A DNA stretch of 64,000 nucleotides from contig JAJFUB010000029.1 of the NCBI GenBank assembly GCA_021372615.1, positions 1 through 64,000 on the forward strand. The letters run 5' to 3'. Position 1 is the first letter of the stretch. Every line of letters starts with the position of its first letter. Source of the stretch: a bacterium (GTDB lineage Bacteria; Armatimonadota; Zipacnadia; Zipacnadales; UBA11051). Under the pieces are notes generated by a model. The model was not told the DNA's origin and made no database searches. It saw nothing but the letters and a program-made list of their open reading frames with translations. The translations under genes were made by a program, and so were the position numbers. Positions 1-64,000 of the stretch are shown piece after piece.

Positions 1-268
1 GAAACTTGAGAGGAGCTGTCCCCAGTACGAGAGGACCGGGATGGACGGACCTATGGTGTACCTGTTGTCTCGCCAGAGGCACGTGCAGGGTAGCTACGTC
101 CGGCCGGGATAAGCGCTGAAAGCATCTAAGCACGAAGCCCCCCTCAAGACTAGGTTTCCTCGAGCTTCGAGCTGTAAGGCCCCTGGTAGACCACCAGGTT
201 GATAGGCTGGGTGTGTAAAGGCAGCAATGTCTTAGCTTACCAGTACTAATCGGCCGAGCGCTTGATCA
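1..268 (+). rRNA. 23S ribosomal RNA, 3' end (partial)
   Basis: The sequence contains the universally conserved sarcin-ricin loop core AGTACGAGAGGACC near positions 26-39. It then continues through the domain VI pattern ending in AGTACTAAT near 243-250, as in other bacterial 23S genes. The 5' part lies outside the window. The exact 3' end is placed by comparison with the usual distance after TACTAAT and may be off by a few bases. Confidence 0.97.
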
Positions 269-385
269 CGCTGCAATCATTTGTCCGGCCCGAAGTCTTC
301 CTATCGCTATGCAGTTCTCAGGGCGCGCCAGCGCCCTGGCGCCGGCCCGGTGGGGCCGGAGCCAAGCACCATGACAACTATGTTT
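269..385 (+). other. 23S-5S intergenic spacer with processing stems
   Basis: This 117-nt spacer holds two perfect hairpins: GGGCGC/GCGCCC at 321-326/331-336 and CCGGCCC/GGGCCGG at 342-348/353-359. Neither is followed by a T tract, so they are better read as rRNA-processing or folding stems than as terminators. A TGCAGTTCTCAGG motif near 310-322 resembles a motif I recall from other rRNA operons; its role here is not known. Confidence 0.5.
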
Positions 386-502
386 CCCGGTGACTCCAGC
401 GGAGGGGCCACACCCGTTCCCATTCCGAACACGGCAGTTAAGCCCTCCAGCGCCGATGGTACTGCACGGGCGACTGTGTGGGAGAGTAGGTCGTCGCCGG
501 GT
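386..502 (+). rRNA. rrf: 5S ribosomal RNA
   Basis: Conserved 5S blocks are present: CCATTCCGAACACGG in helix III/loop C, GCGCCGATGGTACTG and GGGAGAGTAGG. The 5' strand CCCGGTGAC pairs with the terminal GTCGCCGGG, which sets the ends at about 386 and 502 and gives roughly 117 nt, the normal bacterial size. Confidence 0.95.
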
Positions 503-510
503 CAGCATTG

Positions 511-547
511 AAAGAGGCTGATGGCCATATGGCCTCAGCCTCTTTTT
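511..547 (+). terminator. Rho-independent terminator after 5S rRNA
   Basis: The arm AAAGAGGCTGA pairs with TCAGCCTCTTT around an inner GGCC-ATAT-GGCC stem, followed by a T run at 541-547. It lies between 5S and tRNA-Asn. The tRNA is therefore either transcribed by read-through or from its own promoter. Confidence 0.85.
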
Positions 548-556
548 CATGAGCGC

Positions 557-631
557 TCCCCGATAGCTCAATGGTAGAGCGACTGGCTGTTAACCAGTGT
601 GTTCGTGGTTCGAGTCCACGTCGGGGAGCCA
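557..631 (+). tRNA. tRNA-Asn (anticodon GTT)
   Basis: A full cloverleaf is visible. The acceptor TCCCCGA pairs with TCGGGGA, the discriminator is G and CCA is encoded. The D arm contains GCTCAATGGTAGAGC, the anticodon arm ACTGGCTGTTAACCAGT carries GTT, and the T arm contains GGTTCGAGTCC. The 3' 12 nt (620-631) are repeated at 20920-20931 and 30887-30898, so the gene is an integration site. The serine recombinase frame on the opposite strand ends inside this gene. Confidence 0.97.
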
Positions 632-2517
632 GTCCATTGGTCAACATCCGCCTCCAGGTCCGAATCGGCCTGGAGGCGTTCAGGTTCTGGGGTTGTTGGC
701 TTCGCAGCGATTCGGGCACGTAGCTCCTGCCGGCGCGCTTCTTGGTCCCCAAGAAGCCCTCTGAAGTGAATTGTGGCCTGGTTCGAGTCCCCCCTGGCGC
801 CCGTTCTGTCCAGCACCACGACGCTCACCAACTGCCGCAATCGCTCCCTCCGCTCCTGGGGTTCGAGCAGGTTCCACGTCAGCAGTAGGTCGTCCACGGA
901 TCGCAGGAGGGCCTCCGCTCGGACCGCCGCAGTCTCGAGGTTCTCGGTCACGGCCTCCAGCACTCGCTGCTTGTCGCGCAGGTCGGCCGCCTCACTTCTC
1001 AGCGCATGTATCCGGGCGTTGCAGGCGTCGGCGTCGAGTCCGCCGTCAATGCCAAGATCCACGACCTTCAGGATCTGCTCCTCGCGCTTGAGGGCCTCGG
1101 CCTGCAGGGCACGCGTCCGCTTCTGGGCCTGCCCGCGGACTCGCGCCAGCACGCGGCGAATGTGCGCCTGGGTGTCCTTCCCGCCGAACCTGGCGGCGAG
1201 TCTCTCGGCCACTCCGCGCAAGACCGCTGCCTCAAACCTGTCCGCTGGCACGTAGTAGCTGCGGCAGGTCGCCCCGCCGGTCCGATGGTAACCCCCGCAT
1301 CGGTAGGCTTTCCAGGTGCTGCCGTCCTTGCGCTTGCGGTTGTGCGTGTAGGACACCAGACCGCTGCCGCAAGAGCCGCAGAGCGCCAGACTGGTCAGCA
1401 GCCAATCGCTGCCGCGGGCGCGGTTGTTGATCCCGTCCTTCGGCTGCGAGTGCCCGCCGCGCTTGCCGGCCCGCCGCTCCCGGTCCACCAGCTTGCGGGC
1501 CTGCCGCTCGTACATCTCGGGGCTGTCAATCTGCAGGGGGAAGCGCTCGCGCACAAGGGCGGCGACCTGCGGCGGTATCAGGGCGGCGTGGGCGTCTTCG
1601 GCGCGAATCCACGTGCGGGGGTCCTTGATGCGGTGGGCCTTGCGCTTCCGGCCGTTCTCATCGCGCCACTCGACGGTGTGCCCCATGTTCCAGACATACG
1701 TGCCTTCGTAGACGTATACCCTCCGGGCGAGGTCGTAGACCGTCACCTTGGACCACGTCCCCCCGGTCGGCGACGGCCGGCCCTCTTCGTTCATCACCTG
1801 GGCGACCCGCTGAATAGGCAGGCCGTCCGCCAGCAGGCCGAAGAGCCGGCCCACGTCTGCCTTCCGCTTGGCGTCAGGAACCCAGCCGGTGCGGGTTCTG
1901 GTGTCGCCCCGCGAGTCGGTCCCGATGGCCTTCTTCTGGGCGCGGTATCCCCACGGCACCCTCCCCCCGCAGGAGTGCCCGGTGCTGGCGTTCTGCACCA
2001 GTGCCCTCATCGTGTCTCGGGCTATCTCCTCACTGCGCCCGATAGCCATGGCCTCCGTGATTCGCTCCATGGTGCGCCCCGGGCCGGCGGCGCCCTCGAA
2101 GCGCTCGGCGACCGAGAACACCTGTACGCCATACTGGGGCAGCAGGCGGCGCTTGTAGGTCAGGTTCACGTCCTCATCACGGCTGAAGCGGTCGAGCTTG
2201 TCCACGACAATGCGGCGCACGGGCTCGGCTGTCGTCTGGCTATCAACGGCCGCACGGATCAGGTCCTGGAAGCCCTCCCGTTCGGCGCTGTCACTGTAGG
2301 CGGACTTGCCGGCGTCCTGGTAAACGCCGACGACGCGCCAGCCCCGGCGGGCGCACTCCTCGCGGCAGGCTGTCACCTGCTGGGGAATGCTGAGGTCGGA
2401 GAGGGCGCTGTCCTCGTGACTCACGCGGGCGTAGATCAGGGCCCGGACCGTTTCCTGATCGTCGGCGAAGGTGACTCTGCCAGCGAGGTATTCATCGGGG
2501 AGGAACTTGGCGCTCAT
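568..2517 (-). CDS. Large serine recombinase (integrase)
   Basis: The 649-residue protein carries out site-specific integration and excision of the island. The N-terminal resolvase domain has YARVS with nucleophile Ser33 and the DKLDRFSRD helix near 106-114. A recombinase domain follows at about 180-330, then a zinc-ribbon with Cys380, Cys383, Cys407 and Cys418, and a coiled coil at about 455-550. The ATG at 2517 overlaps the stop of the upstream small gene (ATGA), which implies translational coupling. The last 20 residues (630-649) are encoded antisense to tRNA-Asn and the stop lies in the tRNA D-arm region. Excision would change the C-terminus. Large serine recombinases usually target protein genes, so a tRNA site is unusual. 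Confidence 0.93.
   Translation of the reverse strand: MSAKFLPDEYLAGRVTFADDQETVRALIYARVSHEDSALSDLSIPQQVTACREECARRGWRVVGVYQDAGKSAYSDSAEREGFQDLIRAAVDSQTTAEPVRRIVVDKLDRFSRDEDVNLTYKRRLLPQYGVQVFSVAERFEGAAGPGRTMERITEAMAIGRSEEIARDTMRALVQNASTGHSCGGRVPWGYRAQKKAIGTDSRGDTRTRTGWVPDAKRKADVGRLFGLLADGLPIQRVAQVMNEEGRPSPTGGTWSKVTVYDLARRVYVYEGTYVWNMGHTVEWRDENGRKRKAHRIKDPRTWIRAEDAHAALIPPQVAALVRERFPLQIDSPEMYERQARKLVDRERRAGKRGGHSQPKDGINNRARGSDWLLTSLALCGSCGSGLVSYTHNRKRKDGSTWKAYRCGGYHRTGGATCRSYYVPADRFEAAVLRGVAERLAARFGGKDTQAHIRRVLARVRGQAQKRTRALQAEALKREEQILKVVDLGIDGGLDADACNARIHALRSEAADLRDKQRVLEAVTENLETAAVRAEALLRSVDDLLLTWNLLEPQERRERLRQLVSVVVLDRTGARGDSNQATIHFRGLLGDQEARRQELRARIAAKPTTPEPERLQADSDLEADVDQWTGSPTWTRTTNTLVNSQSLYH
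620..678 (+). repeat. Putative left attachment site: tRNA 3' end plus hairpin
   Basis: The tRNA-terminal GTCGGGGAGCCA is followed 17 nt later by CGCCTCCAGG (649-658), a 10-nt loop and CCTGGAGGCG (669-678). Site 20920-20975 has the same 12-mer, a 14-nt gap and a hairpin of the same geometry, and TTCTGGGG follows both. The arrangement fits attL/attR of an element that supplies a substitute downstream hairpin to the tRNA. Confidence 0.65.
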
Positions 2518-2756
2518 GGCGTGGACCGTCCTTCTTCCGTGGTGGGGGCGATCGGGCGGTTCCCGATGGGCAAGCCCAATTCCTGCAGGACCTCCGGCAG
2601 GTGCGGGCTGTCGGCCTGGTTGGCCATGGCGGTTAGCAGGCAGTGCCCGATGGCGCTCCTGATCCACGTGTCCAGGGCAAGCCGCGAAGTAGCATCGGCG
2701 AGCTGGGCTGCCGGCGATTGCCGTCTCGGGTTGGCTGCAGACCGTACTGGGTTCAT
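2514..2756 (-). CDS. Small protein upstream of the recombinase, unknown function
   Basis: This is an 80-residue frame whose TGA overlaps the recombinase ATG by the classic ATGA arrangement, the main reason to treat it as real. It has an Arg/Ser-rich N-terminus, a helical middle (DTWIRSAIGHCLLTAMANQ) and a Pro/Thr-rich tail. I recognise no family. It could be a recombination directionality factor or regulator because of its position, but that is only a guess. A non-coding leader is the alternative. Confidence 0.5.
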   Translation of the reverse strand: MNPVRSAANPRRQSPAAQLADATSRLALDTWIRSAIGHCLLTAMANQADSPHLPEVLQELGLPIGNRPIAPTTEEGRSTP

Positions 2757-3457
2757 GTGGTGTCAGTGACTTGCTGCCGCTGCTGAGGCGTCTGTCCATG
2801 GTAGGCTGAGGGCTGAGTCAGGGCCGCGCGCGTGCGCGCGGGCGTGTGCGCACAGCGCTACCTTAGTGCCGTAGCCTCGGGAAGTAGATACGTAGTCGTT
2901 GGCGGCTGCTGTTGCTCCCGGTCGTGGTACTGATCTCCTTCCCGTCCGGCGTGTGCCTTGAGGAGAAAGAGGAACCTGTAGAGTGATGTTGTCCTCACTA
3001 CTCATGTGATTGGTCCATGCCGTTGGTCGTGACGACGTTCGCGCGAGAAAGGCAGGGGGCAACGGCGGGCGGCCGTTGGCCCGCCGTTGCGACCGCTGGG
3101 CCGTTCGGCCGTTGCCGTGCGGGCTCCCGGAGGTACTGCCCCACCGGGGGGAGTTCACAATCCACACTCCGTACCCTCAGGTTCACGCCAACCTGCTCTC
3201 GCAAACCAAAAACGACAAAATCGGCAACAACGCCCAGGGCAGCCAGCGCGCAAGCGTCACTGCCGCCACCTCCTTGGGCAGGCGGCATTGGCGACAGGCG
3301 ACGGTGCTGGCTTCTCCGCTGGAATGCCAACTGTCACTGACGGACGTGATCCCCTGTGTCGGTAGCGTCGGATCATATACATGCACCTCCGTGCACGTTC
3401 CAGGCGGTGAGGCGTGCACGTATTCGTAAGGCCTTACCCCTTCCCCATATGCCGTGT
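2757..3457. other. 700-bp gap with alternating GC tract and short direct repeats
   Basis: No convincing gene is seen, although several short frames are open on both strands because of high GC. At about 2824-2852 there is an alternating purine-pyrimidine run (GCGCGCGTGCGCGCG, then GCGTGTGCGCA). Two copies of CGTGCACGT lie at 3390-3398 and 3413-3421, next to ATGCACCTCCGTGCA. The region probably holds the promoters and control sites of the recombinase genes. A weak 80-residue minus frame at 2763-3005 was not accepted because it lacks a ribosome binding site. Confidence 0.5.
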
Positions 3458-4357
3458 CTATCGTGCATAGGGGATCGGCACGACCCGCTCTACCGTCCTC
3501 GGTCTGACGTGCTCTCCCGCCGTCCGCGGCTTGCCCTTGTCCACCACTCGCACGAGGCCGCGCGCCTCAAGATCGGCGAGGGCCCTGCGTTGCGTATCCG
3601 GCCCCATCCCGACGTCCCTGCCGTCACCGAAGGTGAAGAAGAGAGAGCCGCCAGCGGGGATGCCCCGCGCCTTCTCAAGCTCACAAAGCGCCCTGTAGAG
3701 TCGGTGCTCCCGCTCCGCCACCCACTTCGGCCAGCCCCGTGCGTAGAAGGTCTGGCAGTCGCTGTCGGGTCGGTCCCTGGTGTGCTTCTCATACCGCTTT
3801 CCCCGGTAGTACGCGCAGTTCTCGCGACCGATGCACAGGTCCCCTGCTGCTCTACCTCTGCAACCTGGAGCCCGCCAAGGGTTGCCCTCGGTCCACCGGA
3901 TCAGGTGCTCGGCCCGCTCACGCGGGAAGCCCTTCGCATTTGCGAACAGTAGCAGCAGCCGCTTGGCCGCCGGTAGGCTGAAGTTGGCTCGCCCCATGTC
4001 CAGCAGCATCAGCCCGACAAACCTCAGCGTCTCGAACTGCATCCCCGGACCTCGCGCCAGATGGACTTCGCGTCTACGGTTGAAGGCACTGCACAGGCAA
4101 GGCTTCACGTCGCGAGGGTTGCATCGCAGGACCTCGGCAACGTGTTCCGGTTGGACCTTCTCGCCCGCCTCAAGGGCGGCGCGCACCGGATCCTGTCTCT
4201 GCATCGCCGGTCCCGGTTGGGGGGCGGCGGGACGGGACAGCCGGGACCGGCTTCCGCCACCCCGAACCCGCCGCCTGGGTGCCTCCCCGCTTTGCGGCGG
4301 GAAGTACGGTTCTCGGCGGACCTCTCTCGGGGTCACCGAGCAAGCTGTGGTGTTCAT
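3458..4357 (-). CDS. Cysteine-containing protein with C-terminal winged-helix-like region
   Basis: The protein has up to 299 residues. The first roughly 50 residues are Pro/Arg/Gly-rich and poorly structured, so the true start may be the ATG at 4204. The middle has paired Cys (CLC near 87-89; CIGRENC, then a later DSDC), which could bind a metal. The C-terminal about 70 residues contain GPDTQRRALADLEARGLVR, which reads like a replication-type or regulatory winged helix. It is the third gene of a minus-strand operon behind an HTH gene and a Cys-rich protein. No family is recognised. Its location suggests control or replication of the island, which is inference. Confidence 0.6.
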   Translation of the reverse strand: MNTTACSVTPREVRREPYFPPQSGEAPRRRVRGGGSRSRLSRPAAPQPGPAMQRQDPVRAALEAGEKVQPEHVAEVLRCNPRDVKPCLCSAFNRRREVHLARGPGMQFETLRFVGLMLLDMGRANFSLPAAKRLLLLFANAKGFPRERAEHLIRWTEGNPWRAPGCRGRAAGDLCIGRENCAYYRGKRYEKHTRDRPDSDCQTFYARGWPKWVAEREHRLYRALCELEKARGIPAGGSLFFTFGDGRDVGMGPDTQRRALADLEARGLVRVVDKGKPRTAGEHVRPRTVERVVPIPYAR

Positions 4358-4463
4358 CTCTAGCTGCCCCGTTCTCCGGCTGCCTGCCCCCTGGAACGGG
4401 GCCGCTCAGGGGGCAGGTGCCGGAAGCTGCTTCCCCGCCCGCATCTAGGCGGGCAGGCACGTC
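4358..4463 (-). promoter_or_regulatory. Two tandem hairpins between cargo genes
   Basis: A perfect 11-bp stem, CCTGCCCCCTG/CAGGGGGCAGG, lies at 4383-4393/4407-4417. A second stem, GCCCGC/GCGGGC, lies at 4437-4442/4449-4454. They sit in the only sizeable gap of this operon. No T run follows on the minus strand, so attenuation or mRNA processing is more likely than simple termination. Confidence 0.5.
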
Positions 4464-4934
4464 TCACGAGGCGCGGTCTTCCCTATCTTCGGGCCCGCAA
4501 TCGTCCCCGCTGACCAACTGCCCCAAACCGGCGTCGGAACTCTCAGCGTTAGGGCTGGTGTGAGGTTGCGCGGCCATTGCCTGCTTGCGGCGGTACTCGC
4601 GGCCCCGCTCTGCCAGCGTGCGCTTCTGCTCCTCTGACATCCCAGCCACCGCCTTCTTCCCCTTCCACTCGCCGGCCGTTAACCCGCCGTACGGGAGGTA
4701 GTCAACCGCCATGCTCCCGGCCGCCCGCGCCTCCTCCACAATCCGCAGCCGCGTCGGCTTCTCGGCCCGGCACTTCCAGTCAGTGTCTCCGACGATCGTC
4801 CTCCGCAGCACCGAGTACTCGGCGTCCAGGGGGCACCGGTTGCAGCTACAGCCGTCGTAAGACGGGCACTCGTTGTAGAGTTGCAGGTCCTCGGGGAACG
4901 GCCGGTAGGGCTTGGGGTCCCAGGTCTTGGCCAT
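4464..4934 (-). CDS. Small Cys-rich protein, unknown function
   Basis: The 156-residue protein starts at the ATG at 4934, one base after the stop of the upstream HTH gene, so the two are co-translated. The N-terminal region has NECPSYDGCSCNRCPLD, a tight four-Cys cluster (C-x6-C-x-C-x2-C) typical of a small zinc-binding knuckle, and a further Cys in DWKCR. The C-terminal half is Arg/Lys-rich, with SEEQKRTLAERGREYRRKQ predicted helical. It may bind nucleic acid or partner with the HTH protein. No named family is recognised. Confidence 0.65.
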   Translation of the reverse strand: MAKTWDPKPYRPFPEDLQLYNECPSYDGCSCNRCPLDAEYSVLRRTIVGDTDWKCRAEKPTRLRIVEEARAAGSMAVDYLPYGGLTAGEWKGKKAVAGMSEEQKRTLAERGREYRRKQAMAAQPHTSPNAESSDAGLGQLVSGDDCGPEDREDRAS

Positions 4935-4935
4935 G

Positions 4936-5265
4936 TCACTGCGCCCCCTCCGGCTCGTCGGTCGTGTCGCCCGCCGGGGTTGCGCCCTCGGCGGCGGACC
5001 TGATCCGGGCCGAGTGCTGAGTCCGCAGCAGGGCTGCCTGATCGTCTCGCCATCGCCGGTGTTGGTCGAGGAGGTGCGCAACATCGACGCCCATGTCCCG
5101 GAGGGCGCGCTGGTACGTGCGTCCCGGCTCGCGGGTGCCGGTCTCCGTGGCGTACAAGATCGCCACGTCAACGCCGACGGTGCGGGCGAAGTCGCAGGCA
5201 CTCAGGCCGGACTGCTTGCGGAGGGTGCGAAGAGGGGAATCGGGGGCTGTCGTGTGCTGGTGCAT
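4936..5265 (-). CDS. XRE-like helix-turn-helix regulator
   Basis: The protein has 109 residues. Residues about 10-62 have the Cro/C1 pattern: LRTLRKQSGLSACDFARTVGV, then the recognition-helix region, ETGTREPGRTYQRALRDMGV. The rest is a charged tail. The start is an ATG with GAGGTGA just upstream. The sequence before it (about 5270-5320) has TACAAT and half-sites such as TGTCTACA and TGTAAAGAGTACA that could be promoter or autoregulatory operator elements. It leads the 3458-5265 operon and probably regulates it. Confidence 0.75.
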   Translation of the reverse strand: MHQHTTAPDSPLRTLRKQSGLSACDFARTVGVDVAILYATETGTREPGRTYQRALRDMGVDVAHLLDQHRRWRDDQAALLRTQHSARIRSAAEGATPAGDTTDEPEGAQ

Positions 5266-5338
5266 GAGTCACCTCGTTCGGACTGTGTACTCTTTACACC
5301 AGCATTGTAGACAAGCGACGGCTTGGCATCTTCGGTGA

Positions 5339-6088
5339 TTAGTGGTGGACTTTCGTCCAGGGACTCCTATAGGGGTTCGGCTCTTCGTAGGTCTCCTCGC
5401 GTCGCCGACAGCGCGCGCCGGGGCAGTAGTCGCGAGGGCGCCCGCCTGTCGACCGATGGAGAATGAACTTGCCGCACCGCGGCCGGGGACCGTCATCAGG
5501 CTTGCGTCCCTTCCGCGCAAGGCAGAGACGCAACAGCCCTGGCTCATCCGTGGCCAGCTCGGTCAGCCGCCGGGCAGCCTGCGCCAGCGGGGCGAAATCA
5601 GTACCGTACTGCAGGGAGGGGGCAAGCGCCTGGTCTGGCGGGTCCGTCTCTCCCGCAATACCCGGAGGGATGACGCGCGTCCATTTGCCGGGCTCGCGAA
5701 GGTGGGGCAGGTAAAGCTCATCTCCGTCAGCGGGACCGCCCCACACCGTGGGGGTAGCTGCCCGGATCATCTGGGCAACTGCGGCCACACAATCGGGGGA
5801 CCAGAGGCGGTAGATGGTCAGGAACCGGGAATCACCGCCGAGGGGATCGGGCTGACACTGGAACTGCCCTTCGGCGACGGCTACCCCCAGATCGAACACG
5901 AGCAGCTTCGCATCGTCCTCCGGCAGGAAGTAGCCCTGGTGATACGCATTGCTGGTGGCGCCGAGTACGTAGGGCAGAGATAGACCCCCGAACAGGCGTG
6001 GGACCTTGACGCGCCTTGCCATCTCGGCCTCCGCCCACGGTTTGAGGTCGTTGAGTAGATCGACGAGCTTCTCATCGGTCATTGGCAC
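5339..6088 (-). CDS. Protein with CGNR-like zinc-finger C-terminus
   Basis: The protein has 249 residues. The C-terminal block runs LLRLC, about 13 residues, RCGKFI, then RPRDYCPGARCRRREE. It follows the four-Cys layout of CGNR/ABATE-type zinc fingers, in which a C-G-K/N pair precedes a YC-x4-C pair and a basic tail. The N-terminal roughly 170 residues are mixed alpha/beta with no recognised motif. The gene overlaps the upstream exported-protein gene by 10 bp, so they are co-transcribed. It is probably a DNA-binding regulator, but the family call rests on the Cys pattern alone. Confidence 0.65.
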   Translation of the reverse strand: MPMTDEKLVDLLNDLKPWAEAEMARRVKVPRLFGGLSLPYVLGATSNAYHQGYFLPEDDAKLLVFDLGVAVAEGQFQCQPDPLGGDSRFLTIYRLWSPDCVAAVAQMIRAATPTVWGGPADGDELYLPHLREPGKWTRVIPPGIAGETDPPDQALAPSLQYGTDFAPLAQAARRLTELATDEPGLLRLCLARKGRKPDDGPRPRCGKFILHRSTGGRPRDYCPGARCRRREETYEEPNPYRSPWTKVHH

Positions 6089-7056
6089 TCGACCCTCTCG
6101 GCTGCGAGGTCAGCACGCACACCGTGGCTTCGCAGAGGGAAGCTCACCGGGCGGAGCCGATCGGCACCGCCTCCGCTGCATCTCTCGAGACCGTATTGGC
6201 CCGCTTGTAGGGGCAAGGGGTATTCCCCCCCATTCTCGGTAACCATGATGTCCTCGTTGAGCAGCCACAGCATTGTGTTCAAGCGGTCGCGTACACCTAC
6301 CTCCCACAGGGAGCCGTCATCTAGGGCCACAGACTGCCCTCCTTCAAGCTTGGGTCGCATCCAGTGGCCGCTGCTCCCGCCCAAGTACTGGCTGGCCCCC
6401 GGCGCCGCAGCAGGCGGCCTGAGGGGAGGTGCGATTGCGGCAGGCGCAGCGGGCGCCTGCCAGCAGACGGTCCCATCGGCGGCGAACAGAGTCAGCGTCG
6501 ACTCAGGGTACGTGGTCGTGGCGCCGGTGGTCTTGTTGACCGTAGCTGTGGCGCCAAGGCAGGCCCGCAAGCCACCTGTGGCGTCGGACAACTCCAGCCC
6601 CGAGGGGCCTAGACTACAGCGCTCCTTGCCCGCGTTGTCGACGAGACGCAGCCCGGTCGTCTTCACGATCAGACCGCCCCGTTCGGGGGAGTTGAAGAGG
6701 CACAGGGCGGCGTTGCCCTTGGGATCGAGGTCCAGGCTGGCGCGGACCTTCCCGTCTGCATCCCATAGCGAGATCGCAGGCCTACCGAGACAGGAGCCAA
6801 CTTGGACACATCCGGCGCCTTTGCTGCCCAGTAGCTCCAGTTGGGCGGTGCCGTTGCTAACCGACTCGAGCGCCGCCTGCCTGCGCCCCGACTGATCTAC
6901 CACCTCGAACCGCCTCGCCCTCACCACCTCCTGCACCGGCTTCCCCGCTTGTGCATGGACAGGTGCCCCCTGCAGCAGCAGGTTCGACACCGCGCCCCCG
7001 AAGAAGCCGGAAACCACCGTCAGCACTGCCAGCACTCGGAACTGCTTCCCGGTCAT
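6079..7056 (-). CDS. Exported or membrane-anchored protein of unknown function
   Basis: The protein has 325 residues. Residues about 7-35 are a hydrophobic signal or anchor (VLAVLTVVSGFFGGAVSNLLL) followed by APVHAQAG, which resembles a signal-peptidase site. The mature part has repeated short beta units with a Gly-Asn/Asp-Gly flavour (RRFEVVDQSGRRQAALE, ISLWDADGKVRASLDLD, LTLFAADGTVCW), suggesting a small solenoid or propeller. An Ala/Pro-rich linker near 200-220 precedes a C-terminal domain. Its presence among defence and regulatory cargo is unexplained. Confidence 0.7.
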   Translation of the reverse strand: MTGKQFRVLAVLTVVSGFFGGAVSNLLLQGAPVHAQAGKPVQEVVRARRFEVVDQSGRRQAALESVSNGTAQLELLGSKGAGCVQVGSCLGRPAISLWDADGKVRASLDLDPKGNAALCLFNSPERGGLIVKTTGLRLVDNAGKERCSLGPSGLELSDATGGLRACLGATATVNKTTGATTTYPESTLTLFAADGTVCWQAPAAPAAIAPPLRPPAAAPGASQYLGGSSGHWMRPKLEGGQSVALDDGSLWEVGVRDRLNTMLWLLNEDIMVTENGGEYPLPLQAGQYGLERCSGGGADRLRPVSFPLRSHGVRADLAAERVECQ

Positions 7057-7080
7057 GGCACTCCCCTCCCGGAACGGCTC

Positions 7081-7344
7081 TCACCCCTCCACCTGCGCCT
7101 CCATGTCGCCCGCGCCGAAGGCGCTGTAGTAGTGCAGGATCAGGTCTCTCGTGCGGAAGCGGCCGTAGCGCTCGCGGTCGCGGCGCTCCACGATGGGGAA
7201 TGTCGTCAGGACATAGCCCGCTTCCTCGCGGCTCAGTCCGTACGGGTGGAAGTAGAGCGCCTCGAGCTGGCAGCGCAGGTGCAGGCGCCGTTCCTCGTCC
7301 CACGCGAACCGTGGCTTGGTCTGGCCCCTCCGGGCGTTTGACAC
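7081..7344 (-). pseudogene. Truncated Eco57I/PglX-like methylase, C-terminal remnant
   Basis: This 87-residue frame (GTG start) contains LRCQLEALYFHPYGLSREE followed by YVLTTFPIVERRDRERYG and RTRDLILHYYSAF. That is the standard C-terminal tail of Eco57I-like or BREX PglX-type restriction/DNA methyltransferases, which run to about 1000 residues or more. Nothing of the methylase core is found upstream. The preceding minus-strand sequence to about 7508 is open in a different frame (DRLICEMYNRT), which may be more debris. I read it as the scar of a replaced or deleted restriction system. Confidence 0.75.
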
Positions 7345-7797
7345 ACCGGCGTGACAACGTCGTCCGCGGGGTGGTAGATAGCGCGCGGCGTCTCCGCCTC
7401 CGCAGCCATGGTGCGATTGTACATCTCGCAGATCAGGCGGTCAAAGTGGCTGAACCCTCGGGGCTGTTGGCCTGAGGCCCTCTCTGGCGCGCACAGGCGC
7501 GACTGCATCTACCTCATGTCACAGCTGATGTGCACAGCGCCGACACAACTTGACCCAGCCACGACCACCACTCTGCGCTCTGAAAGCTACGGGGGCGCCA
7601 GGAGGTGTATCGCCTTCGGCGGCGAAATAGAGGCGCTACACACAGTTTCGCCATAGCAGCGTACTCGGTTGGCCGGGGGGTAGTGGTGCCGGCTCAAGCT
7701 GCAGTCCCCTGTTCCCCCTGACCTGTCGCACCACACCTGGTTGACCGCGGGCGCCATCAACGGCGGTCGCCGGTCTCGCACTGGCAAGGATCAGACC
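7345..7797. other. Gap upstream of the restriction-modification operon
   Basis: This is about 450 bp between the methylase remnant and hsdM. No complete gene is visible. A short GC hairpin lies near 7610-7623 (CGCCTTCGGCGGCG), and the ribosome binding site of hsdM is AAGGAT at about 7787-7792. The hsdM promoter should lie here, but no clear -35/-10 pair could be assigned by eye. Confidence 0.4.
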
Positions 7798-10503
7798 ATG
7801 AGCCTGGACAACGGCAAGACGAACGGGGCCAGCATCCCGAAGCAGGGCCACAAGCTGACGCTCCCCGAACTGGAGCGCAAGCTGCTCAAGGCCTGCGACA
7901 TCCTGCGCGGCAACATGGATGCCTCGGAGTTCAAGGAGTTCATCTTCGGCATCCTGTTCCTCAAGCGCATGAGCGACCAGTTCGATGCTGATCGCGAGAA
8001 CCTCCGGCGCGAGTACGAGCGCCAGGGGCTGCGGGAAGACCTGATCGAGAAGCAGCTCGTCAACCCCGACAAGTATGACTTCTTCGTTCCGGAAGACGCG
8101 TCGTGGGGGAAGCTCAAGCACCTCAAGGAGGCCATCGGGAATGGCCTGAACAAGGCGCTCGCCGCGATTGAGGACGCCAACCCGGACACGTTGGAGGATG
8201 TCCTCAAGGGCATCAACTTCAACCGCAAGGTCGGCCAGCGGACGATGGACGACAGCATCTTGCTGCAGTTCATCCAGCACTTCGACGAGATGCCGCTGGC
8301 CAACGGTGACTTCGAGTTCCCGGACCTGCTGGGGGCGGCATACGAGTACCTCATCAAGTACTTCGCCGACAGCGCCGGGAAGAAGGGCGGGGAGTTCTAC
8401 ACCCCGGCGGAGGTCGTGCGCATGATGGTGCAGCTGCTGCAGCCGCGGCAGGGCATGGCCATCTACGACCCCACCTGCGGCTCCGGCGGCATGTTGATCC
8501 AGTCGAAGCAGTATGTCGAGGAGATCGGTGGCGATCCGCGCGACCTGGTGCTGGCCGGCCAGGACAGCAACGGCGGCACGTGGGCCATCTGCAAGATGAA
8601 CATGATCCTGCACGGCATCCGCAGCGCTGACATCCGCCAGGCCGACACGCTCAAAGATCCGCAGCACCTCGACCGCGGCGAGATCAGGCGCTTCGACCGC
8701 GTCATTGCCAATCCCCCCTTCTCGCAGAACTACACTCGCAAGGACATGAAGTTCGAGGGGCGTTTCCAGGTCTTCATGCCGGAGAGCGGCAAGAAGGCCG
8801 ACTTGATGTTCGTCCAGCACATGGTTGCCTCGCTCAAAGCCGAGGACGAGCAGCGGGGGACGAAGGCCGGGAAGATGGCCGTCGTCATGCCGCACGGGGT
8901 GCTGTTCCGGGGCGGCGCCGAGCGTGACTGCCGCCGCAAGTTCATCGAGCAGGGCATCCTGGAGGCGGTGATTGGGCTGCCCCCGTCGCTTTTCTACGGC
9001 ACCGGCATCCCGGCATGTGTGCTGGTCATCAACAAGGACGGCGCAGGCGATCGCAAGCAGGTCCTGTTCATCAACGCCGACCGGGAATACCGCGAGGGGA
9101 AGAACCAGAACTCCCTGCGGCCAGAGGACATCGAGAAGATCACCCACGTCTACCACGGCCTGCTGGAGGTCCCGGCGTACTCCCGCATGGTGCCACGTTC
9201 GGAGCTGGAGGCCGAGGACTACAACCTCAACATCCGCCGGTACGTGGACAACAGCCCGCCGCCGGAGCCGCAGGACGTGCGCGCCCACCTGCATGGCGGG
9301 ATCCCGACCGCCGAGATCGACGCGCTGCAGGGCTACTTCGACAACTACGCCGGCCTGCGGGAGTTGCTCTTCCAGCCGCGCGATGAGCGCTACAGCGACT
9401 TCACGCCTGCGGTCGAGAGCCGGGACGCGATCAGGCCGCTGATCGAGACCGCGCCCGGCGTCCAGGCCAAACACGCCGAGTTCCACGAGGCGCTCGGGAA
9501 GTGGTGGGCAGCGCACGTGGCGGAGATCGAGGCCTTGCCGGAGACCCACGACGTCTTCGGCCTGCGGCAGCTGCTCATGGCGAGCATAGGCGACGCTCTG
9601 GTGCCCCAGGGCATCATTGACCAGTACCAGGTGCGCGGGGCGCTCGCGTCCTACATGAACGAGCTGTCTGCCGATCTGAAGTCCATCGCGGCGAGCGGGT
9701 GGGGGCCGGAGCTGATCCCGGAGGAGGAGATCCTGCGCTCGCAGTTCCCCGAGGTGCTGGAGCAGATCGAGCGGGACGAGGCGCGGATCGCGGAACTGCA
9801 GGCGCTGTTCGCGGCGGTGGACGAGGAGAACGCGGAGCCGGACGAAGAGAGCGGCGTACTGCCCTCGGAGGACGTGAAGGCCTACAAGGCGGAGAAGAAG
9901 GCGTTCGACGAGGCTTGGAAGGAACGCCTGGCCACGATGAAGTCAGTCATCGGCGACCTGCACGACCTGCTGAAGGCCGCGGGGCTGATCCCCAGACAGA
10001 CGAAGAAGACGTGGTTCACGGAGGGGCTGACGCCCAAGGAGGCGGACTTCGCGGTGGCCGAGCGTATCCTGGAGGTGACCGGCGCCGACCGCTCGCCGGA
10101 GGTCGTGAGCCGGCTGCGTGAGTGCCAGCGCGAGGGCCTGGCAGCCAAGCGGCGCAGCGATGAGATTGCAGAGCGTCTGCAGACACACTCCGATCTCGAA
10201 ACCGAGCTTAAGACGCTGAAAGCCAACATCAAGCAGGTGGAGAAACGCAAGGACGATCTGGTCGCCGAGGCGCGAGGGCAAGTGTCGGAAGTGGAGGCGC
10301 GCCGACTGATCTTGGCTCGGTTCCAGCGCCTACTGTCAGCCGAGTTCGACGCGTACCTCCAGCGGCGCAACAGGAACCTCCTGCTGGCCGTCGAGGCCCT
10401 CTGGGCGAAGTACGCGGTGACGGCGGCGGAGCTGGTCGCGGAGCGCGAGCAGACTTCCAAACAGCTTGGCCACTACCTGGCGGAGTTGGGCTATGCAGAG
10501 TGA
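7798..10503 (+). CDS. hsdM: Type I restriction-modification DNA methyltransferase subunit
   Basis: The 901-residue protein is the N6-adenine methyltransferase of a type I R-M complex. The N-terminal HsdM helical domain begins at LTLPELERKLLKACDILRGN. The SAM-binding motif DPTCGSGGM is at about 224-232 and the catalytic NPPF at about 305-308. Classic HsdM is around 500-550 residues. Here a long extension (about 550-900) carries Glu/Lys-rich heptads (LKTLKANIKQVEKRKDDL) predicted as coiled coil, perhaps for contact with HsdS. The ATG at 7798 has AAGGAT upstream. The 3' end overlaps hsdS by 11 bp. Confidence 0.95.
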   Translation: MSLDNGKTNGASIPKQGHKLTLPELERKLLKACDILRGNMDASEFKEFIFGILFLKRMSDQFDADRENLRREYERQGLREDLIEKQLVNPDKYDFFVPEDASWGKLKHLKEAIGNGLNKALAAIEDANPDTLEDVLKGINFNRKVGQRTMDDSILLQFIQHFDEMPLANGDFEFPDLLGAAYEYLIKYFADSAGKKGGEFYTPAEVVRMMVQLLQPRQGMAIYDPTCGSGGMLIQSKQYVEEIGGDPRDLVLAGQDSNGGTWAICKMNMILHGIRSADIRQADTLKDPQHLDRGEIRRFDRVIANPPFSQNYTRKDMKFEGRFQVFMPESGKKADLMFVQHMVASLKAEDEQRGTKAGKMAVVMPHGVLFRGGAERDCRRKFIEQGILEAVIGLPPSLFYGTGIPACVLVINKDGAGDRKQVLFINADREYREGKNQNSLRPEDIEKITHVYHGLLEVPAYSRMVPRSELEAEDYNLNIRRYVDNSPPPEPQDVRAHLHGGIPTAEIDALQGYFDNYAGLRELLFQPRDERYSDFTPAVESRDAIRPLIETAPGVQAKHAEFHEALGKWWAAHVAEIEALPETHDVFGLRQLLMASIGDALVPQGIIDQYQVRGALASYMNELSADLKSIAASGWGPELIPEEEILRSQFPEVLEQIERDEARIAELQALFAAVDEENAEPDEESGVLPSEDVKAYKAEKKAFDEAWKERLATMKSVIGDLHDLLKAAGLIPRQTKKTWFTEGLTPKEADFAVAERILEVTGADRSPEVVSRLRECQREGLAAKRRSDEIAERLQTHSDLETELKTLKANIKQVEKRKDDLVAEARGQVSEVEARRLILARFQRLLSAEFDAYLQRRNRNLLLAVEALWAKYAVTAAELVAEREQTSKQLGHYLAELGYAE

Positions 10504-11887
10504 CCAGACACAGATCGACCGGCTCATACCGGAGCAACTTGGCGAGGACACCGGCGGCGTGTCGGCCTGCGACCAAGGGCGCAGCGCGAAGAGCGCGCCA
10601 GGTAGCTGGAGTGAGGTCTCGCTCTTGGACGTTGTCCCCCGCGCCGAGTATGGGATCTCCGTGCCTCTCGATGGCCAGCCTGAGGGCGTCCCCGTGCTGC
10701 GCATGGGCAACCTCACCGGCGGCACCGTCGATCTGTCCGACCTGAAGTACTCCCGTTCGCCAGAGGCCAAGGCAGCGCTTCTGCAGGACAGGGATGTTCT
10801 GTTCAACCGCACGAACAGCTTCGACCACGTTGGCCGCACCTCGATATGGCACAGCGAACTGCCTGAAGCCTCCTTTGCTTCGTACCTCGTCCGGCTGATC
10901 CCCGACCCCGAGATGGTGACGCCCGAGTTCCTGACGCTGTGGTTCAACCTCGCTGCCACCCAGATCGCCATTCGACGTTATGCCACCCCCGGAGTTCACC
11001 AAGTCAACATCAACCCGACCAACCTCCGCCGGGTGATGATCTACCTGCCTGACACTCTGCCCCCGCAGCGCAAGATCGCTCGCATCCTGTCCACGGTGGA
11101 CGACCTGATCGAGCAGACGGAGGCGCTGGTCGCCAAGCAGCAGGCCATCAAGCAGGGGATGATGCACGACCTCCTGACGCGGGGTGTGGACGACGACGGG
11201 CACTTGCGGCCAAGCTTCTACGAGGCACCAGAGCTGTACCGAGAGACGGAGCTGGGATGGCTGCCGGCATCGTGGGAGCCGAGGCTGCTGGGGCAACTCG
11301 TGTCGCCGCAGCGACCCATCGCCTATGGCATCCTGATGCCCGGCTATGGCCACCCCGGGGGAGTACCAGTCATCAAGGTGAAGGACATTCGGGAGGGCCA
11401 GATCCAGACTGACGACCTCCTGCTGACAAGTCCAGAGATCGACGAGGCCTACAAGCGGTCACGCGTCCGGGAAGGTGATCTTCTCTTCAGCATCCGCGGC
11501 ACCGTGGGGCGCATGGCCATCGTCCCGCAGCATCTGTCAGACGCGAACATCACACAGGACACGGCGCGGATCGGGCTGGTGGAGGGCGATGCCCGGTTCA
11601 TCAGCGCGTACCTCGGGATGCCTGCGCCCGCGAGCTTCATCGCCAGCCACACACTCGGCGTTGCCGTCCAGGGCATCAACCTGGGCGACGTTCGCCTCAT
11701 ACCCGTAGCCTTTCCGTTGCCAGACGAGCAGACGGCGATCGGCGACATTCTGGACGCCCAGGAGGCGGCGGTCGTGGCTGAACAACGGCAACTGGCAAAG
11801 CTGCGCCTCCTGAAGGGCGGCCTGATGCACGACCTCCTGACCGGCGAGGTACCGGTCACACCAGACGAGGGGGACAACGATGTCTGA
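10493..11887 (+). CDS. hsdS: Type I restriction-modification specificity subunit
   Basis: The 464-residue protein has the two-fold HsdS layout. The first target-recognition domain spans about 30-160 and is followed by a conserved helical repeat (LPPQRKIARILSTVDDLIEQ, then GMMHDLLTRG). The second spans about 230-390 and ends with a matching helical repeat (LPDEQTAIGDILDAQE, then GGLMHDLLTGEV). It dictates the bipartite target bound by the methylase and restriction complexes. The ATG overlaps the end of hsdM and its stop overlaps the hsdR start, so the three are translationally coupled. Target sequence cannot be predicted from the protein by eye. Confidence 0.95.
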   Translation: MQSDQTQIDRLIPEQLGEDTGGVSACDQGRSAKSAPGSWSEVSLLDVVPRAEYGISVPLDGQPEGVPVLRMGNLTGGTVDLSDLKYSRSPEAKAALLQDRDVLFNRTNSFDHVGRTSIWHSELPEASFASYLVRLIPDPEMVTPEFLTLWFNLAATQIAIRRYATPGVHQVNINPTNLRRVMIYLPDTLPPQRKIARILSTVDDLIEQTEALVAKQQAIKQGMMHDLLTRGVDDDGHLRPSFYEAPELYRETELGWLPASWEPRLLGQLVSPQRPIAYGILMPGYGHPGGVPVIKVKDIREGQIQTDDLLLTSPEIDEAYKRSRVREGDLLFSIRGTVGRMAIVPQHLSDANITQDTARIGLVEGDARFISAYLGMPAPASFIASHTLGVAVQGINLGDVRLIPVAFPLPDEQTAIGDILDAQEAAVVAEQRQLAKLRLLKGGLMHDLLTGEVPVTPDEGDNDV

Positions 11888-14800
11888 GTACTCGCTGGTC
11901 GAGAAGCCGTTTCTGGAGCAGCTGGGGGCGCTGGGCTGGATCGTCGTCGACCAAGGGCCGGCCTACCCCACCGACCCCTCCCAGAGCCTGCGCGAGAGCT
12001 TCCGCGAGACGATCCTCCGCGACATCTTCTTCCAGAGCGTCCGCGACATCAACCTCACCGAAGATGGCCAGGAATGGCTCACAGACGCGCAACTGGAGGA
12101 GTTGCTCGTCTCGGTGTCCCAACGGCCCGGAGAGAGCCTGACAGAAGCCAATGAGAGCATCCTGAAGCTGCTTCTGAGACACCAGGTCGACGAGAACGAG
12201 CTGACGGGCGAGCAGTACCCCAATGTCCAGCTGATTGACTTCCACCACCCCGAGCGCAACCACTTCTTCGCCATCAACCAGTTCCGCATCGACACTCCCG
12301 GCTGTGTGGACGACTGCATCATCCCCGACATCGTCCTGTTCGTGAACGGGATGCCGCTGGCGGTCGTGGAGTGCAAGCTGGCGAGCGCGACTGAAGCCGA
12401 CCCGATGTGTGAGGCGTTTGTGCAGCTGATGCGGTACTCGGGCCGGCGTGAGGCGACGACCGAGGCCGGCCTGCGCGAGGGAGAGCCGGAGCTGTTCTAC
12501 ACCAACCAGCTCCTGATCCGCACGACCGGCGAAGAGGCGCAGTTCGGCACGATCACCTCGACGGATGAGGAGTACTTCTACCCCTGGCGAGACATCTGGC
12601 CGACGGAGTACGCCGAGTATGAGCCGCCGCTCGGCCAGGAGCGGGAGCAGGAGATCCTGATCCAGGGGATGCTGCCCAAGGCGACGCTACTCGACCTGGT
12701 GCGCAACTGCACGGTCTTCATGGACGTTGACGACGGCAAGGCGCGGGCGAAAGTCGTGGCGCGGTACCAGCAGTACCGGGCGGTACTGAAGATCATCGAC
12801 CGCCTGCGCACGGGCCAGACGCAGATGGAGCGCTCGGGCGTCATCTGGCACACACAGGGGTCGGGCAAGAGCCTGACGATGGTCTTTGCCATCCGAAAGC
12901 TACGGATGTGCGAGGACCTCAAGGACTACAAGGTCGTCCTCATCAACGACCGGGTCGACCTCGAGGAGCAGCTGAGTAAGACGGCGCGGTTGACGGGCGA
13001 GCCGGTGACCGTGATCGACAGCACGGCGGAGCTGCGGCACCAGCTGGCGACCGATGCCTCGAACCTGAACATGGTGATGGTGCACAAGTTCCAGGAGGTT
13101 CAGGGGCGCCTGCCCGACTACCTGGAGAGCGTCCTGACCATCCCGCGCTACGAGACCTTCGGCACGATCAATGGCTCCGACCGCATCCTGCTGATGGTGG
13201 ACGAGGCGCACCGGACGCAGTCGGGAGACCTGGGCGACAACCTCTTCTACGCCTTCCCCAACGCCGCGAAACTGGCGTTCACCGGGACGCCTCTGATTGT
13301 GACCGAGGAAGGCAACCAGACTGCCCGGCGCTTCGCCGGGTACATCGACAAGTACAAGCTCCACGACGCTGAGCGCGACCACGCGGTAGTCAGGATCCTG
13401 TACGAGGGGAAGGCTTCGAACGACTGGGTCGGGGAGCGGGCCACGTTCGACAAGGAAGTGGACACGACGGCAGCCGCGCACGTCACATCGCAGCTGCGCA
13501 AGGAGAGCAACGTCGAGAAGCTGTCGCGCTGGGCGCGGGAGCAGCAGCGCCCCTTCGAGGACCTGCTGAAGGAGCATACTGCCGCGGAGATCGCCGCGCT
13601 CAAGGCCCGCTGGGGGACGTATGACAACCTACTGGAGGCGGACAAGCGCATCGCCGAGATCGCCAAGGACCTCGTGAAGCACTACGTCGAGGAGGTCCTC
13701 CCCAACGGCTTCAAGGCCCAGGTGGTCTGCGGTTCGAAGATGGCCGCGGTGAGGTACAAGCAGCACATCGACGCGGCCCTGGCCGCCATGCTGGCCGACG
13801 AACAGGCGAAACCGCCGTGGCACGGCGACCCGCGCGAGATCCCTGACGAGACCCGCACGGAGTGGCAGGACGCGGAGCTGTGCAGTAAGCTGACGTTCCT
13901 GCAATCGGTGGTCGTGGTCTCGCCCGAGACCACCAACGAGCGGGCGGTCATCACCGAAGCCCGCCGACATGCCCAGAGCGTGAACGCGGTCGAGAACTTC
14001 AAGGCCCCGTTCAACCAGGAGGACCCGGAGAAGGTCAACACCGGGATCGCGTTCCTGATCGTCTGCGACATGCTGCTGACCGGCTTCGACGCTCCGATCG
14101 AGCAGGTCATGTACATCGACAAGCACGTCCAGAACCACAACCTGCTGCAGACGATCGCGCGCGTGAACCGCGTGGCCAAGGGCAAGCGGCGCGGCTACAT
14201 CGTGGACTACATCGGCCTGGCGAACCACCTGAAGGAGGCCCTGTCCATCTACGCCGCGGATGACCAGCGGGACATCGAGGACACTTTCAGGGACATCAGC
14301 AGCGAGCTGCCGATCCTGGAGGAGCGCTACCAGCGCCTCCTGCACCTGTTCGTCGACGATGGCGTGACGGGCATCGAGGACTTCGTGCAGCAGCGTGTCA
14401 CGGGCCGCGAGGAGGCAGAGGTCTGCGAACAGGCCATCGTGCTGATGGAGAACGTTGAGCTGCGGGCAACCTTTGAGGTCTACCTGGAGCGGTTCCTGCA
14501 GAGCCTCGACATCATCCTGCCACATGAGGCCGCGATGCCGTACAAGGTACCGGCCAAGCGCTTCGCGTATCTGCTGTTCCGGATCAGGGACAGGTACCGC
14601 GACGAGACGCTGAGCATCTCTGACGCCGGCGAGAAGATCAGGCGCATCATCGACGCCTACCTCCTCAGCGAGGGGATCGACCCGAAGGTCAAACCGACCG
14701 AGTTGCTGTCGCCGCGGTTCGTGACCGAAGTGCAGACCATCACCACGTCTCGCGCCAAGGCCAGCACGATGGAACACGCCATCCGCCGGCACCTCAAAGC

Positions 14801-15260
14801 GAACTACGGCCAAGATCCTGCCCTGTATGCGAAGTTGAGCGACAGGCTGGACGCACTCATCAAGCAGTACCAGGACAACTGGGAGGCGCTCAGCAAGGAA
14901 CTGGAGCAGCTGCGCCTGGACATCGAGGCGGGCCGGACGGATAGCCCACAGGGGGTGAGTGCGAGGGTGGCCCCGTTCTACGCGCTCATGGGGCAGATCG
15001 CCTTCGGTGAGGACATTGTGCCTCCAGAGCAAGCTAACAAGCTTGCTCAGTTGGCCGACCAAGCTGTGGAGATGCTGCGGTCGCGGATCGGCATCGTGGA
15101 CTTCTGGAACAACCAGCCCGAGGTCACCAGCCTCAGGGGCGACCTCTCGGACATCCTGCTGATGTCTGAGATCGATGGCGTGGTCGACAAGGTCGACAAG
15201 CTGGTCACAGAGTTGCTGCACTTGGCCAAGTACCGACATGCGGATGTCATGCGACCATGA
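11880..15260 (+). CDS. hsdR: Type I restriction endonuclease subunit
   Basis: The 1126-residue protein is the ATP-driven translocase and nuclease of the R-M complex. The N-terminal PD-(D/E)xK nuclease has Asp150 in IIPDIVLF and Glu164/Lys166 in VVECKLAS. Superfamily II helicase motifs follow: HTQGSGKS at 324-331 (Walker A), DEAH at 441-444 and AFTGTPL shortly after. A helicase C-terminal domain and a helical HsdM-binding tail complete the usual length. The ATG overlaps the end of hsdS, and the 3' end overlaps the next gene by ATGA. All key residues seen are intact, so the enzyme should be active. Confidence 0.96.
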   Translation: MSEYSLVEKPFLEQLGALGWIVVDQGPAYPTDPSQSLRESFRETILRDIFFQSVRDINLTEDGQEWLTDAQLEELLVSVSQRPGESLTEANESILKLLLRHQVDENELTGEQYPNVQLIDFHHPERNHFFAINQFRIDTPGCVDDCIIPDIVLFVNGMPLAVVECKLASATEADPMCEAFVQLMRYSGRREATTEAGLREGEPELFYTNQLLIRTTGEEAQFGTITSTDEEYFYPWRDIWPTEYAEYEPPLGQEREQEILIQGMLPKATLLDLVRNCTVFMDVDDGKARAKVVARYQQYRAVLKIIDRLRTGQTQMERSGVIWHTQGSGKSLTMVFAIRKLRMCEDLKDYKVVLINDRVDLEEQLSKTARLTGEPVTVIDSTAELRHQLATDASNLNMVMVHKFQEVQGRLPDYLESVLTIPRYETFGTINGSDRILLMVDEAHRTQSGDLGDNLFYAFPNAAKLAFTGTPLIVTEEGNQTARRFAGYIDKYKLHDAERDHAVVRILYEGKASNDWVGERATFDKEVDTTAAAHVTSQLRKESNVEKLSRWAREQQRPFEDLLKEHTAAEIAALKARWGTYDNLLEADKRIAEIAKDLVKHYVEEVLPNGFKAQVVCGSKMAAVRYKQHIDAALAAMLADEQAKPPWHGDPREIPDETRTEWQDAELCSKLTFLQSVVVVSPETTNERAVITEARRHAQSVNAVENFKAPFNQEDPEKVNTGIAFLIVCDMLLTGFDAPIEQVMYIDKHVQNHNLLQTIARVNRVAKGKRRGYIVDYIGLANHLKEALSIYAADDQRDIEDTFRDISSELPILEERYQRLLHLFVDDGVTGIEDFVQQRVTGREEAEVCEQAIVLMENVELRATFEVYLERFLQSLDIILPHEAAMPYKVPAKRFAYLLFRIRDRYRDETLSISDAGEKIRRIIDAYLLSEGIDPKVKPTELLSPRFVTEVQTITTSRAKASTMEHAIRRHLKANYGQDPALYAKLSDRLDALIKQYQDNWEALSKELEQLRLDIEAGRTDSPQGVSARVAPFYALMGQIAFGEDIVPPEQANKLAQLADQAVEMLRSRIGIVDFWNNQPEVTSLRGDLSDILLMSEIDGVVDKVDKLVTELLHLAKYRHADVMRP

Positions 15261-15946
15261 AAACCCAGCGGAGCATCACCTATGCCGTGCAGCGCAGCCG
15301 GCGCAAGACGGTGAGCATATACGTCGAGCGCGACGGCACGGTGACGGTGCTGGTGCCCGAGCAGTTGACCGATCAAGAAGTCGAGCGCCTCGTCGAGGCC
15401 AAACGGGGGTGGATCCACCGCAGTCTGGCCGAGTGGCGGGCGCTGAACACTACCCGAGTGGTGCGGGAGTTCGTGAACGGCGAGGGGTTTCTGTACTTGG
15501 GGCGCTCGTACCGGCTTCAGCTGACAGAGGCCCAGGAACAGCCGCTGCTGCTGAAGGACGGCCACTTCTGCCTCCGGGCTGAGCAACAGGCCGAGCCTCA
15601 GGCGCGCAAGGCGTTCCGGGAGTTCTACCGCGAGAAGGGGCTGAAGTGGATCGGTGAACGGATCGCCTTCTACGAACGCAGGATTGGCGTTCGGGCCGGT
15701 GGTCTGCGCGTCCTCGACCTCAAGAGCCGGTGGGCGTCATGTGCGAAGGCGGGCGTACTCAACTTCCACTGGAAGTGCATGATGGCGCCGCTAAGGATAC
15801 TCGACTACATCGTAGTTCACGAGTTGGTTCACCTACTGCACCCCACACATAGTCGCGCGTTCTGGAGTGAGATCGACAAGGTCATCCCGGACTACCGGGA
15901 GCGCATGGAGTGGTTACGGGTGAATGGGGCGGGTCTGGATCTGTAG
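15257..15946 (+). CDS. YgjP/DUF45-type metal-dependent hydrolase
   Basis: The protein has 229 residues. HELVH at 188-192 with downstream HPTHSRAFW gives the zinc signature of the DUF45/WLM-like M48-related family. LKSRWASC before it is the other family hallmark. The N-terminal SRRKTVSIYVERDGTVTVLVP is the usual beta start. It shares ATGA with hsdR, so it is part of the R-M operon. Such proteins often sit beside type I R-M genes; their role is not settled (putative protease or nucleotide-related hydrolase). It may process or control the HsdR subunit, which is inference. Confidence 0.88.
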   Translation: MKTQRSITYAVQRSRRKTVSIYVERDGTVTVLVPEQLTDQEVERLVEAKRGWIHRSLAEWRALNTTRVVREFVNGEGFLYLGRSYRLQLTEAQEQPLLLKDGHFCLRAEQQAEPQARKAFREFYREKGLKWIGERIAFYERRIGVRAGGLRVLDLKSRWASCAKAGVLNFHWKCMMAPLRILDYIVVHELVHLLHPTHSRAFWSEIDKVIPDYRERMEWLRVNGAGLDL

Positions 15947-15998
15947 GCTTCGCAGGAAGGTACGGCGGCAGCGATCCTCGGGCATTGGGAGTAGAGCG

Positions 15999-17510
15999 AT
16001 GGCGATCACACTGAAGCGCCAACTGAACGACGACGAGAAACAGCAGGTACTGGCAGTCCACGGGAGGCGGTGCTTCGCGACTGGCCATGAGATCCCCGAC
16101 GGCAGCCCTCTTCATTTCGACCACATCAGGGCGTTCGCCGAGGGCGGGGCAACTGAGATCAACAACATTGCCCCGATGTGCGAGACACATAACAAGGCGA
16201 AGGGGACGTTACCCTTAGAGGACTTCCGCGTGAAACTCCGCCTCGACGAGTTCTTCGCCGGCGGCGACCGAGTGACCCTGAAGCACCTTCTGGAGTACCT
16301 GAAGCAGAAGGGTGACCTGACCTGCTATGGTACGCCTGTCAGCGTCAATGCCTCAAACCACAAGGTCGAGATACAGGCCCCGGACGCCACACTCACATAC
16401 GACCTCTACACTTGCCCGGCGACCGGCTGGGAGTACTTCTATGCGACACTTCCCATAGCGCTCCTGGACAGCGACGACGAAGAGGACGGCAAAGCTGGTC
16501 TTCAGCCTCGCTATCTGATCCCCGACAAAGTCTTCGAGCTGTACCGGCACTTTCAGACGCATCCGGTGCTTCAGCCGTCCATCGGGCGCGTACACGAGAA
16601 CCGCCTCCTCCTGTTCGACGGTCAGCACAAGATCGCGGCCTTGCTTTGGACGAACCGCCGCGACTTCGAGTGCAAGGTGTATCTGGCGCCCGACATCCGG
16701 CGCCTAAATGAGACGAACATTGCTGCACACGACAAGTACTCGCAGATGCGCTTCTTCTCGTCGATCATGCTGATGAAACTGGGCAGCGAGTTTGGTAGCG
16801 AGTTCGACGACTACAAGAAGCTGGAGGATGGCAAGACGAAGAGTGAGGTCGGCTTCATGCACTTTCTGGAGGCCGACAAGTCACGGGCGATGACCCGGGC
16901 TGAACGCAACAGACGCTTCCGCAGCTACCTGATGAACGCAGTTCTCGAGGATGAGGATAGCAAGACCAGAGCGTATATCTCCTCGGGACAGCGTAGCACT
17001 GATGAAAAACCTCTGACCATCGACCTGCTAACCAAGTCAGTCTTCCAGTGGTTTCTGCATACCGATCCCGTCAGCGACGACATGACTACGGCTGCCTACA
17101 AGCGTGATCAGGAACGCGTCAACAACGTCGCGCTCCTAAACATGCTGTACGAGCAAGCTCTGTGCAGTTGGGATCCGAGGGCCGGGGCAGCCGATGGCAA
17201 CCAGCTGAAGCTGCGGCGTCTGTTCGGCTCCAAGTCTATGATGGCCTGGTCTGAGTTGTTGCGGGATGCGGTCTGTGCCAGCCTTCACCTTCTTGACGAG
17301 GAAGACCGTCGCCGTCCCTTCTACAGAGACATCTCCGACGAGGACATGGGCCACATCAGGCAGCTCGTTCAGCGGCTGGTATCGTGGAACCGCTGGTCTG
17401 CGCCGCAGGGCGACGAGATCGATCGCGTACTGCCGGACAGCAAGAGCAAGGTCAAGGAGTGGTTCAAGGGCAAAGGTCTCACTACTGGCTATCTGCTGGG
17501 GGCGGAGTAG
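15999..17510 (+). CDS. HNH nuclease-domain protein with DGQHK (DGQHR-type) domain
   Basis: The 503-residue protein has an N-terminal HNH domain at about 20-70: RCFATGH, PLHFDHIRAFAEGG, NNIAPMCETHNKAKG. It includes the DH pair at 41-42, Asn55/56 and C61-x2-H64. A linker leads to LLLFDGQHKIAALL (DGQHK at 207-211), the signature of DGQHR/DndB-like ParB-related proteins that sense or regulate modified-DNA systems. The C-terminal about 200 residues are helical and unrecognised. The start is the ATG at 15999, 52 bp after the metallopeptidase. It is likely a DNA-targeting effector or sensor of a defence module with the next two genes. HNH plus DGQHR in one protein is not an arrangement I recognise. 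Confidence 0.8.
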   Translation: MAITLKRQLNDDEKQQVLAVHGRRCFATGHEIPDGSPLHFDHIRAFAEGGATEINNIAPMCETHNKAKGTLPLEDFRVKLRLDEFFAGGDRVTLKHLLEYLKQKGDLTCYGTPVSVNASNHKVEIQAPDATLTYDLYTCPATGWEYFYATLPIALLDSDDEEDGKAGLQPRYLIPDKVFELYRHFQTHPVLQPSIGRVHENRLLLFDGQHKIAALLWTNRRDFECKVYLAPDIRRLNETNIAAHDKYSQMRFFSSIMLMKLGSEFGSEFDDYKKLEDGKTKSEVGFMHFLEADKSRAMTRAERNRRFRSYLMNAVLEDEDSKTRAYISSGQRSTDEKPLTIDLLTKSVFQWFLHTDPVSDDMTTAAYKRDQERVNNVALLNMLYEQALCSWDPRAGAADGNQLKLRRLFGSKSMMAWSELLRDAVCASLHLLDEEDRRRPFYRDISDEDMGHIRQLVQRLVSWNRWSAPQGDEIDRVLPDSKSKVKEWFKGKGLTTGYLLGAE

Positions 17511-17611
17511 CGAACCCTCTTGCGGGCGCTGCGTTCGCCCCATTCGCGGTTCTGTGGGCGCTCGATACGGCGCCGAGGTGCCTGTGACATCATGTTCCGC
17601 GAGGTGATTGG

Positions 17612-18472
17612 ATGTGTCCTGACGGCCCTGAAGATCAGCCAGACCAACCATTCGGCGGACTACGCGACGAGCAGAGGGAGGGAATGGCTCGTCAGGCAAC
17701 GGTCAGCAACCTGCTCTTTCTCATCGAGAACGCGCTGCGAGGGGTGGTCGTTCGCGAGATGGAAGCCGTGCATGGTGCACGATGGTGGGAGAAGCGGATG
17801 GCGCCCGAAGTCAAGAGCAAGGTGATAGGTCGACAGATGGGCGAGCGACTGGGAAGCGGACTGTCATGGTCTTTGAGCCACGCAGTGGCCTACCTTGACC
17901 TCCCGGACCTCAAGCAACTCATAGTGAAGAAAGACAACTGGCGCGACTGCTTCAGCAAGTTGTTCGGCCAGGCGGACTACGTTGAGGGTGAAATGGCTCT
18001 CCTCGAGCCTATCAGGAACCGCGTCGCGCACAGCCGCTTTGTCACGGATGAGGATGCCTTGCGCACAAAGGCCACTTGGCAGTACGTCCTTTCTGCCGTG
18101 ACCGCCGAGGAGGTGCCCAGGCTCTTCTCTCTGGCCATCGCTCCGGTGTCCCCCCTGTCGGAACTGCGGTGGCTAAGAGAGCGGCTGCGCCAGATCGGCG
18201 AAGGGGCCGTGGCCTGCAGAGCGACAGTCTGGCCAGACGACGCCGATCGCATCATCTCGAGTTGGTGGTTCTCTGGCGACTTGCTGCAAGCCGACCTGTC
18301 CAGCATTGAGCAGTGCTGTAGCGTCCTTAGGGAGTACTGCCTTGCACCCCGCTATGCGGGCATGGGACCTGACTGGATGCGCAAGGCGGAGGAGCTGGCC
18401 CTCCGCCCCCTGCTGGCAGACTCGGACACACAGCTTGGGGCTGTGATAGGAGAAGACAATGCCTCTTCCTGA
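17612..18472 (+). CDS. Swt1-like HEPN domain protein
   Basis: The protein has up to 286 residues; an alternative ATG at 17684 has an adjacent purine tract and begins just before the domain. NLLFLIENALRGVV, then HGARWWEKRMAP and EPIRNRVAHSRF match the Swt1-type HEPN pattern. RNRVAH (135-140) is the R-x4-H catalytic signature of HEPN ribonucleases. The C-terminal part (from about 170) contains LRWLRERLRQIGEG and has no named domain. It overlaps the following AAA gene by 14 bp, so the two proteins are probably made together and act as an RNase effector with an ATPase sensor. Function is inferred from the motif and context. Confidence 0.82.
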   Translation: MCPDGPEDQPDQPFGGLRDEQREGMARQATVSNLLFLIENALRGVVVREMEAVHGARWWEKRMAPEVKSKVIGRQMGERLGSGLSWSLSHAVAYLDLPDLKQLIVKKDNWRDCFSKLFGQADYVEGEMALLEPIRNRVAHSRFVTDEDALRTKATWQYVLSAVTAEEVPRLFSLAIAPVSPLSELRWLRERLRQIGEGAVACRATVWPDDADRIISSWWFSGDLLQADLSSIEQCCSVLREYCLAPRYAGMGPDWMRKAEELALRPLLADSDTQLGAVIGEDNASS

Positions 18473-20816
18473 TGCTGTGAACCCGTATGACTTCGCACAC
18501 GCTGTGACTGATCCCCAGGTGTTCGCTGGAAGGCGCGAGCAACTGGAGGAGGCCGAGTACTATCTTCGACTGGCCGCATCGCAACGCCCAACGTCGCTTG
18601 CCGTGATAGGCGAGCGATCAAGTGGCAAGAGTTCCTTCATGAACATGATCAGACTGCAGGCAGAGAGGTATGGTCTGGTCAGCTTTCGGATGGACTTGGA
18701 CTCCAGCGTTGTCCAGACAAGGACGCAATTCTTGCGCCAGTTCTTTGAGGCTGCCTTACTGTCCGTTTGTCGCGCGGGTCTGTACGAAGGGCGCACGGGC
18801 CAGGTGTACCAGACCGTGCGACAGCTGCTGGACGGATGGGAGGTCCCCAGCGATCTCACCTGGGTTCGGTTTGCTTTGCCGTTGCAGATAGCGCGCGCAT
18901 CGGCGGCGGGGCACCTCGAGTCGCTGACGATCCCCGTGACGACGCTTGCCGACGACTTCCGGCAGTTGACCGAAGATCTGGTGACCGACGGGGTCGCCAC
19001 AGCAATGGTGGGCCTGATCGATGAGGCGAACCTCCTGTCCCTCGACCAGTCGCTGCTCGAGACGCTGCGCAACCTGGTCGAGACAACCCCGAGCCTCATG
19101 TTGGTCTTGGCAGGAACAGGCGAGTTCCTGCCGGTCATGCGTGATGTCTTCTCCCCGATCACGCGGCAGTTCAAGGTCATCCCGTTGGGACCTTTTACGT
19201 CGCGGCAGGAGGCGAGGGAGTGCGTCTTCCGTCCGCTCCGCAAGATCGGGGTCGAGAAACCGGAGGAGTGCATCAACCTGCGCACCGTCCATGAGCTGAC
19301 GAACGTGGCCGGCAATCGCCCATACGAGTTGCAGCTCATATGCCACATGATGTACAAGCGGGCTGTCAGGGCAGGCGGGGAAATGGTCCTCAGCACAGCA
19401 GTTCTGGACGATGTCTTCCTCGAACTCGACGCTGTTCGAGGCACCGACAGATCACGGATCAGACAGAAGCTGGACGCCTTAGACCATCTCCATCTGACCG
19501 CTCTGTGCCAATGCCTGACCCCCGCCGACCTCTCCCTCGATAGAGTAGGCGCGCTACGCATAGCCTTGGCTCCGTCTGAACCTTCAATGCCGAGAGTAGA
19601 CGCATCAGTTGCTGGTATCCAACTCGCCTACGCCAGTCTGAAAGACCGAGGGCTATTGGAGGAGTCGGACGACGGAGTCCGTCGGCTACCCGGTGATGAG
19701 ATAAACGACATCTACCTCAAGTACTACGCAGAAGCTCGAGGGATTTCGGCTTTCCGCGAGCCACCGAGGGCACAACAATGGGTGCCCCTTCAGGTCCTCG
19801 GTCTGGCAGGCGCGCACGACATCGAACCCTACGGAAATCGGGGTCTGTTTGGCGTGTGGCCTTTGGGAGACCTTCTGCGTTTCCACCAACGCGTCACGGA
19901 GGTGGCAGAGAAGATCCTATCTGGCGGCTATCAGTTCGAGGAGACCGACCAGGAGGTGATCTTCCATCTGGAGGAGACCTCGCGCATGTTCCCCCAGGAC
20001 AGATCCCGCCCCGTGTGTCTGCTTCGCATCGAGCACACCCGAGACCTTCCCGCCGTCGCCGTGCTTCTGGTACACGATGACGCCGCTGTCGAGGTCGCGA
20101 CGCAGCACCTGAGCGGTCTTGCCTGCGCTCTCGAGCAACGTCTGGCTATGGCGGACGCGAGACTTCTCGAGGTCACCATGTTGTCCGAGCCGGTGATCGG
20201 TGGGTTGGACGTACTGGGCGCGCTCGGCGGTGAAGACGCCTGCGAAGTGGCGGCGACAATCGGGGCGAACAGAGCAATCTGTCTGCATGAAGAGGGCGAC
20301 ACCGCGGGGTGTGTGGAGAGCCTCGAGACGCTTGTGCAACTGCATCCGTCAAACGGTACGCTGCGGAACAACCTGGCGTACTGCTATCTGTTGCAGGGCG
20401 AGTGGAGGAAGGCGCTTGACGAGGCTGAGCGAGCGGCAGCGAACAGCGACATGCCGCTGCTGCGCTACAATCTGGCGATAGCGAACCTAATGACGGGACA
20501 GAAGGAGACCGGTGTCTCGATGCTCGTGGACATTGCGGCCAGTGATCCGCCGGACGCAGACGAGCCGCTTGAGGAGGCCCATTGTCTCCTGGTGCCCGTG
20601 CCAGGCGAGGACAGCATCGCGCTCGCTGAACTCCATGCGGGCGTACACGAGGGCTTGGCCGTAGCCCGCGTCGCGGCATTGGCTCTACTGGTGCTGGACG
20701 CCGGCGACGCAAGTCATCTGCGCGCGCTCGATAGCTTGGGATACGCCGGGCGCGATCTGATCACGGCGTTCCGTGAGAGGCAGTTGGGGACGTCTGGTAC
20801 TGCAGCTGACCGATGA
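18459..20816 (+). CDS. STAND-like AAA ATPase with C-terminal TPR-like repeats
   Basis: The protein has 785 residues. The N-terminal P-loop domain starts after VFAGRREQLEEAEYYL, with Walker A GERSSGKS at 51-58, Walker B AMVGLIDEA at about 182-190 and a sensor-1-like LVLAGTGEF near 215-223, followed by winged-helix-like segments. This is the ORC/STAND architecture of pathogen-sensing ATPases. A middle domain (about 430-600) is unrecognised. Residues about 620-700 form TPR-like helices (GCVESLETLVQLHPSNGTLRN, WRKALDEAERAA). It overlaps the HEPN gene and is the last gene of the island, about 100 bp from the right repeat. It is proposed as the sensor ATPase of the module. Confidence 0.82.
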   Translation: MPLPDAVNPYDFAHAVTDPQVFAGRREQLEEAEYYLRLAASQRPTSLAVIGERSSGKSSFMNMIRLQAERYGLVSFRMDLDSSVVQTRTQFLRQFFEAALLSVCRAGLYEGRTGQVYQTVRQLLDGWEVPSDLTWVRFALPLQIARASAAGHLESLTIPVTTLADDFRQLTEDLVTDGVATAMVGLIDEANLLSLDQSLLETLRNLVETTPSLMLVLAGTGEFLPVMRDVFSPITRQFKVIPLGPFTSRQEARECVFRPLRKIGVEKPEECINLRTVHELTNVAGNRPYELQLICHMMYKRAVRAGGEMVLSTAVLDDVFLELDAVRGTDRSRIRQKLDALDHLHLTALCQCLTPADLSLDRVGALRIALAPSEPSMPRVDASVAGIQLAYASLKDRGLLEESDDGVRRLPGDEINDIYLKYYAEARGISAFREPPRAQQWVPLQVLGLAGAHDIEPYGNRGLFGVWPLGDLLRFHQRVTEVAEKILSGGYQFEETDQEVIFHLEETSRMFPQDRSRPVCLLRIEHTRDLPAVAVLLVHDDAAVEVATQHLSGLACALEQRLAMADARLLEVTMLSEPVIGGLDVLGALGGEDACEVAATIGANRAICLHEEGDTAGCVESLETLVQLHPSNGTLRNNLAYCYLLQGEWRKALDEAERAAANSDMPLLRYNLAIANLMTGQKETGVSMLVDIAASDPPDADEPLEEAHCLLVPVPGEDSIALAELHAGVHEGLAVARVAALALLVLDAGDASHLRALDSLGYAGRDLITAFRERQLGTSGTAADR

Positions 20817-21190
20817 CCCCAGTTGACCGCGAGACAACGTGGCGATCGGCCTGGGGCACTACCACGTCACGACCTTAGGCGGCGCGAGGCTGAGCGTCAA
20901 CCATTCGAATGGCTGCGGGGTCGGGGAGCCAACACATTCACTATTCGCCTCCAGTTTCGTCAGAGACTGGAGGCGGATTGCGTTCTGGGGCCTTGCGTGA
21001 GCAAGCAGGATGAGTAGCACCAGAAGCAGGTGCCAGAACATGCGGGGAGGATGATCAGGAAGGAAGGCGAAGTCAACATCGGTGCAAACGCCCCAACTGC
21101 CGTCGACAGCCCCAAAGAGACACACACGCTAGTTTCGGAACACCACTGGGCCACATTCGCGCTGTGGCCAGGACGGAGGGGGGAGGCTAC
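20817..21190. other. Right island junction and leader of the next gene
   Basis: This gap holds the palindrome CCATTCGAATGG (20901-20912), the tRNA-end repeat GTCGGGGAGCCA (20920-20931), the hairpin CGCCTCCAGT/ACTGGAGGCG (20946-20955/20966-20975) and the ribosome binding site GGGAGG before 21191. On the minus strand a short frame encodes a hydrophobic peptide (MFWHLLLVLLILLAHA) that runs into the att site. It has no support beyond being open. Confidence 0.5.
20920..20975 (+). repeat. Putative right attachment site
   Basis: The 12-mer GTCGGGGAGCCA is identical to the 3' end of tRNA-Asn. It is followed by a 10-bp stem, 10-nt loop hairpin, CGCCTCCAGT/ACTGGAGGCG, which shares nine of ten stem bases with the hairpin at 649-678. 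A TTCGAAT resembling a T-loop lies 16 nt before it. It probably marks the distal junction of the island. Confidence 0.65.
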
Positions 21191-23308
21191 GTGGAAAGCC
21201 AGGTAGACTACATGGCCCGCTACCTCTTTGAGCCGTTCTCAGAGGACTACTACAGGCTGATGAATCAGACCGGGGTGAAGCACGCCTTCCCCCGGGCCGA
21301 GGGCAACGACAACTTCAACTCGGTGTGGGATGGTGACGTCGCCCCGGATGGCACGTTCTACTTCCCCCTTTCCTCTGAGGCGGGGAAGTCCGATCACACC
21401 AAGCTTGTGCGGTATGATCTCGAGACGAACGCGATCGTGGACTGCTTCTACGCGGGCGACGTGATCCTCCCGCACCCGCGCCACCTGCCCGACAGCAAGC
21501 TGCACACGTCCATCAACTTCCTGCCCGACGGCCGGCTGATCGCCACTACGCATAGCACCGACCGCGCCAAGCACCACAGCGAGTGGATGCCCTTCGGCCA
21601 TCACAACCACGTGTGGGAGGGCTTCCCGGGCTCGCACATTCTCGTGTATGACCCCAGGACCGGCCGGGCTGAGAACTGGGGGATTCCCGTCCCTCGCGAG
21701 AGCATCTACGGCGCGAAGTACGACCCTGTCCACGACGCCCTGTACATGATTGGCTTCATGCGCGGTCACGTCTACCGCTACTCGTTACACAGCAGGCAGG
21801 TCAAGGACCTGGGCAAAGCGGCGGAGCTATTCTGCTACCGTTTGGTGCTGGGCGCCGACGGCCACATCTATGGTGTCACGAAGACCGGATGTGCGTTCCG
21901 GATCAACACGGAGACGGAGGAACTGGAGGACCTGGGCTACCGCTTCCCCGAGGAGCCGGGCAACTGGGGCCACAACACCTGGTACCGCTACATGGCCTGT
22001 GGCTTCAACCACCACTCCGGCGAGTTCATGTACATCGTCCTCCCCTTCTCCGGCACGCTCTACAAGCTGCAGTTCGCCACGCTGAAGATCTCGCCGGTCG
22101 GCCCGATGCTGGACGCGGATGGCTTCATCCCGCCCCCCAGTGAGCGCAGTTCCTTCTTGCTTGAGACCATGGCGATGGACAAGGAGGGCGTGCTGTGGTA
22201 CCCGCTCACCCAGCAGGTACTGGAACTCGCGCCGGAAGCCACCATGCGGTACCACCTCCCGTACTACCTGATGCGCTGGGACGTGGACCATGGCCAGGCC
22301 CCGGAGTGTCTCGGGGTCATCGGCTCGACCACCAGAGTGTTGAGCCATCCGACCGAGATGGCGATCGACGAGGAGCGGGACAAGATGTACTGCGTGTCCC
22401 TGGGACGCGGCTTCGGGGCGGATGGCCCGAACGTGCTGGCCGTGGACCTGGCCGCATTCCGTGAGCACATGTACACGCCGGGCCCCATCACCGAGGACCC
22501 GGTTCTGCAGCCGGTAGCCTTCACCGAAGAGCAGATAGCCGCGCGCCGCAAGCAGACCTCCTACGTCGGCGAGGAAGTCACTGCGAACAACCCTTTCGCG
22601 GCGTTCCCTATCCGCGACTGCTTCCCCCTCCGCATCTGGCGCGAGGTGCCGCCAGCCAATGTCGAGGACACCAAGGCCATCGGCATGTGCTACGACGATG
22701 GCGATCTCCTCCACGTACTGACGGGCAGGACCCTCTGCGCTGAGACCGCCCGGTACGTCTTCCAGATCAAGGGGCGCGAGATCCTCAAACGCCTGGATTT
22801 CGGGGAGGTCGAGACGTCCTACCGCGCTTGGCTACTTGACCATATCTTGCCGGGCAAGCTGGAGTTCGATCGGGAGGTGAAGCTCCCTGAGGCGACCGGA
22901 CGCCGCTATCGCGCCGTGGCTTCGGCCGCAGCAGAATGGAACGGGCACCGGCAGATCGTGGGGACCATGGACGCGCTGGTGGCCATCGTCCAGGGCGACC
23001 GCGTCTACTCGCTGGGGCACGCCGCCGCCTATGGCCCGGTGCAGTGCATGTGCACCAACGCCGACAAGACGAAGCTCTGGGGCGTTGCGGGAGACCCGGA
23101 AGACATGGGGTATGTGTTCTACTACGACGACGAGGTCGGCCTGCGGCAGCTCGGCATCGTCTACTACAACGCCCCCGGGTTCTACGGTCCCACCGCATCC
23201 AACGAACTCTCCAGCATCGTGCTGAACCATGCCGAGGACACTCTGGCAATCGGCTCGATCGATCGCCTCTCCACGATTCACGTCGTGAGTCTTGCTCCTC
23301 CGGCATGA
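21191..23308 (+). CDS. Beta-propeller protein of unknown function
   Basis: The protein has about 705 residues. The GTG at 21191 is preceded by GGGAGG and is preferred over an upstream GTG at 21164; the ATG at 21212 is also possible. The sequence is a string of propeller-like blades: DGDVAPDGTFYFPLSS, INFLPDGRLIATTHS, HILVYDPRTGRAENWG, LVLGADGHIYGVTKTG, MAIDEERDKMYCVSLG. No signal peptide and no catalytic motif are seen, so it may be cytoplasmic or only scaffold-like. It is the first gene past the island junction, followed about 290 bp later by a terminator. The precise family is not recognised. Confidence 0.8.
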   Translation: MESQVDYMARYLFEPFSEDYYRLMNQTGVKHAFPRAEGNDNFNSVWDGDVAPDGTFYFPLSSEAGKSDHTKLVRYDLETNAIVDCFYAGDVILPHPRHLPDSKLHTSINFLPDGRLIATTHSTDRAKHHSEWMPFGHHNHVWEGFPGSHILVYDPRTGRAENWGIPVPRESIYGAKYDPVHDALYMIGFMRGHVYRYSLHSRQVKDLGKAAELFCYRLVLGADGHIYGVTKTGCAFRINTETEELEDLGYRFPEEPGNWGHNTWYRYMACGFNHHSGEFMYIVLPFSGTLYKLQFATLKISPVGPMLDADGFIPPPSERSSFLLETMAMDKEGVLWYPLTQQVLELAPEATMRYHLPYYLMRWDVDHGQAPECLGVIGSTTRVLSHPTEMAIDEERDKMYCVSLGRGFGADGPNVLAVDLAAFREHMYTPGPITEDPVLQPVAFTEEQIAARRKQTSYVGEEVTANNPFAAFPIRDCFPLRIWREVPPANVEDTKAIGMCYDDGDLLHVLTGRTLCAETARYVFQIKGREILKRLDFGEVETSYRAWLLDHILPGKLEFDREVKLPEATGRRYRAVASAAAEWNGHRQIVGTMDALVAIVQGDRVYSLGHAAAYGPVQCMCTNADKTKLWGVAGDPEDMGYVFYYDDEVGLRQLGIVYYNAPGFYGPTASNELSSIVLNHAEDTLAIGSIDRLSTIHVVSLAPPA

Positions 23309-23565
23309 TCCATCCGAGCTATCGCCGGGGCTGTACCTCGCCAGACTTGCTCCTTCCCGCCCGGACTGAGTGGGCACCCGAGGAGGCACCGAGTTGGCCG
23401 CGCTCCGTCTCCTGGACTGACACCTGTCCTTGCCGAAGACCCCCGTAGGGTCTCACAACTCACCTGCCGGGCAGAGAGGCTCTAGCTGAACGGCTGCGGT
23501 CAGATCATGCCCGCCAGTTCCCGGCGCTCTTCGCTGGCCAGTCAGTCGCGAGTACTGTGCACGCT
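23309..23565. other. Gap between propeller gene and decayed att-like site
   Basis: No gene is recognised. Short frames on the minus strand are open but have no protein-like features. It is listed because it separates the propeller gene from the site at 23566. Confidence 0.3.
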
Positions 23566-23638
23566 GGGGAGCCAGCATTCTTGACCAGCATCTGCCCCTC
23601 CCGCCCTGCGGCCAGAACCGGCTGCAGGGCGCTTGTTT
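23566..23638 (+). repeat. Degenerate tRNA-3'-end-like site followed by terminator hairpin
   Basis: GGGGAGCCAG at 23566-23575 is followed by CATTCTTGACCAGCATCTGCC. This aligns with the sequence after tRNA-Asn (GCCAG, CATT, then CATC, GCC, CTCC in the same order). The hairpin CGCCCTGC (23602-23609) pairing with GCAGGGCG (23624-23631), then CTTGTTTT, follows. It appears to be an old, decayed copy of the attachment region. Confidence 0.45.
23602..23638 (+). terminator. Rho-independent terminator
   Basis: The stem CGCCCTGC/GCAGGGCG is extended inward by a wobble-containing GGCC/GGCT with a 6-nt loop. It is followed by CTTGTTTT. It probably ends transcription of the 21191-23308 propeller gene. Confidence 0.7.
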
Positions 23639-23681
23639 TCCGCTCAACCCCTGTCTGAGTCCCCTTTTCTGCTCCTCCAGG

Positions 23682-23800
23682 CTGCCAATCACCGAACGAA
23701 CTGGGCGCCCGGCCGGGGATGAGGGGTTCGTGGCCGAACTGGAGCGGCTGACGGGGCGCGTGCTGCCGGCAGGCTCACGCCTGCCGCTACCGCTGAGGCG
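23682..23800 (+). pseudogene. REP-associated-type transposase, C-terminal fragment
   Basis: The frame reads LPITERTGRPAGDEGFVAELERLTGRVL. TGRP-(L/A)G-(D/S)E-xF(V/I)xxLE-xLTGR is the conserved C-terminus of IS200-like/RAYT (Y1) transposases. The catalytic HUH and Tyr parts are absent upstream, and the frame drifts into low-quality sequence after about 23800. It is a remnant only, consistent with repeated insertion and decay in this interval. Confidence 0.65.
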
Positions 23801-24248
23801 TGCCTTCGGCCCTCCCCGTCGCGGCGACACCGCGGGGTATGCTCCCACGGGCTGGCGCCACCTGGCTCGCGGCTGCCGCGCGAGGCAATCCTCTGTCCAT
23901 GCGCCTGGGAGTGCTCTGCTTCCCGATGGTCCGGCTCGATGCCATCGGCAGCCCGGAGTCCACCACTGGGTGGATTGGTTGGAAGTGACCGCCTTGACAG
24001 GAAGTGAGCGTCGCGGCGGCGAATGCAGGACTCGATTGGTATCGTTTCGATGGTGAACCTCTTCGTGTCCTGGCGTCTGCGACAGACGGCGGTCCTCGTC
24101 CGCACCTCTGGGGTTCGGTCAGGGGCCTGGCAGCGGGCCCCACTCAACCGTTGCCCGGCTGGTTCAGGTGTCGCCAGGGTCACGTGGGGTGCCATCGTCG
24201 GCGACGCCCGGCCGCCAGAGGCGGCAACCCAGCCAGGGAGTGAGGCCA
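23801..24248. other. Gap without a recognisable gene
   Basis: Only short overlapping frames are present on both strands, none with a ribosome binding site plus a protein-like sequence. The last bases before 24249 (GGGAGTGAGG) are the ribosome binding region of the next gene. Confidence 0.4.
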
Positions 24249-25550
24249 ATGACCAGTCTGACTGCATGCCCACGGCCCCATCGGTCGGTAGTGCTCCTTG
24301 CTCTTGCTTGTGCCTTTCCGTGGGCGTTTGTGGTCCTACCTCAGCCACTCCAGGCAGACGCCGCGGACCAGGGGATCATCGCCTATGTGCGGCTCTCGAC
24401 GCATGACATCCACCTCGTCTCGCCTGATGGGACGGGCGACCGGGTGCTCTGGACCGCTCCCCGCAAGTTCTTCGTGGATCCGCCAATCGATCTCGCCTGG
24501 CGGCTCGACGGCCGCGAGTTGGCCTTTGCCAGCGGCCACGAGGCGTGGGCCTCGTGGTACGATAGCGATGTCTATGCGGTTGGCTCCGACGGCACCGGCT
24601 ACCGACGCATCACCAACGCGCCGGCCGTCGCCGAGCTCGCCAGACTGCCCAAGGGCTCGGTGACCGTGAGCGTCTCCAACTTGACTGTTGACCGGGTACA
24701 GGTGTACGTGGCGGGCGCACCGGAGCTCAAGTCCGTCCCCGCCAACGGGACGATGACCTTCGACGACGTCGCCGATTTCGGGCCGGGCGTCTGGCAGCCG
24801 GCAGTCGGCATCTACGGCCTTTATCGGATCATGCCGTCCCCGCCCCTGGCAGACATCGAGCCGGGCAAGACGGTTCCGGGAGGGAACCTGATCATCTCCC
24901 GGTACTCCGGCATCCGCTTCTTCGGCGCCGGCAAGGTCTCCTGGAAGGCTGACGGGTCGGCGCTCGCCTACGCCATGCGGACCTGCTCAGGAATCAGCCA
25001 GATACCCGCGCTCCCCAAGTACGGCTCCATTGGTCTGCCGCTCCCGGTGGTCGCGAAGGCCTCCCCTGGCCTGGTGGCCTGGGGCCCAACTCCTGACACG
25101 AGTGACCGGTATCTTTATCGGTCGGGCTACAACATCCTCGATGAAGAGCGTGGGGGGATCTACCTCAACACCGTTGGTGACGCCTCCGGGGGCAGCAAAC
25201 TCGTGTCCACCCACCGGGCCGAGTTGGTGCGCGACATCGAGTGGTTGCCTGATGCGTCCGGCTTCCTCTTCACCCAGATGTACGTCCCCCTGAATATCCG
25301 CACGGACCTCTTCGAGTACAGCTTCGCGACGAAGCAGGTCAAGCAGCTGACCGACCTCAAGGACGACAGCGCCCGTGGACTCAGCATCTCGCCCGACGGC
25401 CGGCAGGTCGCCTTCGAGCGAGAAGGGACCGATGCAACGAGCAGCTTGTGGATCATGGACCGCGACGGCTCGGGTCTGCGCAAACTCGCCGACGATGCCG
25501 GTCGTCCTGCCTGGGGCCGGCTGCCGGCGGCTCGCACGCCCGGCGGTTAG
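24249..25550 (+). CDS. Exported TolB-like WD40/PD40 propeller protein
   Basis: The protein has 433 residues. The N-terminus is a signal peptide (VVLLALACAFPWAFVVL ending near QADAAD). The mature chain has PD40-type blades: IHLVSPDGTGDRVLW, VYAVGSDGTGYRRIT, LSISPDGRQVAFE and LWIMDRDGSGLRKLA. The S/D-x-D-G-x-x-(R/V) repeat is characteristic of TolB C-terminal propellers. No TolB N-terminal domain is seen, so it is a periplasmic or secreted propeller rather than TolB itself. A central insertion (about 130-250) breaks the blade pattern. GGGAGTGAGG upstream supports the ATG at 24249. Confidence 0.82.
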   Translation: MTSLTACPRPHRSVVLLALACAFPWAFVVLPQPLQADAADQGIIAYVRLSTHDIHLVSPDGTGDRVLWTAPRKFFVDPPIDLAWRLDGRELAFASGHEAWASWYDSDVYAVGSDGTGYRRITNAPAVAELARLPKGSVTVSVSNLTVDRVQVYVAGAPELKSVPANGTMTFDDVADFGPGVWQPAVGIYGLYRIMPSPPLADIEPGKTVPGGNLIISRYSGIRFFGAGKVSWKADGSALAYAMRTCSGISQIPALPKYGSIGLPLPVVAKASPGLVAWGPTPDTSDRYLYRSGYNILDEERGGIYLNTVGDASGGSKLVSTHRAELVRDIEWLPDASGFLFTQMYVPLNIRTDLFEYSFATKQVKQLTDLKDDSARGLSISPDGRQVAFEREGTDATSSLWIMDRDGSGLRKLADDAGRPAWGRLPAARTPGG

Positions 25551-26195
25551 CTGGCAACGGTGGCGCGGTGAAGCGGGAGCCGAACAGCCTGCCCCCCATG
25601 GCTTGCCCGATCACGGCCCAGACGGCTGCCGCCGGCATCCTGACAGTAGGCACTTTCCGTATACTGTGTCTACGGACCACGTCCCGGCAATGTGATGCCC
25701 CCCCGGGCTGCCAGGTCAGTCTGGCGCTGTTGTCCGCGTGGCGACCAGCGATGTGCGGGCAGGTCAGCAGCAGGTTGGGGAGCTGGTACTACTTGTACAG
25801 GTACAGACCCCCTCAGCACGGACGTCGAACAGGACGTGGAAGAACTCCTCAGCCGGGGTCCAGTCCAGCGGGCAGACTCACATCTCGACGGTGCCCGGCT
25901 GGCCTTGGAGCAGACCGGCGGGATAGTCTACATAGCCGGTGCAAGGGCCGGACTTGAGCGCCTGCCAGACTTTGCCGCGGGCCAGCGGCGGTGGTGCCGC
26001 TCAAGTCCTTGCCGAAACTGATCGTGATAACCGGGGCCGTCTGGGGCAGGCCCAGTGTGGGCGCCACCGGGCAGCCCAAGGGCATCCGTGCACGCATGGT
26101 CCCCATGGTGGCGACAGAAACGCCGGTAGCTGCCTTGCGCTTCGGCGGGACGCCACCCGCAAGGCGGTGGTTGGGGGGCACGACACCGCGACAGG
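25551..26195. other. 645-bp gap between convergent genes, no gene recognised
   Basis: It lies between the plus-strand propeller gene and the minus-strand acetyltransferase. Several frames are open on both strands, as expected for GC-rich DNA, but none has recognised motifs or a ribosome binding site. It may be decayed coding sequence. Confidence 0.4.
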
Positions 26196-26744
26196 CTATT
26201 GAGCCGGTGGCCAGGGGCGAGCGAGGGCCTGGAAGACCCCACGCCACGCCGCGTCGTGCTCGGGCTCGCCCAGCACCGGCTGCATGCCTAGCCCCAGGTA
26301 CATCCGGATCGCCGGCAGCAGTGGCGGAAGCGTGCCGAGGTGCACCGCCTCGAAGCCCCGATCCCTGAAGTAGTGCATCGTCGCCAGGACGATGGCCTTG
26401 CCGAGCCCCCTGCCGCGGTGCTCCGCCAGCGTCGCTACCCAGCGGATGCGGCCCTCCCGGGTCTCGTCCGGCTCATCCCGCCAGGTGAAGGCAGTGGCGA
26501 CCGCTTCCTCGCCGCACATGATGAAGAAGACTCCCTCGGAGTCGTACTGAGGCTTCGCCATGAAGCTCTCTCGAATGTACTCCTCGGTCCAGTGCTGGTC
26601 CTCAAAGCAGGCGTTGATGACGCCGGCCCAGGTCGGGCACGGGTTGTCGAACTCGCTCGCGGTGGCCAGACGGTAGCCCGCGGGGATCCGGACTGGCGGC
26701 AGGTCGTCCAGGTGCGGCCGGCGCAGGTTGATGAGCAGACCCAC
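26196..26744 (-). CDS. GNAT-family N-acetyltransferase
   Basis: The 182-residue protein begins at a GTG at 26744, preceded by GGGAGGG at normal spacing; a longer GTG frame to 26777 lacks such a site. RIRWVATLAEHRGRGLGKAI is GNAT motif A with the R-G-x-G-x-G/A acetyl-CoA loop. YLGLGMQPV near the C-terminus is the usual motif B end. The acceptor is unknown. It follows the Gfo/Idh gene on the same strand with about 45 bp between, so they may share a transcript. Confidence 0.85.
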   Translation of the reverse strand: MGLLINLRRPHLDDLPPVRIPAGYRLATASEFDNPCPTWAGVINACFEDQHWTEEYIRESFMAKPQYDSEGVFFIMCGEEAVATAFTWRDEPDETREGRIRWVATLAEHRGRGLGKAIVLATMHYFRDRGFEAVHLGTLPPLLPAIRMYLGLGMQPVLGEPEHDAAWRGVFQALARPWPPAQ

Positions 26745-26788
26745 AGGAATCCCTCCCGGCAAGTGGTGGTGCGGCACTGTCTGCTGGC

Positions 26789-28072
26789 CTATGGCTGTAG
26801 CGGCTGCGTGGTGTCCAGCAGCGGCCAGTCGGCGGGCGGCATGCCGAAGTCGGGGATCGTGAGACGTTCGCCGTCGCGTCTGGCCGACTCGTGGGCGACG
26901 ATCCCCGGCGCATTGTACCGGGCTGCCAGCCAGACGTGGTTCGGTGGCAGCTTGTGTGCCGCCACGGCGCGCACAAAGTCGTTCACCAGGAACACGTGCG
27001 TCCCGTCATGTCCGTTGGGTACGCCGGCGAACTCGACAGGCAGTTGCCAGAAGGGCTGGGCCGGCGATAGCCCCAGGAACTTCTTGCCCAAGTACTCGCG
27101 CGGCAAGTCCCCCAGATTCTCCTCGGTAACCTCGACCCCGCCAAAGCTCCGGATCGCGCTGACGTCCTCACTCTTCAGAGCGACGAGCTTGCCGGCGTCC
27201 GCGTACGGGATCTCGGTCGACTGTCCGTAGTCCCGCGGGAAGTCGAGCCATGTGAAGACCCCTTGCCCAGGCTGCTCCTCATAGGCCGCGTGAGTCCCGA
27301 TGATGGTCATGCGGCCGTCGCCCGCGCCGACGCGACGGAACTCGTTGACCCGCGCCATACCGCCGTCGGAGGTGCGAAACAGGGCCGACTCGTTGCTGAA
27401 CACGTTCTGCCACGGGCTCTCCTGCGCGCGGAAGACGCCGTCGGGATGCCGGTCCACGTACCCAAAGCAGGCCACCTCCGTCATGCGCCGGAACGTCACG
27501 CCCAGGACGAAGGCGGTGGAATGGGTCGGGTAGAGCATCGGGGGGAAGCTGGCATCGCGCTTCCAGGTCTCGCCGCCGCTGTACATGTAGGCCCCGTAGA
27601 GGTGGGCCATGTCGTGGTGGTACTGGCCCTCGCCATAAACAAACTCGCCGAACTCCCCTCGCGCGAACTTGTCGCGGCAGAAGGTGGTCTGGGCGCGGTA
27701 GTAGCTTGTCTCCCCCAGCATGTAGACCAGGCCGGTGGACTTGACGGTGTCCACGAGTTGGGCCAGCTCCTCAAGGGTGGTGGCCGCGGGTACGGCGCTG
27801 TAGACATGCTTGCCCGCTCGCAGTGCCTGCACGGCCTGTGCGGCGTGGTCCCAGCGCGCGGTGAAGAGGGCCACGCAGTCGCAGTCGCTGCGGCAGAGGG
27901 CCTCCAGGGAGTCGAAGGTCCTGGTCACCCCAAGCCGCGCCGCCTCGCGCGCCAGGCGGTCGGGGAGGACGTCTGCCAGGTACACCTCGCACACACTCGG
28001 GTGGCGCTGGAAAAGCGGTACGAAGACGCGGCCGAACTGCCCCGCGCCGCACAGGCCCACTCTCAGCTTCAT
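26789..28072 (-). CDS. Gfo/Idh/MocA-family oxidoreductase
   Basis: The 427-residue protein starts at the ATG at 28072 with AGGAGG upstream. The Rossmann start LRVGLCGAGQFGRVFVPLF gives the nucleotide-binding GxGxxG. AGKHVYSAVPAATTLEEL fits the EKP-like loop of the family, here with altered residues (KHVYSAVP). GETSYYRAQTTFCRDKF and HDMAHLYGAYMYSGGE are typical of the C-terminal alpha/beta substrate domain. It is likely an NAD(P)-dependent sugar or inositol dehydrogenase; the substrate cannot be read from sequence. The neighbouring GNAT gene could modify an amino sugar product. Confidence 0.9.
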   Translation of the reverse strand: MKLRVGLCGAGQFGRVFVPLFQRHPSVCEVYLADVLPDRLAREAARLGVTRTFDSLEALCRSDCDCVALFTARWDHAAQAVQALRAGKHVYSAVPAATTLEELAQLVDTVKSTGLVYMLGETSYYRAQTTFCRDKFARGEFGEFVYGEGQYHHDMAHLYGAYMYSGGETWKRDASFPPMLYPTHSTAFVLGVTFRRMTEVACFGYVDRHPDGVFRAQESPWQNVFSNESALFRTSDGGMARVNEFRRVGAGDGRMTIIGTHAAYEEQPGQGVFTWLDFPRDYGQSTEIPYADAGKLVALKSEDVSAIRSFGGVEVTEENLGDLPREYLGKKFLGLSPAQPFWQLPVEFAGVPNGHDGTHVFLVNDFVRAVAAHKLPPNHVWLAARYNAPGIVAHESARRDGERLTIPDFGMPPADWPLLDTTQPLQP

Positions 28073-28156
28073 CCTGCGGCCTCCTGATCCTGTCATGTCT
28101 CCCGCCCTACGGGCATCCCTGATGCGGTCGGCGAGAATGGCCGTTCTGGCGTCGGT

Positions 28157-28291
28157 CTACTGCAGAAGGCGCCGCAGGCTATCGGGGCCCTTGCGGTCGG
28201 GGTAGCGGCGCTCGTAATCCAGCGACAGATGCCCGTGATAGCCAGCGGCCTGCAGGCAGGAGACCGAGTTGGCGCCGCTCTTGGACCAAAG
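28157..28291 (-). pseudogene. Sugar phosphate isomerase/epimerase, C-terminal fragment
   Basis: The minus frame ends LQAAGYHGHLSLDYERRYPD and about ten more residues before the stop. The pattern (I/A)-G-Y-x-G-x-(L/I)-S-(L/V)-(E/D)-Y-E-x-R-(Y/W)-P is the C-terminus of xylose-isomerase-like TIM barrels. The upstream frame (to about 28591) loses any such resemblance, so the rest of the gene is gone or scrambled. It probably belonged with the Gfo/Idh gene, since these families often pair. Confidence 0.6.
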
Positions 28292-28596
28292 CTTGCGCGT
28301 TGTCGGCCCCGACGGCACCGTGTCCAACAGTGGCAGTGCCGTCCTCCCGGGATGGCTGTTAGGCGCGGCCGAGGTCGCCGACTGGCGCTGGAGGGCGCCT
28401 CCGGCTGTGCAGAGGTGCCGGCACAGGCGGCGCACATGTCGGCAGCGGGGGCTCACCATCGCCGGAGGCTCTGCAGCAGCGGCCAGTAACCTTGCTCCAC
28501 CGGGCCTCGCCGCCACCTGGGACGTGAGGGTGGCTGCGGTCAAAGCAGGAGCGGCGGCCCAACGCGGCGAGGCGTGCCCCATTCCCCCCACTCGCT
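28292..28596. other. Non-coding or degraded stretch
   Basis: About 300 bp between the isomerase remnant and the sialidase gene. The open frames here have no protein-like motifs. It is probably the decayed body of the isomerase gene. Confidence 0.35.
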
Positions 28597-30306
28597 CTAC
28601 TCTCGCGGCTCATCGGGGCGCGCGGGGCCAGGGGGCGAGTTCACGGCAGTCGGCGCCGGCAGCGCAGATACCAGGATCGCCGTGTCTGGCGCCTTGCCGG
28701 AGTAGAAAGCGAGGACGTGTGCACTCCCGATCGCGGTGGCGTTCACGTTGCCTGAATCGACCCCGATCCGACTGCCTGTGGCGACTGCCTCGGGAGGGGG
28801 CCAGTTGAGCGGATTGCCGAACACGCTGGCTGGATCGACGACCCGACGCCAAAGGACACCGTGGCCACGCTGGTAGTAATAGTTGCTCAGCAGACCGGTT
28901 TCGGCGTCGAGGACCAGGCTCGGCGTGGAAGCACAGACATCGCCGATGTTTGTTTTCGAGCGCGTCCACGTTGCACCATAGTCGGTCGATACCATCTGGA
29001 ATTGGGTCTGCGTTGTGGACGCGCCTCCGCCCTCTATCCGCGCGATTGCGAGAATCCTGCCGTTGCCGAGATAGACAGCGGACGGCTCGGTCGGCCACTC
29101 GGACTTGGGCAGCTTGGACTCGATGGTAGTCTGTGTCCAGGTTGCGCCATCATCGCTGCTGGTCAGCGCGCCCCACGAGTGACTCGGGCTGTCATCGTAT
29201 GCCCCTGCGAACCAGAGGGCCATGAGCCCGATCGTGGGGACCGAGAAAACGTCGGTGATCTGCATCGGCGTCACGGCGAGCTTCGGCGTCGCCACGAGCG
29301 TGAACGTCACACCATCCCTGGTGCGATAGAGGTCGTGGTTCCAGTCCTTCCCGATGCGCCGCACCCAGAGGAGCATCGCCCCCGTGGAATCCACCCCCTT
29401 CCCGACGGTGACCTCGCCGTAGCCCGGCGTGTTGGCGACAACAGCTTCCGTCGTCCAAGTCTTCCCGTTGTCCGTGGAGGTGCGCGCGTACACAGCGCGG
29501 GCGTCCTCATCGATGGTGTGCGCCGTGCCTCGGCTGTACACGCAGACCAGCTTGTCTCCGAGGGCCTGAATCATCGGCCACGAGTTGTAGCCGCTCACGT
29601 CCTGCACGACATGTGGCTTCGGGGGAGCCTCCAGGGGGGTTACCTTGACCATGGCCAGGCCAGTGGGCTTGGTGAACGTGTCGGCGGGATCGGTCGGCTC
29701 CCGCTGAATGCGCACCCACAGGGGAGCATTCGGCTCCACCTCGTAGTAGGGCTCCAAGAGAATGGTTCGAGTGTAGAACGGTCCAGCGGGAAGCGCGGTT
29801 CGCACGGGGGCGCCCAGAGCATACCGCGCCGTGAAGGGAGCACCTTCCACCATCTGCGTTAAGTGGCACCTGTAGACATCCTCATAGTCGGGGCTCGTCG
29901 AGGCATCCGTCGTGGTCACGACGATCTCCACCTTCACGCCGCCGCACCCGCTGGGAAGCCCGCCCACGAGTCCGGCGACAGACTGCCCAGGCGTGCCGCC
30001 CGATAGCGACCACACCGGGATGTGTGTGGAGCCGCTCGACATGAGCACCAGCGAAGGCTGGCCCGTCGCAACCGACATGCTGTCTGCGCTCAGACAGATC
30101 GGCGCCCCCGCCCACCTGCCAGAAGCTCGCCTCTGAACCATTCGCTCACCATCCTCGACAACCGCCTGTTTCTCTTGGGCGGGCGAACCGACGGCCTCGC
30201 CCGCTCCGAAGCCGGCGACAGGTGCGGCAAGCAGCGCAGTGTATAGACAGATCATCTCACCGAGGGTGAAGCCGTGCCGCCCGCAAGCACTAACTGCATC
30301 TAGCAT
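28597..30306 (-). CDS. Sialidase/BNR-repeat-like exported protein
   Basis: The protein has 569 residues. The start is the ATG at 30306 with AGGAAG upstream. Asp-box-like BNR repeats are visible: STDNGKTWTTEAV, TSSDDGATWTQTT and STDYGATWTRSK (S-x-D-x-G-x-T-W), the hallmark of sialidase-fold six-bladed propellers. FRIP-type and catalytic residues are not evident, so hydrolase activity is uncertain. The N-terminal CGRHGFTLGEMICLYTALLA resembles a type IV prepilin leader: Gly12 before Phe13, Glu at +5, then a hydrophobic stretch. An upstream domain (about 60-210) may be a carbohydrate-binding beta-sandwich. Confidence 0.8.
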   Translation of the reverse strand: MLDAVSACGRHGFTLGEMICLYTALLAAPVAGFGAGEAVGSPAQEKQAVVEDGERMVQRRASGRWAGAPICLSADSMSVATGQPSLVLMSSGSTHIPVWSLSGGTPGQSVAGLVGGLPSGCGGVKVEIVVTTTDASTSPDYEDVYRCHLTQMVEGAPFTARYALGAPVRTALPAGPFYTRTILLEPYYEVEPNAPLWVRIQREPTDPADTFTKPTGLAMVKVTPLEAPPKPHVVQDVSGYNSWPMIQALGDKLVCVYSRGTAHTIDEDARAVYARTSTDNGKTWTTEAVVANTPGYGEVTVGKGVDSTGAMLLWVRRIGKDWNHDLYRTRDGVTFTLVATPKLAVTPMQITDVFSVPTIGLMALWFAGAYDDSPSHSWGALTSSDDGATWTQTTIESKLPKSEWPTEPSAVYLGNGRILAIARIEGGGASTTQTQFQMVSTDYGATWTRSKTNIGDVCASTPSLVLDAETGLLSNYYYQRGHGVLWRRVVDPASVFGNPLNWPPPEAVATGSRIGVDSGNVNATAIGSAHVLAFYSGKAPDTAILVSALPAPTAVNSPPGPARPDEPRE

Positions 30307-30361
30307 TGATTCTTCCTGTCGCGCGCCATTGGTGAACGTGGCCTTCACGTGCGGCGGTGCG

Positions 30362-30448
30362 CGGCAACGCCGTCAAGTGCCAGGCGATGTCCGGGTAACG
30401 GTCCTTGTCGTGGGACCGAAGGTAGATGTGGGCGTCGATGATGCGCAG
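30362..30448 (-). pseudogene. Amidohydrolase N-terminal fragment
   Basis: The frame reads LRIIDAHIYLRSHDKDRYPD. The I-I-D-A-H-(V/I)-x-(L/F) start with a later D-x-x-R-Y-P is the N-terminus of amidohydrolase-2/fuconolactonase-type enzymes, though the second metal-binding His of the HxH is replaced by Tyr. No continuation is seen. It is a fragment, with low but real similarity. Confidence 0.45.
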
Positions 30449-30886
30449 CGCTGCTTCCTTGCTCGGACAGAGTTTCGCCGCTCGCAGCGGCAAGCCTCCC
30501 CTCCAGTGCCCTGACCGAGGATCTCGCGTGGTAGCAGGCGGCGGTCACCTGGGCGTGATCCGTCTCCTGCCAACCGGGATGCGGGTACAGCGCCTAGCAG
30601 TCGTTCTGAATGTAGTCGGTGATGCCGGGCCAACTGGCGGGCACCTTGTGGTGACCCCCGTTCGTGGTTGGCGCCTGCTCTGCTGTCTCTTTGACTGGTT
30701 GCCAACGCCCGTGGGGTCCCGGAACTCATCTGCAAGGCGAGGAGGCCGGACTGGAGCGGCCGCTGTCAGATTGCCGGAGCAAGGCCCATATTCCTCGGAA
30801 CCGCCCGAACCCCATCGTCAGAAACGAATGACCAGTGGTGGGGCAATCTCGAAGACCCGGAGGTTATGTAACCAGATGGCTTCCGG

Positions 30887-30898
30887 GTCGGGGAGCCA
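30887..30898 (+). repeat. Third copy of the tRNA-Asn 3'-terminal 12-mer
   Basis: GTCGGGGAGCCA is identical to 620-631 and 20920-20931, and GGGTCGGGGAGCCA is shared over 14 nt with the 20918-20931 copy. Unlike the other copies it is not followed by a clear hairpin. It is a candidate outer boundary of an older integrated segment (20932-30898). Confidence 0.5.
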
Positions 30899-30978
30899 GT
30901 TCACCTTTCATACGAACCAGACGCCATCAACTGGACCCCCGCCGCACCTCCCCACATACCAGCACCGCTCGCGGCATC

Positions 30979-31521
30979 TCACCGTGTCTGCCTCTTCGCG
31001 AGCGACCGGATCAGGCTCAGGCTCAGCTCCCCCGGCTGCCCCCATCCTCGCTGGCCCGACGCAATCCTGGGGCGGAACTCCTCATAAAGGCCGTAGGACA
31101 CCTCGGCCAGGTCTTCAGGCTCGAAGGCACTCGCCAGTTCACCCATGGCCTCGCGCACGGCCGGCAGGGCCGCCCCGAACTTCCCGGCCAGGTACTTCTC
31201 CACGCTCGCGGGACTGATCGCCTTGTCCTTGACGACGGCCCGGATCCCACTGGGGGTGTGCTTGATGGGCACAGGGCGGCAACACACCTCCACCCAGCCG
31301 TCCTCGCCCAGGCCCGTCTTCCTCGGCGGCCCGCCCCGCTCGGGTGCCTTCGGATCGCCGAAGATCCCCAGCATCCGCCCCTTCGTCTGGGCATTCAGCC
31401 CCGAGACCGCTTTGCCGAGCGTTAGGGCCGCGTCCCAGTCGTAGCCCATGCGCTTGGCGACGACAGCCGCCCACAGGGTCAGCACCGGGGCTCGGTTCAC
31501 CGTCACCGTCTCCTCGGCCAT
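30979..31521 (-). CDS. Conserved hypothetical protein
   Basis: The 180-residue protein has GGAGGG upstream of its ATG. It begins AEETVTVNRAPVLTLWAAVV followed by AKRMGYDWDAALTLGKAV and contains GLNAQTKGRMLGIF. The N-terminal NRAPVLTLWAAVVA(E/K)RxG(Y/F) block looks like a widespread family of unknown function. A later KDKAISPASVEKYLAGKFG is helical. It lies 43 bp after the DUF5591-like gene in the Lhr operon, so a nucleic-acid-related role is possible, but no motif shows it. Confidence 0.75.
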   Translation of the reverse strand: MAEETVTVNRAPVLTLWAAVVAKRMGYDWDAALTLGKAVSGLNAQTKGRMLGIFGDPKAPERGGPPRKTGLGEDGWVEVCCRPVPIKHTPSGIRAVVKDKAISPASVEKYLAGKFGAALPAVREAMGELASAFEPEDLAEVSYGLYEEFRPRIASGQRGWGQPGELSLSLIRSLAKRQTR

Positions 31522-31564
31522 GGTTCGTCCCTCCTCCTGCTCCCCTCACGGGCGGCCATGCGAC

Positions 31565-32506
31565 TCATCCCTCGTCGTACAGCGCACCCAACTCACGCAG
31601 TCGCCGCGCCGCCGGCTCCTCCCAGTCCGCCCCCAGCCACTCCAGGAGGCGCAGCGTCAACTGGATCCAGTATTGCTGCCAATACGTGCGGGGTCGGCTG
31701 GCGCCGACCTGCGTGATCCGTGGCCCACCTGCCACGGGCAGTACTGCCATCTCCCTTCCTGCCCACCGGCTGGCCAGAGACATCACCTCGCCGTACCGCC
31801 CCTCGGTAAAGGTGGCGATGTGGTCGTACTGCCCGCCATGCGCCTGCAGATACCCGGCCATCCTCTGCGCCAGCACCGGCTTGGTCCGTTCGTATACTCC
31901 CGGGGAGAAGTGTTTGACGCCGCCACCGCCCACGTTGGCCGGGTAGATGTCCTCCAACTCGTATGGAACAGGCCCCACTTTGCTGGCCAGAACGACAACG
32001 TGCACGGGGCAGACGAGGAAGTCAGCGCGGGGATCCCTGCCGGTCGCAGCCCAGATGGCGCGCTTCATGAACGCATGGGATGGCGACGTGGAGAATGGCC
32101 GCCGGACGGAGCACTGCAGGAACACCAACAGCCGCTTGTCTGCCGGCGGGCAGTATCGTTCGAGGACGTACTGGGAGAACGCCTCGGAGGCCGGGCTGGT
32201 GACGTCCAGGTCGCGGTCCCCCAGCGGGGGCCAGACCTCGGCAGCCGCGCGCAGTTCGGCGACTGCCCGGGACGTGCGCCGCTCCAGCTCTCGCGTCCAG
32301 GCGGCTGCCCAGCGGTACTGCCACCCCGGCATCCCGGCCACGAAGTGCCCACGCAGCACAAGGCCCTCGGCAGCGAGACCGCACACGGCCTCGCCCACGC
32401 CTTCAGCGGGCAGCCCACACAACTGCGCCAGGGCCTCCACGCTCAGGGGGGCGTCGGCCGGGAGCAGCGCGGACATCACGCGGTGCCGGATCTCCCGAGG
32501 GTTCAC
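31565..32506 (-). CDS. DUF5591-like protein with N-terminal winged helix
   Basis: The protein has 313 residues. The core DKRLLVFLQCSVRRPFSTSPS then VGPVPYELEDIYPANVGGGG and FSPGVYERTKPVLAQRM matches the DUF5591 domain known from archaeosine synthase and tRNA-ribosyltransferase-like proteins (the PxELED-YP signature). The N-terminal about 70 residues (REIRHRVMSALLPADAPLSVEALAQ) look like a winged helix. Its start overlaps the Lhr stop by ATGA, so the two are translationally coupled. It may act with the helicase on RNA or DNA. No TGT catalytic domain is present, so modification activity itself is unproven. Confidence 0.75.
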   Translation of the reverse strand: MNPREIRHRVMSALLPADAPLSVEALAQLCGLPAEGVGEAVCGLAAEGLVLRGHFVAGMPGWQYRWAAAWTRELERRTSRAVAELRAAAEVWPPLGDRDLDVTSPASEAFSQYVLERYCPPADKRLLVFLQCSVRRPFSTSPSHAFMKRAIWAATGRDPRADFLVCPVHVVVLASKVGPVPYELEDIYPANVGGGGVKHFSPGVYERTKPVLAQRMAGYLQAHGGQYDHIATFTEGRYGEVMSLASRWAGREMAVLPVAGGPRITQVGASRPRTYWQQYWIQLTLRLLEWLGADWEEPAARRLRELGALYDEG

Positions 32507-35500
32507 CCGGGCCCCTCCCTCTCCCCGTCGGCTCCCCGCCGGGCCAGGTACGCCTCAATCTCCGCCTCGGTGAACTCACGCCGGCGCCTGAGCTCGGCGA
32601 TGAAGTCCTCGGTCAGGTCGTCCACGCTGCGGACGCGCCCCCAGCCCTGCCGGAATGGCCATCGCCTGCGGTAGCCGGTGAGCCCCGGCGGCCGCACCTG
32701 CAGGCCCACGAATGATGCCCCCGCTCCGGCAGAGGCGGCGGTTACGCCCCGGTACCGCGCCTTTGGGGTTGCGCTGCTCCACTCAAACTCCCAGCCTTCC
32801 CCGGCCAGCTCGCGCTGCAGCAGCGCCAGCGCCGCCGCCAGCACCGGCCGGACCTGCTCGTGCGCACGCCCCACCGCGTACTCCGGGCCCACGTCCGCCC
32901 TCCTCTCGGCATAGCAGGCGGGGAAGGCCGCTGGCTCGCCCGATGGTGCCAGTCGCGTTGCCGTGCCGTCGGGCGGCCAGCGCATGGCTCCTCTAAAGAA
33001 CCTGAAGCCGAGACCCTCCAGGAGACCGGACACCGGATGTGTCTCGACCGGGCACCCGTTCCAGCGCGCGATCTCCGTCGGCGCTTCATCGCCTCCCGGC
33101 GTCCACTTCAGCCGCTCGAGACACTCGCGCAGCTCCTCCCGACCCAGTGGCGCCATCTGCAGCGCGTCGCTCCGGTGCAGGTACACCAGGGGTTGGCCAG
33201 CCCGCACAACCACGCGGCTTCCGCGCCGGCGCGGCCTGTGGACGGCGTTTCCGGCGGCATCCCTGAACTCCAGGCTCGTGGCGTACAGGTTGGCTGGGTC
33301 CGTAAACGGTAGCACGAGCAGGGGCTCGTCGGGCAGGTGGGCTCCGGCGCCGTGCTCGCCCCGCCGGGCCCGGCAGTCGCGCAGGAGTTCGACCGCCTCC
33401 GGCAGGCCGTACTGCTCGCCGTGGTGGCTCTCGATGAAGTCGCCGCGACTGACCTGTCCCAGCAGCTCGCGGCGCTTGAACTCAGGCAGCAGGCGGTCCC
33501 ACATCGGAGCCCCCGCTTCGGCGCCCACGATCTCCCGGCTGACAATTCCCCAGCGCCGCAGGAGCTGCTCGGCCCAGTGGCGCACGACCGCTTCGTCTTC
33601 AGCTTCCTGCCGGCCCGCGCGCAGCCGTTCCGTCGCCAGCCAGCGGCCTAACCGCGGGTCCAGGCGACGGCTCCTCATGCGCTCGAGGACGCGCTCGTGG
33701 GTGTCCTTCCCTCCCACGCCGCCAGACGGGTGCAGGATATCGTGCGGCGTGTGCATCAGGTCATAGCACGCCGACAGTGTCACCCCGAAACCGGCGTGGC
33801 GCACGCACTCATACGTATCGCAGGCCAGCTCCCCACACCAGGCCAGATGCCACACAGCTCGCACTGCAGCGCCCTCCTCCACGCCGGTGGCAGCGACGAC
33901 GTCCTCGAAGAACCCGGCCCCGTGCTCCCGGAAGTGCTCTCGCACTGCCCGGATTTGGCCGGCGATGTCGCAGTCTGCCGAACTCTCCCCGTCCTCCGGT
34001 GCCGCCGTCCCCCTCCCCAGCCATGTCATGTCGTCGGTCAGGCACAGAGTCAACATGCCGCGGTGGATGCGTCCCCCTCCCACTCTGCGCCAGCAGACCT
34101 CACCGGCGGCCATCAACTGGTCGAGCATTGCGGGGGAGTAGTCCCAGACCCGGGCGGCCAGTGTCTCCTCCTCCAGAGCGCCCTGGATCACCTCGCAGCC
34201 CTGCAGTTGCCGGATCACGTCCCGTAGCCCTGCCGTTCCGCGCAGCCGCGTTTCTGGATGGACGTGCTGCCACCGCGACACGAAGTCGACCACTTCCTCC
34301 CCCGTGCATGCCGCCAACTCGCGTCTGAGGTAGCCCAGGGTCAGACGGTGGATTTCCTCCAGGTTCGCGCGGTTCACCCACTGAGGCCGGGGCTTGTCCC
34401 GTGTGTACGCGCCCTGCGCCACCGTGCCCTCGGCTACCAGCTCGGCCAGTGCTCGCTCCACCGCCGGGGCTGACCACCCGGTCCGGCCCATCAGTTCGTA
34501 GGCGGTCACAGGGCCGCGGCAGCGCAGCATGCGCTCGATCACGGCCCGTCGCGCCTGCTCCTGCGGCACCGCCCTGCGCCAACGGGTCGGGATCAGCTCC
34601 CGCGCCGGCCGTTGCTCGTCTGCTACCAGCGCGCCGTCTTCCAGGCGCGGGACCAGCACGGGCTTGGCCCGTCGGCTCGTGCCCGGAGCAAAGGCATCGC
34701 GGTACTCCCGCCAGAGCTCGGGGGTCACCAGCCGCACCGGTTCCTCTTCGCAGTCCGGCGTGTCGACCGCCACCACCCGGCCTTCGGCCAGCAGCGGCGC
34801 CAGGAGCGCAGCGGGATCGCCCTGGGCGACCTCATCCACGGACTCCAGACGCGCGGGCAGGTCACCAAGCTCCCGGATCACCTGTGCCAGTTCGTCGCTG
34901 GTCCGGGCCTGGCTACCTTCCGCCCGGCGCTGCCAACGCGCTTCGAGGCGCTCGATCGCGCGGGGGTCCAGTAACTCCGCCATCTCGTCCGCGCTCAGCA
35001 CGTCCTTCAGCACCTGCCGGTGCAGGCGCAAGAGCTGAGCCCGGCGCTCTCGCCCCATAGCCTGATCTCTCCGCACCGGGTCGCCCACAAGTAGCCCATG
35101 CGCAAAGGGCGACGGCGCCTCCACTTCCTGGAACACCAGCTCCGCCTGGCCGCGCTCGACAGCCGTCAGCAACTCCCGCACCGCCCCCAAGTCCAGGGAA
35201 TCGTGCAGGTACTCCCGTATCACCTCCGCGACGACCGGGTAGCTCGGCTCCGAGCCGCATGCCTCTTGCAGCTCCTGAGCCCGGTAGCCCTGGAGCCAGA
35301 AGGGCACCCGCGCGCCCTGCCACGCCCGGAGCACCTGGAGAGAGCATGTAGCCGCCGCCCGGAACGCGCTCCCATACACTGCAGCGTCCCGGGCAGTACC
35401 GGCCACCAGACCCTCGACGTCGCCTGCTCCCACGGCCAGCAGGGCCTGGGCCTCCACGACCTCCCGTGCCCCCTCCTCTCGTCGGGTGAGCAGCAGGATG

Positions 35501-37605
35501 TCGTTGGACGCCGTCGCGGTCCACTCCCCCAGCCCGCTCTGCAGCGCCGCGGCAACCAGGGCGATCCCCCACGTCCGGTTGACGCGCTGCCCGAAGGGGC
35601 TGTGGACGATCACGTTGTCACGCCCCAGTTCGTCGCGCCAGGTCTCCACCAGCAGGCGCTCGTGATCCGGCACGACCCCCGCCGTGGCCCGCTGCTCGCG
35701 CAGGTAGTCCACGAGCGCAGCGGCGCCATCGTGATTGAGGTGGTACTCACGCTCCAGCCATTGCCGGACTCCGGGGTCATCGAGTCTCGCAGCCAGCTCC
35801 CGACGCAGCTCGCCAACGCGCTGGCCGGCCGCCACTGTCCGCGACTCGACCTGGCCGTGCCACCACGGGATCGTGGGCGTAGCGCCGGGCGCCGGCTCAA
35901 CCAGCAGGCGGCCGCGGTCCATGCCGGCCATGCGCCAGGTCGAGCTGCCCAGCACGAAGATGTCGCCCGTGCGCAGGCTGTCGTCCACGAACTCCGACTG
36001 CACCGCACCGATGCGCTTCTTGCCGCCGGCCAACACCACCTCATACTCAGCCGTATCCGGGATCGTCCCCACATTCATCGCGCACACCTGCGCGCTGCCG
36101 CGGGTCGGTGACAGCCGGCCCGTCACGCGATCCCACAGGAGCAACGGGCGGGGCGGCCACGCCATCTGGAAAGGCCGTTCCCCGGCCAGCATCCCCACTA
36201 CACGGTCGAAGGCCTCGCGCGGGAGGTCCCGGTACGGGTGCGCCCGCCGCACCAGCTGGTACAGCCCGTCCGCGTCCCAGGTCTCAGCTGCCACCGCTCC
36301 TGCGACCTGCTGCGCCAGCACATCCAGGCAGCCACGAGGCATGCGCACGTCGTCAATCTGACCGGCGATCGCGGCCCGGGCGATTGCGGCCGCCTCCAGC
36401 AGCTCATCGCGGTCGAAGGCCAGCACACGCCCCTGGCTCGTAGCCCCCAGCAGATGCCCGGCACGTCCCACACGCTGCAGGCAGGTGGCGACCGAACGCG
36501 GCGACTCGAGTTGGCACACCAGGTCCACGGCCCCGATGTCGATGCCCAGCTCCAGTGTGGCCGTAGCCACCAGCGCGTCCAACCGTCCGGCCTTCAGGTC
36601 GTCCTCTGCCTCCAGGCGGGTCTCACGCGACATCGAGCCGTGATGGGCGGCGATCCGCTGCCCCTCCGCTGCCAACTCGCGCAGACGCAGAGTCGTCCGT
36701 TCCGTCTTGTACCGGCTGTTGGTGAAGACCAGCGTCGTGCGGTGCCGGGCGATCTCCCCCAGGATCAGTTCATAGGCCGTGGCCCACAGGGCGCTATGGC
36801 TGGCCTCAAGGAAGTCGGGGAGTGGGGCCACGACCTGCACATCCAGACCCTTGCGCATCCCGGCGTTGACCACTGTGCATGGCCGCCGCTGCCCGTCCGG
36901 GGTGTAGCCCACGAGGAACGCCGCGATTTCCTGCAACGGGCTGAGCGTCGCGGAACAACCGATGCGCTGCAGCGGGCCGTCAACTCGCTCCTCCAGCCGC
37001 TCGAGGCTCAGCGCCAAGTGCACGCCCCGCTTGTTGTCACACAGGGAGTGGACTTCGTCCACGATGACGGTCCGGACGGTCCGCAAGTGGGGCGCCATCT
37101 GGCGACTGCCCAGCAGGAGGTACAGGGATTCCGGCGTGGTGATCAGTATATGCGGGGGTCGCGCGATCATGCGCTGGCGCTCGGACGGCGGCGTATCCCC
37201 GGTGCGCACCGCCACCCGGATGCCCGACGTCGCCTCACTCGCCATCTCGCCAATGCCTGCCAGCGGGACCAGCAGGTTACGCTGGATGTCATTGCCCAGC
37301 GCCTTCAGGGGTGTGACATACAGGACCTGCACGCTCTCGGCCAGGTCCTCCGCCTGCGCCCGCCGCAGCAACTCGTCTATCGCACACAGGAAGGCGGCCA
37401 GCGTCTTGCCTGATCCAGTGGGGGCCAGTAGTAGAACGTTCTCGCCCAGCCGGAGGCGTGGCCAAGCCAGTTCCTGCGCCGGCGAGGGACACGGGAAGGT
37501 CTGCTCGAACCACTCGCGCACCGCCGGCAGAAAGGCGGCGAGCACCGGGGAGCGCGGTTCTCTCCTAACGACCCGCTTCTGTCCCACCTTCCGCTGCCTG
37601 TTCAT
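32503..37605 (-). CDS. Lhr-type DEAD/DEAH-box helicase
   Basis: The 1700-residue protein starts at the ATG at 37605. Superfamily II motifs are intact: APTGSGKT at 61-68, TPLKAL near 98-103, DEVH at 183-186, then SATLSPLQ and a helicase C-terminal block with QRVGRAGH. The long region after it carries Lhr-type winged-helix and Lhr-CTD segments (RRAVIERMLRCRGPVTAYELMG) like the large bacterial Lhr proteins (about 1500 residues). Lhr enzymes unwind DNA or RNA-DNA hybrids 3' to 5' and are linked to repair. The operon includes the DUF5591-like and the 180-residue genes. Confidence 0.93.
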   Translation of the reverse strand: MNRQRKVGQKRVVRREPRSPVLAAFLPAVREWFEQTFPCPSPAQELAWPRLRLGENVLLLAPTGSGKTLAAFLCAIDELLRRAQAEDLAESVQVLYVTPLKALGNDIQRNLLVPLAGIGEMASEATSGIRVAVRTGDTPPSERQRMIARPPHILITTPESLYLLLGSRQMAPHLRTVRTVIVDEVHSLCDNKRGVHLALSLERLEERVDGPLQRIGCSATLSPLQEIAAFLVGYTPDGQRRPCTVVNAGMRKGLDVQVVAPLPDFLEASHSALWATAYELILGEIARHRTTLVFTNSRYKTERTTLRLRELAAEGQRIAAHHGSMSRETRLEAEDDLKAGRLDALVATATLELGIDIGAVDLVCQLESPRSVATCLQRVGRAGHLLGATSQGRVLAFDRDELLEAAAIARAAIAGQIDDVRMPRGCLDVLAQQVAGAVAAETWDADGLYQLVRRAHPYRDLPREAFDRVVGMLAGERPFQMAWPPRPLLLWDRVTGRLSPTRGSAQVCAMNVGTIPDTAEYEVVLAGGKKRIGAVQSEFVDDSLRTGDIFVLGSSTWRMAGMDRGRLLVEPAPGATPTIPWWHGQVESRTVAAGQRVGELRRELAARLDDPGVRQWLEREYHLNHDGAAALVDYLREQRATAGVVPDHERLLVETWRDELGRDNVIVHSPFGQRVNRTWGIALVAAALQSGLGEWTATASNDILLLTRREEGAREVVEAQALLAVGAGDVEGLVAGTARDAAVYGSAFRAAATCSLQVLRAWQGARVPFWLQGYRAQELQEACGSEPSYPVVAEVIREYLHDSLDLGAVRELLTAVERGQAELVFQEVEAPSPFAHGLLVGDPVRRDQAMGRERRAQLLRLHRQVLKDVLSADEMAELLDPRAIERLEARWQRRAEGSQARTSDELAQVIRELGDLPARLESVDEVAQGDPAALLAPLLAEGRVVAVDTPDCEEEPVRLVTPELWREYRDAFAPGTSRRAKPVLVPRLEDGALVADEQRPARELIPTRWRRAVPQEQARRAVIERMLRCRGPVTAYELMGRTGWSAPAVERALAELVAEGTVAQGAYTRDKPRPQWVNRANLEEIHRLTLGYLRRELAACTGEEVVDFVSRWQHVHPETRLRGTAGLRDVIRQLQGCEVIQGALEEETLAARVWDYSPAMLDQLMAAGEVCWRRVGGGRIHRGMLTLCLTDDMTWLGRGTAAPEDGESSADCDIAGQIRAVREHFREHGAGFFEDVVAATGVEEGAAVRAVWHLAWCGELACDTYECVRHAGFGVTLSACYDLMHTPHDILHPSGGVGGKDTHERVLERMRSRRLDPRLGRWLATERLRAGRQEAEDEAVVRHWAEQLLRRWGIVSREIVGAEAGAPMWDRLLPEFKRRELLGQVSRGDFIESHHGEQYGLPEAVELLRDCRARRGEHGAGAHLPDEPLLVLPFTDPANLYATSLEFRDAAGNAVHRPRRRGSRVVVRAGQPLVYLHRSDALQMAPLGREELRECLERLKWTPGGDEAPTEIARWNGCPVETHPVSGLLEGLGFRFFRGAMRWPPDGTATRLAPSGEPAAFPACYAERRADVGPEYAVGRAHEQVRPVLAAALALLQRELAGEGWEFEWSSATPKARYRGVTAASAGAGASFVGLQVRPPGLTGYRRRWPFRQGWGRVRSVDDLTEDFIAELRRRREFTEAEIEAYLARRGADGEREGPG

Positions 37606-37855
37606 GGATGACGCCTGAGTCTGGGCGACAACGAGACTGCAGCACGCCAACACGCCCACTGACGCGACCGACCGGCAGGTGACCATGCCGGCACTTGCGC
37701 CAACTCCCCGCACGGAGCATGGCGTCCCGGAGGCGCCGGGGCAACGCGGAGATGGGCGCGACGATCTCGGGGCTCGTGTCGAGCACCGCCCGCAGCGCCA
37801 ACTCATCGCGCGCGAATCGCCTAAGGTAGCGTCTGCGCTCCTGTGCGCACGGCAT
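37565..37855 (-). CDS. Possible small protein upstream of the helicase
   Basis: A 96-residue frame starts three bases after the stop of the BtrH-like gene and overlaps the helicase start by about 40 bp. The first half (RRYLRRFARDELALRAVLDT, then APISALPRRLRDAMLR) is protein-like and basic; the second half is less so. No family is recognised and the ribosome binding site (GAGGA) is too close to the start. It may instead be a non-coding leader. Confidence 0.3.
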   Translation of the reverse strand: MPCAQERRRYLRRFARDELALRAVLDTSPEIVAPISALPRRLRDAMLRAGSWRKCRHGHLPVGRVSGRVGVLQSRCRPDSGVIHEQAAEGGTEAGR

Positions 37856-37858
37856 TCC

Positions 37859-39025
37859 TCATGCCGACAGGGCCTTCTCGATGTGCTCCGCCGCCTCCGC
37901 TTCCCGGTCGCGGGCCTCGTGGACAAGCGGAATGATCCGCCGCCGTGCCTCGCCGTCCACGAGCTGCCGGACCTCACGCTCCTCGAAACCCAGCCCACCC
38001 ACGATGCCCCAGACCCGCATCATCAGGTCGCTCTCGGCCGCGCAGCAAGAGGCAGCGGCATACAGCGCGGAGGGGTTCAGACCGCTGTCCAGCGCCGCCT
38101 GGGCAAGGAAGATGGCGGCATACCAGCGCCCCTCCGCCACGGAACTGACCGCGGCGTGCTCGGTCATGAAGCGGTCGCGAAGGGCGGCGAGGTCGTCCGT
38201 GGCGAAGTCCTCGTCCCGCAGCAGGTGCTCTGCCCACACATCGTACGCGGCGATGCCGTTGTGGCGGCCCATGCGCGTGGGAGTGCGCATCACGTCGAGA
38301 TCCCACTCCAGGGCCTCCCGGTAGACGCGCTTGCGGTCGGGCTGCTCTGTCCTGTCGCCGATGAGCATCAGGCTCCAGGTGTCGGCGAACCAGTGGCGTT
38401 TGCGGAACATGCCGTTCGGTTCGAACTCGAGGTCGGCGCTCCAGTCGGGATGGTGCTGGAAGAAGTTCCAGCCAATGAGCACATCGCCGCCCTCGTCGTA
38501 GCCGGCGATGAGGCACTCCTCCGGCGGACCGATCACGCCGTTCGCGATGACGGGCCGGCCTCGGTCGCGTATGCTCTGGATGATGTGCTGCCGGGCGATC
38601 GCGTCATTGTCGTCGCCGTCGCGGCGCAGGTCGCCGTGCGTCACGCCAGTGGTCTCGTACCCCACCGCCGCGAAGGCACGACGGAAGACCTCGCCGGGGT
38701 CATTGCCGATGAGCCACGTCGCGGCATTGTCGGGGTGCCACCCGTCGGCCCAGCTCAACTGGAACGCGATACCCGTGACGCCCATCAGGTACGCGTAGCC
38801 GCAGCCAATGCCCCAGCGCGGATTGTGCTGGCGGATGGCGTGGCAGCCGAGGCCGTCGCCCAGGTACTCCAGACAGGCCCGCAGGCAGGAGGGGAACGGC
38901 ATGTCCTCCGGACACCGCGCCCGGGTGTCCTCGCGCTCTTGCGTGTCGTAGTAGAAGCCTACGCGTGGCACGCCGTCGAGGACCAGACGGGTCGACGGGT
39001 CCGCGGCTCTGGGCTGTGCCGGCAT
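37859..39025 (-). CDS. BtrH-like / C39-fold protein
   Basis: The protein has 388 residues and AGGAGATG upstream. MPFPSCLRACLEYLGDGLGC places a Cys at the start of a helix like the cysteine-peptidase-fold BtrH N-terminal domain. GNDPGEVFRRAFAAVGYE, RGRPVIANGVIGPPEECLIAG and GWNFFQ resemble the papain-like core, where a conserved His/Asp would follow. The C-terminal 120 residues are helical. BtrH proteins transfer acyl groups; here it could be an acyltransferase, peptidase or regulator. It follows the GyrI-like gene by 49 bp, suggesting that the small-molecule-binding partner and this enzyme work together. Confidence 0.65.
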   Translation of the reverse strand: MPAQPRAADPSTRLVLDGVPRVGFYYDTQEREDTRARCPEDMPFPSCLRACLEYLGDGLGCHAIRQHNPRWGIGCGYAYLMGVTGIAFQLSWADGWHPDNAATWLIGNDPGEVFRRAFAAVGYETTGVTHGDLRRDGDDNDAIARQHIIQSIRDRGRPVIANGVIGPPEECLIAGYDEGGDVLIGWNFFQHHPDWSADLEFEPNGMFRKRHWFADTWSLMLIGDRTEQPDRKRVYREALEWDLDVMRTPTRMGRHNGIAAYDVWAEHLLRDEDFATDDLAALRDRFMTEHAAVSSVAEGRWYAAIFLAQAALDSGLNPSALYAAASCCAAESDLMMRVWGIVGGLGFEEREVRQLVDGEARRRIIPLVHEARDREAEAAEHIEKALSA

Positions 39026-39074
39026 GGCTCACATCTCCTTCCGCTCGCCAGACGCACTCCCCCCCTGCTCACGG

Positions 39075-39581
39075 CTAGCGGGGCTGCTGTTCCTGTCTGC
39101 GCACGATGGGCACCCAGAACTCGTGCGTGTCGATCGCGGGGTCCAACCAGAACGTCTCCAGGTCGCCAACCATGGCCCTCCGCGGGTCCCAGTGGAACTC
39201 GTATCCCGACCGTGCGAGCCAAGCCCAGGGGTTCACCGACCCCTCCTCGCCGTTCCTGATGCACCAGATGGCGTACTCGCCCTCGGGCAGGGCCTTGGCG
39301 ACCATGCCAGGCGGCAGGTTGACGACGGCGCTCACCTCGGCGGCGGCCAGGTACATGCGGCCCGTCGTGCAGCGCTCGCCGCCGACCTGCTGCCAGTAGC
39401 CGACGTAGCGGTCCGGGTGCGCTCTGGCCTCGATCTCACCCAGCCGCGAGGTCAGGTCCCGCACGAGTTCAGCCATCTCCTCCCCGAACCCCGCTACCAC
39501 ATCCATGTGCCTCTCCAACCCCACGAGTGTGAGCTTCTTCGTCTCGATCCTATCGGGGTCGGTCTCCACCTTGCTCGGCAT
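39075..39581 (-). CDS. GyrI-like (AraC effector-binding) domain protein
   Basis: The 168-residue protein has the standard layout of this domain: ETKKLTLVGLERHM at the start, DRYVGYWQQVG, the strand MYLAAAEVSAVVNLPPGMV, then LPEGEYAIWCIRNG and a terminal THEFWVPIV. GyrI-like domains bind small hydrophobic or cationic molecules. No DNA-binding domain is attached, so it acts as a stand-alone binder. It precedes the BtrH-like gene in the same direction. Confidence 0.85.
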   Translation of the reverse strand: MPSKVETDPDRIETKKLTLVGLERHMDVVAGFGEEMAELVRDLTSRLGEIEARAHPDRYVGYWQQVGGERCTTGRMYLAAAEVSAVVNLPPGMVAKALPEGEYAIWCIRNGEEGSVNPWAWLARSGYEFHWDPRRAMVGDLETFWLDPAIDTHEFWVPIVRRQEQQPR

Positions 39582-39617
39582 CAGTCCATCCCGCCATTCC
39601 GGTGCCCCTGGCCCCCG

Positions 39618-39785
39618 TCAGGTGGCAGTCTGAGGGTCCACCTTCACAATGCTGCACAACGTCATGTCCTTCATGTTGAGCGCCCAGAGGTGTTCCCCAT
39701 CGGTGGTCAGAGCGCCGATGGGGCCGCCGAGATCGGGAGGCGTGCCTGGCGCTTGATCAATGGTCTGGGCGGCGTCCGAGGGCAT
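39618..39785 (-). pseudogene. Short propeller-like fragment
   Basis: The frame ends GGPIGALTTDGEHLWALNMK and then DMTLCSIVKVDPQTAT. The G-x-L-T-x-D-G-x-x-L-W-x-x-(N/D) pattern is a single blade of a repeat-type propeller. The start frame (about 55 residues) contains no more blades, so this is a fragment of a larger gene or a very small protein. Confidence 0.4.
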
Positions 39786-39885
39786 GGGTCGGTTCTGGAG
39801 TTGCTGGCATACATACCGGCTTCTCCTTCCTGCCCGATGATCCTCCCTAGGGCGGGCTAGACGATCGGCGGGCCGGGGGCGCATG

Positions 39886-41328
39886 TCACCGGTCGAAGAG
39901 GGCCAGAGCGTTGCCACGCAGGCAGTCGCGGACCTCGCCATCCGACAGGCGTGACCCCAGCACTGCGCCTAACAGGCAACGCGGGTCAATCCAGTTGACG
40001 TCGCTGGCGAACAGCACGCGCTGCGCGCCGAGGCGGTCGCACAGCATCGCCACCAGGCCGCTGTCAAAGTAGTCGCCCGACAGGTCAACCGTGACACCCG
40101 GATAGCGTTCGCCGAGGGCGATGACGGTTGGGGCGGTGGATGGGCGGCCCCCGGCATGGCCCAGGATCAGTCGGACCCCGGGCCAGGCCCGCAGGTGGGT
40201 CTCGAACCGCGCCGGGTGGGAGAGGTACTGCACCGGGTTGGTGGCCGAGTTCTCCCACGAGTGAGTGACCAGGGGCTTGCCCGCGCGCACCGCCAACTCG
40301 AAGGCCGGACGGTAGGCCGGGTCGTCCGCGGGCACTCCGTGCATCGAGGGGTGCATCTTGAGGCCCACGCACAGGGGATCGTCGAGTTCGGCCCGCAGGC
40401 GCTCGGCGTCCCCGCCCGGGTGGAACACGGCATAGCAGCGGAACCGGTCCGGGGCCGCCTCCAGGAGGCTGCGTGCGGCGTCCAGGCTGCCGCAGGCCGG
40501 GTCGTCCAGGGCGGCCGCGGGGATCAGGAAGAGGCGCTCGATGGCGCAGGAGTCCATGAAGCGCAGCCAGTCGTCGGGCGTGAAGTGCTCATCGGGCGTG
40601 GGGAAGCGGCCCGGCGGGCCATTGTGACCATGGCTGTCTATGATGAACGCCGGTGGCAGAGGGGCAGCCAGATCCGGCGACGGCGTCGACACTGCCGGCA
40701 GGCCCAACAGGCGACGTGCATTGTTCCCCGCCAGATCACACCGCTGCTCCCAGGACAGATGCGCCAGGGCGATCGGCGCCACCGACACGTGGGCGTCGTG
40801 GCGCGGTGCATGGGTGCCGAAGAGCAGCCTATCGCCCACCCCGGCCGCGCAGAGCCGCTCAAGCCCCAGCCAGTTGCACAGGTTGTAGGTGCACAGCCAC
40901 AGGTTGGGGTGGGTCTGCAGCAGCGTCTCCAGCGTGGCGATGTGATAGAGGAGTTTGAGGGGGCCCGACTCGATGACCAGGGGAAGGGTCGGGTGGGCTC
41001 GCGCCAGCTCACCCAGGCGCGGGAGATCCACATCCGTGTGGCGGACCACCAGTGGCGTCCCCGAGCGCGCACAGTCCTGCGCCGCGTCGGACAGCGAGCC
41101 GGACTGGGCCGGCACGTAGACGGCCAGGTGCGGCCCTGCCGGTCGTGCCGACGTCACTCCGACGGGCGCCCTCGCAACCGCAGGCAGGTGCAGATCGGTC
41201 GCGTAGTCCGGGAACGCCGGAGGATCGTCGTCGTCACGGCACACGTCGAGCCAGGGCAGCGCCGCCACCAGCCCGCGGTAGAGGGCTCGCAACGCCGCCA
41301 CCCGCGGTCCGGCGTCGCCGGTCGCCAT
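39886..41328 (-). CDS. Tandem amidohydrolase-family protein
   Basis: The 480-residue protein has two parts. Residues about 1-240 resemble the C-terminal half of an amidohydrolase-2 barrel (DLPRLGELARAHPTLPLVIE, then GDRLLFGTHAPRH) but lack the N-terminal metal-binding HxH. Residues about 245-480 form a full domain starting with FIIDSHGHNGP (HGH metal ligands), LVTHSWE, LILGHAGG and VLFASDVNW. It may be a sugar lactonase or carboxylate hydrolase in the rhamnose-type operon. Its ATG shares one base with the FGGY kinase stop, so it is translated right after it. The inactive-looking first half may be structural. Confidence 0.85.
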   Translation of the reverse strand: MATGDAGPRVAALRALYRGLVAALPWLDVCRDDDDPPAFPDYATDLHLPAVARAPVGVTSARPAGPHLAVYVPAQSGSLSDAAQDCARSGTPLVVRHTDVDLPRLGELARAHPTLPLVIESGPLKLLYHIATLETLLQTHPNLWLCTYNLCNWLGLERLCAAGVGDRLLFGTHAPRHDAHVSVAPIALAHLSWEQRCDLAGNNARRLLGLPAVSTPSPDLAAPLPPAFIIDSHGHNGPPGRFPTPDEHFTPDDWLRFMDSCAIERLFLIPAAALDDPACGSLDAARSLLEAAPDRFRCYAVFHPGGDAERLRAELDDPLCVGLKMHPSMHGVPADDPAYRPAFELAVRAGKPLVTHSWENSATNPVQYLSHPARFETHLRAWPGVRLILGHAGGRPSTAPTVIALGERYPGVTVDLSGDYFDSGLVAMLCDRLGAQRVLFASDVNWIDPRCLLGAVLGSRLSDGEVRDCLRGNALALFDR

Positions 41329-42803
41329 CACACGCGCCTCGTCTTCAGGTCGCGGTAGCGGGCCACCAGTGCTGCGTCGGGCGCTGCCTGGGGCTGGTAG
41401 ATCGTGGCCGGCGCCGACGCTTCGACCAGCTCCGACACATCCTCGCCGACCAGCCCGAGCACCCGGGCCTGCAGCAGTAGGTTGCCCAGCGCGGTGGCCT
41501 CCATGGGTCCGGCGATCACGGGCAGGCCGACGGCATCCGCGGTCCACTGGCACAGCAAGGCGTTGGCGCTGCCACCGCCGACCAGGCGCACGGCGGCGAA
41601 CTGCCGGTTCGTGACGCGCGCCTGGCTCTCGACGCCCAGGAGGTGCTCCAGGGCAAGGCTCTGCAGCAGCACGCGGGTCATCTCCGGCGCGTCCGCCGGG
41701 GCGACTTGCCCGGTGCGGGCGCAGTACTCGCCGATGGCGGCCAGCATGTCGCCCGGGCCCGTGATCAGAGGGTGGCCGACATCCACGACGGTCGGGACCG
41801 GGCCGCTGAGGCTGCCCGCGGCGGCGATGAGCTCGGCCCATGACGCGGCAGCCCCCGACTTGCGCCACTGGAGCATGCACTGCTGCAGCGGCCACAGCCC
41901 CGTCAGGGGACACATCAGCAGCCAGCCCCCGCCGCCCGCGCCGATGCTCTCGAGCATCTCGGTGGCCATCGTCGCCGTGACCACCGGTTGGGCGCTGAGC
42001 GTGCCGAGCATGGACCAGGTGCCGCAACTGAGGAACACGTGGTCCTCACGCGGCGACACGACGGAGGCAGCGGCGGTGTCGTGTCCTGCGGTGGAGACCA
42101 CGGGCACGCCGATCAGGTCCGGGTGCGGCGCCCGATCCGCCGCGACCGTGCCCAACACGCCCGGGTGGTCGAGGCAGCGGGGCAGGAAATGCGTTGGGAT
42201 ACCCAGCAACGTGAGCAGGTCGCGATCCCAGTCGCCGCTGGCCAGGTGGCGCAGGCCCGAGGCTGTCGCCATGCTGCGGTCGGTGGCAGCCACGCCGGTG
42301 AGGTCGTGGTGGATGAGGTCGCAGATGTGGAGGAGCGAACTGGCCTGCGTGAGCGTGTCCAGCTCGTTCTGGGCCATGACCCGCAGTTGGCACAGCGTGA
42401 TGATCGGTAGGGCCATGGCGCCGACGCGGGCGACAAGGGCGTCGGGACTGATCACGTCCGCGAAGCTCCCGGGGAGGCCCTCGGTGCGCGGGTCCCGGTA
42501 GCAGGCGGGCGGCTCGAGCAGCTCTCCCGCGGCGTCCAGCAGGCCGAAGTCCACCGCCCAGGAGTCGCAACTGATCGCCGCCGGCGGCCCGAAGCGCTCC
42601 GTCGCCTCGCGCAGGCCGGCGCGGACACCCGTCAGGAGCGTGGCCCAGTCCCAGCGCAACGTGCCGTCCGTCGGCTGCGGCTCATGGCCGAAGCGGTGGA
42701 CCTCCGTCAGGTCCAGGCGGCCGTCCCCCAGACGGCCTACAATCACGCGGCCGCTGCTGGCCCCCAGGTCAATGGCGGCCAGCGTCGTCAGCGAACTGCT
42801 CAA
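41328..42803 (-). CDS. FGGY carbohydrate kinase, rhamnulokinase-like
   Basis: The 491-residue protein likely starts at a TTG at 42803, preceded by GAGGTGAT and placed just after the SDR stop; an ATG-type start further upstream would overlap the SDR gene. AAIDLGASSGRVIVG is the FGGY phosphate-1 motif and SCDSWAVDFGLLD the usual second block, as in rhamnulokinase. STAGHDTAAA, FLSCGTWSMLG and VGGGSANALLCQWTADA are the adenosine and later motifs. It phosphorylates a ketose, plausibly L-rhamnulose given the neighbouring rhamnosidase. It is the fourth gene of the 39886-45917 operon. Confidence 0.88.
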   Translation of the reverse strand: MSSSLTTLAAIDLGASSGRVIVGRLGDGRLDLTEVHRFGHEPQPTDGTLRWDWATLLTGVRAGLREATERFGPPAAISCDSWAVDFGLLDAAGELLEPPACYRDPRTEGLPGSFADVISPDALVARVGAMALPIITLCQLRVMAQNELDTLTQASSLLHICDLIHHDLTGVAATDRSMATASGLRHLASGDWDRDLLTLLGIPTHFLPRCLDHPGVLGTVAADRAPHPDLIGVPVVSTAGHDTAAASVVSPREDHVFLSCGTWSMLGTLSAQPVVTATMATEMLESIGAGGGGWLLMCPLTGLWPLQQCMLQWRKSGAAASWAELIAAAGSLSGPVPTVVDVGHPLITGPGDMLAAIGEYCARTGQVAPADAPEMTRVLLQSLALEHLLGVESQARVTNRQFAAVRLVGGGSANALLCQWTADAVGLPVIAGPMEATALGNLLLQARVLGLVGEDVSELVEASAPATIYQPQAAPDAALVARYRDLKTRRV

Positions 42804-42816
42804 GCGTATCACCTCG

Positions 42817-43587
42817 TCAGCGATGGAAAGTGCGACCGCCATCCACCAGCACCGACTGGCCGGTGATGTACGAGGCCAGATCGGAGAGCAGAAAGGCGGT
42901 CAGAGCGGCGATGTCCTCTGGCTGGCCGAGCCGCCGCAGCGGCACCTGCGCCGCCACCTGCTCCCGGTCGGTCGGGTCGGGGTAGCGGACGCGCAGCAGA
43001 TCGGTCTCCACCAGCGAGGGCTGCACCACATTGCAGCGCACTCCCGCCGGTGACGTCTCCTTCGCGACAGCATGGCACAGACCCTCTAGGCCGGCCTTAC
43101 CGGAGGCATAGTCTGCTCGGCCGCCGCCGCCGGTGTGGATCGCCGCCGAGCCGATCAGCACAATGCTGCCGCGCCGGCGGGACAGCTCGGGCAGAGCGGC
43201 CCGGAGGGCGATGAAGGCCCCGGTCAGGTTCAGGTCCACGTTCTGCCGCCACTGGCTGACGGTGAGGTCGGTCAGGGATATGGGCGAAGTGTAGCCGACG
43301 TTGTAGACGAGATGGTCCAGGCGGCCGAGGGTGGCGGCGACACGCTCCGCAAAGGCCGCGGTGGCGGCCTCGTCGCAGGCCTCCACGGCGTCGTGCAGGC
43401 AGCGTCGGCAGAGTGTGGCAAGCTCTGCCGCCAGCGCCTCGCTGGCGGCGACGCCGGCGGGGCTGCCGGTGTGCGTCCAGGCCACGTCGCCCCCGGCCTG
43501 CGCCACGCTGCGACAGATGGCGGCCCCGATGCCGCGCGAGCCGCCGACCACCCACGTCACTGTGCCGCTCAGGTCAATGGCTAGCAT
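42817..43587 (-). CDS. Short-chain dehydrogenase/reductase
   Basis: The 256-residue protein starts at the ATG at 43587, with TAGGAGGCT upstream. It has the classic SDR signature: VVGGSRGIGAAI (nucleotide loop), YNVGYTSP (NAG-equivalent), a Ser in LIGSAAIHTG and YASGK (Tyr-x3-Lys). SLVETDLLRVRYPD and VLVDGGRTF close the fold. It is likely an NAD(P)-dependent sugar or sugar-acid dehydrogenase. It sits between the aminotransferase and the kinase in one transcript. Confidence 0.9.
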   Translation of the reverse strand: MLAIDLSGTVTWVVGGSRGIGAAICRSVAQAGGDVAWTHTGSPAGVAASEALAAELATLCRRCLHDAVEACDEAATAAFAERVAATLGRLDHLVYNVGYTSPISLTDLTVSQWRQNVDLNLTGAFIALRAALPELSRRRGSIVLIGSAAIHTGGGGRADYASGKAGLEGLCHAVAKETSPAGVRCNVVQPSLVETDLLRVRYPDPTDREQVAAQVPLRRLGQPEDIAALTAFLLSDLASYITGQSVLVDGGRTFHR

Positions 43588-43597
43588 CGGGAGCCTC

Positions 43598-44932
43598 CTA
43601 CGCTCGCAGCACGGCCTGCACCGAGGCTGCGAACCGTTCCAGGATCTCGTCGGCCTCCGCCCGGCTGACAATCAGCGGGGGCTTGACCTTGAGTACGTTC
43701 TTGCGCACACCGCCCAGGCCAAAGATGATCCCGCGCTGGAGGCCTTCGTTGCGGATCGCGACCGTCTGCCGCTCCAACGGCTCGCGCGTCTCCGCGTCGC
43801 GGACGAACTCCACGCCGATGTGCAGCCCGGCCTGGCGCACGTCGCCGATCTCGGGGAAGTCGCTCGCCAGGGCCCGCAGGCCCGCCCCCAGATAAGCCCC
43901 CATCTCACGGCAGTTGGCCAGCACGCCCTCCTCAAGCAGCGCGAGGAGCTTGGCCGCTGTGACCATCGAGAGGGAGGGGTTCGCGAAGGTGTGTAGCTCC
44001 TCACTGTCGGGGCTGAAGCCCTCCAGTTCATCGCGGATGATGATGGCCGCCAGGGGGAGCCCCGCGCCGAGGCCCTTGCCCAGCACGAGGACGTCCGGCG
44101 TCACGCCGAAGTAGTCGGCCGCGAACATCTCGCCGATGCGCGCGAAGGTCTGGATCTCGTCGAAGATCAGCAGCGTCTGGAACTCATCGCACAGGTCGCG
44201 CAGGCCCTGCAGGTAGCGCTGGGGCAAGATGATCTGGCCGGCGCTGGCCTGAATGGGCTCGACGATGACGCCCGCGGGGCGCCCGGCGATACCGCGCTCG
44301 AAGGTCTCCCGCGCCATCGCCAGGCAGAAGCTGACGTAGTCCTCAGGCGCCATGCCCAGGGGGTTGCGGTAGGTGGTGGGGTTGGCGATGCGGATGAAGG
44401 GGCGGGTGAGGCCGAGGAAGTGGCTGCCGCCCACATAGCTGCCCGCGGCGTGGGTCGAGACCCACGAGGCCCCCATCGTCCCCAGGGTCGTGCCGTGGTA
44501 GCTGTCGTACAGGCACACGAAGTCGCGGGCGATCTCGGTGTTCTTGGCCGCGATCTTCATCGCGGCCTCGATCGCAGGCCCGCCGCCGACGGTGAAGGAG
44601 ACACGGTTCAGGCTCCCGGGCGCCAGCTCCGCCAGCCGTCGGGCCAGGTAGAAGCGCGGCAGCGTGTCGAAGCCCTGATGGGTATGTGTCAGGTTCGCGA
44701 TGTGCTCGCGGATCACCGTGTTGATGCCCTCGTGCGCATAGCCCAGGTACAGCGCCCAGCTCTGCGACGTGCAGTCAATGTAGTCTCTGCCCGCCGTATC
44801 CCAGACGCGCACGCCCTTGCCCCGCACCAGGACCGGGCCGCCACGGGTCCCGCCGCCCAGCATCACGTGCCGTGCGCACGCCTCCAGCGCGGCGCCGTCC
44901 AGCGCGTAGATCTGCTCCAACACCGGGTCCAT
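43598..44932 (-). CDS. Class III aminotransferase
   Basis: The 444-residue protein starts at the ATG at 44932, with GAGGTGA at normal spacing after the upstream stop. The PLP Lys is in VLVLGKGLGAGLPLAA, with upstream FDEIQTFARIGEMFA and GGPAIEAAMKIAA (phosphate-binding). Class III enzymes act on omega-amino or 4-aminobutyrate-like acceptors. Why an aminotransferase belongs in a rhamnose-type operon is unclear; it may use a keto sugar or a keto acid from the pathway. Length and motifs look complete. Confidence 0.9.
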   Translation of the reverse strand: MDPVLEQIYALDGAALEACARHVMLGGGTRGGPVLVRGKGVRVWDTAGRDYIDCTSQSWALYLGYAHEGINTVIREHIANLTHTHQGFDTLPRFYLARRLAELAPGSLNRVSFTVGGGPAIEAAMKIAAKNTEIARDFVCLYDSYHGTTLGTMGASWVSTHAAGSYVGGSHFLGLTRPFIRIANPTTYRNPLGMAPEDYVSFCLAMARETFERGIAGRPAGVIVEPIQASAGQIILPQRYLQGLRDLCDEFQTLLIFDEIQTFARIGEMFAADYFGVTPDVLVLGKGLGAGLPLAAIIIRDELEGFSPDSEELHTFANPSLSMVTAAKLLALLEEGVLANCREMGAYLGAGLRALASDFPEIGDVRQAGLHIGVEFVRDAETREPLERQTVAIRNEGLQRGIIFGLGGVRKNVLKVKPPLIVSRAEADEILERFAASVQAVLRA

Positions 44933-44942
44933 GCCGGTCACC

Positions 44943-45917
44943 TCACTTCAGCACTTCAGCCATCACGAGATCCATCACCTCGACCGCGCGTTCCCCCGTC
45001 TGCAGCGCCGGCAGCCCCGCCGCGATGAGCCGCCGGGCAAGGTCGCGGAAGCGGTAGATGTTCTGCACGGTGCGGGTCAGTGCCGCCACGCCTGCCTCGC
45101 GGTATGGGTAGATGTCAATGCCAGTCCAGCCGTCAAAGCCCATGCGTTCGAGCCAGTAGAACAGCTCGATGCTGTCCCAGAGGTTCACCGTCCCGGGGAT
45201 CAGGTCGTGGTCCCAGTCGCGGTAGTTGTCATTCAGGTGCAGGTGGAACAGGCGGCCGCGCTGCAGGGCCATCACTGCCGCCTCGGCCGGGTTCTCGGCG
45301 GCCATGAGCGAGTGGCCCACATCGAGCGTGATGCCCGCGTTGTCCCGGCCGGTCCGCTCGCACAGGTACAGCGCGCGCCCGACGGTGGCGATGAAGCACT
45401 TGACCCGCGGCTCCTTGCACTTGTACTCGATGGTGATCTTCATCTCGGGACGGTAGGCGACGATCTCGGCGACCGCGTCGGCCAGCCGCGCCCAGGCCTC
45501 GTTGTAGTCGGTGGCGAAGGGGTACTCATAGCCGTCCTGGCCCAGCCAGAGCTGCACGTCGGCCCCGCGGGCCTCGATGGCAGCGTCAATGCCCCGCTTG
45601 ACGAGCGCGATGGCCTCCTCGCGGGTGGCGTCATCAAGCGAGGAGAGCGAGCCGTACTGCCAGCGCGCGCTGGAGTACATGTCAATCTCGGTCATGCCCA
45701 ACTCCAGGCCCAGGGGGTCGAGCAGGGCCCGGAGGGCGGCGGGGTCGTCGTACTGGGAAGGGTAGTCGAGGGCCACGCCCTTGATGCCGGGCACGGAGGC
45801 CAGCAGTTCGAGCTGCCGGGGGAAGGGGAGGGACGGCTTGTAGCCGCCTTTGACGAAGCGGTCGGCACAGGTGGTAAAGCTGGTGGTGGCGGCGTCAATC
45901 CTGAGATCGAGGTCCAC
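44943..45917 (-). CDS. Xylose-isomerase-like TIM barrel sugar isomerase
   Basis: The 324-residue protein starts at the GTG at 45917 with AGGAGA just upstream. The pattern GITLDVGHSLMA, LFHLHLNDNYRDWDHDL and GWTGIDIYPYRE gives the metal-binding Asp/His/Glu of the AP-endonuclease-2/isomerase barrel. The last block resembles Pseudomonas-type L-rhamnose isomerase. It probably interconverts an aldose and ketose before phosphorylation by the FGGY kinase. First gene of the operon, downstream of a GntR-type operator. The substrate is inferred from context. Confidence 0.85.
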   Translation of the reverse strand: MDLDLRIDAATTSFTTCADRFVKGGYKPSLPFPRQLELLASVPGIKGVALDYPSQYDDPAALRALLDPLGLELGMTEIDMYSSARWQYGSLSSLDDATREEAIALVKRGIDAAIEARGADVQLWLGQDGYEYPFATDYNEAWARLADAVAEIVAYRPEMKITIEYKCKEPRVKCFIATVGRALYLCERTGRDNAGITLDVGHSLMAAENPAEAAVMALQRGRLFHLHLNDNYRDWDHDLIPGTVNLWDSIELFYWLERMGFDGWTGIDIYPYREAGVAALTRTVQNIYRFRDLARRLIAAGLPALQTGERAVEVMDLVMAEVLK

Positions 45918-45939
45918 GGGTCTCCTCCGCTTGTTGACT

Positions 45940-45955
45940 ACTTGTCTATACAAGT
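45940..45955 (-). promoter_or_regulatory. GntR/HutC-type operator
   Basis: ACTTGT-CTAT-ACAAGT is a perfect inverted repeat and contains GTCTATAC, matching the GTNTANAC consensus of HutC-subfamily GntR regulators. It lies just downstream of the -10 of the minus operon, where bound repressor would block transcription. The regulator gene is divergent and about 100 bp away. A half-site, ACTTGT, recurs at 46025-46030. Confidence 0.8.
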
Positions 45956-45962
45956 GGGCAGT

Positions 45963-45991
45963 ATGCTATCACAGCCACGAAGCGGTGTCAA
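45963..45991 (-). promoter_or_regulatory. Promoter of the isomerase-aminotransferase-kinase operon
   Basis: Read on the minus strand, TTGACA (45986-45991) is followed by a 17-nt spacer and TAGCAT (45963-45968). The operator starts about 7 nt further on. Confidence 0.7.
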
Positions 45992-45998
45992 ATAGGCA

Positions 45999-46027
45999 TT
46001 GACATCCTCTGCGGACCAGTGTTTACT
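45999..46027 (+). promoter_or_regulatory. Promoter of the GntR regulator gene
   Basis: TTGACA at 45999-46004 has a 17-nt spacer before TTTACT at 46022-46027. The latter overlaps the half-operator ACTTGT, so the regulator may control its own gene. Confidence 0.55.
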
Positions 46028-46050
46028 TGTCCAGAGAAGAGTACAGGTCC

Positions 46051-46818
46051 ATGCTTGATGAACTCCTGACCGGGCGCACGATCCGCAAGGACAGCCCCAT
46101 TCCCTACTACTACCAACTCGCCCAGATTCTGCGCGAGGCGATGGATGACGTCAGCGCCGGCGCGGCTGACGGCGAGGAGATCGCGTTGCCCTCCGAGCCG
46201 GCGCTGTCGGCGCGGTTCGACGTCACCCGGGGTACGGTCCGCCACGCGCTGCAGATCCTGGAACGCGAGGGGCTGATCGTGCGCGAAAAGGGACGCGGCA
46301 CCTTCATGCGCCGCCGGCGGGTGGAGCTGGACCTGACGGAGTTGTCCTCTATTGCCGCCCACATGCGCGACCAGCACTGGGCCGCCGAGTACCGCCTGCT
46401 GGGGGTCGAGCGTGGACCAGCGCGTCCCCAGGCGCAACGGGCGTTGGGGCTGGGGGCGGGTGAGGAGGTATGGGAGGTGCGGCGGCTGCGGCTGGCCGAT
46501 GGCGAGCCGGTCAGCGCCGAGACCTCGATCATCCCCTGCCGCCTGGCCCCCGACCTGCCCGCCGCCGACCTGACCACCTCGCTCTACGAGACGCTGCGGT
46601 CGCGCTACGGCTTCGGGCTGCGGACCTCGGAGCAGACGATCCGGACGCGGGCCGCCGACGTGGAGGAGGCCGGCCTGCTGGCCCTGCGCGCCGGCGATCC
46701 TTTGTTCGTCATCACCGGCGTCCTGGCCGACGCACAGGGCACGCCGGTGGAATACTCACGGTCCCTGTGGCGCGGGGACCGCTATGACCTGCAGGTGCGC
46801 CTCGTCAGCCGCGAGTAG
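46051..46818 (+). CDS. GntR-family (HutC/UTRA) transcriptional regulator
   Basis: The 255-residue protein starts at the ATG at 46051; a TTG at 46027 would add eight residues. An N-terminal winged helix follows the GntR pattern: PIPYYYQLAQILREAM, then LPSEPALSARFDVTRGTVRHA and GLIVREKGRGTFM. The C-terminal UTRA domain has RLRLADGEPVSAETSIIP and PLFVITGVLADAQGTPVEYS. It should repress the divergent operon and perhaps the downstream rhamnosidase genes, and release DNA on binding a sugar ligand. The operator at 45940 is the expected target. Confidence 0.92.
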   Translation: MLDELLTGRTIRKDSPIPYYYQLAQILREAMDDVSAGAADGEEIALPSEPALSARFDVTRGTVRHALQILEREGLIVREKGRGTFMRRRRVELDLTELSSIAAHMRDQHWAAEYRLLGVERGPARPQAQRALGLGAGEEVWEVRRLRLADGEPVSAETSIIPCRLAPDLPAADLTTSLYETLRSRYGFGLRTSEQTIRTRAADVEEAGLLALRAGDPLFVITGVLADAQGTPVEYSRSLWRGDRYDLQVRLVSRE

Positions 46819-46897
46819 CGTGCTGCGATCACTACGCCGCGGGGGGCCTGACGGCTCGCCGCCGCGACCGGCGCCACTGCCCGAGGGAGACAGCCCG

Positions 46898-49800
46898 ATG
46901 AGTGACCTCCGCCGCCCCCTGTGGAACAACCTGACCCCCAACGACCTGTTGTCCGCGCTCGCCCGCCCGCCGGATCGCTACCGGCCGGTGCCCTGGCTAT
47001 CCTGGACCGGCGACCTGCACTGGGAGGGCCTGAAGGCGCAGCTTGACCAGATGCGCGCCCAGGGCCTCACCGAGTTCTTCCTCTTCCCGGTCTACGGCAT
47101 GGAGCTGCCCTACATGTCGCTGGAGTACTGGGAGCGGGTCCGGCAGACCCTGGAGCACTGCCGCGCCACGGGGATGAAGTGCTGGATCTACGACGAGTAC
47201 AACTGGCCCAGCGGCATCTGCGCCGGCACAGTGACCCGCGACCACCCGGACGCTCGCGAGCACCTGCTGTGGCTGCACCACGAGGCGGGAGAGGAGGAGA
47301 CGCCGGGGCTGCCGGCCGGGGTGAAGCAGACGTGCCGTAGCGGGGGCGTGGAGTGGGCGACGGCCGAGGGAGCCGCGCGACGCACGAGCGTGCGGGGCGG
47401 CGACTGGGTCGGCAACATGCCCGGCTACCTGGACATGCTCGACCCGGAGGCCTGCGAACGCTTCCTGGACAGCACGCACCGCCGCTACCTAGCCCAGGCC
47501 CCCGACATGTTCCCTGAGACGATCCCCGGGTTCTTCACCGATGAGCCCGGCTTCGCCCACCCGGGCCTCCCCCGGGGCACTGGCGGTTGGCTGGCTCTGC
47601 CCTACACCGGCGACCTCTTCGCCAGCTTCCAGCAGCGCTATGGCTATGACCTCCGCGACCGTCTGGGCGACCTGCTCGCCGACACGCCGACCGCTCCGCA
47701 GACCCGGTGCCATTACTGGCGCTGGGTCGCTGAGCGCTACGGCGAGGCCTACGCCGGAACGATCCGCCGCTGGTGCGACGAGCACGGGGTGGCGTTCACG
47801 GGGCATTGCCTGGGGGAGGAGGTGCTCTCGCTGCACGCACGGATGGAGGGCGACCTGTGGGAGGCCATGAAGCACTACACCATCCCCGGCATTGACATGC
47901 TGGCCAATGCGGACGGGTACACCTACCCCGAGCGGATGAGCTTCTACGGGGATCTGGATCGCCGGGCCTTCCACCTGACCTGCAAGTGCGTCCACGCCAT
48001 CTGCCGCCACACCGGGGCGCGGGAGATGATGAGCGAGGCCTACGGGGTCTGCGACTGGGGCATCAACCTGCAGCGGCAGAAGCGCGGCTTCCACTACCAG
48101 GTGGCCCTCGGCGTCACCCTGTTCAATGACAACACGCTGATCACCTCGGTCGCCGACTTCCGCAAGTACGCCCTCGCCGGCAAGCACTTCACGCAGCCGT
48201 GGTGGGAGCATTACCAGCTCTACGCGGACTACAACGCGCGCCTGGCGGCCCTGCACGCCGAGGGCGAGCCGGTGGCCGAGGTGGCGGTGCTGTACCCGCG
48301 CTCGGCCGTGTGGGCCCAGATGGACATCGGGGTCTTCACGAGGGCGTGGCTCGACCCGCAGCCGGGCCACCCGCTGACCCAGCTCGGGGAGCAGGTGTAT
48401 GAGCTGCTTGATGAACTGATCCGCGAGCACTGGATGTTCGACTTCGTCTTCGAGCCGGTGCTGGCGGAGGCGCGGGTGGAAGGCGCCGAACTGGTGACCG
48501 AGCACTGCCGCTACCGGGCGATCGTGGTACCCTCCGCCCGGTACCTGCCGGCGGCGTGCCTGCAGGTGCTGCAGCAGTTCGCCGCCGCGGGCGGACAGGT
48601 CATCTTCACCGGCGCGCTACCTGAGTACGAGGCCGACACCCAGGCCAGTCTGGCCGTTGAGGTCGGCGCGTTGCTGGCCCAGGCGACGGTGGCGCAGGTT
48701 GAGGCGGCGGGGGCGCAGGTGCGCGACGCGCTGGCGACCCGTCTGCGCCCCGCGCTGGTGCTCGAGGGTGAGGACCGGCGGGAGTTCATCAGCTCGTGGC
48801 GGCGGATCGCCGACAGTGACGTGCTGTTCCTCGCGAACATGGCCCGGCGGGACACGGAGGTCACGATCCGCACCGACTTGAGCGGGCCGCTCGCGGTCGT
48901 GGACCCCTTCAGCCTGCAAGCCTACCGCCCCGCGGTCGAGGCGGGCGCGATCCGCTGGCGCTTCGCGCCCTGGCAGGGCATCCTGCTCGTGAGCGGCCCG
49001 GCGGCGGCAGCGCTGGGCGAGGACTTGCCGGCGCGGCCCGCCTGGCAGGAGGCCCGGCGCGTCGTGGCGCTGGACGGCGCATGGGACTTCGACCTGCAGC
49101 CCGGCAACATGCTGCGACCGGCGCTGCAAGCCAAGCCCGACCCCGATAACAACGGCGCTGCCGAGGGCTGGCAGCATGACACCGGCGAGGCCGGCTGGGT
49201 GGCAGCCGATGGGAGCTGGCTGCCTGACCCGATCCGCCCCGGCGACGCCCCGTGGTACTGGCTGCGCGCCGAGGTGACCTGCGAAGCGGGTGCCCACCCA
49301 CGGCGCATCGTGGTGGATAGCCGTGACTTCCTGGAGCTGTTCGTGAATGGCCGGCCCGCCGAGCAGACGCCCGGGATGCCGCTGTGGGCCGAAGAGAACG
49401 TGCACTACGACGTGGACGGGCTGTTCCGCGCAGGGGCCAACACGGTCCACATACGCGTGCGGACCAGCAAGTACAACGATCCGCGCGTGGCCGCCTTCCC
49501 TGGCCGGACCGACCGCCTGTTGCAGCCGGTCGTGGTGCTGGGGGAGTTCCGCGTGGAGGGGCAGACACTGCTGGCGCCGCGCCCGCAGGTGCGGGCGGAT
49601 CAGCCCTGGGAGCAGCAGGGCATGCCGCAGGCGGCAGGCACGGGCATCTATCGGCGGCGGCTGGAGGTGGCGGCCGGGGCAAGAGTCTTCCTGCGGCTGC
49701 CGGAGGTCGTGGATGCCGTGGAGGTCTTCGTCAATGGCCAGTCGGCCGGTCGGACGGCCTGGCCCCCGTACGTCTTCGACCTGACCGACCTGCTGCACGG

Positions 49801-49933
49801 CGGGGAGAACGATCTAGAGATCCGCGTCAGCAACACTCTGGGCAACCTGATCACAGAGACCTACGGCGGCGCCCAGCCGCCGGAGTACCCGACCAGCGGC
49901 CTGCAGGCAGCCCCCCAGTTGCTGTTCCTGTAG
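46898..49933 (+). CDS. GH106-like alpha-L-rhamnosidase
   Basis: The 1011-residue protein has GAGGGAGA before the ATG at 46898. The N-terminal LWNNLTPNDLLSALARPPDR and KCWIYDEYNWPSG are characteristic of GH106-type barrels, with PGFFTDEPGFAHPG as a likely catalytic-loop region. The C-terminal about 250 residues contain galactose-binding-like beta-sandwich segments (RIVVDSRDFLELFVNGRPA, then VDAVEVFVNGQSAGRTAWPP). No signal peptide is seen, so it may act in the cytoplasm on imported oligosaccharides. It follows the GntR gene by about 80 bp and precedes the lyase-like gene. Rhamnose release fits the kinase and isomerase. Confidence 0.83.
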   Translation: MSDLRRPLWNNLTPNDLLSALARPPDRYRPVPWLSWTGDLHWEGLKAQLDQMRAQGLTEFFLFPVYGMELPYMSLEYWERVRQTLEHCRATGMKCWIYDEYNWPSGICAGTVTRDHPDAREHLLWLHHEAGEEETPGLPAGVKQTCRSGGVEWATAEGAARRTSVRGGDWVGNMPGYLDMLDPEACERFLDSTHRRYLAQAPDMFPETIPGFFTDEPGFAHPGLPRGTGGWLALPYTGDLFASFQQRYGYDLRDRLGDLLADTPTAPQTRCHYWRWVAERYGEAYAGTIRRWCDEHGVAFTGHCLGEEVLSLHARMEGDLWEAMKHYTIPGIDMLANADGYTYPERMSFYGDLDRRAFHLTCKCVHAICRHTGAREMMSEAYGVCDWGINLQRQKRGFHYQVALGVTLFNDNTLITSVADFRKYALAGKHFTQPWWEHYQLYADYNARLAALHAEGEPVAEVAVLYPRSAVWAQMDIGVFTRAWLDPQPGHPLTQLGEQVYELLDELIREHWMFDFVFEPVLAEARVEGAELVTEHCRYRAIVVPSARYLPAACLQVLQQFAAAGGQVIFTGALPEYEADTQASLAVEVGALLAQATVAQVEAAGAQVRDALATRLRPALVLEGEDRREFISSWRRIADSDVLFLANMARRDTEVTIRTDLSGPLAVVDPFSLQAYRPAVEAGAIRWRFAPWQGILLVSGPAAAALGEDLPARPAWQEARRVVALDGAWDFDLQPGNMLRPALQAKPDPDNNGAAEGWQHDTGEAGWVAADGSWLPDPIRPGDAPWYWLRAEVTCEAGAHPRRIVVDSRDFLELFVNGRPAEQTPGMPLWAEENVHYDVDGLFRAGANTVHIRVRTSKYNDPRVAAFPGRTDRLLQPVVVLGEFRVEGQTLLAPRPQVRADQPWEQQGMPQAAGTGIYRRRLEVAAGARVFLRLPEVVDAVEVFVNGQSAGRTAWPPYVFDLTDLLHGGENDLEIRVSNTLGNLITETYGGAQPPEYPTSGLQAAPQLLFL

Positions 49934-49993
49934 GCGCGGGGGCGCCTGCACAGCCGCCATGACGCGACACCGCAGCCGTCAGGGGTGAGGCCC

Positions 49994-52900
49994 ATGCGCC
50001 GGTCCGTCCGCGTGCTCGTCACTCTGGTGTTGGCGCTGCTCGTAGCAGGCAGCCTGCCCGCCGCGCCCGCGGGCTGTCTCATGCGGGTCAATGATGTCAG
50101 CGGCTTCACTGGAGCCTGGCCGCTGGTGGGAGGGCTGCCGCTGCCGCAGGGCGCGGTGCGCGACCCGGGGCAGGTGCGTGTCTGCGATGCCCGGGGCCGG
50201 GAGATCCCCGCGCAGGTGGACACCGCCGCCACGTACCGCGATGGCAGCCTGCGCTGGGCGCTGATCAGCCTCATGGCCCCACCGCAGGGCACCGTCCGGG
50301 CCGAGTACGGCCCCGGCGTCAGGCGCGCTGCCGTTCAGGGCCTCCGGATCACCCGCGATGGGGGACAGGTGCGGGTCAGCACCGGCGCCGCCGACTTCAC
50401 CCTCGATGGCGGCAATCTCCTGCTCCAGAGCGCGGAACTCACCGGCGCGGGACGCCTCCCCCTGTGGGGGCCCGGCGAGAACTACGCCTACCTGGTGGAC
50501 AACCAGGGCCGCACGGCCCGCTGTGCCGGGCCCCAGGCGGGCGTAGAGATCACCACGCTCAAGAGCGGGCCGCTGCGGGCGGTGCTGCGCACTGAGGGGT
50601 GGTATGTGACCGACACCGGCGAGCGCCTGGCGCGGGGCATCGCGCGGCTCAGCTTCTTCGCCGGCAGCCCGATGGTCCAGATCAGCCACTCCCTCGTCTT
50701 CACCGAGGACACCAACCGGCTCTGGCTCAAGGACTACGGGATCGAGGTCCCGGTGCGCGGCGGCACGCGCGCGGTGTTCGACACCAGCCAGGCCCACGAC
50801 GCCACGACGCAGGCGGTGGCGCTGCCAGCCGGGGCCAGCGCGAGCCTCCTACAGGATGACTACCCCCATCTCGCGGAGACTGGCTCGCACTTCTCGCTGA
50901 CGGTCCGGGACGGCCAGACAGCCCGCGAGGTCGCGACCGGACCGGCCTGTGGCGAGTGGTGCGACCTCGCCTCGGACCGCGTGGGCCTGACCGTGGCGCT
51001 ACGCGACCTGGCCGAGCAGTTCCCGAAGGAACTGGAGGCGCGGGCGCAGGGGATCCGCGTCCATCTGTGGCCCGAGCGCAGCGGGCGCGAACTGGACTTC
51101 CGCGCCGCGACGCTGGTCAAGGACTACTGGCAGTCATGGGCGGCACTCGCGCCCGGCGGGGCCGAGGCCCTGGCCAAGACCGCCAGCAACGCCCAGGGGG
51201 CGAGCAAGACCCACGAGCTGTGGCTCATGCCCCATCGCAGCGCGCCCGAGGTCCCCGCCATCGCGCGGCAGTGCCACGCGGCCTGCGAGCCGCCGCTGCT
51301 TCAAGCCGACCCCACGGCGCTCTGCGCCAGCGGCGCCCTCACCTGGCCCGTGCACCCCTACGACCCCCAGCGCTTCCCGGCCGAGGAAGCCATGATCTCG
51401 GACTTCTTCGACCGCCTCACGCTGCCGTACAAGGTCTTCCCGATGACCGGCCTCATCGCCTGGGGCTGCCACCCGTACCTGGACTACACGCGGCGGGACG
51501 GCAAGTGGTATGCCGTCTTCTACCGGCTGTCGCAACTGGTGGACTACGGGATGCGGCGGCATGTGTGGACCCTCTACGCCCGCTCCGGCGACCGCCGTTA
51601 CTATGACTACGCCGCACGCTTCGATCGCTTCGCCGCCGACTGGGAGATGGCACACGTCACGACCGGCCAGAAGATCAAGGGCGGCTTCGCCGTCGGGGAC
51701 ATCCACAAGCCGCTTTACTGGGGCACCAGCAGCCTCGTGCTGAACACCGACATCTCCGGCCATGACATCGCGAACTGGCTGCTGGAGTACTACCTGACCG
51801 GCGATGAGCGCGCGCTGGAGGCGACCCGCGAGTTCGGTGAGGCGGTCAAGCAGACCTGGGACCTGAAGGCCGCGCGCGCGGGCTATTGCCCCTTCGTCAT
51901 CACCCGCGTGCTCACGGCGTTGTACACCCGCGAGTGGGACGAGAGCTTCCACACCATGGCACGCGACCTCGCCCACCAGATCATTGCCCCCCAGAGCCCC
52001 AACTACCTCACCAACGAGATGGCCTACGGGGCGCTGTACAAGGTGGACCGCAATGCCGCCGCGCTGTACGACTACTGGTGGGCGACGGGCGATGACCTCG
52101 CCCGGCAGGCCTTCCTGAAGGCCATGGACTACCAGTACCGCTTCAACCGCATCCCGCCGGCCATCGAGTACCAGAACGGCGGCGCCTACCTACTGACGAT
52201 TGCGTACCAGTGGACCGGGCGGCCGGAGTATGCCGCGGCGGTGCAGCAACTGGTGCGCGGCGGGCTGGCAGCGGAGGGCAAGCCCCTGGCGGAGGAGTTG
52301 ACGGGCGACCCGCGTCTGTCCGAGAGGCTACCCTACCGTGGGGTGCACCTGAACATGCACACGACGCTCGGGCTGCCGACGGCGCTGGCGCTGCTGGCGG
52401 GACTGGACAAGCCGCCGCCCTCGTTCCCGATCCTGGTCAAGTCCTTCCAGTCCGACGACGCCACCGCGATCTTCGCCAAGCCCGCCGGGCAGGGGGTGAC
52501 GCTGGGGGTCTATGTGCAGACGACGCAGGCCGGGGAGGTCGGGGTGCAGGTGCTCGGGCCCGATGGCGCGCCCGTCGCCGCGGAGGTGAAGACCGAGGAG
52601 CGCATCGCCTCCTACGCCCCCTCGCAGTTCCGCCACTTCAGCCTGCGGGTCAAGGTCCCGGCCGCAGCGCCCGCCGGCCTGTATCAGGTCGTGCCGGGGC
52701 CGACGGAGGAGTTCGTCGTTCAGGACGCGAGCGTGCCGCAGGTGAGTCTCGCCTGTCCGAGCGGGGCGTGGCTGGGGGGTGGGGGACTGGCGGCCGGGAT
52801 GCCGCTGTACTTCCGCGTGCCGCCGGGCCAGCAGCGCGTAGACCTCCTCGTGGGTCGCCCGGTGACGGTTCGGCGGCCCGACGGGAGCGTCGCCCTGGAG

Positions 52901-53821
52901 CCCACGAACGAAGGCATCGGTCGCGTCAGTCTGCCGGTCCAGGGCGCGGCGGGCGCGTGGTCGGTGCATTCCCCGTGGCCCGCGCACGTGCAGTTGCTGA
53001 ACCTGGACCCGGTGGTGGCCTACGGCGACCCCGCCCGGCTGATCCAGTCGCCCGCACCGTCCCTCCGCCGCACCGATCCTGCCCTGCCGTCGCCGCAAGA
53101 GACGTTCGTGCCCGGGGTGATGGGCCAGGCGCTGCAACTGGCCGGCGACCGCACCATCGGCTTCGCGCCCGGCGAGCGCCTCGCCGACGGCAGCACCCAG
53201 CACCTGCCCACCACCGAGGGCACCATCGAGCTGTGGTTCCGGCCCAACTGGAGCAGCAGCGAGTTGCCCTTCCGCGATGGGCAGCTTCTGCAGCGTGACT
53301 TCCTGCGCGCCGGCGCGATCAACTTCTACTACCGCTACGGCCAGGGCCCCGTGCGCGACAACCTGTACTCCTACGTGGACCTGCTCACCCGGGGCAAGCT
53401 CGGGGCGCCCGGACGGGAGACCGACGGACTCATCGGCGGCCATGCGCGCCACTTCATGCAGAAGGCGCAATGGGTCCACCTGGCCGCCACCTGGCAACTG
53501 CAGCAGGGAAAGCGTGGCACCGAGGGCAGCTTCGCCGTGTTCGTCAATGGCGAGAAGATGGAGCCGACGTGGAACTACCCGCGCAGCCTGACCGGACGCG
53601 ATCCGTACCGGCTGCAGGAGGTCGCCGCGCGGATCGTGCTCGGCGCGTGTGACGGCTGCCTCGATGAGCTGCGGGTGTCACGGGTGCGGCGCTACGAGGG
53701 TGACTTCACGCCCTCCCGGCAGCCGTTCGCGCCCGATGCCCAGACCGCCGCGCTCTTCCACTTTGACGGGTGCCTGAACGGGCTGTCGGGGGCGGAGGGG
53801 GCCGTCATCGCGGCCCAGTGA
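49994..53821 (+). CDS. Secreted exo-rhamnogalacturonan-lyase-like protein (RIFT barrel plus LamG)
   Basis: The 1275-residue protein has GGGGTGAGG before the ATG at 49994. A signal peptide (VLVTLVLALLVAGSLPAAPA) is followed by NDVSGFTGAWPLVGGLPLPQ and RYRDGSLRWALISL-like text (here TYRDGSLRWALISLMAPP), the start of PcRGLX/YetA-type RIFT barrels. The long helical middle (DYAARFDRFAADWEMAHV, then KAMDYQYRFN) suits an alpha/alpha barrel. The C-terminus has EGTIELWFRPNW, WVHLAATWQL and FAVFVNGEKM, a LamG/concanavalin-like domain. The family degrades rhamnogalacturonan I, so the gene supports a pectin locus with the rhamnosidase upstream. Confidence 0.8.
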   Translation: MRRSVRVLVTLVLALLVAGSLPAAPAGCLMRVNDVSGFTGAWPLVGGLPLPQGAVRDPGQVRVCDARGREIPAQVDTAATYRDGSLRWALISLMAPPQGTVRAEYGPGVRRAAVQGLRITRDGGQVRVSTGAADFTLDGGNLLLQSAELTGAGRLPLWGPGENYAYLVDNQGRTARCAGPQAGVEITTLKSGPLRAVLRTEGWYVTDTGERLARGIARLSFFAGSPMVQISHSLVFTEDTNRLWLKDYGIEVPVRGGTRAVFDTSQAHDATTQAVALPAGASASLLQDDYPHLAETGSHFSLTVRDGQTAREVATGPACGEWCDLASDRVGLTVALRDLAEQFPKELEARAQGIRVHLWPERSGRELDFRAATLVKDYWQSWAALAPGGAEALAKTASNAQGASKTHELWLMPHRSAPEVPAIARQCHAACEPPLLQADPTALCASGALTWPVHPYDPQRFPAEEAMISDFFDRLTLPYKVFPMTGLIAWGCHPYLDYTRRDGKWYAVFYRLSQLVDYGMRRHVWTLYARSGDRRYYDYAARFDRFAADWEMAHVTTGQKIKGGFAVGDIHKPLYWGTSSLVLNTDISGHDIANWLLEYYLTGDERALEATREFGEAVKQTWDLKAARAGYCPFVITRVLTALYTREWDESFHTMARDLAHQIIAPQSPNYLTNEMAYGALYKVDRNAAALYDYWWATGDDLARQAFLKAMDYQYRFNRIPPAIEYQNGGAYLLTIAYQWTGRPEYAAAVQQLVRGGLAAEGKPLAEELTGDPRLSERLPYRGVHLNMHTTLGLPTALALLAGLDKPPPSFPILVKSFQSDDATAIFAKPAGQGVTLGVYVQTTQAGEVGVQVLGPDGAPVAAEVKTEERIASYAPSQFRHFSLRVKVPAAAPAGLYQVVPGPTEEFVVQDASVPQVSLACPSGAWLGGGGLAAGMPLYFRVPPGQQRVDLLVGRPVTVRRPDGSVALEPTNEGIGRVSLPVQGAAGAWSVHSPWPAHVQLLNLDPVVAYGDPARLIQSPAPSLRRTDPALPSPQETFVPGVMGQALQLAGDRTIGFAPGERLADGSTQHLPTTEGTIELWFRPNWSSSELPFRDGQLLQRDFLRAGAINFYYRYGQGPVRDNLYSYVDLLTRGKLGAPGRETDGLIGGHARHFMQKAQWVHLAATWQLQQGKRGTEGSFAVFVNGEKMEPTWNYPRSLTGRDPYRLQEVAARIVLGACDGCLDELRVSRVRRYEGDFTPSRQPFAPDAQTAALFHFDGCLNGLSGAEGAVIAAQ

Positions 53822-53832
53822 GGAGGTCGGCC

Positions 53833-55836
53833 TCACTCCGCCAGCGCCCCGCCCAGCTTCATCCCCTCGAACCACTGGAGCAACCGCCGCGCGGGCGGAG
53901 GCGCCTTGTCTTCCTCCAGGGCCGCTAGCCGGCCCACCTCCAGCAAGCTACGCCGGCCGTCCACCCAGAACAGCAGCCTGCCCGGCAGACCCCCTTTGGC
54001 CGCGCGGTTCAGGAGTGCCTTCGCCGCCTCGGGGAAACGCCCGGGGCTCACCGGGCCGATGAGCAGGCGCCGGGGAACGATGGCGGCCGCGTGCCGCTCG
54101 TCCTGCCGGACCCGCCTGGCCGCGGGCTGTTGCGGCTCGGCACGGCCATGGCTGCGGACGAGGTCCCCGAGGAGCCGTCGGTAGCGCCGCTGCGCGGTCG
54201 CGTGGGCCGCCTGCAGTTCACCCTCCAGCTCCCCCAGGCGAGGCGCGATCTGCTTGCTCTCGGTGGCGGACAGCAGCACGTTGACCGAACGGAGGGCGGC
54301 CGACTCCCGCTGCCTCAGGTACTCCAGACGGTTCAGGCCATGGGCCAGACGCTCGTCCAGGTCATCCTGCCCCTCGGCGAGCGCTTCGCGCGCCTTCGCT
54401 GCCTGCGCCGTCACCTCGCGCTCAAGCAGGGCCGGAGCCTGGGCGGCGACCATCTCGGCCAGGGCGATGGCTTCGCTCTTCCCGGCGTTGGCGATCGTGT
54501 ATACAAGGGTGGCCGCGAGCGCTCCCGCGCGGGCCAGGGTCTCGGCGCTGAGCTTGTCGGGCGTGTCCTCGCTGGTGTGGTAGTACCTGTCCGGCCAGTT
54601 GATGAAGGCCACACTGGGGACGCCGATCGAGGGGTCGGAGATGAAGTTGTCATTGCCCCAGAACGGCGTCTCGAGGGCGGGAAAGAACGCCTGCGAGCTG
54701 CTGAGGTTCGGCCAGGCATAGAACCCGCGGCGGAAGTGCTCCAGCAGCTCCCGCAACAGGTGGTTGATGAACGAGGGCGCGGCGTCGGGGCTGTCCTGGT
54801 ACATGAGCACACTGCCGCACCGCGCCATGTCCTCGCCGACCATGTCGAGGTTGTGCGCGGCCACGACGCGCACCATCGCCTCCGGGTTCGTGACCGCGTG
54901 GGCCTGCAGCGAGTAGACCTCGTGGGTGAGCCAGACGCGGAGGCCGCGACGCGGGCGGGAGAGCTTGCCGGCCTTGATAAGCGCCTGCAAGGCACGCACG
55001 ATCTCGACGCACAGCCCGGTGCCGGAGGCGTTGTCGTTCGCGCCCGGCTCGGCGAAGTGCGCCATCAGGGCCACTTCCTGGTCTGACCTGCCCCGCAGCA
55101 GCCCCGAGACCATCTCCAGACGGCCGTCGTAGACACGGGCGTCCACGCGCGCCCGGACGCGCACCGTCGCGCCCTCCGCAGCCCGGCGGGCGATCAGGCC
55201 CCGCAGCCACTTGCCCTGCCGCGGCGAGAGGACGAAGGCCGGCAGGTCGCCCGCCGGGCGCATGACCTGCCACAGCAGGGCATCCGGCAGGTCCATCGGG
55301 TCCTTGCGGACCACGGGGTTGGTGGCCATGGCGTCGGAGATCACGCCGACCGCCCCCTGCTTCTTCGCCTCCTGGTGGACACTGCCCGCAGCGGTGTCGG
55401 TGAGGACGAACTTGCCCTTGACCTTCAGGCCGCGGTAGTCGCGGGCCTGCCCGCCGCCGGTCACGACCACGACCTCGGCCTCCAGACCCCCCGCCGGTGT
55501 GGGCGGTGAGCCCTGGACGCAGGCGAAGGGTTGCGCGGGATACGACACGAGGCGCCGGGCCTCGGCCGCCGGCTCCAGCACCTCCAGGCTGGCCTGCCGG
55601 CAGTCCCAGGCCCGCTGCAGGACCGTGGTCCCGTAGGTGGCCTTGCCATCGGCGGGAAAGGTCACGAGTTCCGCCCGGGCGCCGGCTTGCTGGAGTTGCG
55701 CCAGGCAGTACCGGGCGGTCTCGTAGTACCCCGCGAAGGTGCTGTCGCGGTCGTTGCGCCAGATCGTGGCGGCCAGGTTGCGGGCGTTGTCGCCGGAGAT
55801 CTCGCCACGGATCACGTCGTAGACTTGGCGGAACAT
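53833..55836 (-). CDS. M28-family zinc peptidase with PA domain
   Basis: The 667-residue protein has AGGTGAGCA before the ATG. Residues about 90-220 hold a PA-like segment (GLKVKGKFVLTDTAAGSVHQ). The peptidase core shows LMAHFAEPGANDNASG (metal-binding His and Asp), VWLTHEVYSL (catalytic Glu) and HNLDMVGED (next Asp). HNLDMVG and FINWPDRYYHTSEDTPDKL are usual for M28. A helical, Arg-rich C-terminal region of about 200 residues is extra. No signal peptide is seen, so it may be cytoplasmic. It converges with the lyase gene and lies 62 bp from the GH5-like gene on the same strand. Confidence 0.88.
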   Translation of the reverse strand: MFRQVYDVIRGEISGDNARNLAATIWRNDRDSTFAGYYETARYCLAQLQQAGARAELVTFPADGKATYGTTVLQRAWDCRQASLEVLEPAAEARRLVSYPAQPFACVQGSPPTPAGGLEAEVVVVTGGGQARDYRGLKVKGKFVLTDTAAGSVHQEAKKQGAVGVISDAMATNPVVRKDPMDLPDALLWQVMRPAGDLPAFVLSPRQGKWLRGLIARRAAEGATVRVRARVDARVYDGRLEMVSGLLRGRSDQEVALMAHFAEPGANDNASGTGLCVEIVRALQALIKAGKLSRPRRGLRVWLTHEVYSLQAHAVTNPEAMVRVVAAHNLDMVGEDMARCGSVLMYQDSPDAAPSFINHLLRELLEHFRRGFYAWPNLSSSQAFFPALETPFWGNDNFISDPSIGVPSVAFINWPDRYYHTSEDTPDKLSAETLARAGALAATLVYTIANAGKSEAIALAEMVAAQAPALLEREVTAQAAKAREALAEGQDDLDERLAHGLNRLEYLRQRESAALRSVNVLLSATESKQIAPRLGELEGELQAAHATAQRRYRRLLGDLVRSHGRAEPQQPAARRVRQDERHAAAIVPRRLLIGPVSPGRFPEAAKALLNRAAKGGLPGRLLFWVDGRRSLLEVGRLAALEEDKAPPPARRLLQWFEGMKLGGALAE

Positions 55837-55898
55837 TGCTCACCTGCATGGCGCCCGGGACCGAGCGCGAAGTATGGGTGGCGGCCCCTGCCCCGGCG

Positions 55899-58880
55899 TC
55901 AGCGGCCCAGGGCGACCTCCTGGATCTCCACCCCGTGCGGCAGCGCGCGCTTGTCGCCATACAGCCACGCGCCGAAGCAGAAGCTGACGGACTGCACGTG
56001 CTCGGGCCGGAGGTGGTCCCCCGGACCGCCGCGGTCCGCCGGCTTGCCCCCCCAGTGCTTGAGGTACTCCAACGAACTGATCGGGATGCGAATCTCCTGC
56101 CACTGCGTCGTCAGGGGCACGTTCAGGCCCCACGGCGCGCCATCCTGCTCGATCAGCACCAGCTCGAACCGGTCGGTCTGCGGCTCCGTGGCCCGGGCCT
56201 TGAAGATGACCGTCTTCGCCTCGGCGGCCAGTGGCAACTGCGCCGCCAGCCCGGCGGGGACGCTCGTCCGCCAACCGATACAGTCTGGCTCCGGCCCGAA
56301 CCCATCAACATGGACCCGCAGCGCCGCCCGGTCCGGGTCCATGCCCGCCACCAGGCGCTGCGTGCCCTTCTGCTGGTGCAGCCTCACCTTCACCTCCGCG
56401 GGCCGCACCAGCACCACGGGGGCATCCGCCGCGACGACGTCGCTGAGCCAGGTCTGGCGCCTGTGCACCAGCGCCGCGCCGGCGACCTCGACGGCCTGCG
56501 GGTGCGGACTGGCGTCGCCGAGAATCCACGCGCCGGTGACGAAGCAGATCTCGCTCACCCGCCGCAGGTCAGGCCGGCCGGGCTTTGTGCCCCAGCGCGG
56601 CTCGAGGTTCGCCACCGGGATCGTGATCTCGCGCCACGCCGGGCTGATCGTGATGTTGCTGCCGAAGGCGGGGCCGTCGCTCTGTTTGAGTGTCACCTCC
56701 ACGCGTGATGTCTCCGGCCCGCCGCGGATTGTCAGGCGCACGGCCTCATAATCGGTCAGGTCAGCCGTCAGCGGCAGCGTCGGCAGTCCCATGCCGGCGG
56801 AACTGGGCTTTTCCCCGAAGCCATCGGCTTCGAGCCGCGCCGCCACCGCTCCCGGCTCGCGCCCGGGCGCCAGCTTCACCCGCGCCCCCATCCCCGCGCG
56901 GCCGCTGTAGCTGGCGGTTGGCAGTGTCATGCCCTCGCTGAGCTTCAGCAGCGGCAGCGGCGGCTTGGCTAGCGCTGCGGCGGAGCGGTCGCCGGTGTCG
57001 CCGCCGGGCAGGTTCACCATCTCGGCGCCGTCGCGCACGGACAGGTAGGCCTCGACCTTGCCGGGGGCGAGCAGCTCGCCGGGAACACGGGCTGCGTAGC
57101 GATAGGCGCCGGCGGCGGCCATCGGCACGGCCGTGAACCCCGCACGCCCGGCCGGGCGCACGTGCAGCACGACCGGCTCGACCCCCACCCCGGCCACGGT
57201 GGCGGTCACGCGCAGCTCGCGGCCCTCGCGCCACTCCGCCGGCCAGTCCGTGTAAGCCGCCGGTGGCGCGGTGCTCGGCGGTAGGGCGACGAAGCGGGGC
57301 CCGCTCACCGCGGTCGGGAACCGCTTGCCTGCCGCGGCCAGGACATAGGCCCCCGGCGTCACCGTGACGACGCCGTCGCGGGCCGTGCGGACAGGCCCGG
57401 CGGGCTTGCTTTCGGCGACCGCCTGCAGGCGGAAGTCAGGCCCCAGGTCGGGCAGGGCCACTGTCAGCGGCCAGGAGCGCCGCAGCACGCGCATCTTCTC
57501 ACTCGTGCCGCCGGAGTACGGGTCCGCCACCATCACCACATCCGGGTACACCTGTAGCTGCCACACGCCAGGCGCGACGCGGTCGAGGAAGTAGGCGCCC
57601 GTCCCGGGGTACTTGACCACCGCCGACGAGCCGCAGCCGGCGAGGCGCTGGAGCCGCGCGGGGCTGGGCGGGGGCGTGTCGGTGTCGCTGCTGTACAGGA
57701 AGGTATCGTCGGTGACGAGTTCGCTCAGGTTCTGTTCGTAGCTCACCCGGAAGTCGCCGAAGCGGTTGCTGTCCGGATAGGGGCCATAGGCCTGCAGCCG
57801 CGGCAGGCGCCGCATGGCCTCGGCCGCGATGGCGAAGCTGAGCGCCTTGTTGGGGGTGTAGACGAGGTTGAGGTAGTGCGTCTGCCAGTTGGGGTTGCCG
57901 GCGGCGAGGCACAGGGCGTCATACTGGAACTGGTTGGCAATCTGCACGCCGGCGGCGCGGAAGGTGCGCGCCATGGCCGGGTACATGTACGCGCCGGGCA
58001 CATCGGCCGCGTCGAACTCGTACACGATCTTCCCCAGCCTCGCCAGTTGGGGATCGCGCATGTCCGGGTTGTCGGCGACGCGCGGCAGGAAGTTGTCGGT
58101 GAGCATCCCCCCGCTGACCAGGCCGGTCGGGTACCACCCGAAGGTCACACCGTCGAGCTTCGCGGCCGCCGCGGCAGCGTGCCGGCCCGACCAGCAGTTG
58201 TAGAAGATGGGCTTGCGGCAGCCGGTCGCCCGGACCGCGTCGCAGAGCGTGTTGATGTAGGTGGTGACGGCACTATCGGGGGCGCCCGGCGCATACAGCG
58301 GCTCGTTGATGAGCTCAATCGCCACGATCGCCGGGTCGTCCTTGTAGGCCTGGTGTGTGTAGCGGTTGACATGGTTCACGTACTGCCCCAGGTAGCGGGC
58401 CTGCTTGGCCCAGGCCTCCGGGCTGCCGGTCATCTGGGGCATGGTGTACAGGTCCGAGAAGCCGCCGGGCTGCGGCGCGCCCCACCAGGCGATCGGGGTC
58501 ATCACGCAGTAGATCCCGTGGCGCCGGCACTCGGCGATGAGGAAGTCGAGTAGCCGCAGGTGCTCATTGTCCACGAGGTTGCCGTCGCGGTCGCTGATCT
58601 CCCGGTCCCAGCAGTGCAGGCGGATCGAGGTCAGGCCCAGGCGCACAAAGTGCTGCACGTCGTCCCGGATGGCCTGCTCCTGGCTCAACCCCCTTGTCTG
58701 CATCTGCGCATAGTCTATGCTGAAGGGCGCGTAGTAGTTCACCCCGAACAGGGCGACCTCCGCGTTGTCGTCCGACCAGCGCAACACGCCCTGCTCATCC
58801 ACCCGCGCCGTGCGCGTGGCGGGGGCGGCGAGGGCGGCCACGGTCGCCAGCATCAACCCGAGCAGCACGAGTGGTCGCAT
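55899..58880 (-). CDS. Secreted GH5-like glycoside hydrolase with beta-sandwich tail
   Basis: The 993-residue protein has GGAGCG before the ATG at 58880. A signal peptide (MRPLVLLGLMLATVAALAAP) precedes a clan-A barrel: FGVNYYAPFSIDYAQ, LTSIRLHCWDREISD, IELINEPLYAPG (acid/base Glu) and KIVYEFDAADVP (candidate nucleophile Glu). The C-terminal half holds two similar modules with LTIRGGPETSRVEVTLKQSD, WREITIPVANLEPRWG and later WQEIRIPISSLEYLKHWGG, a repeated beta-sandwich resembling carbohydrate-binding modules. Substrate is unknown; a beta-mannan, glucan or related polymer is plausible. The next gene is divergent. Confidence 0.8.
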   Translation of the reverse strand: MRPLVLLGLMLATVAALAAPATRTARVDEQGVLRWSDDNAEVALFGVNYYAPFSIDYAQMQTRGLSQEQAIRDDVQHFVRLGLTSIRLHCWDREISDRDGNLVDNEHLRLLDFLIAECRRHGIYCVMTPIAWWGAPQPGGFSDLYTMPQMTGSPEAWAKQARYLGQYVNHVNRYTHQAYKDDPAIVAIELINEPLYAPGAPDSAVTTYINTLCDAVRATGCRKPIFYNCWSGRHAAAAAAKLDGVTFGWYPTGLVSGGMLTDNFLPRVADNPDMRDPQLARLGKIVYEFDAADVPGAYMYPAMARTFRAAGVQIANQFQYDALCLAAGNPNWQTHYLNLVYTPNKALSFAIAAEAMRRLPRLQAYGPYPDSNRFGDFRVSYEQNLSELVTDDTFLYSSDTDTPPPSPARLQRLAGCGSSAVVKYPGTGAYFLDRVAPGVWQLQVYPDVVMVADPYSGGTSEKMRVLRRSWPLTVALPDLGPDFRLQAVAESKPAGPVRTARDGVVTVTPGAYVLAAAGKRFPTAVSGPRFVALPPSTAPPAAYTDWPAEWREGRELRVTATVAGVGVEPVVLHVRPAGRAGFTAVPMAAAGAYRYAARVPGELLAPGKVEAYLSVRDGAEMVNLPGGDTGDRSAAALAKPPLPLLKLSEGMTLPTASYSGRAGMGARVKLAPGREPGAVAARLEADGFGEKPSSAGMGLPTLPLTADLTDYEAVRLTIRGGPETSRVEVTLKQSDGPAFGSNITISPAWREITIPVANLEPRWGTKPGRPDLRRVSEICFVTGAWILGDASPHPQAVEVAGAALVHRRQTWLSDVVAADAPVVLVRPAEVKVRLHQQKGTQRLVAGMDPDRAALRVHVDGFGPEPDCIGWRTSVPAGLAAQLPLAAEAKTVIFKARATEPQTDRFELVLIEQDGAPWGLNVPLTTQWQEIRIPISSLEYLKHWGGKPADRGGPGDHLRPEHVQSVSFCFGAWLYGDKRALPHGVEIQEVALGR

Positions 58881-59300
58881 GCAGATCGCTCCTTCATTGG
58901 CCTGGTCCACCTGGCGCCGCCATTCTACCACAACAGCCGGGCGCGCATAGGAGGAAACGGGGAATGGCCCAAGGCCGGACGTACGAAGTAGCCACCGGGC
59001 ACGGGTGTCGGCAACAGCGGGTCTTCCCCGGCGGACGGCCACCCGGTGGTGCAAGGTTGACCAGAGGCCGAAGGGAAGCCGGACCTGGACGGGGAAAGTG
59101 GCCAAGGCGTCGGGCAAGCGGGGCGCAACACCCAGACGGTCGAGGGGTGTGCCGGAGGGACACTTCCCGACGACGTGGTACAGCAGGCGTGCCGGGGCGA
59201 CAGACCCGGCCGTGACACCCCGACTGGCCCCGTTCCCGGCGCAGGGGGGCGGTATCCCAGCGCGCTGTACGGGCGCCCTCACAGGAGGCGAAGCCCCGGA
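58881..59300. other. Divergent promoter region
   Basis: This 420-bp gap separates the GH5-like gene (minus) from the membrane protein gene (plus). CCACCGGG near 58993 and CCCGGTGG near 59041 form an imperfectly spaced inverted repeat that could be an operator. No further gene, riboswitch or terminator is recognised. Confidence 0.4.
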
Positions 59301-61316
59301 TTGAGCGCCGAGCACCCAGCCCCATCATCAGCCGCCTACAAGGCCGTGCCCGCCTCCGGTGACGGCCTCAGGGCCGTCGGCCTCGGTCGCTACGGTGTGA
59401 GCACCCGTGCGGTCGTGATTGCGCTGGTGCTCACATGGCTCGCGGGCTACTGGATCCGCCAGTCGGAGATCGTCGCCCTGGCGTGCCAGGGAACCGAAGC
59501 GGTCCCCTCGATCCCCGGCGTCGGCGCCCTGTTGCTGGTTCTGCTGGGCAATGCCCTGGCGCGTCGGACACGCTTCGTGCGCCCCTTGTGTGTACCCGAG
59601 ATCATCACGGTCTTCCTGCTTGTCACCGTGGCCACCACGATGTTCGGCTGCGGCATCGGCCGCTTCCTGCTGGCATGCCTCACCGCACCCTTCTACTACA
59701 GCAGCCCCGCCGCCCCCCTGGAGAAGCTCGCGGCCCATATCCCGTTCTGGATGTCGCCCCAGGATCCCACCGTGCACCGCTGGCTCTATGAGAGCGCACC
59801 CACCGGTGACGTTCCCTGGGTGGCGTGGCAGTGGCCGATCGCCGCCTGGACGGGCTTCTTCCTCATGTTTGGCGGCATGTTGCTGTGCCTGATGTTGCTG
59901 CTCAGCGAGCGGTGGGTCGGGGAGGAGCGGCTCGTGTTCCCGCTGGTGCGGCTGCCGCTGCAGATGATTGACCCGGAGTACTCGGACGTGCCCTTCTTCC
60001 GCAATCGGGCCACCTGGATTGGCATCGGGCTGGCCGCCGCCCTCAACGCCCTCAACATCGTGCGCGGGGTGTTCTTCGGTGGGCCCAGCGGCGGCCTGCA
60101 GGTGGACCTGGCGTCGCAGTTCGTCGGCGCCCCCTGGAGCTCACTGCGCCCCCTCAACGTCCATCTGCGACCGGAATTGATCGGTCTGAGCTACCTGATC
60201 TCCACCGAACTGTCGTTCTCGATCTGGTTCTTCCAGTTGTTCGCGAAGCTCCAGAGCTTCCTGATCAGCGGGGTGATCGGGCTGCGTCTGCCGGGCGCGC
60301 CCTTTGCTCAGGAACAGGGCCTCGGCGCCTACGTGACCATGGGGGCGATTCTGTTCTGGAAAGGGCGCCACCCATTTGTCGCCGGTTGGCGGGAACTGGC
60401 GACGAGCATGCACGGAGGCCGCCCCTCTCGCGGGATCTCCCTGCGCTGGCCAGTCATCGGTGCACTGGCCGGGTTCGTCGGCGCAGTGATCTTCTGCCGG
60501 GCGGCCGGCATGGCCACGTGGCTGGCATTGCTCTACCTGGCAGTCATCACCAGCGTCGCCGTGGTGTACGGTCGGCTGCGGGCCGAGACCGGCGTGCCAC
60601 TGGTCTGGGCTTTCCCCTACGGTCTGGGCCACAAGGCGATTCGCTACTTCATGAACTCCGCCTCCTATGTGGGCATGGGCGGGGAGCCTCGCTCGGCCAC
60701 CATCTTCACGCTGCTGCTCTTCATGTCCCGAGGCTACTTCCCGACCATGACCGGCTACGGTATCGAGGGCTATGCCCTGGGACAGAGCACGGGCATCAGC
60801 AAGGGGGGCGTCTTCAGGATCGTGCTGCTCGCCATCGGCGTAGGCGCGGTCTGCTCGTTCTTCTTCCATCTGACCACCTACTACGACCATGGGGCTGTGG
60901 GGTTGCGGGGTGGGCTGTGGGGCGCCTCGGAGGCGCAGGCCCAGTACGCCGCCCTCTGGCAAGCCACCAAGATGCCGGTGCCGCCGGATGTGCCGCGCAT
61001 CATCGCCACCCTCTCCGGCGGGACCTTGCTGGGGCTGCTCAGCATCGTGCGCGGGCGGTTCTTCGGGTTCCCCTTCCACCCTCTGGGCTACGCCATGGCT
61101 TGTTCGTACGGAGAGTTGCTGTGGGGGCCTTTCCTGCTGACCTGGACGATCAAGTCACTGCTGTTGCACTACGGTGGGCCCAAGGCCTACCTCGCCGCCC
61201 TCCCGGGCTTCCTGGGCTTCGCGCTGGGGCACTTCGTCGTTGCCGGGGCCATCTGGGGCACTCTGGGCGCCGCTCTCGGGGGGCCTTTCCTGCGCTACGG
61301 CGTGTGGTTCGGGTAG
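59301..61316 (+). CDS. Multi-spanning membrane protein (DUF6785/DUF6784-like)
   Basis: The protein has about 671 residues, with a TTG at 59301 after AGGAGGCG as the best start; the spacing is long, so a later GTG is possible. About a dozen hydrophobic segments are visible, for example VVIALVLTWLAGYWI, ALLLVLLGNALA, IITVFLLVTVATTMF and GFVGAVIFC. SERWVGEERLVFPLVRLPLQ and HPLGYAMACSYGELLWGPFL are typical of this family of unknown transporters or permease-like proteins. It sits between the GH5-like and GH3 genes, so sugar or oligomer uptake is a fair guess. Confidence 0.75.
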   Translation: MSAEHPAPSSAAYKAVPASGDGLRAVGLGRYGVSTRAVVIALVLTWLAGYWIRQSEIVALACQGTEAVPSIPGVGALLLVLLGNALARRTRFVRPLCVPEIITVFLLVTVATTMFGCGIGRFLLACLTAPFYYSSPAAPLEKLAAHIPFWMSPQDPTVHRWLYESAPTGDVPWVAWQWPIAAWTGFFLMFGGMLLCLMLLLSERWVGEERLVFPLVRLPLQMIDPEYSDVPFFRNRATWIGIGLAAALNALNIVRGVFFGGPSGGLQVDLASQFVGAPWSSLRPLNVHLRPELIGLSYLISTELSFSIWFFQLFAKLQSFLISGVIGLRLPGAPFAQEQGLGAYVTMGAILFWKGRHPFVAGWRELATSMHGGRPSRGISLRWPVIGALAGFVGAVIFCRAAGMATWLALLYLAVITSVAVVYGRLRAETGVPLVWAFPYGLGHKAIRYFMNSASYVGMGGEPRSATIFTLLLFMSRGYFPTMTGYGIEGYALGQSTGISKGGVFRIVLLAIGVGAVCSFFFHLTTYYDHGAVGLRGGLWGASEAQAQYAALWQATKMPVPPDVPRIIATLSGGTLLGLLSIVRGRFFGFPFHPLGYAMACSYGELLWGPFLLTWTIKSLLLHYGGPKAYLAALPGFLGFALGHFVVAGAIWGTLGAALGGPFLRYGVWFG

Positions 61317-61334
61317 CTGTTCCCCCGGCGGCCC

Positions 61335-63335
61335 CTACGTGAGGCGGAGCACCCCTGTCACGAAGCTCCCCGTCGCCCCCGGACCGGGCTGGCCGCCGCC
61401 GATGGCGAGCAGGAATTCTCCTGGCTCGAGCATGGGCTCGCCGGCCTCGCTGTAGCAGACGAGCTGCTCCGGGCGGAGTGTGAAGCTGACCTGGCGCTGC
61501 TCGCCCGGTTGCAGGTGCACTCGCTGGCAGCCCTGCAGTTGCCGCAACGGCACCGCGACTGTGGCCTCCAGGTCAGTCACGTAGAGTTGCACGACCTCAT
61601 CCCCCGGGCGATCACCGACATTGGTCACGGTGGCGCCCAGCACGACCTGTTCACCCGTCCTGGCCTTGTGCGGGGTAACCGTCAGGTCGCCATAGGCGAA
61701 GCGCGTGTAGCTCAAGCCATAGCCGAAGCGGTACAGGGTCTCGGCCTCGGAGAAGCGATAGGTGCGCCCCGCCATGCCGTAGTCGCTGAAGGCGGGCAGT
61801 TGGTCGAGCGACCGGTAGAACGTCACCGGCAGGCGTCCGGCCGGGCTGACGTCGCCCCAGAGCACTTCAGCCAGCGCGGTCCCCGCCTCCTCGCCACCGT
61901 ACCACGTCGCCAGGATCGCGTTCACGTGCTCCTCGGCCCAGTTCACCGCAATCGCACTGCCCGAGAGGAGGACCAGGACGACAGGCTTCCCCACCGCCGC
62001 CACCTCCCGCAGCAAGGCCTCCTGGATCGGCGGCAGGTCAATGTATGTGCGGTCGCCGCTGCGGTTGAGGTCAGAGTCGCCCTCCTCGCCCTCGAGGCGC
62101 GGGGAGAGGCCGAGGACCATGACCACCACGTCGGCCTCCGCCGCCAGCGCCACGGCCTGGGCGAAGCCCGAGCGGTCCTCGCCGACGAGGTCGCAGCCGC
62201 GAGCGTAGCTGACCGCCACGCTCTCGCCTGCGCGACGCATGATGCCCTGCAGGGGCGTCACGGCCGCCGAGGGCTCACCGTTGTAGTTGCCCAACAACAC
62301 CGACACATCGTCCGCGTTCGGGCCGATGACCGCGAGGCGCTTCACGTCCGCCGCCAGCGGCAGCACGCCATCGTTCTTGAGCAGCACGATGGACTCTTGC
62401 GCCGCGAGCAGAGCCAGCGCGCGGTGTGCGGCGCAGTCGTTCACCTCCAGGGGGATCCCAGCGTATGGCACGCGTTCGGGCGGGTCGAACATGCCCAGCC
62501 GGAAGCGGGCCTCGAGCAGCCGCTGCAGCGACACGTCCAGTTCCGCCTCGGAGATCAGGCCCTGCTCCACTGCGCCCGTCAGTGCGCCGTAGGTGCAGCC
62601 GCAGTTGAGATCGCAGCCGGCCTTGACCGACAGGGCTGCCGCCTCCTCGGGGCTGGCGCTGCATGCCTCCCCGTTGACGCGGTTGTAGGCCGACATGATG
62701 GACCCGGCCCCCGCCTCGACGACGGCTCGGAAATGCGGCAGGTAGCTCTCGCGTAGATCGCGTGGGCTGACGACGGCGTCGAAGCCGTGGCGTTCGGCCT
62801 CGGGGCCGCTGTGCACGGCGAAGTGCTTCGGGGTGGCCACCAGCTTCAGGTAGTGCGGGTCATCGCCCTGGAGGCCCTTGACGAACGCCACGCCGAGCAG
62901 TGCGGCCAGGTAGGGGCATTCGCCGTAGGTCTCCTGCCCGCGCCCCCAGCGGGGGTCGCGGAAGAGATTGATGTTCGGCGTCCAAAAGGTGAGGCCGTAG
63001 TACCACAAAGAGCCGCCGTCGGCCGACAGGGCCGCATGATGCTTGGCGCGGGCCTCATCGGAGATGGCGGTGGCTACGCGGAAGACAAGGTCGGCGTCGA
63101 AGGTCGCCGCCAGGCCGATGGCCTGGGGGAAGACGGTGGCGACCCCCGCCCGGCCCACACCATGGAGGCATTCGTTCCACCAGTTGTAGGCCGGGACGCC
63201 CAGGCGGGGGATGGCGAAGGCATCGTGGACCATCTGCGAGACCTTCTCTGCCAGCGTCATGCGGCCGCACAGGTCGCGAGCGCGGTCAGCGGGGGAGAGG
63301 TCAGGGTTGAGGTAGGCGGGCGTCTCGTCGGCCAT
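61335..63335 (-). CDS. GH3 family beta-glycosidase, apparently lacking its nucleophile segment
   Basis: The 666-residue protein starts at the ATG at 63335. The GH3 N-terminal barrel (GVPAYNWWNECLHGV, RDPRWGRGQETYGE, ATPKHFAVHSGPE) and the C-terminal fibronectin-like domain (VTNVGDRPGDEVVQLYV) match GH3 xylosidases. However, IMSAYNRVNGEACSASP is joined directly to EEAAALSVKAGCDLNCGC. In GH3 xylosidases the stretch between (WGFxGYVVSDCGA...) carries the nucleophile Asp and is about 35-45 residues. That piece is missing here, so the enzyme is likely inactive unless the sequence is misassembled. Confidence 0.85.
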   Translation of the reverse strand: MADETPAYLNPDLSPADRARDLCGRMTLAEKVSQMVHDAFAIPRLGVPAYNWWNECLHGVGRAGVATVFPQAIGLAATFDADLVFRVATAISDEARAKHHAALSADGGSLWYYGLTFWTPNINLFRDPRWGRGQETYGECPYLAALLGVAFVKGLQGDDPHYLKLVATPKHFAVHSGPEAERHGFDAVVSPRDLRESYLPHFRAVVEAGAGSIMSAYNRVNGEACSASPEEAAALSVKAGCDLNCGCTYGALTGAVEQGLISEAELDVSLQRLLEARFRLGMFDPPERVPYAGIPLEVNDCAAHRALALLAAQESIVLLKNDGVLPLAADVKRLAVIGPNADDVSVLLGNYNGEPSAAVTPLQGIMRRAGESVAVSYARGCDLVGEDRSGFAQAVALAAEADVVVMVLGLSPRLEGEEGDSDLNRSGDRTYIDLPPIQEALLREVAAVGKPVVLVLLSGSAIAVNWAEEHVNAILATWYGGEEAGTALAEVLWGDVSPAGRLPVTFYRSLDQLPAFSDYGMAGRTYRFSEAETLYRFGYGLSYTRFAYGDLTVTPHKARTGEQVVLGATVTNVGDRPGDEVVQLYVTDLEATVAVPLRQLQGCQRVHLQPGEQRQVSFTLRPEQLVCYSEAGEPMLEPGEFLLAIGGGQPGPGATGSFVTGVLRLT

Positions 63336-63458
63336 GGCAGTCCCCGGCGTGCACAGGATGGCAGGGCAGTTCGCCACCAGCGCGGCTGCTCCTCCCGGAC
63401 CGGGCAGGCGTGGCAGGCAGGTCGGCGGCGTGGGGTCAACGAACTCGTACCTAACACA

Positions 63459-64000
63459 ATGAAGACCATCTTCCTGAGCGTGGCCATGGGGCTGGTCCTC
63501 GCCAGTGTGGCCATGCAGCTGACGCTGCCGGGCACCCGCAGCGAGGTGCCGGTCATCTACTGGGTGACCGACCCCAATCCCGCGCGCGAGGAGCAGATCC
63601 GCCTCTTCCAGGAGTGGCTGAAGAAGCACCACTACCCGCGGATCGAGCTGCGCCTCGACACCGCCAACAATGACACCTCCAAGAAGATCATCCAGGGCGT
63701 GTCGGGCGTGGGCGGGGACTGCATTGACATCGGCTCCGGCGGAGGGATGCGCTACTTCAACTCCATCGGCCTGCTGACCGACGTGACCCCGTGGGCCAGG
63801 GAGATGGGCTTCGACCCGAGCCATACCTACCCGGCGATGAAGACGGAGATCACCACCGACGGCCACCAGTACATGTTCCCCTGCAACTGCTACGACCACC
63901 TGTACTGGGTCAACAAGGCCACCTTCCGGAAGTACGGCCAGCCCCTCCCCCCGCTGACGTGGGACCTGCAGACCTTCGAGCGCCTCGGCAAGGCCCATGT
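63459..64000 (+). CDS. ABC transporter sugar-binding protein, 5' part (runs off the window)
   Basis: The start is the ATG at 63459; the first about 23 residues (KTIFLSVAMGLVLASVAM) form a signal or anchor segment. It continues with IYWVTDPNPAREEQIRLFQEW, the strand/helix start of extracellular solute-binding family 1, then DIGSGGGMRYFNSIGLLTDV and TDGHQYMFPCNCYDHLYWVN. The 3' end lies outside the window. No clear ribosome binding site is seen. It is divergent from the GH3 gene, with about 120 bp between, and probably starts the uptake genes of this locus. Confidence 0.85.
   Translation, partial: MKTIFLSVAMGLVLASVAMQLTLPGTRSEVPVIYWVTDPNPAREEQIRLFQEWLKKHHYPRIELRLDTANNDTSKKIIQGVSGVGGDCIDIGSGGGMRYFNSIGLLTDVTPWAREMGFDPSHTYPAMKTEITTDGHQYMFPCNCYDHLYWVNKATFRKYGQPLPPLTWDLQTFERLGKAH

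Follow-up and report, generated by a model that had tools for sequence, protein, structure and literature searches.

The question raised by this locus is why a gene for a protein of the GH3 beta-xylosidase type lacks, with its reading frame preserved, the segment that bears the catalytic nucleophile in its relatives. The window analyzed was a stretch of 64,000 nucleotides, bases 1 to 64000 of contig C29, from a 6.4-Mb metagenome-assembled genome (MAG) of the phylum Armatimonadota with 171 contigs (96.7% complete, 2.9% contaminated). The gap may be a recent inactivating deletion, the mark of a protein kept for another purpose, a natural variant using another nucleophile, or an error made between cell and assembly. 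Most likely, the gene is a broken copy of recent date or contains a small assembly error, rather than being a new kind of protein.

A GH3 gene of the xylosidase type

The gene and its parts were positioned in the window as follows.

61335 to 63335, reverse strand: GH3 beta-xylosidase-type gene, 666 aa, stop-free, with an internal 111-bp deletion
62652 to 63314, reverse strand: N-terminal part of the (beta/alpha)8 barrel, residues 8 to 228, 86% identical to the nearest relative, in genome G001
62649 to 62656, reverse strand: deletion junction, CCAGCCCC on the coding strand, Ala227-Ser228-Pro229, from the alignment with relatives
62454 to 62651, reverse strand: remainder of the barrel past the junction, residues 229 to 294, beginning directly with PEEAAALSVKAGCDLNCG
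61707 to 62390, reverse strand: GH3 C-terminal alpha/beta domain, PF01915, residues 316 to 543
61395 to 61598, reverse strand: Fn3-like domain, PF14310, residues 580 to 647, from a Pfam match

The reading frame from 63335 to 61335 is uninterrupted throughout and passes from SIMSAYNRVNGEACSAS directly into PEEAAALSVKAGCDLNCG. The first-pass annotation had called the product a GH3 enzyme, which was borne out by the Pfam domains and a Xyl3A-type best match. PF00933 (112.3 bits, cut-off 27) and PF01915 (200.5 bits, cut-off 31) both scored above the Pfam cut-offs, placing the open reading frame (ORF) in the GH3 family by sequence and fold. The best curated match was NCBIfam NF041776, xylosidase_Xyl3A, with 744.5 bits, which is under the curated cut-off of 1250 bits. 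An EGEEGD motif at residues 415 to 420, with E415 and E417 invariant in the alignment of the relatives (A1), contains the presumed acid/base Glu. A third acidic residue of the active site is Glu (E91) in GH3 xylosidases and Asp in glucosidases (PMC7519651); by a motif-based assignment, the xylosidase-type residue is present here in an NWWNE motif, the E55 of which is invariant in A1.

The gene next to it was positioned as follows.

63459 to 64000, forward strand: start of a gene for an extracellular sugar-binding protein, divergent from the GH3 gene and continuing past the window

Two ABC permease genes come after the gene for the sugar-binding protein. Given that the GH3 gene faces away from these genes, cleavage of imported oligosaccharides within the cell would be the most plausible role of the intact enzyme. 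On the other side, a gene for a DUF6785/DUF6784 membrane protein without an assigned function (59175 to 61316, forward strand) converges tail-to-tail on the GH3 gene, whose stop codon is 18 bp away. Two very large consecutive proteins are encoded at 46784 to 53821 on the forward strand, a distant GH106/GH2-like protein (1049 aa) followed by a PcRGLX-like protein (1278 aa) with a weak laminin-G-like match. Together with a second PcRGLX-like protein outside the window, at contig positions 74188 to 78036, this region suggests a neighborhood for the degradation of pectin or rhamnogalacturonan. Type I restriction-modification genes are located at 7741 to 15260 on the forward strand; they encode an HsdM N6-methylase and an HsdR-type helicase/nuclease and are separated by a 473-aa ORF.

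Extent and uniqueness of the gap

Exactly 37 residues (111 bp) are absent in frame between residues 228 and 229, and the stretch removed is the WGF-x-GYVVSDCGA segment with the nucleophile. The PF00933 match stops at query residue 229, which is position 231 of the 316 profile positions, and PDB and Pfam matches alike are interrupted exactly at this point. The spacing between shared landmarks is 34 residues in the window ORF versus 57 to 77 in about 100 aligned GH3 relatives, with 71 residues at the gap region in nearly all close relatives, including the nearest ones. Around the gap, the window reads ...MSAYNRVNGEACSASPEEAAALSVKAGCDLNCG... and the same region of the nearest relative ...MPAYNRTNGEACAASPTLLQRILRGEWGFQGYVVSDCGAIDDIYQHHKLASSPEEAAAISVRAGCDLNCG.... 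All of the approximately 100 aligned relatives, from many phyla, kept the nucleophile segment, and of a further 25 Armatimonadota loci that were inspected, so did every one with a gene that reaches across the region. The alignment thus confirmed the in-frame loss of the nucleophile-bearing segment claimed in the first-pass annotation, which had also judged the size correctly (about 35 to 45 residues) and had placed the suspect range at about 62640 to 62700, with the junction inside it.

The missing segment was not found elsewhere in the MAG. The MAG has two other genes of this kind, an intact GH3 gene (contig C55) and a GH3-like gene of shorter length (C121), and both are distant relatives. 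The same deletion occurred nowhere else in the family, class, or phylum when 291 Armatimonadota genomes from outside the genus of the window were searched, 64 of them with matches at an E value of 1e-60 or better, and the short form was also absent from 80 loci, mostly of other phyla, taken into the alignment of relatives. One candidate for the same deletion, a single-piece match in genome G281, was ruled out by its normal SDW segment. Another Armatimonadota relative (L153, G247:C1:1168716-1169714) has a 446-aa frame without the barrel part, and its gene looks truncated or frameshifted.

These comparisons bear on a GH3 sub-family with a naturally shorter spacing that uses another residue as the nucleophile. 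Such a family, named in the first-pass annotation as one of two findings that would overturn its view, was looked for among the aligned GH3 relatives, and none was seen. The shortest natural spacing, 57 residues in distant GH3 proteins, still has an SDW/TDW nucleophile, and the Asp is kept in all versions from 57 to 77 residues, with 71 in the nearest relatives. This explanation is barely credible.

Consequences for catalysis and fold

The counterpart of the lost Asp in the alignment is D281 of the beta-xylosidase of Thermotoga maritima. PDB entry 8c7f is the D281N/E517Q mutant of this enzyme, with Asp changed to Asn at the aligned position, and the structure of BglX D286N is titled "inactive mutant." An active retaining GH3 glycosidase has its nucleophile, an Asp, in the SD segment, which is absent here, and the product should not hydrolyze glycosides by the GH3 retaining mechanism, as judged from the sequence.

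The missing residues correspond to 251 to 287 of the intact relative L046, whose predicted structure has a helix at 251 to 261, a strand of the catalytic barrel at 267 to 270, and a helix at 274 to 280 within this segment. Compared to this intact model, the (beta/alpha)8 barrel is incomplete by a helix-strand-helix unit. The model predicted for the window protein kept the three-domain shape overall (mean pLDDT of 89.6, TM of 0.87 to 7vc6), with the pLDDT falling to 64 to 82 around the former active site (residues 51 to 60, 101 to 130, 171 to 190, and 211 to 230), blocks at which the model of the intact relative was mostly higher in confidence. The predicted fold is no proof that the shortened protein folds, because intact proteins make up the alignment that guided the prediction. 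The shortened product probably folds poorly in the barrel.

A direct repeat at the ends of the segment

In the nearest relative (locus L006, G001), each end of the segment carries a copy of the 8-nt direct repeat CCAGCCCG, the two copies being exactly 111 bp from each other, and the junction in the window reads GCCAGCCCCGAGGAG. No other 8-mer is repeated at a 111-bp spacing in the L006 gene; 8-mer matches occur at about 1 in 10,000 pairs of position and spacing. That the window lineage had the repeat before the deletion is inferred from this relative. Since the segment is kept in all relatives covering the region and is flanked by this repeat in the nearest one, the gap goes beyond chance. Replication slippage or strand annealing has as its standard product one remaining copy of the repeat and the loss of everything between, and a length of 8 nt is typical of slippage. 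The suggestion of the first-pass annotation that the deletion arose between short repeats gains support from this arrangement.

The events may have been as follows. A normal gene for an intracellular GH3 beta-xylosidase-type enzyme would have been the starting point, and two short direct repeats of about 8 nt may have caused the removal of 111 bp by slippage or annealing. This loss would have taken the barrel strand with the catalytic Asp plus one helix on each side, and the outcome would be a recent loss-of-function allele rather than an old, maintained non-catalytic protein. The mechanism is ordinary in kind. To this reading, a recent loss-of-function allele generated by a short-repeat deletion and real in the cells, we assign a probability of roughly 0.57.

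Age of the loss and selection outside the gap

The first-pass annotation had described the flanking motifs as intact and in frame, and the conserved sites outside the gap are indeed kept. The window protein differs at 2 of the 135 columns in which at least 95% of the relatives agree, compared to 0 to 2 differences in intact relatives. Against G001, the dN/dS ratio was about 0.10 on the N-terminal side of the gap and 0.18 on the C-terminal side (NG86; dS near 1, which is close to saturation). Relative-rate tests with the outgroups L007, L008, and L009 gave 45:39, 44:39, and 46:41 (chi2 of 0.3 to 0.4), indicating no acceleration; that with L041 gave 51:32 (chi2 of 4.35), a slight excess on the window branch, and the branch length was 0.19 for the window versus 0.14 for its sister. 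Intact conserved sites and a low dN/dS ratio indicate that the deletion is recent or, alternatively, an artefact of the library or assembly. An old pseudogene was rejected because more change would be expected.

The same data bear on the proposal of the first-pass annotation that a non-catalytic binding protein remained. A maintained GH3 protein that binds or senses xylo-oligosaccharides beside an ABC sugar-uptake operon would agree with the preserved frame, the purifying selection outside the gap, and the adjoining genes for the sugar-binding protein and the ABC permeases. No relative has the short form, however, neither in the 291 Armatimonadota genomes nor among the 80 loci mostly of other phyla; conservation at the former active-site positions matches that of active enzymes; and the deleted part comprises one strand plus two helices of the barrel core, which is more than a side chain. 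Long re-use for binding is disfavored because drift would be expected at the former catalytic positions, and none was seen. A search of the literature on non-catalytic GH3 proteins revealed nothing directly relevant. A maintained protein of this kind is very unlikely, and its more specific form, a GH3 protein re-purposed as a sugar-binding or regulatory protein tied to the ABC operon after the precise loss of about one barrel unit, is slightly more improbable still.

Real deletion or artefact

The gene may be truly intact; an assembly artefact was the other option given in the first-pass annotation. The 111 bp would then have been lost through an error of local assembly, through a collapse at a low-coverage scaffold join, or in a read that was chimeric or had arisen by PCR jumping. 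The short form was seen in one MAG only, and the remainder of the gene resembles that of an active enzyme without decay, as an artefact would give. PCR template jumping likewise uses short repeats and would fit. Curation of a single 1.13-Mb genome turned up 13 local assembly errors, which are common in uncurated MAGs (PMC7111523). The join is exactly in frame, however, which has a chance of 1 in 3, and the adjoining genes, wherever their Pfam match is good, align with the family in one piece without a break. A graph collapse at the junction is unlikely because an 8-nt repeat is far below the usual k-mers of assemblers. An artefact is thus a serious, although less probable, explanation, and on balance the deletion is probably real in the cells.

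In either case, annotation needs caution, since automatic calling would give a beta-xylosidase despite the absent catalytic nucleophile. A real deletion would be a clean case of gene inactivation by short-repeat deletion in an uncultured lineage, and an artefact would be a frame-preserving error missed by ordinary gene checks.

Comparison with known systems

In bacterial genes, loss-of-function deletions by replication slippage at short direct repeats show the same loss of one copy plus the intervening DNA; in the window, the repeat is taken from a relative and not from an ancestral sequence. The intact orthologue, on contig C24 of G001, belongs to another genus of the same family, with a protein identity of 86% in the N part and 73% in the C part. 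It differs from the window gene by the presence of the full segment with CCAGCCCG repeats at its ends and by its gene neighborhood, and the two contigs as a whole are not syntenic. The Xyl3A-type GH3 beta-xylosidases (NF041776; PcBxl3, 7vc6/7vc7; T. maritima, 7zb3/8c7f; XlnD, 6q7i) differ from the window protein by possession of the 37 residues with the catalytic Asp, and the window protein scores under the NF041776 cut-off (744.5 versus 1250 bits). They share with it the three-domain architecture and the motifs NWWNE, TPNIN, DPRWGR-QET, and KHF, as well as the EGEEG acid/base region and the Fn3-like domain.
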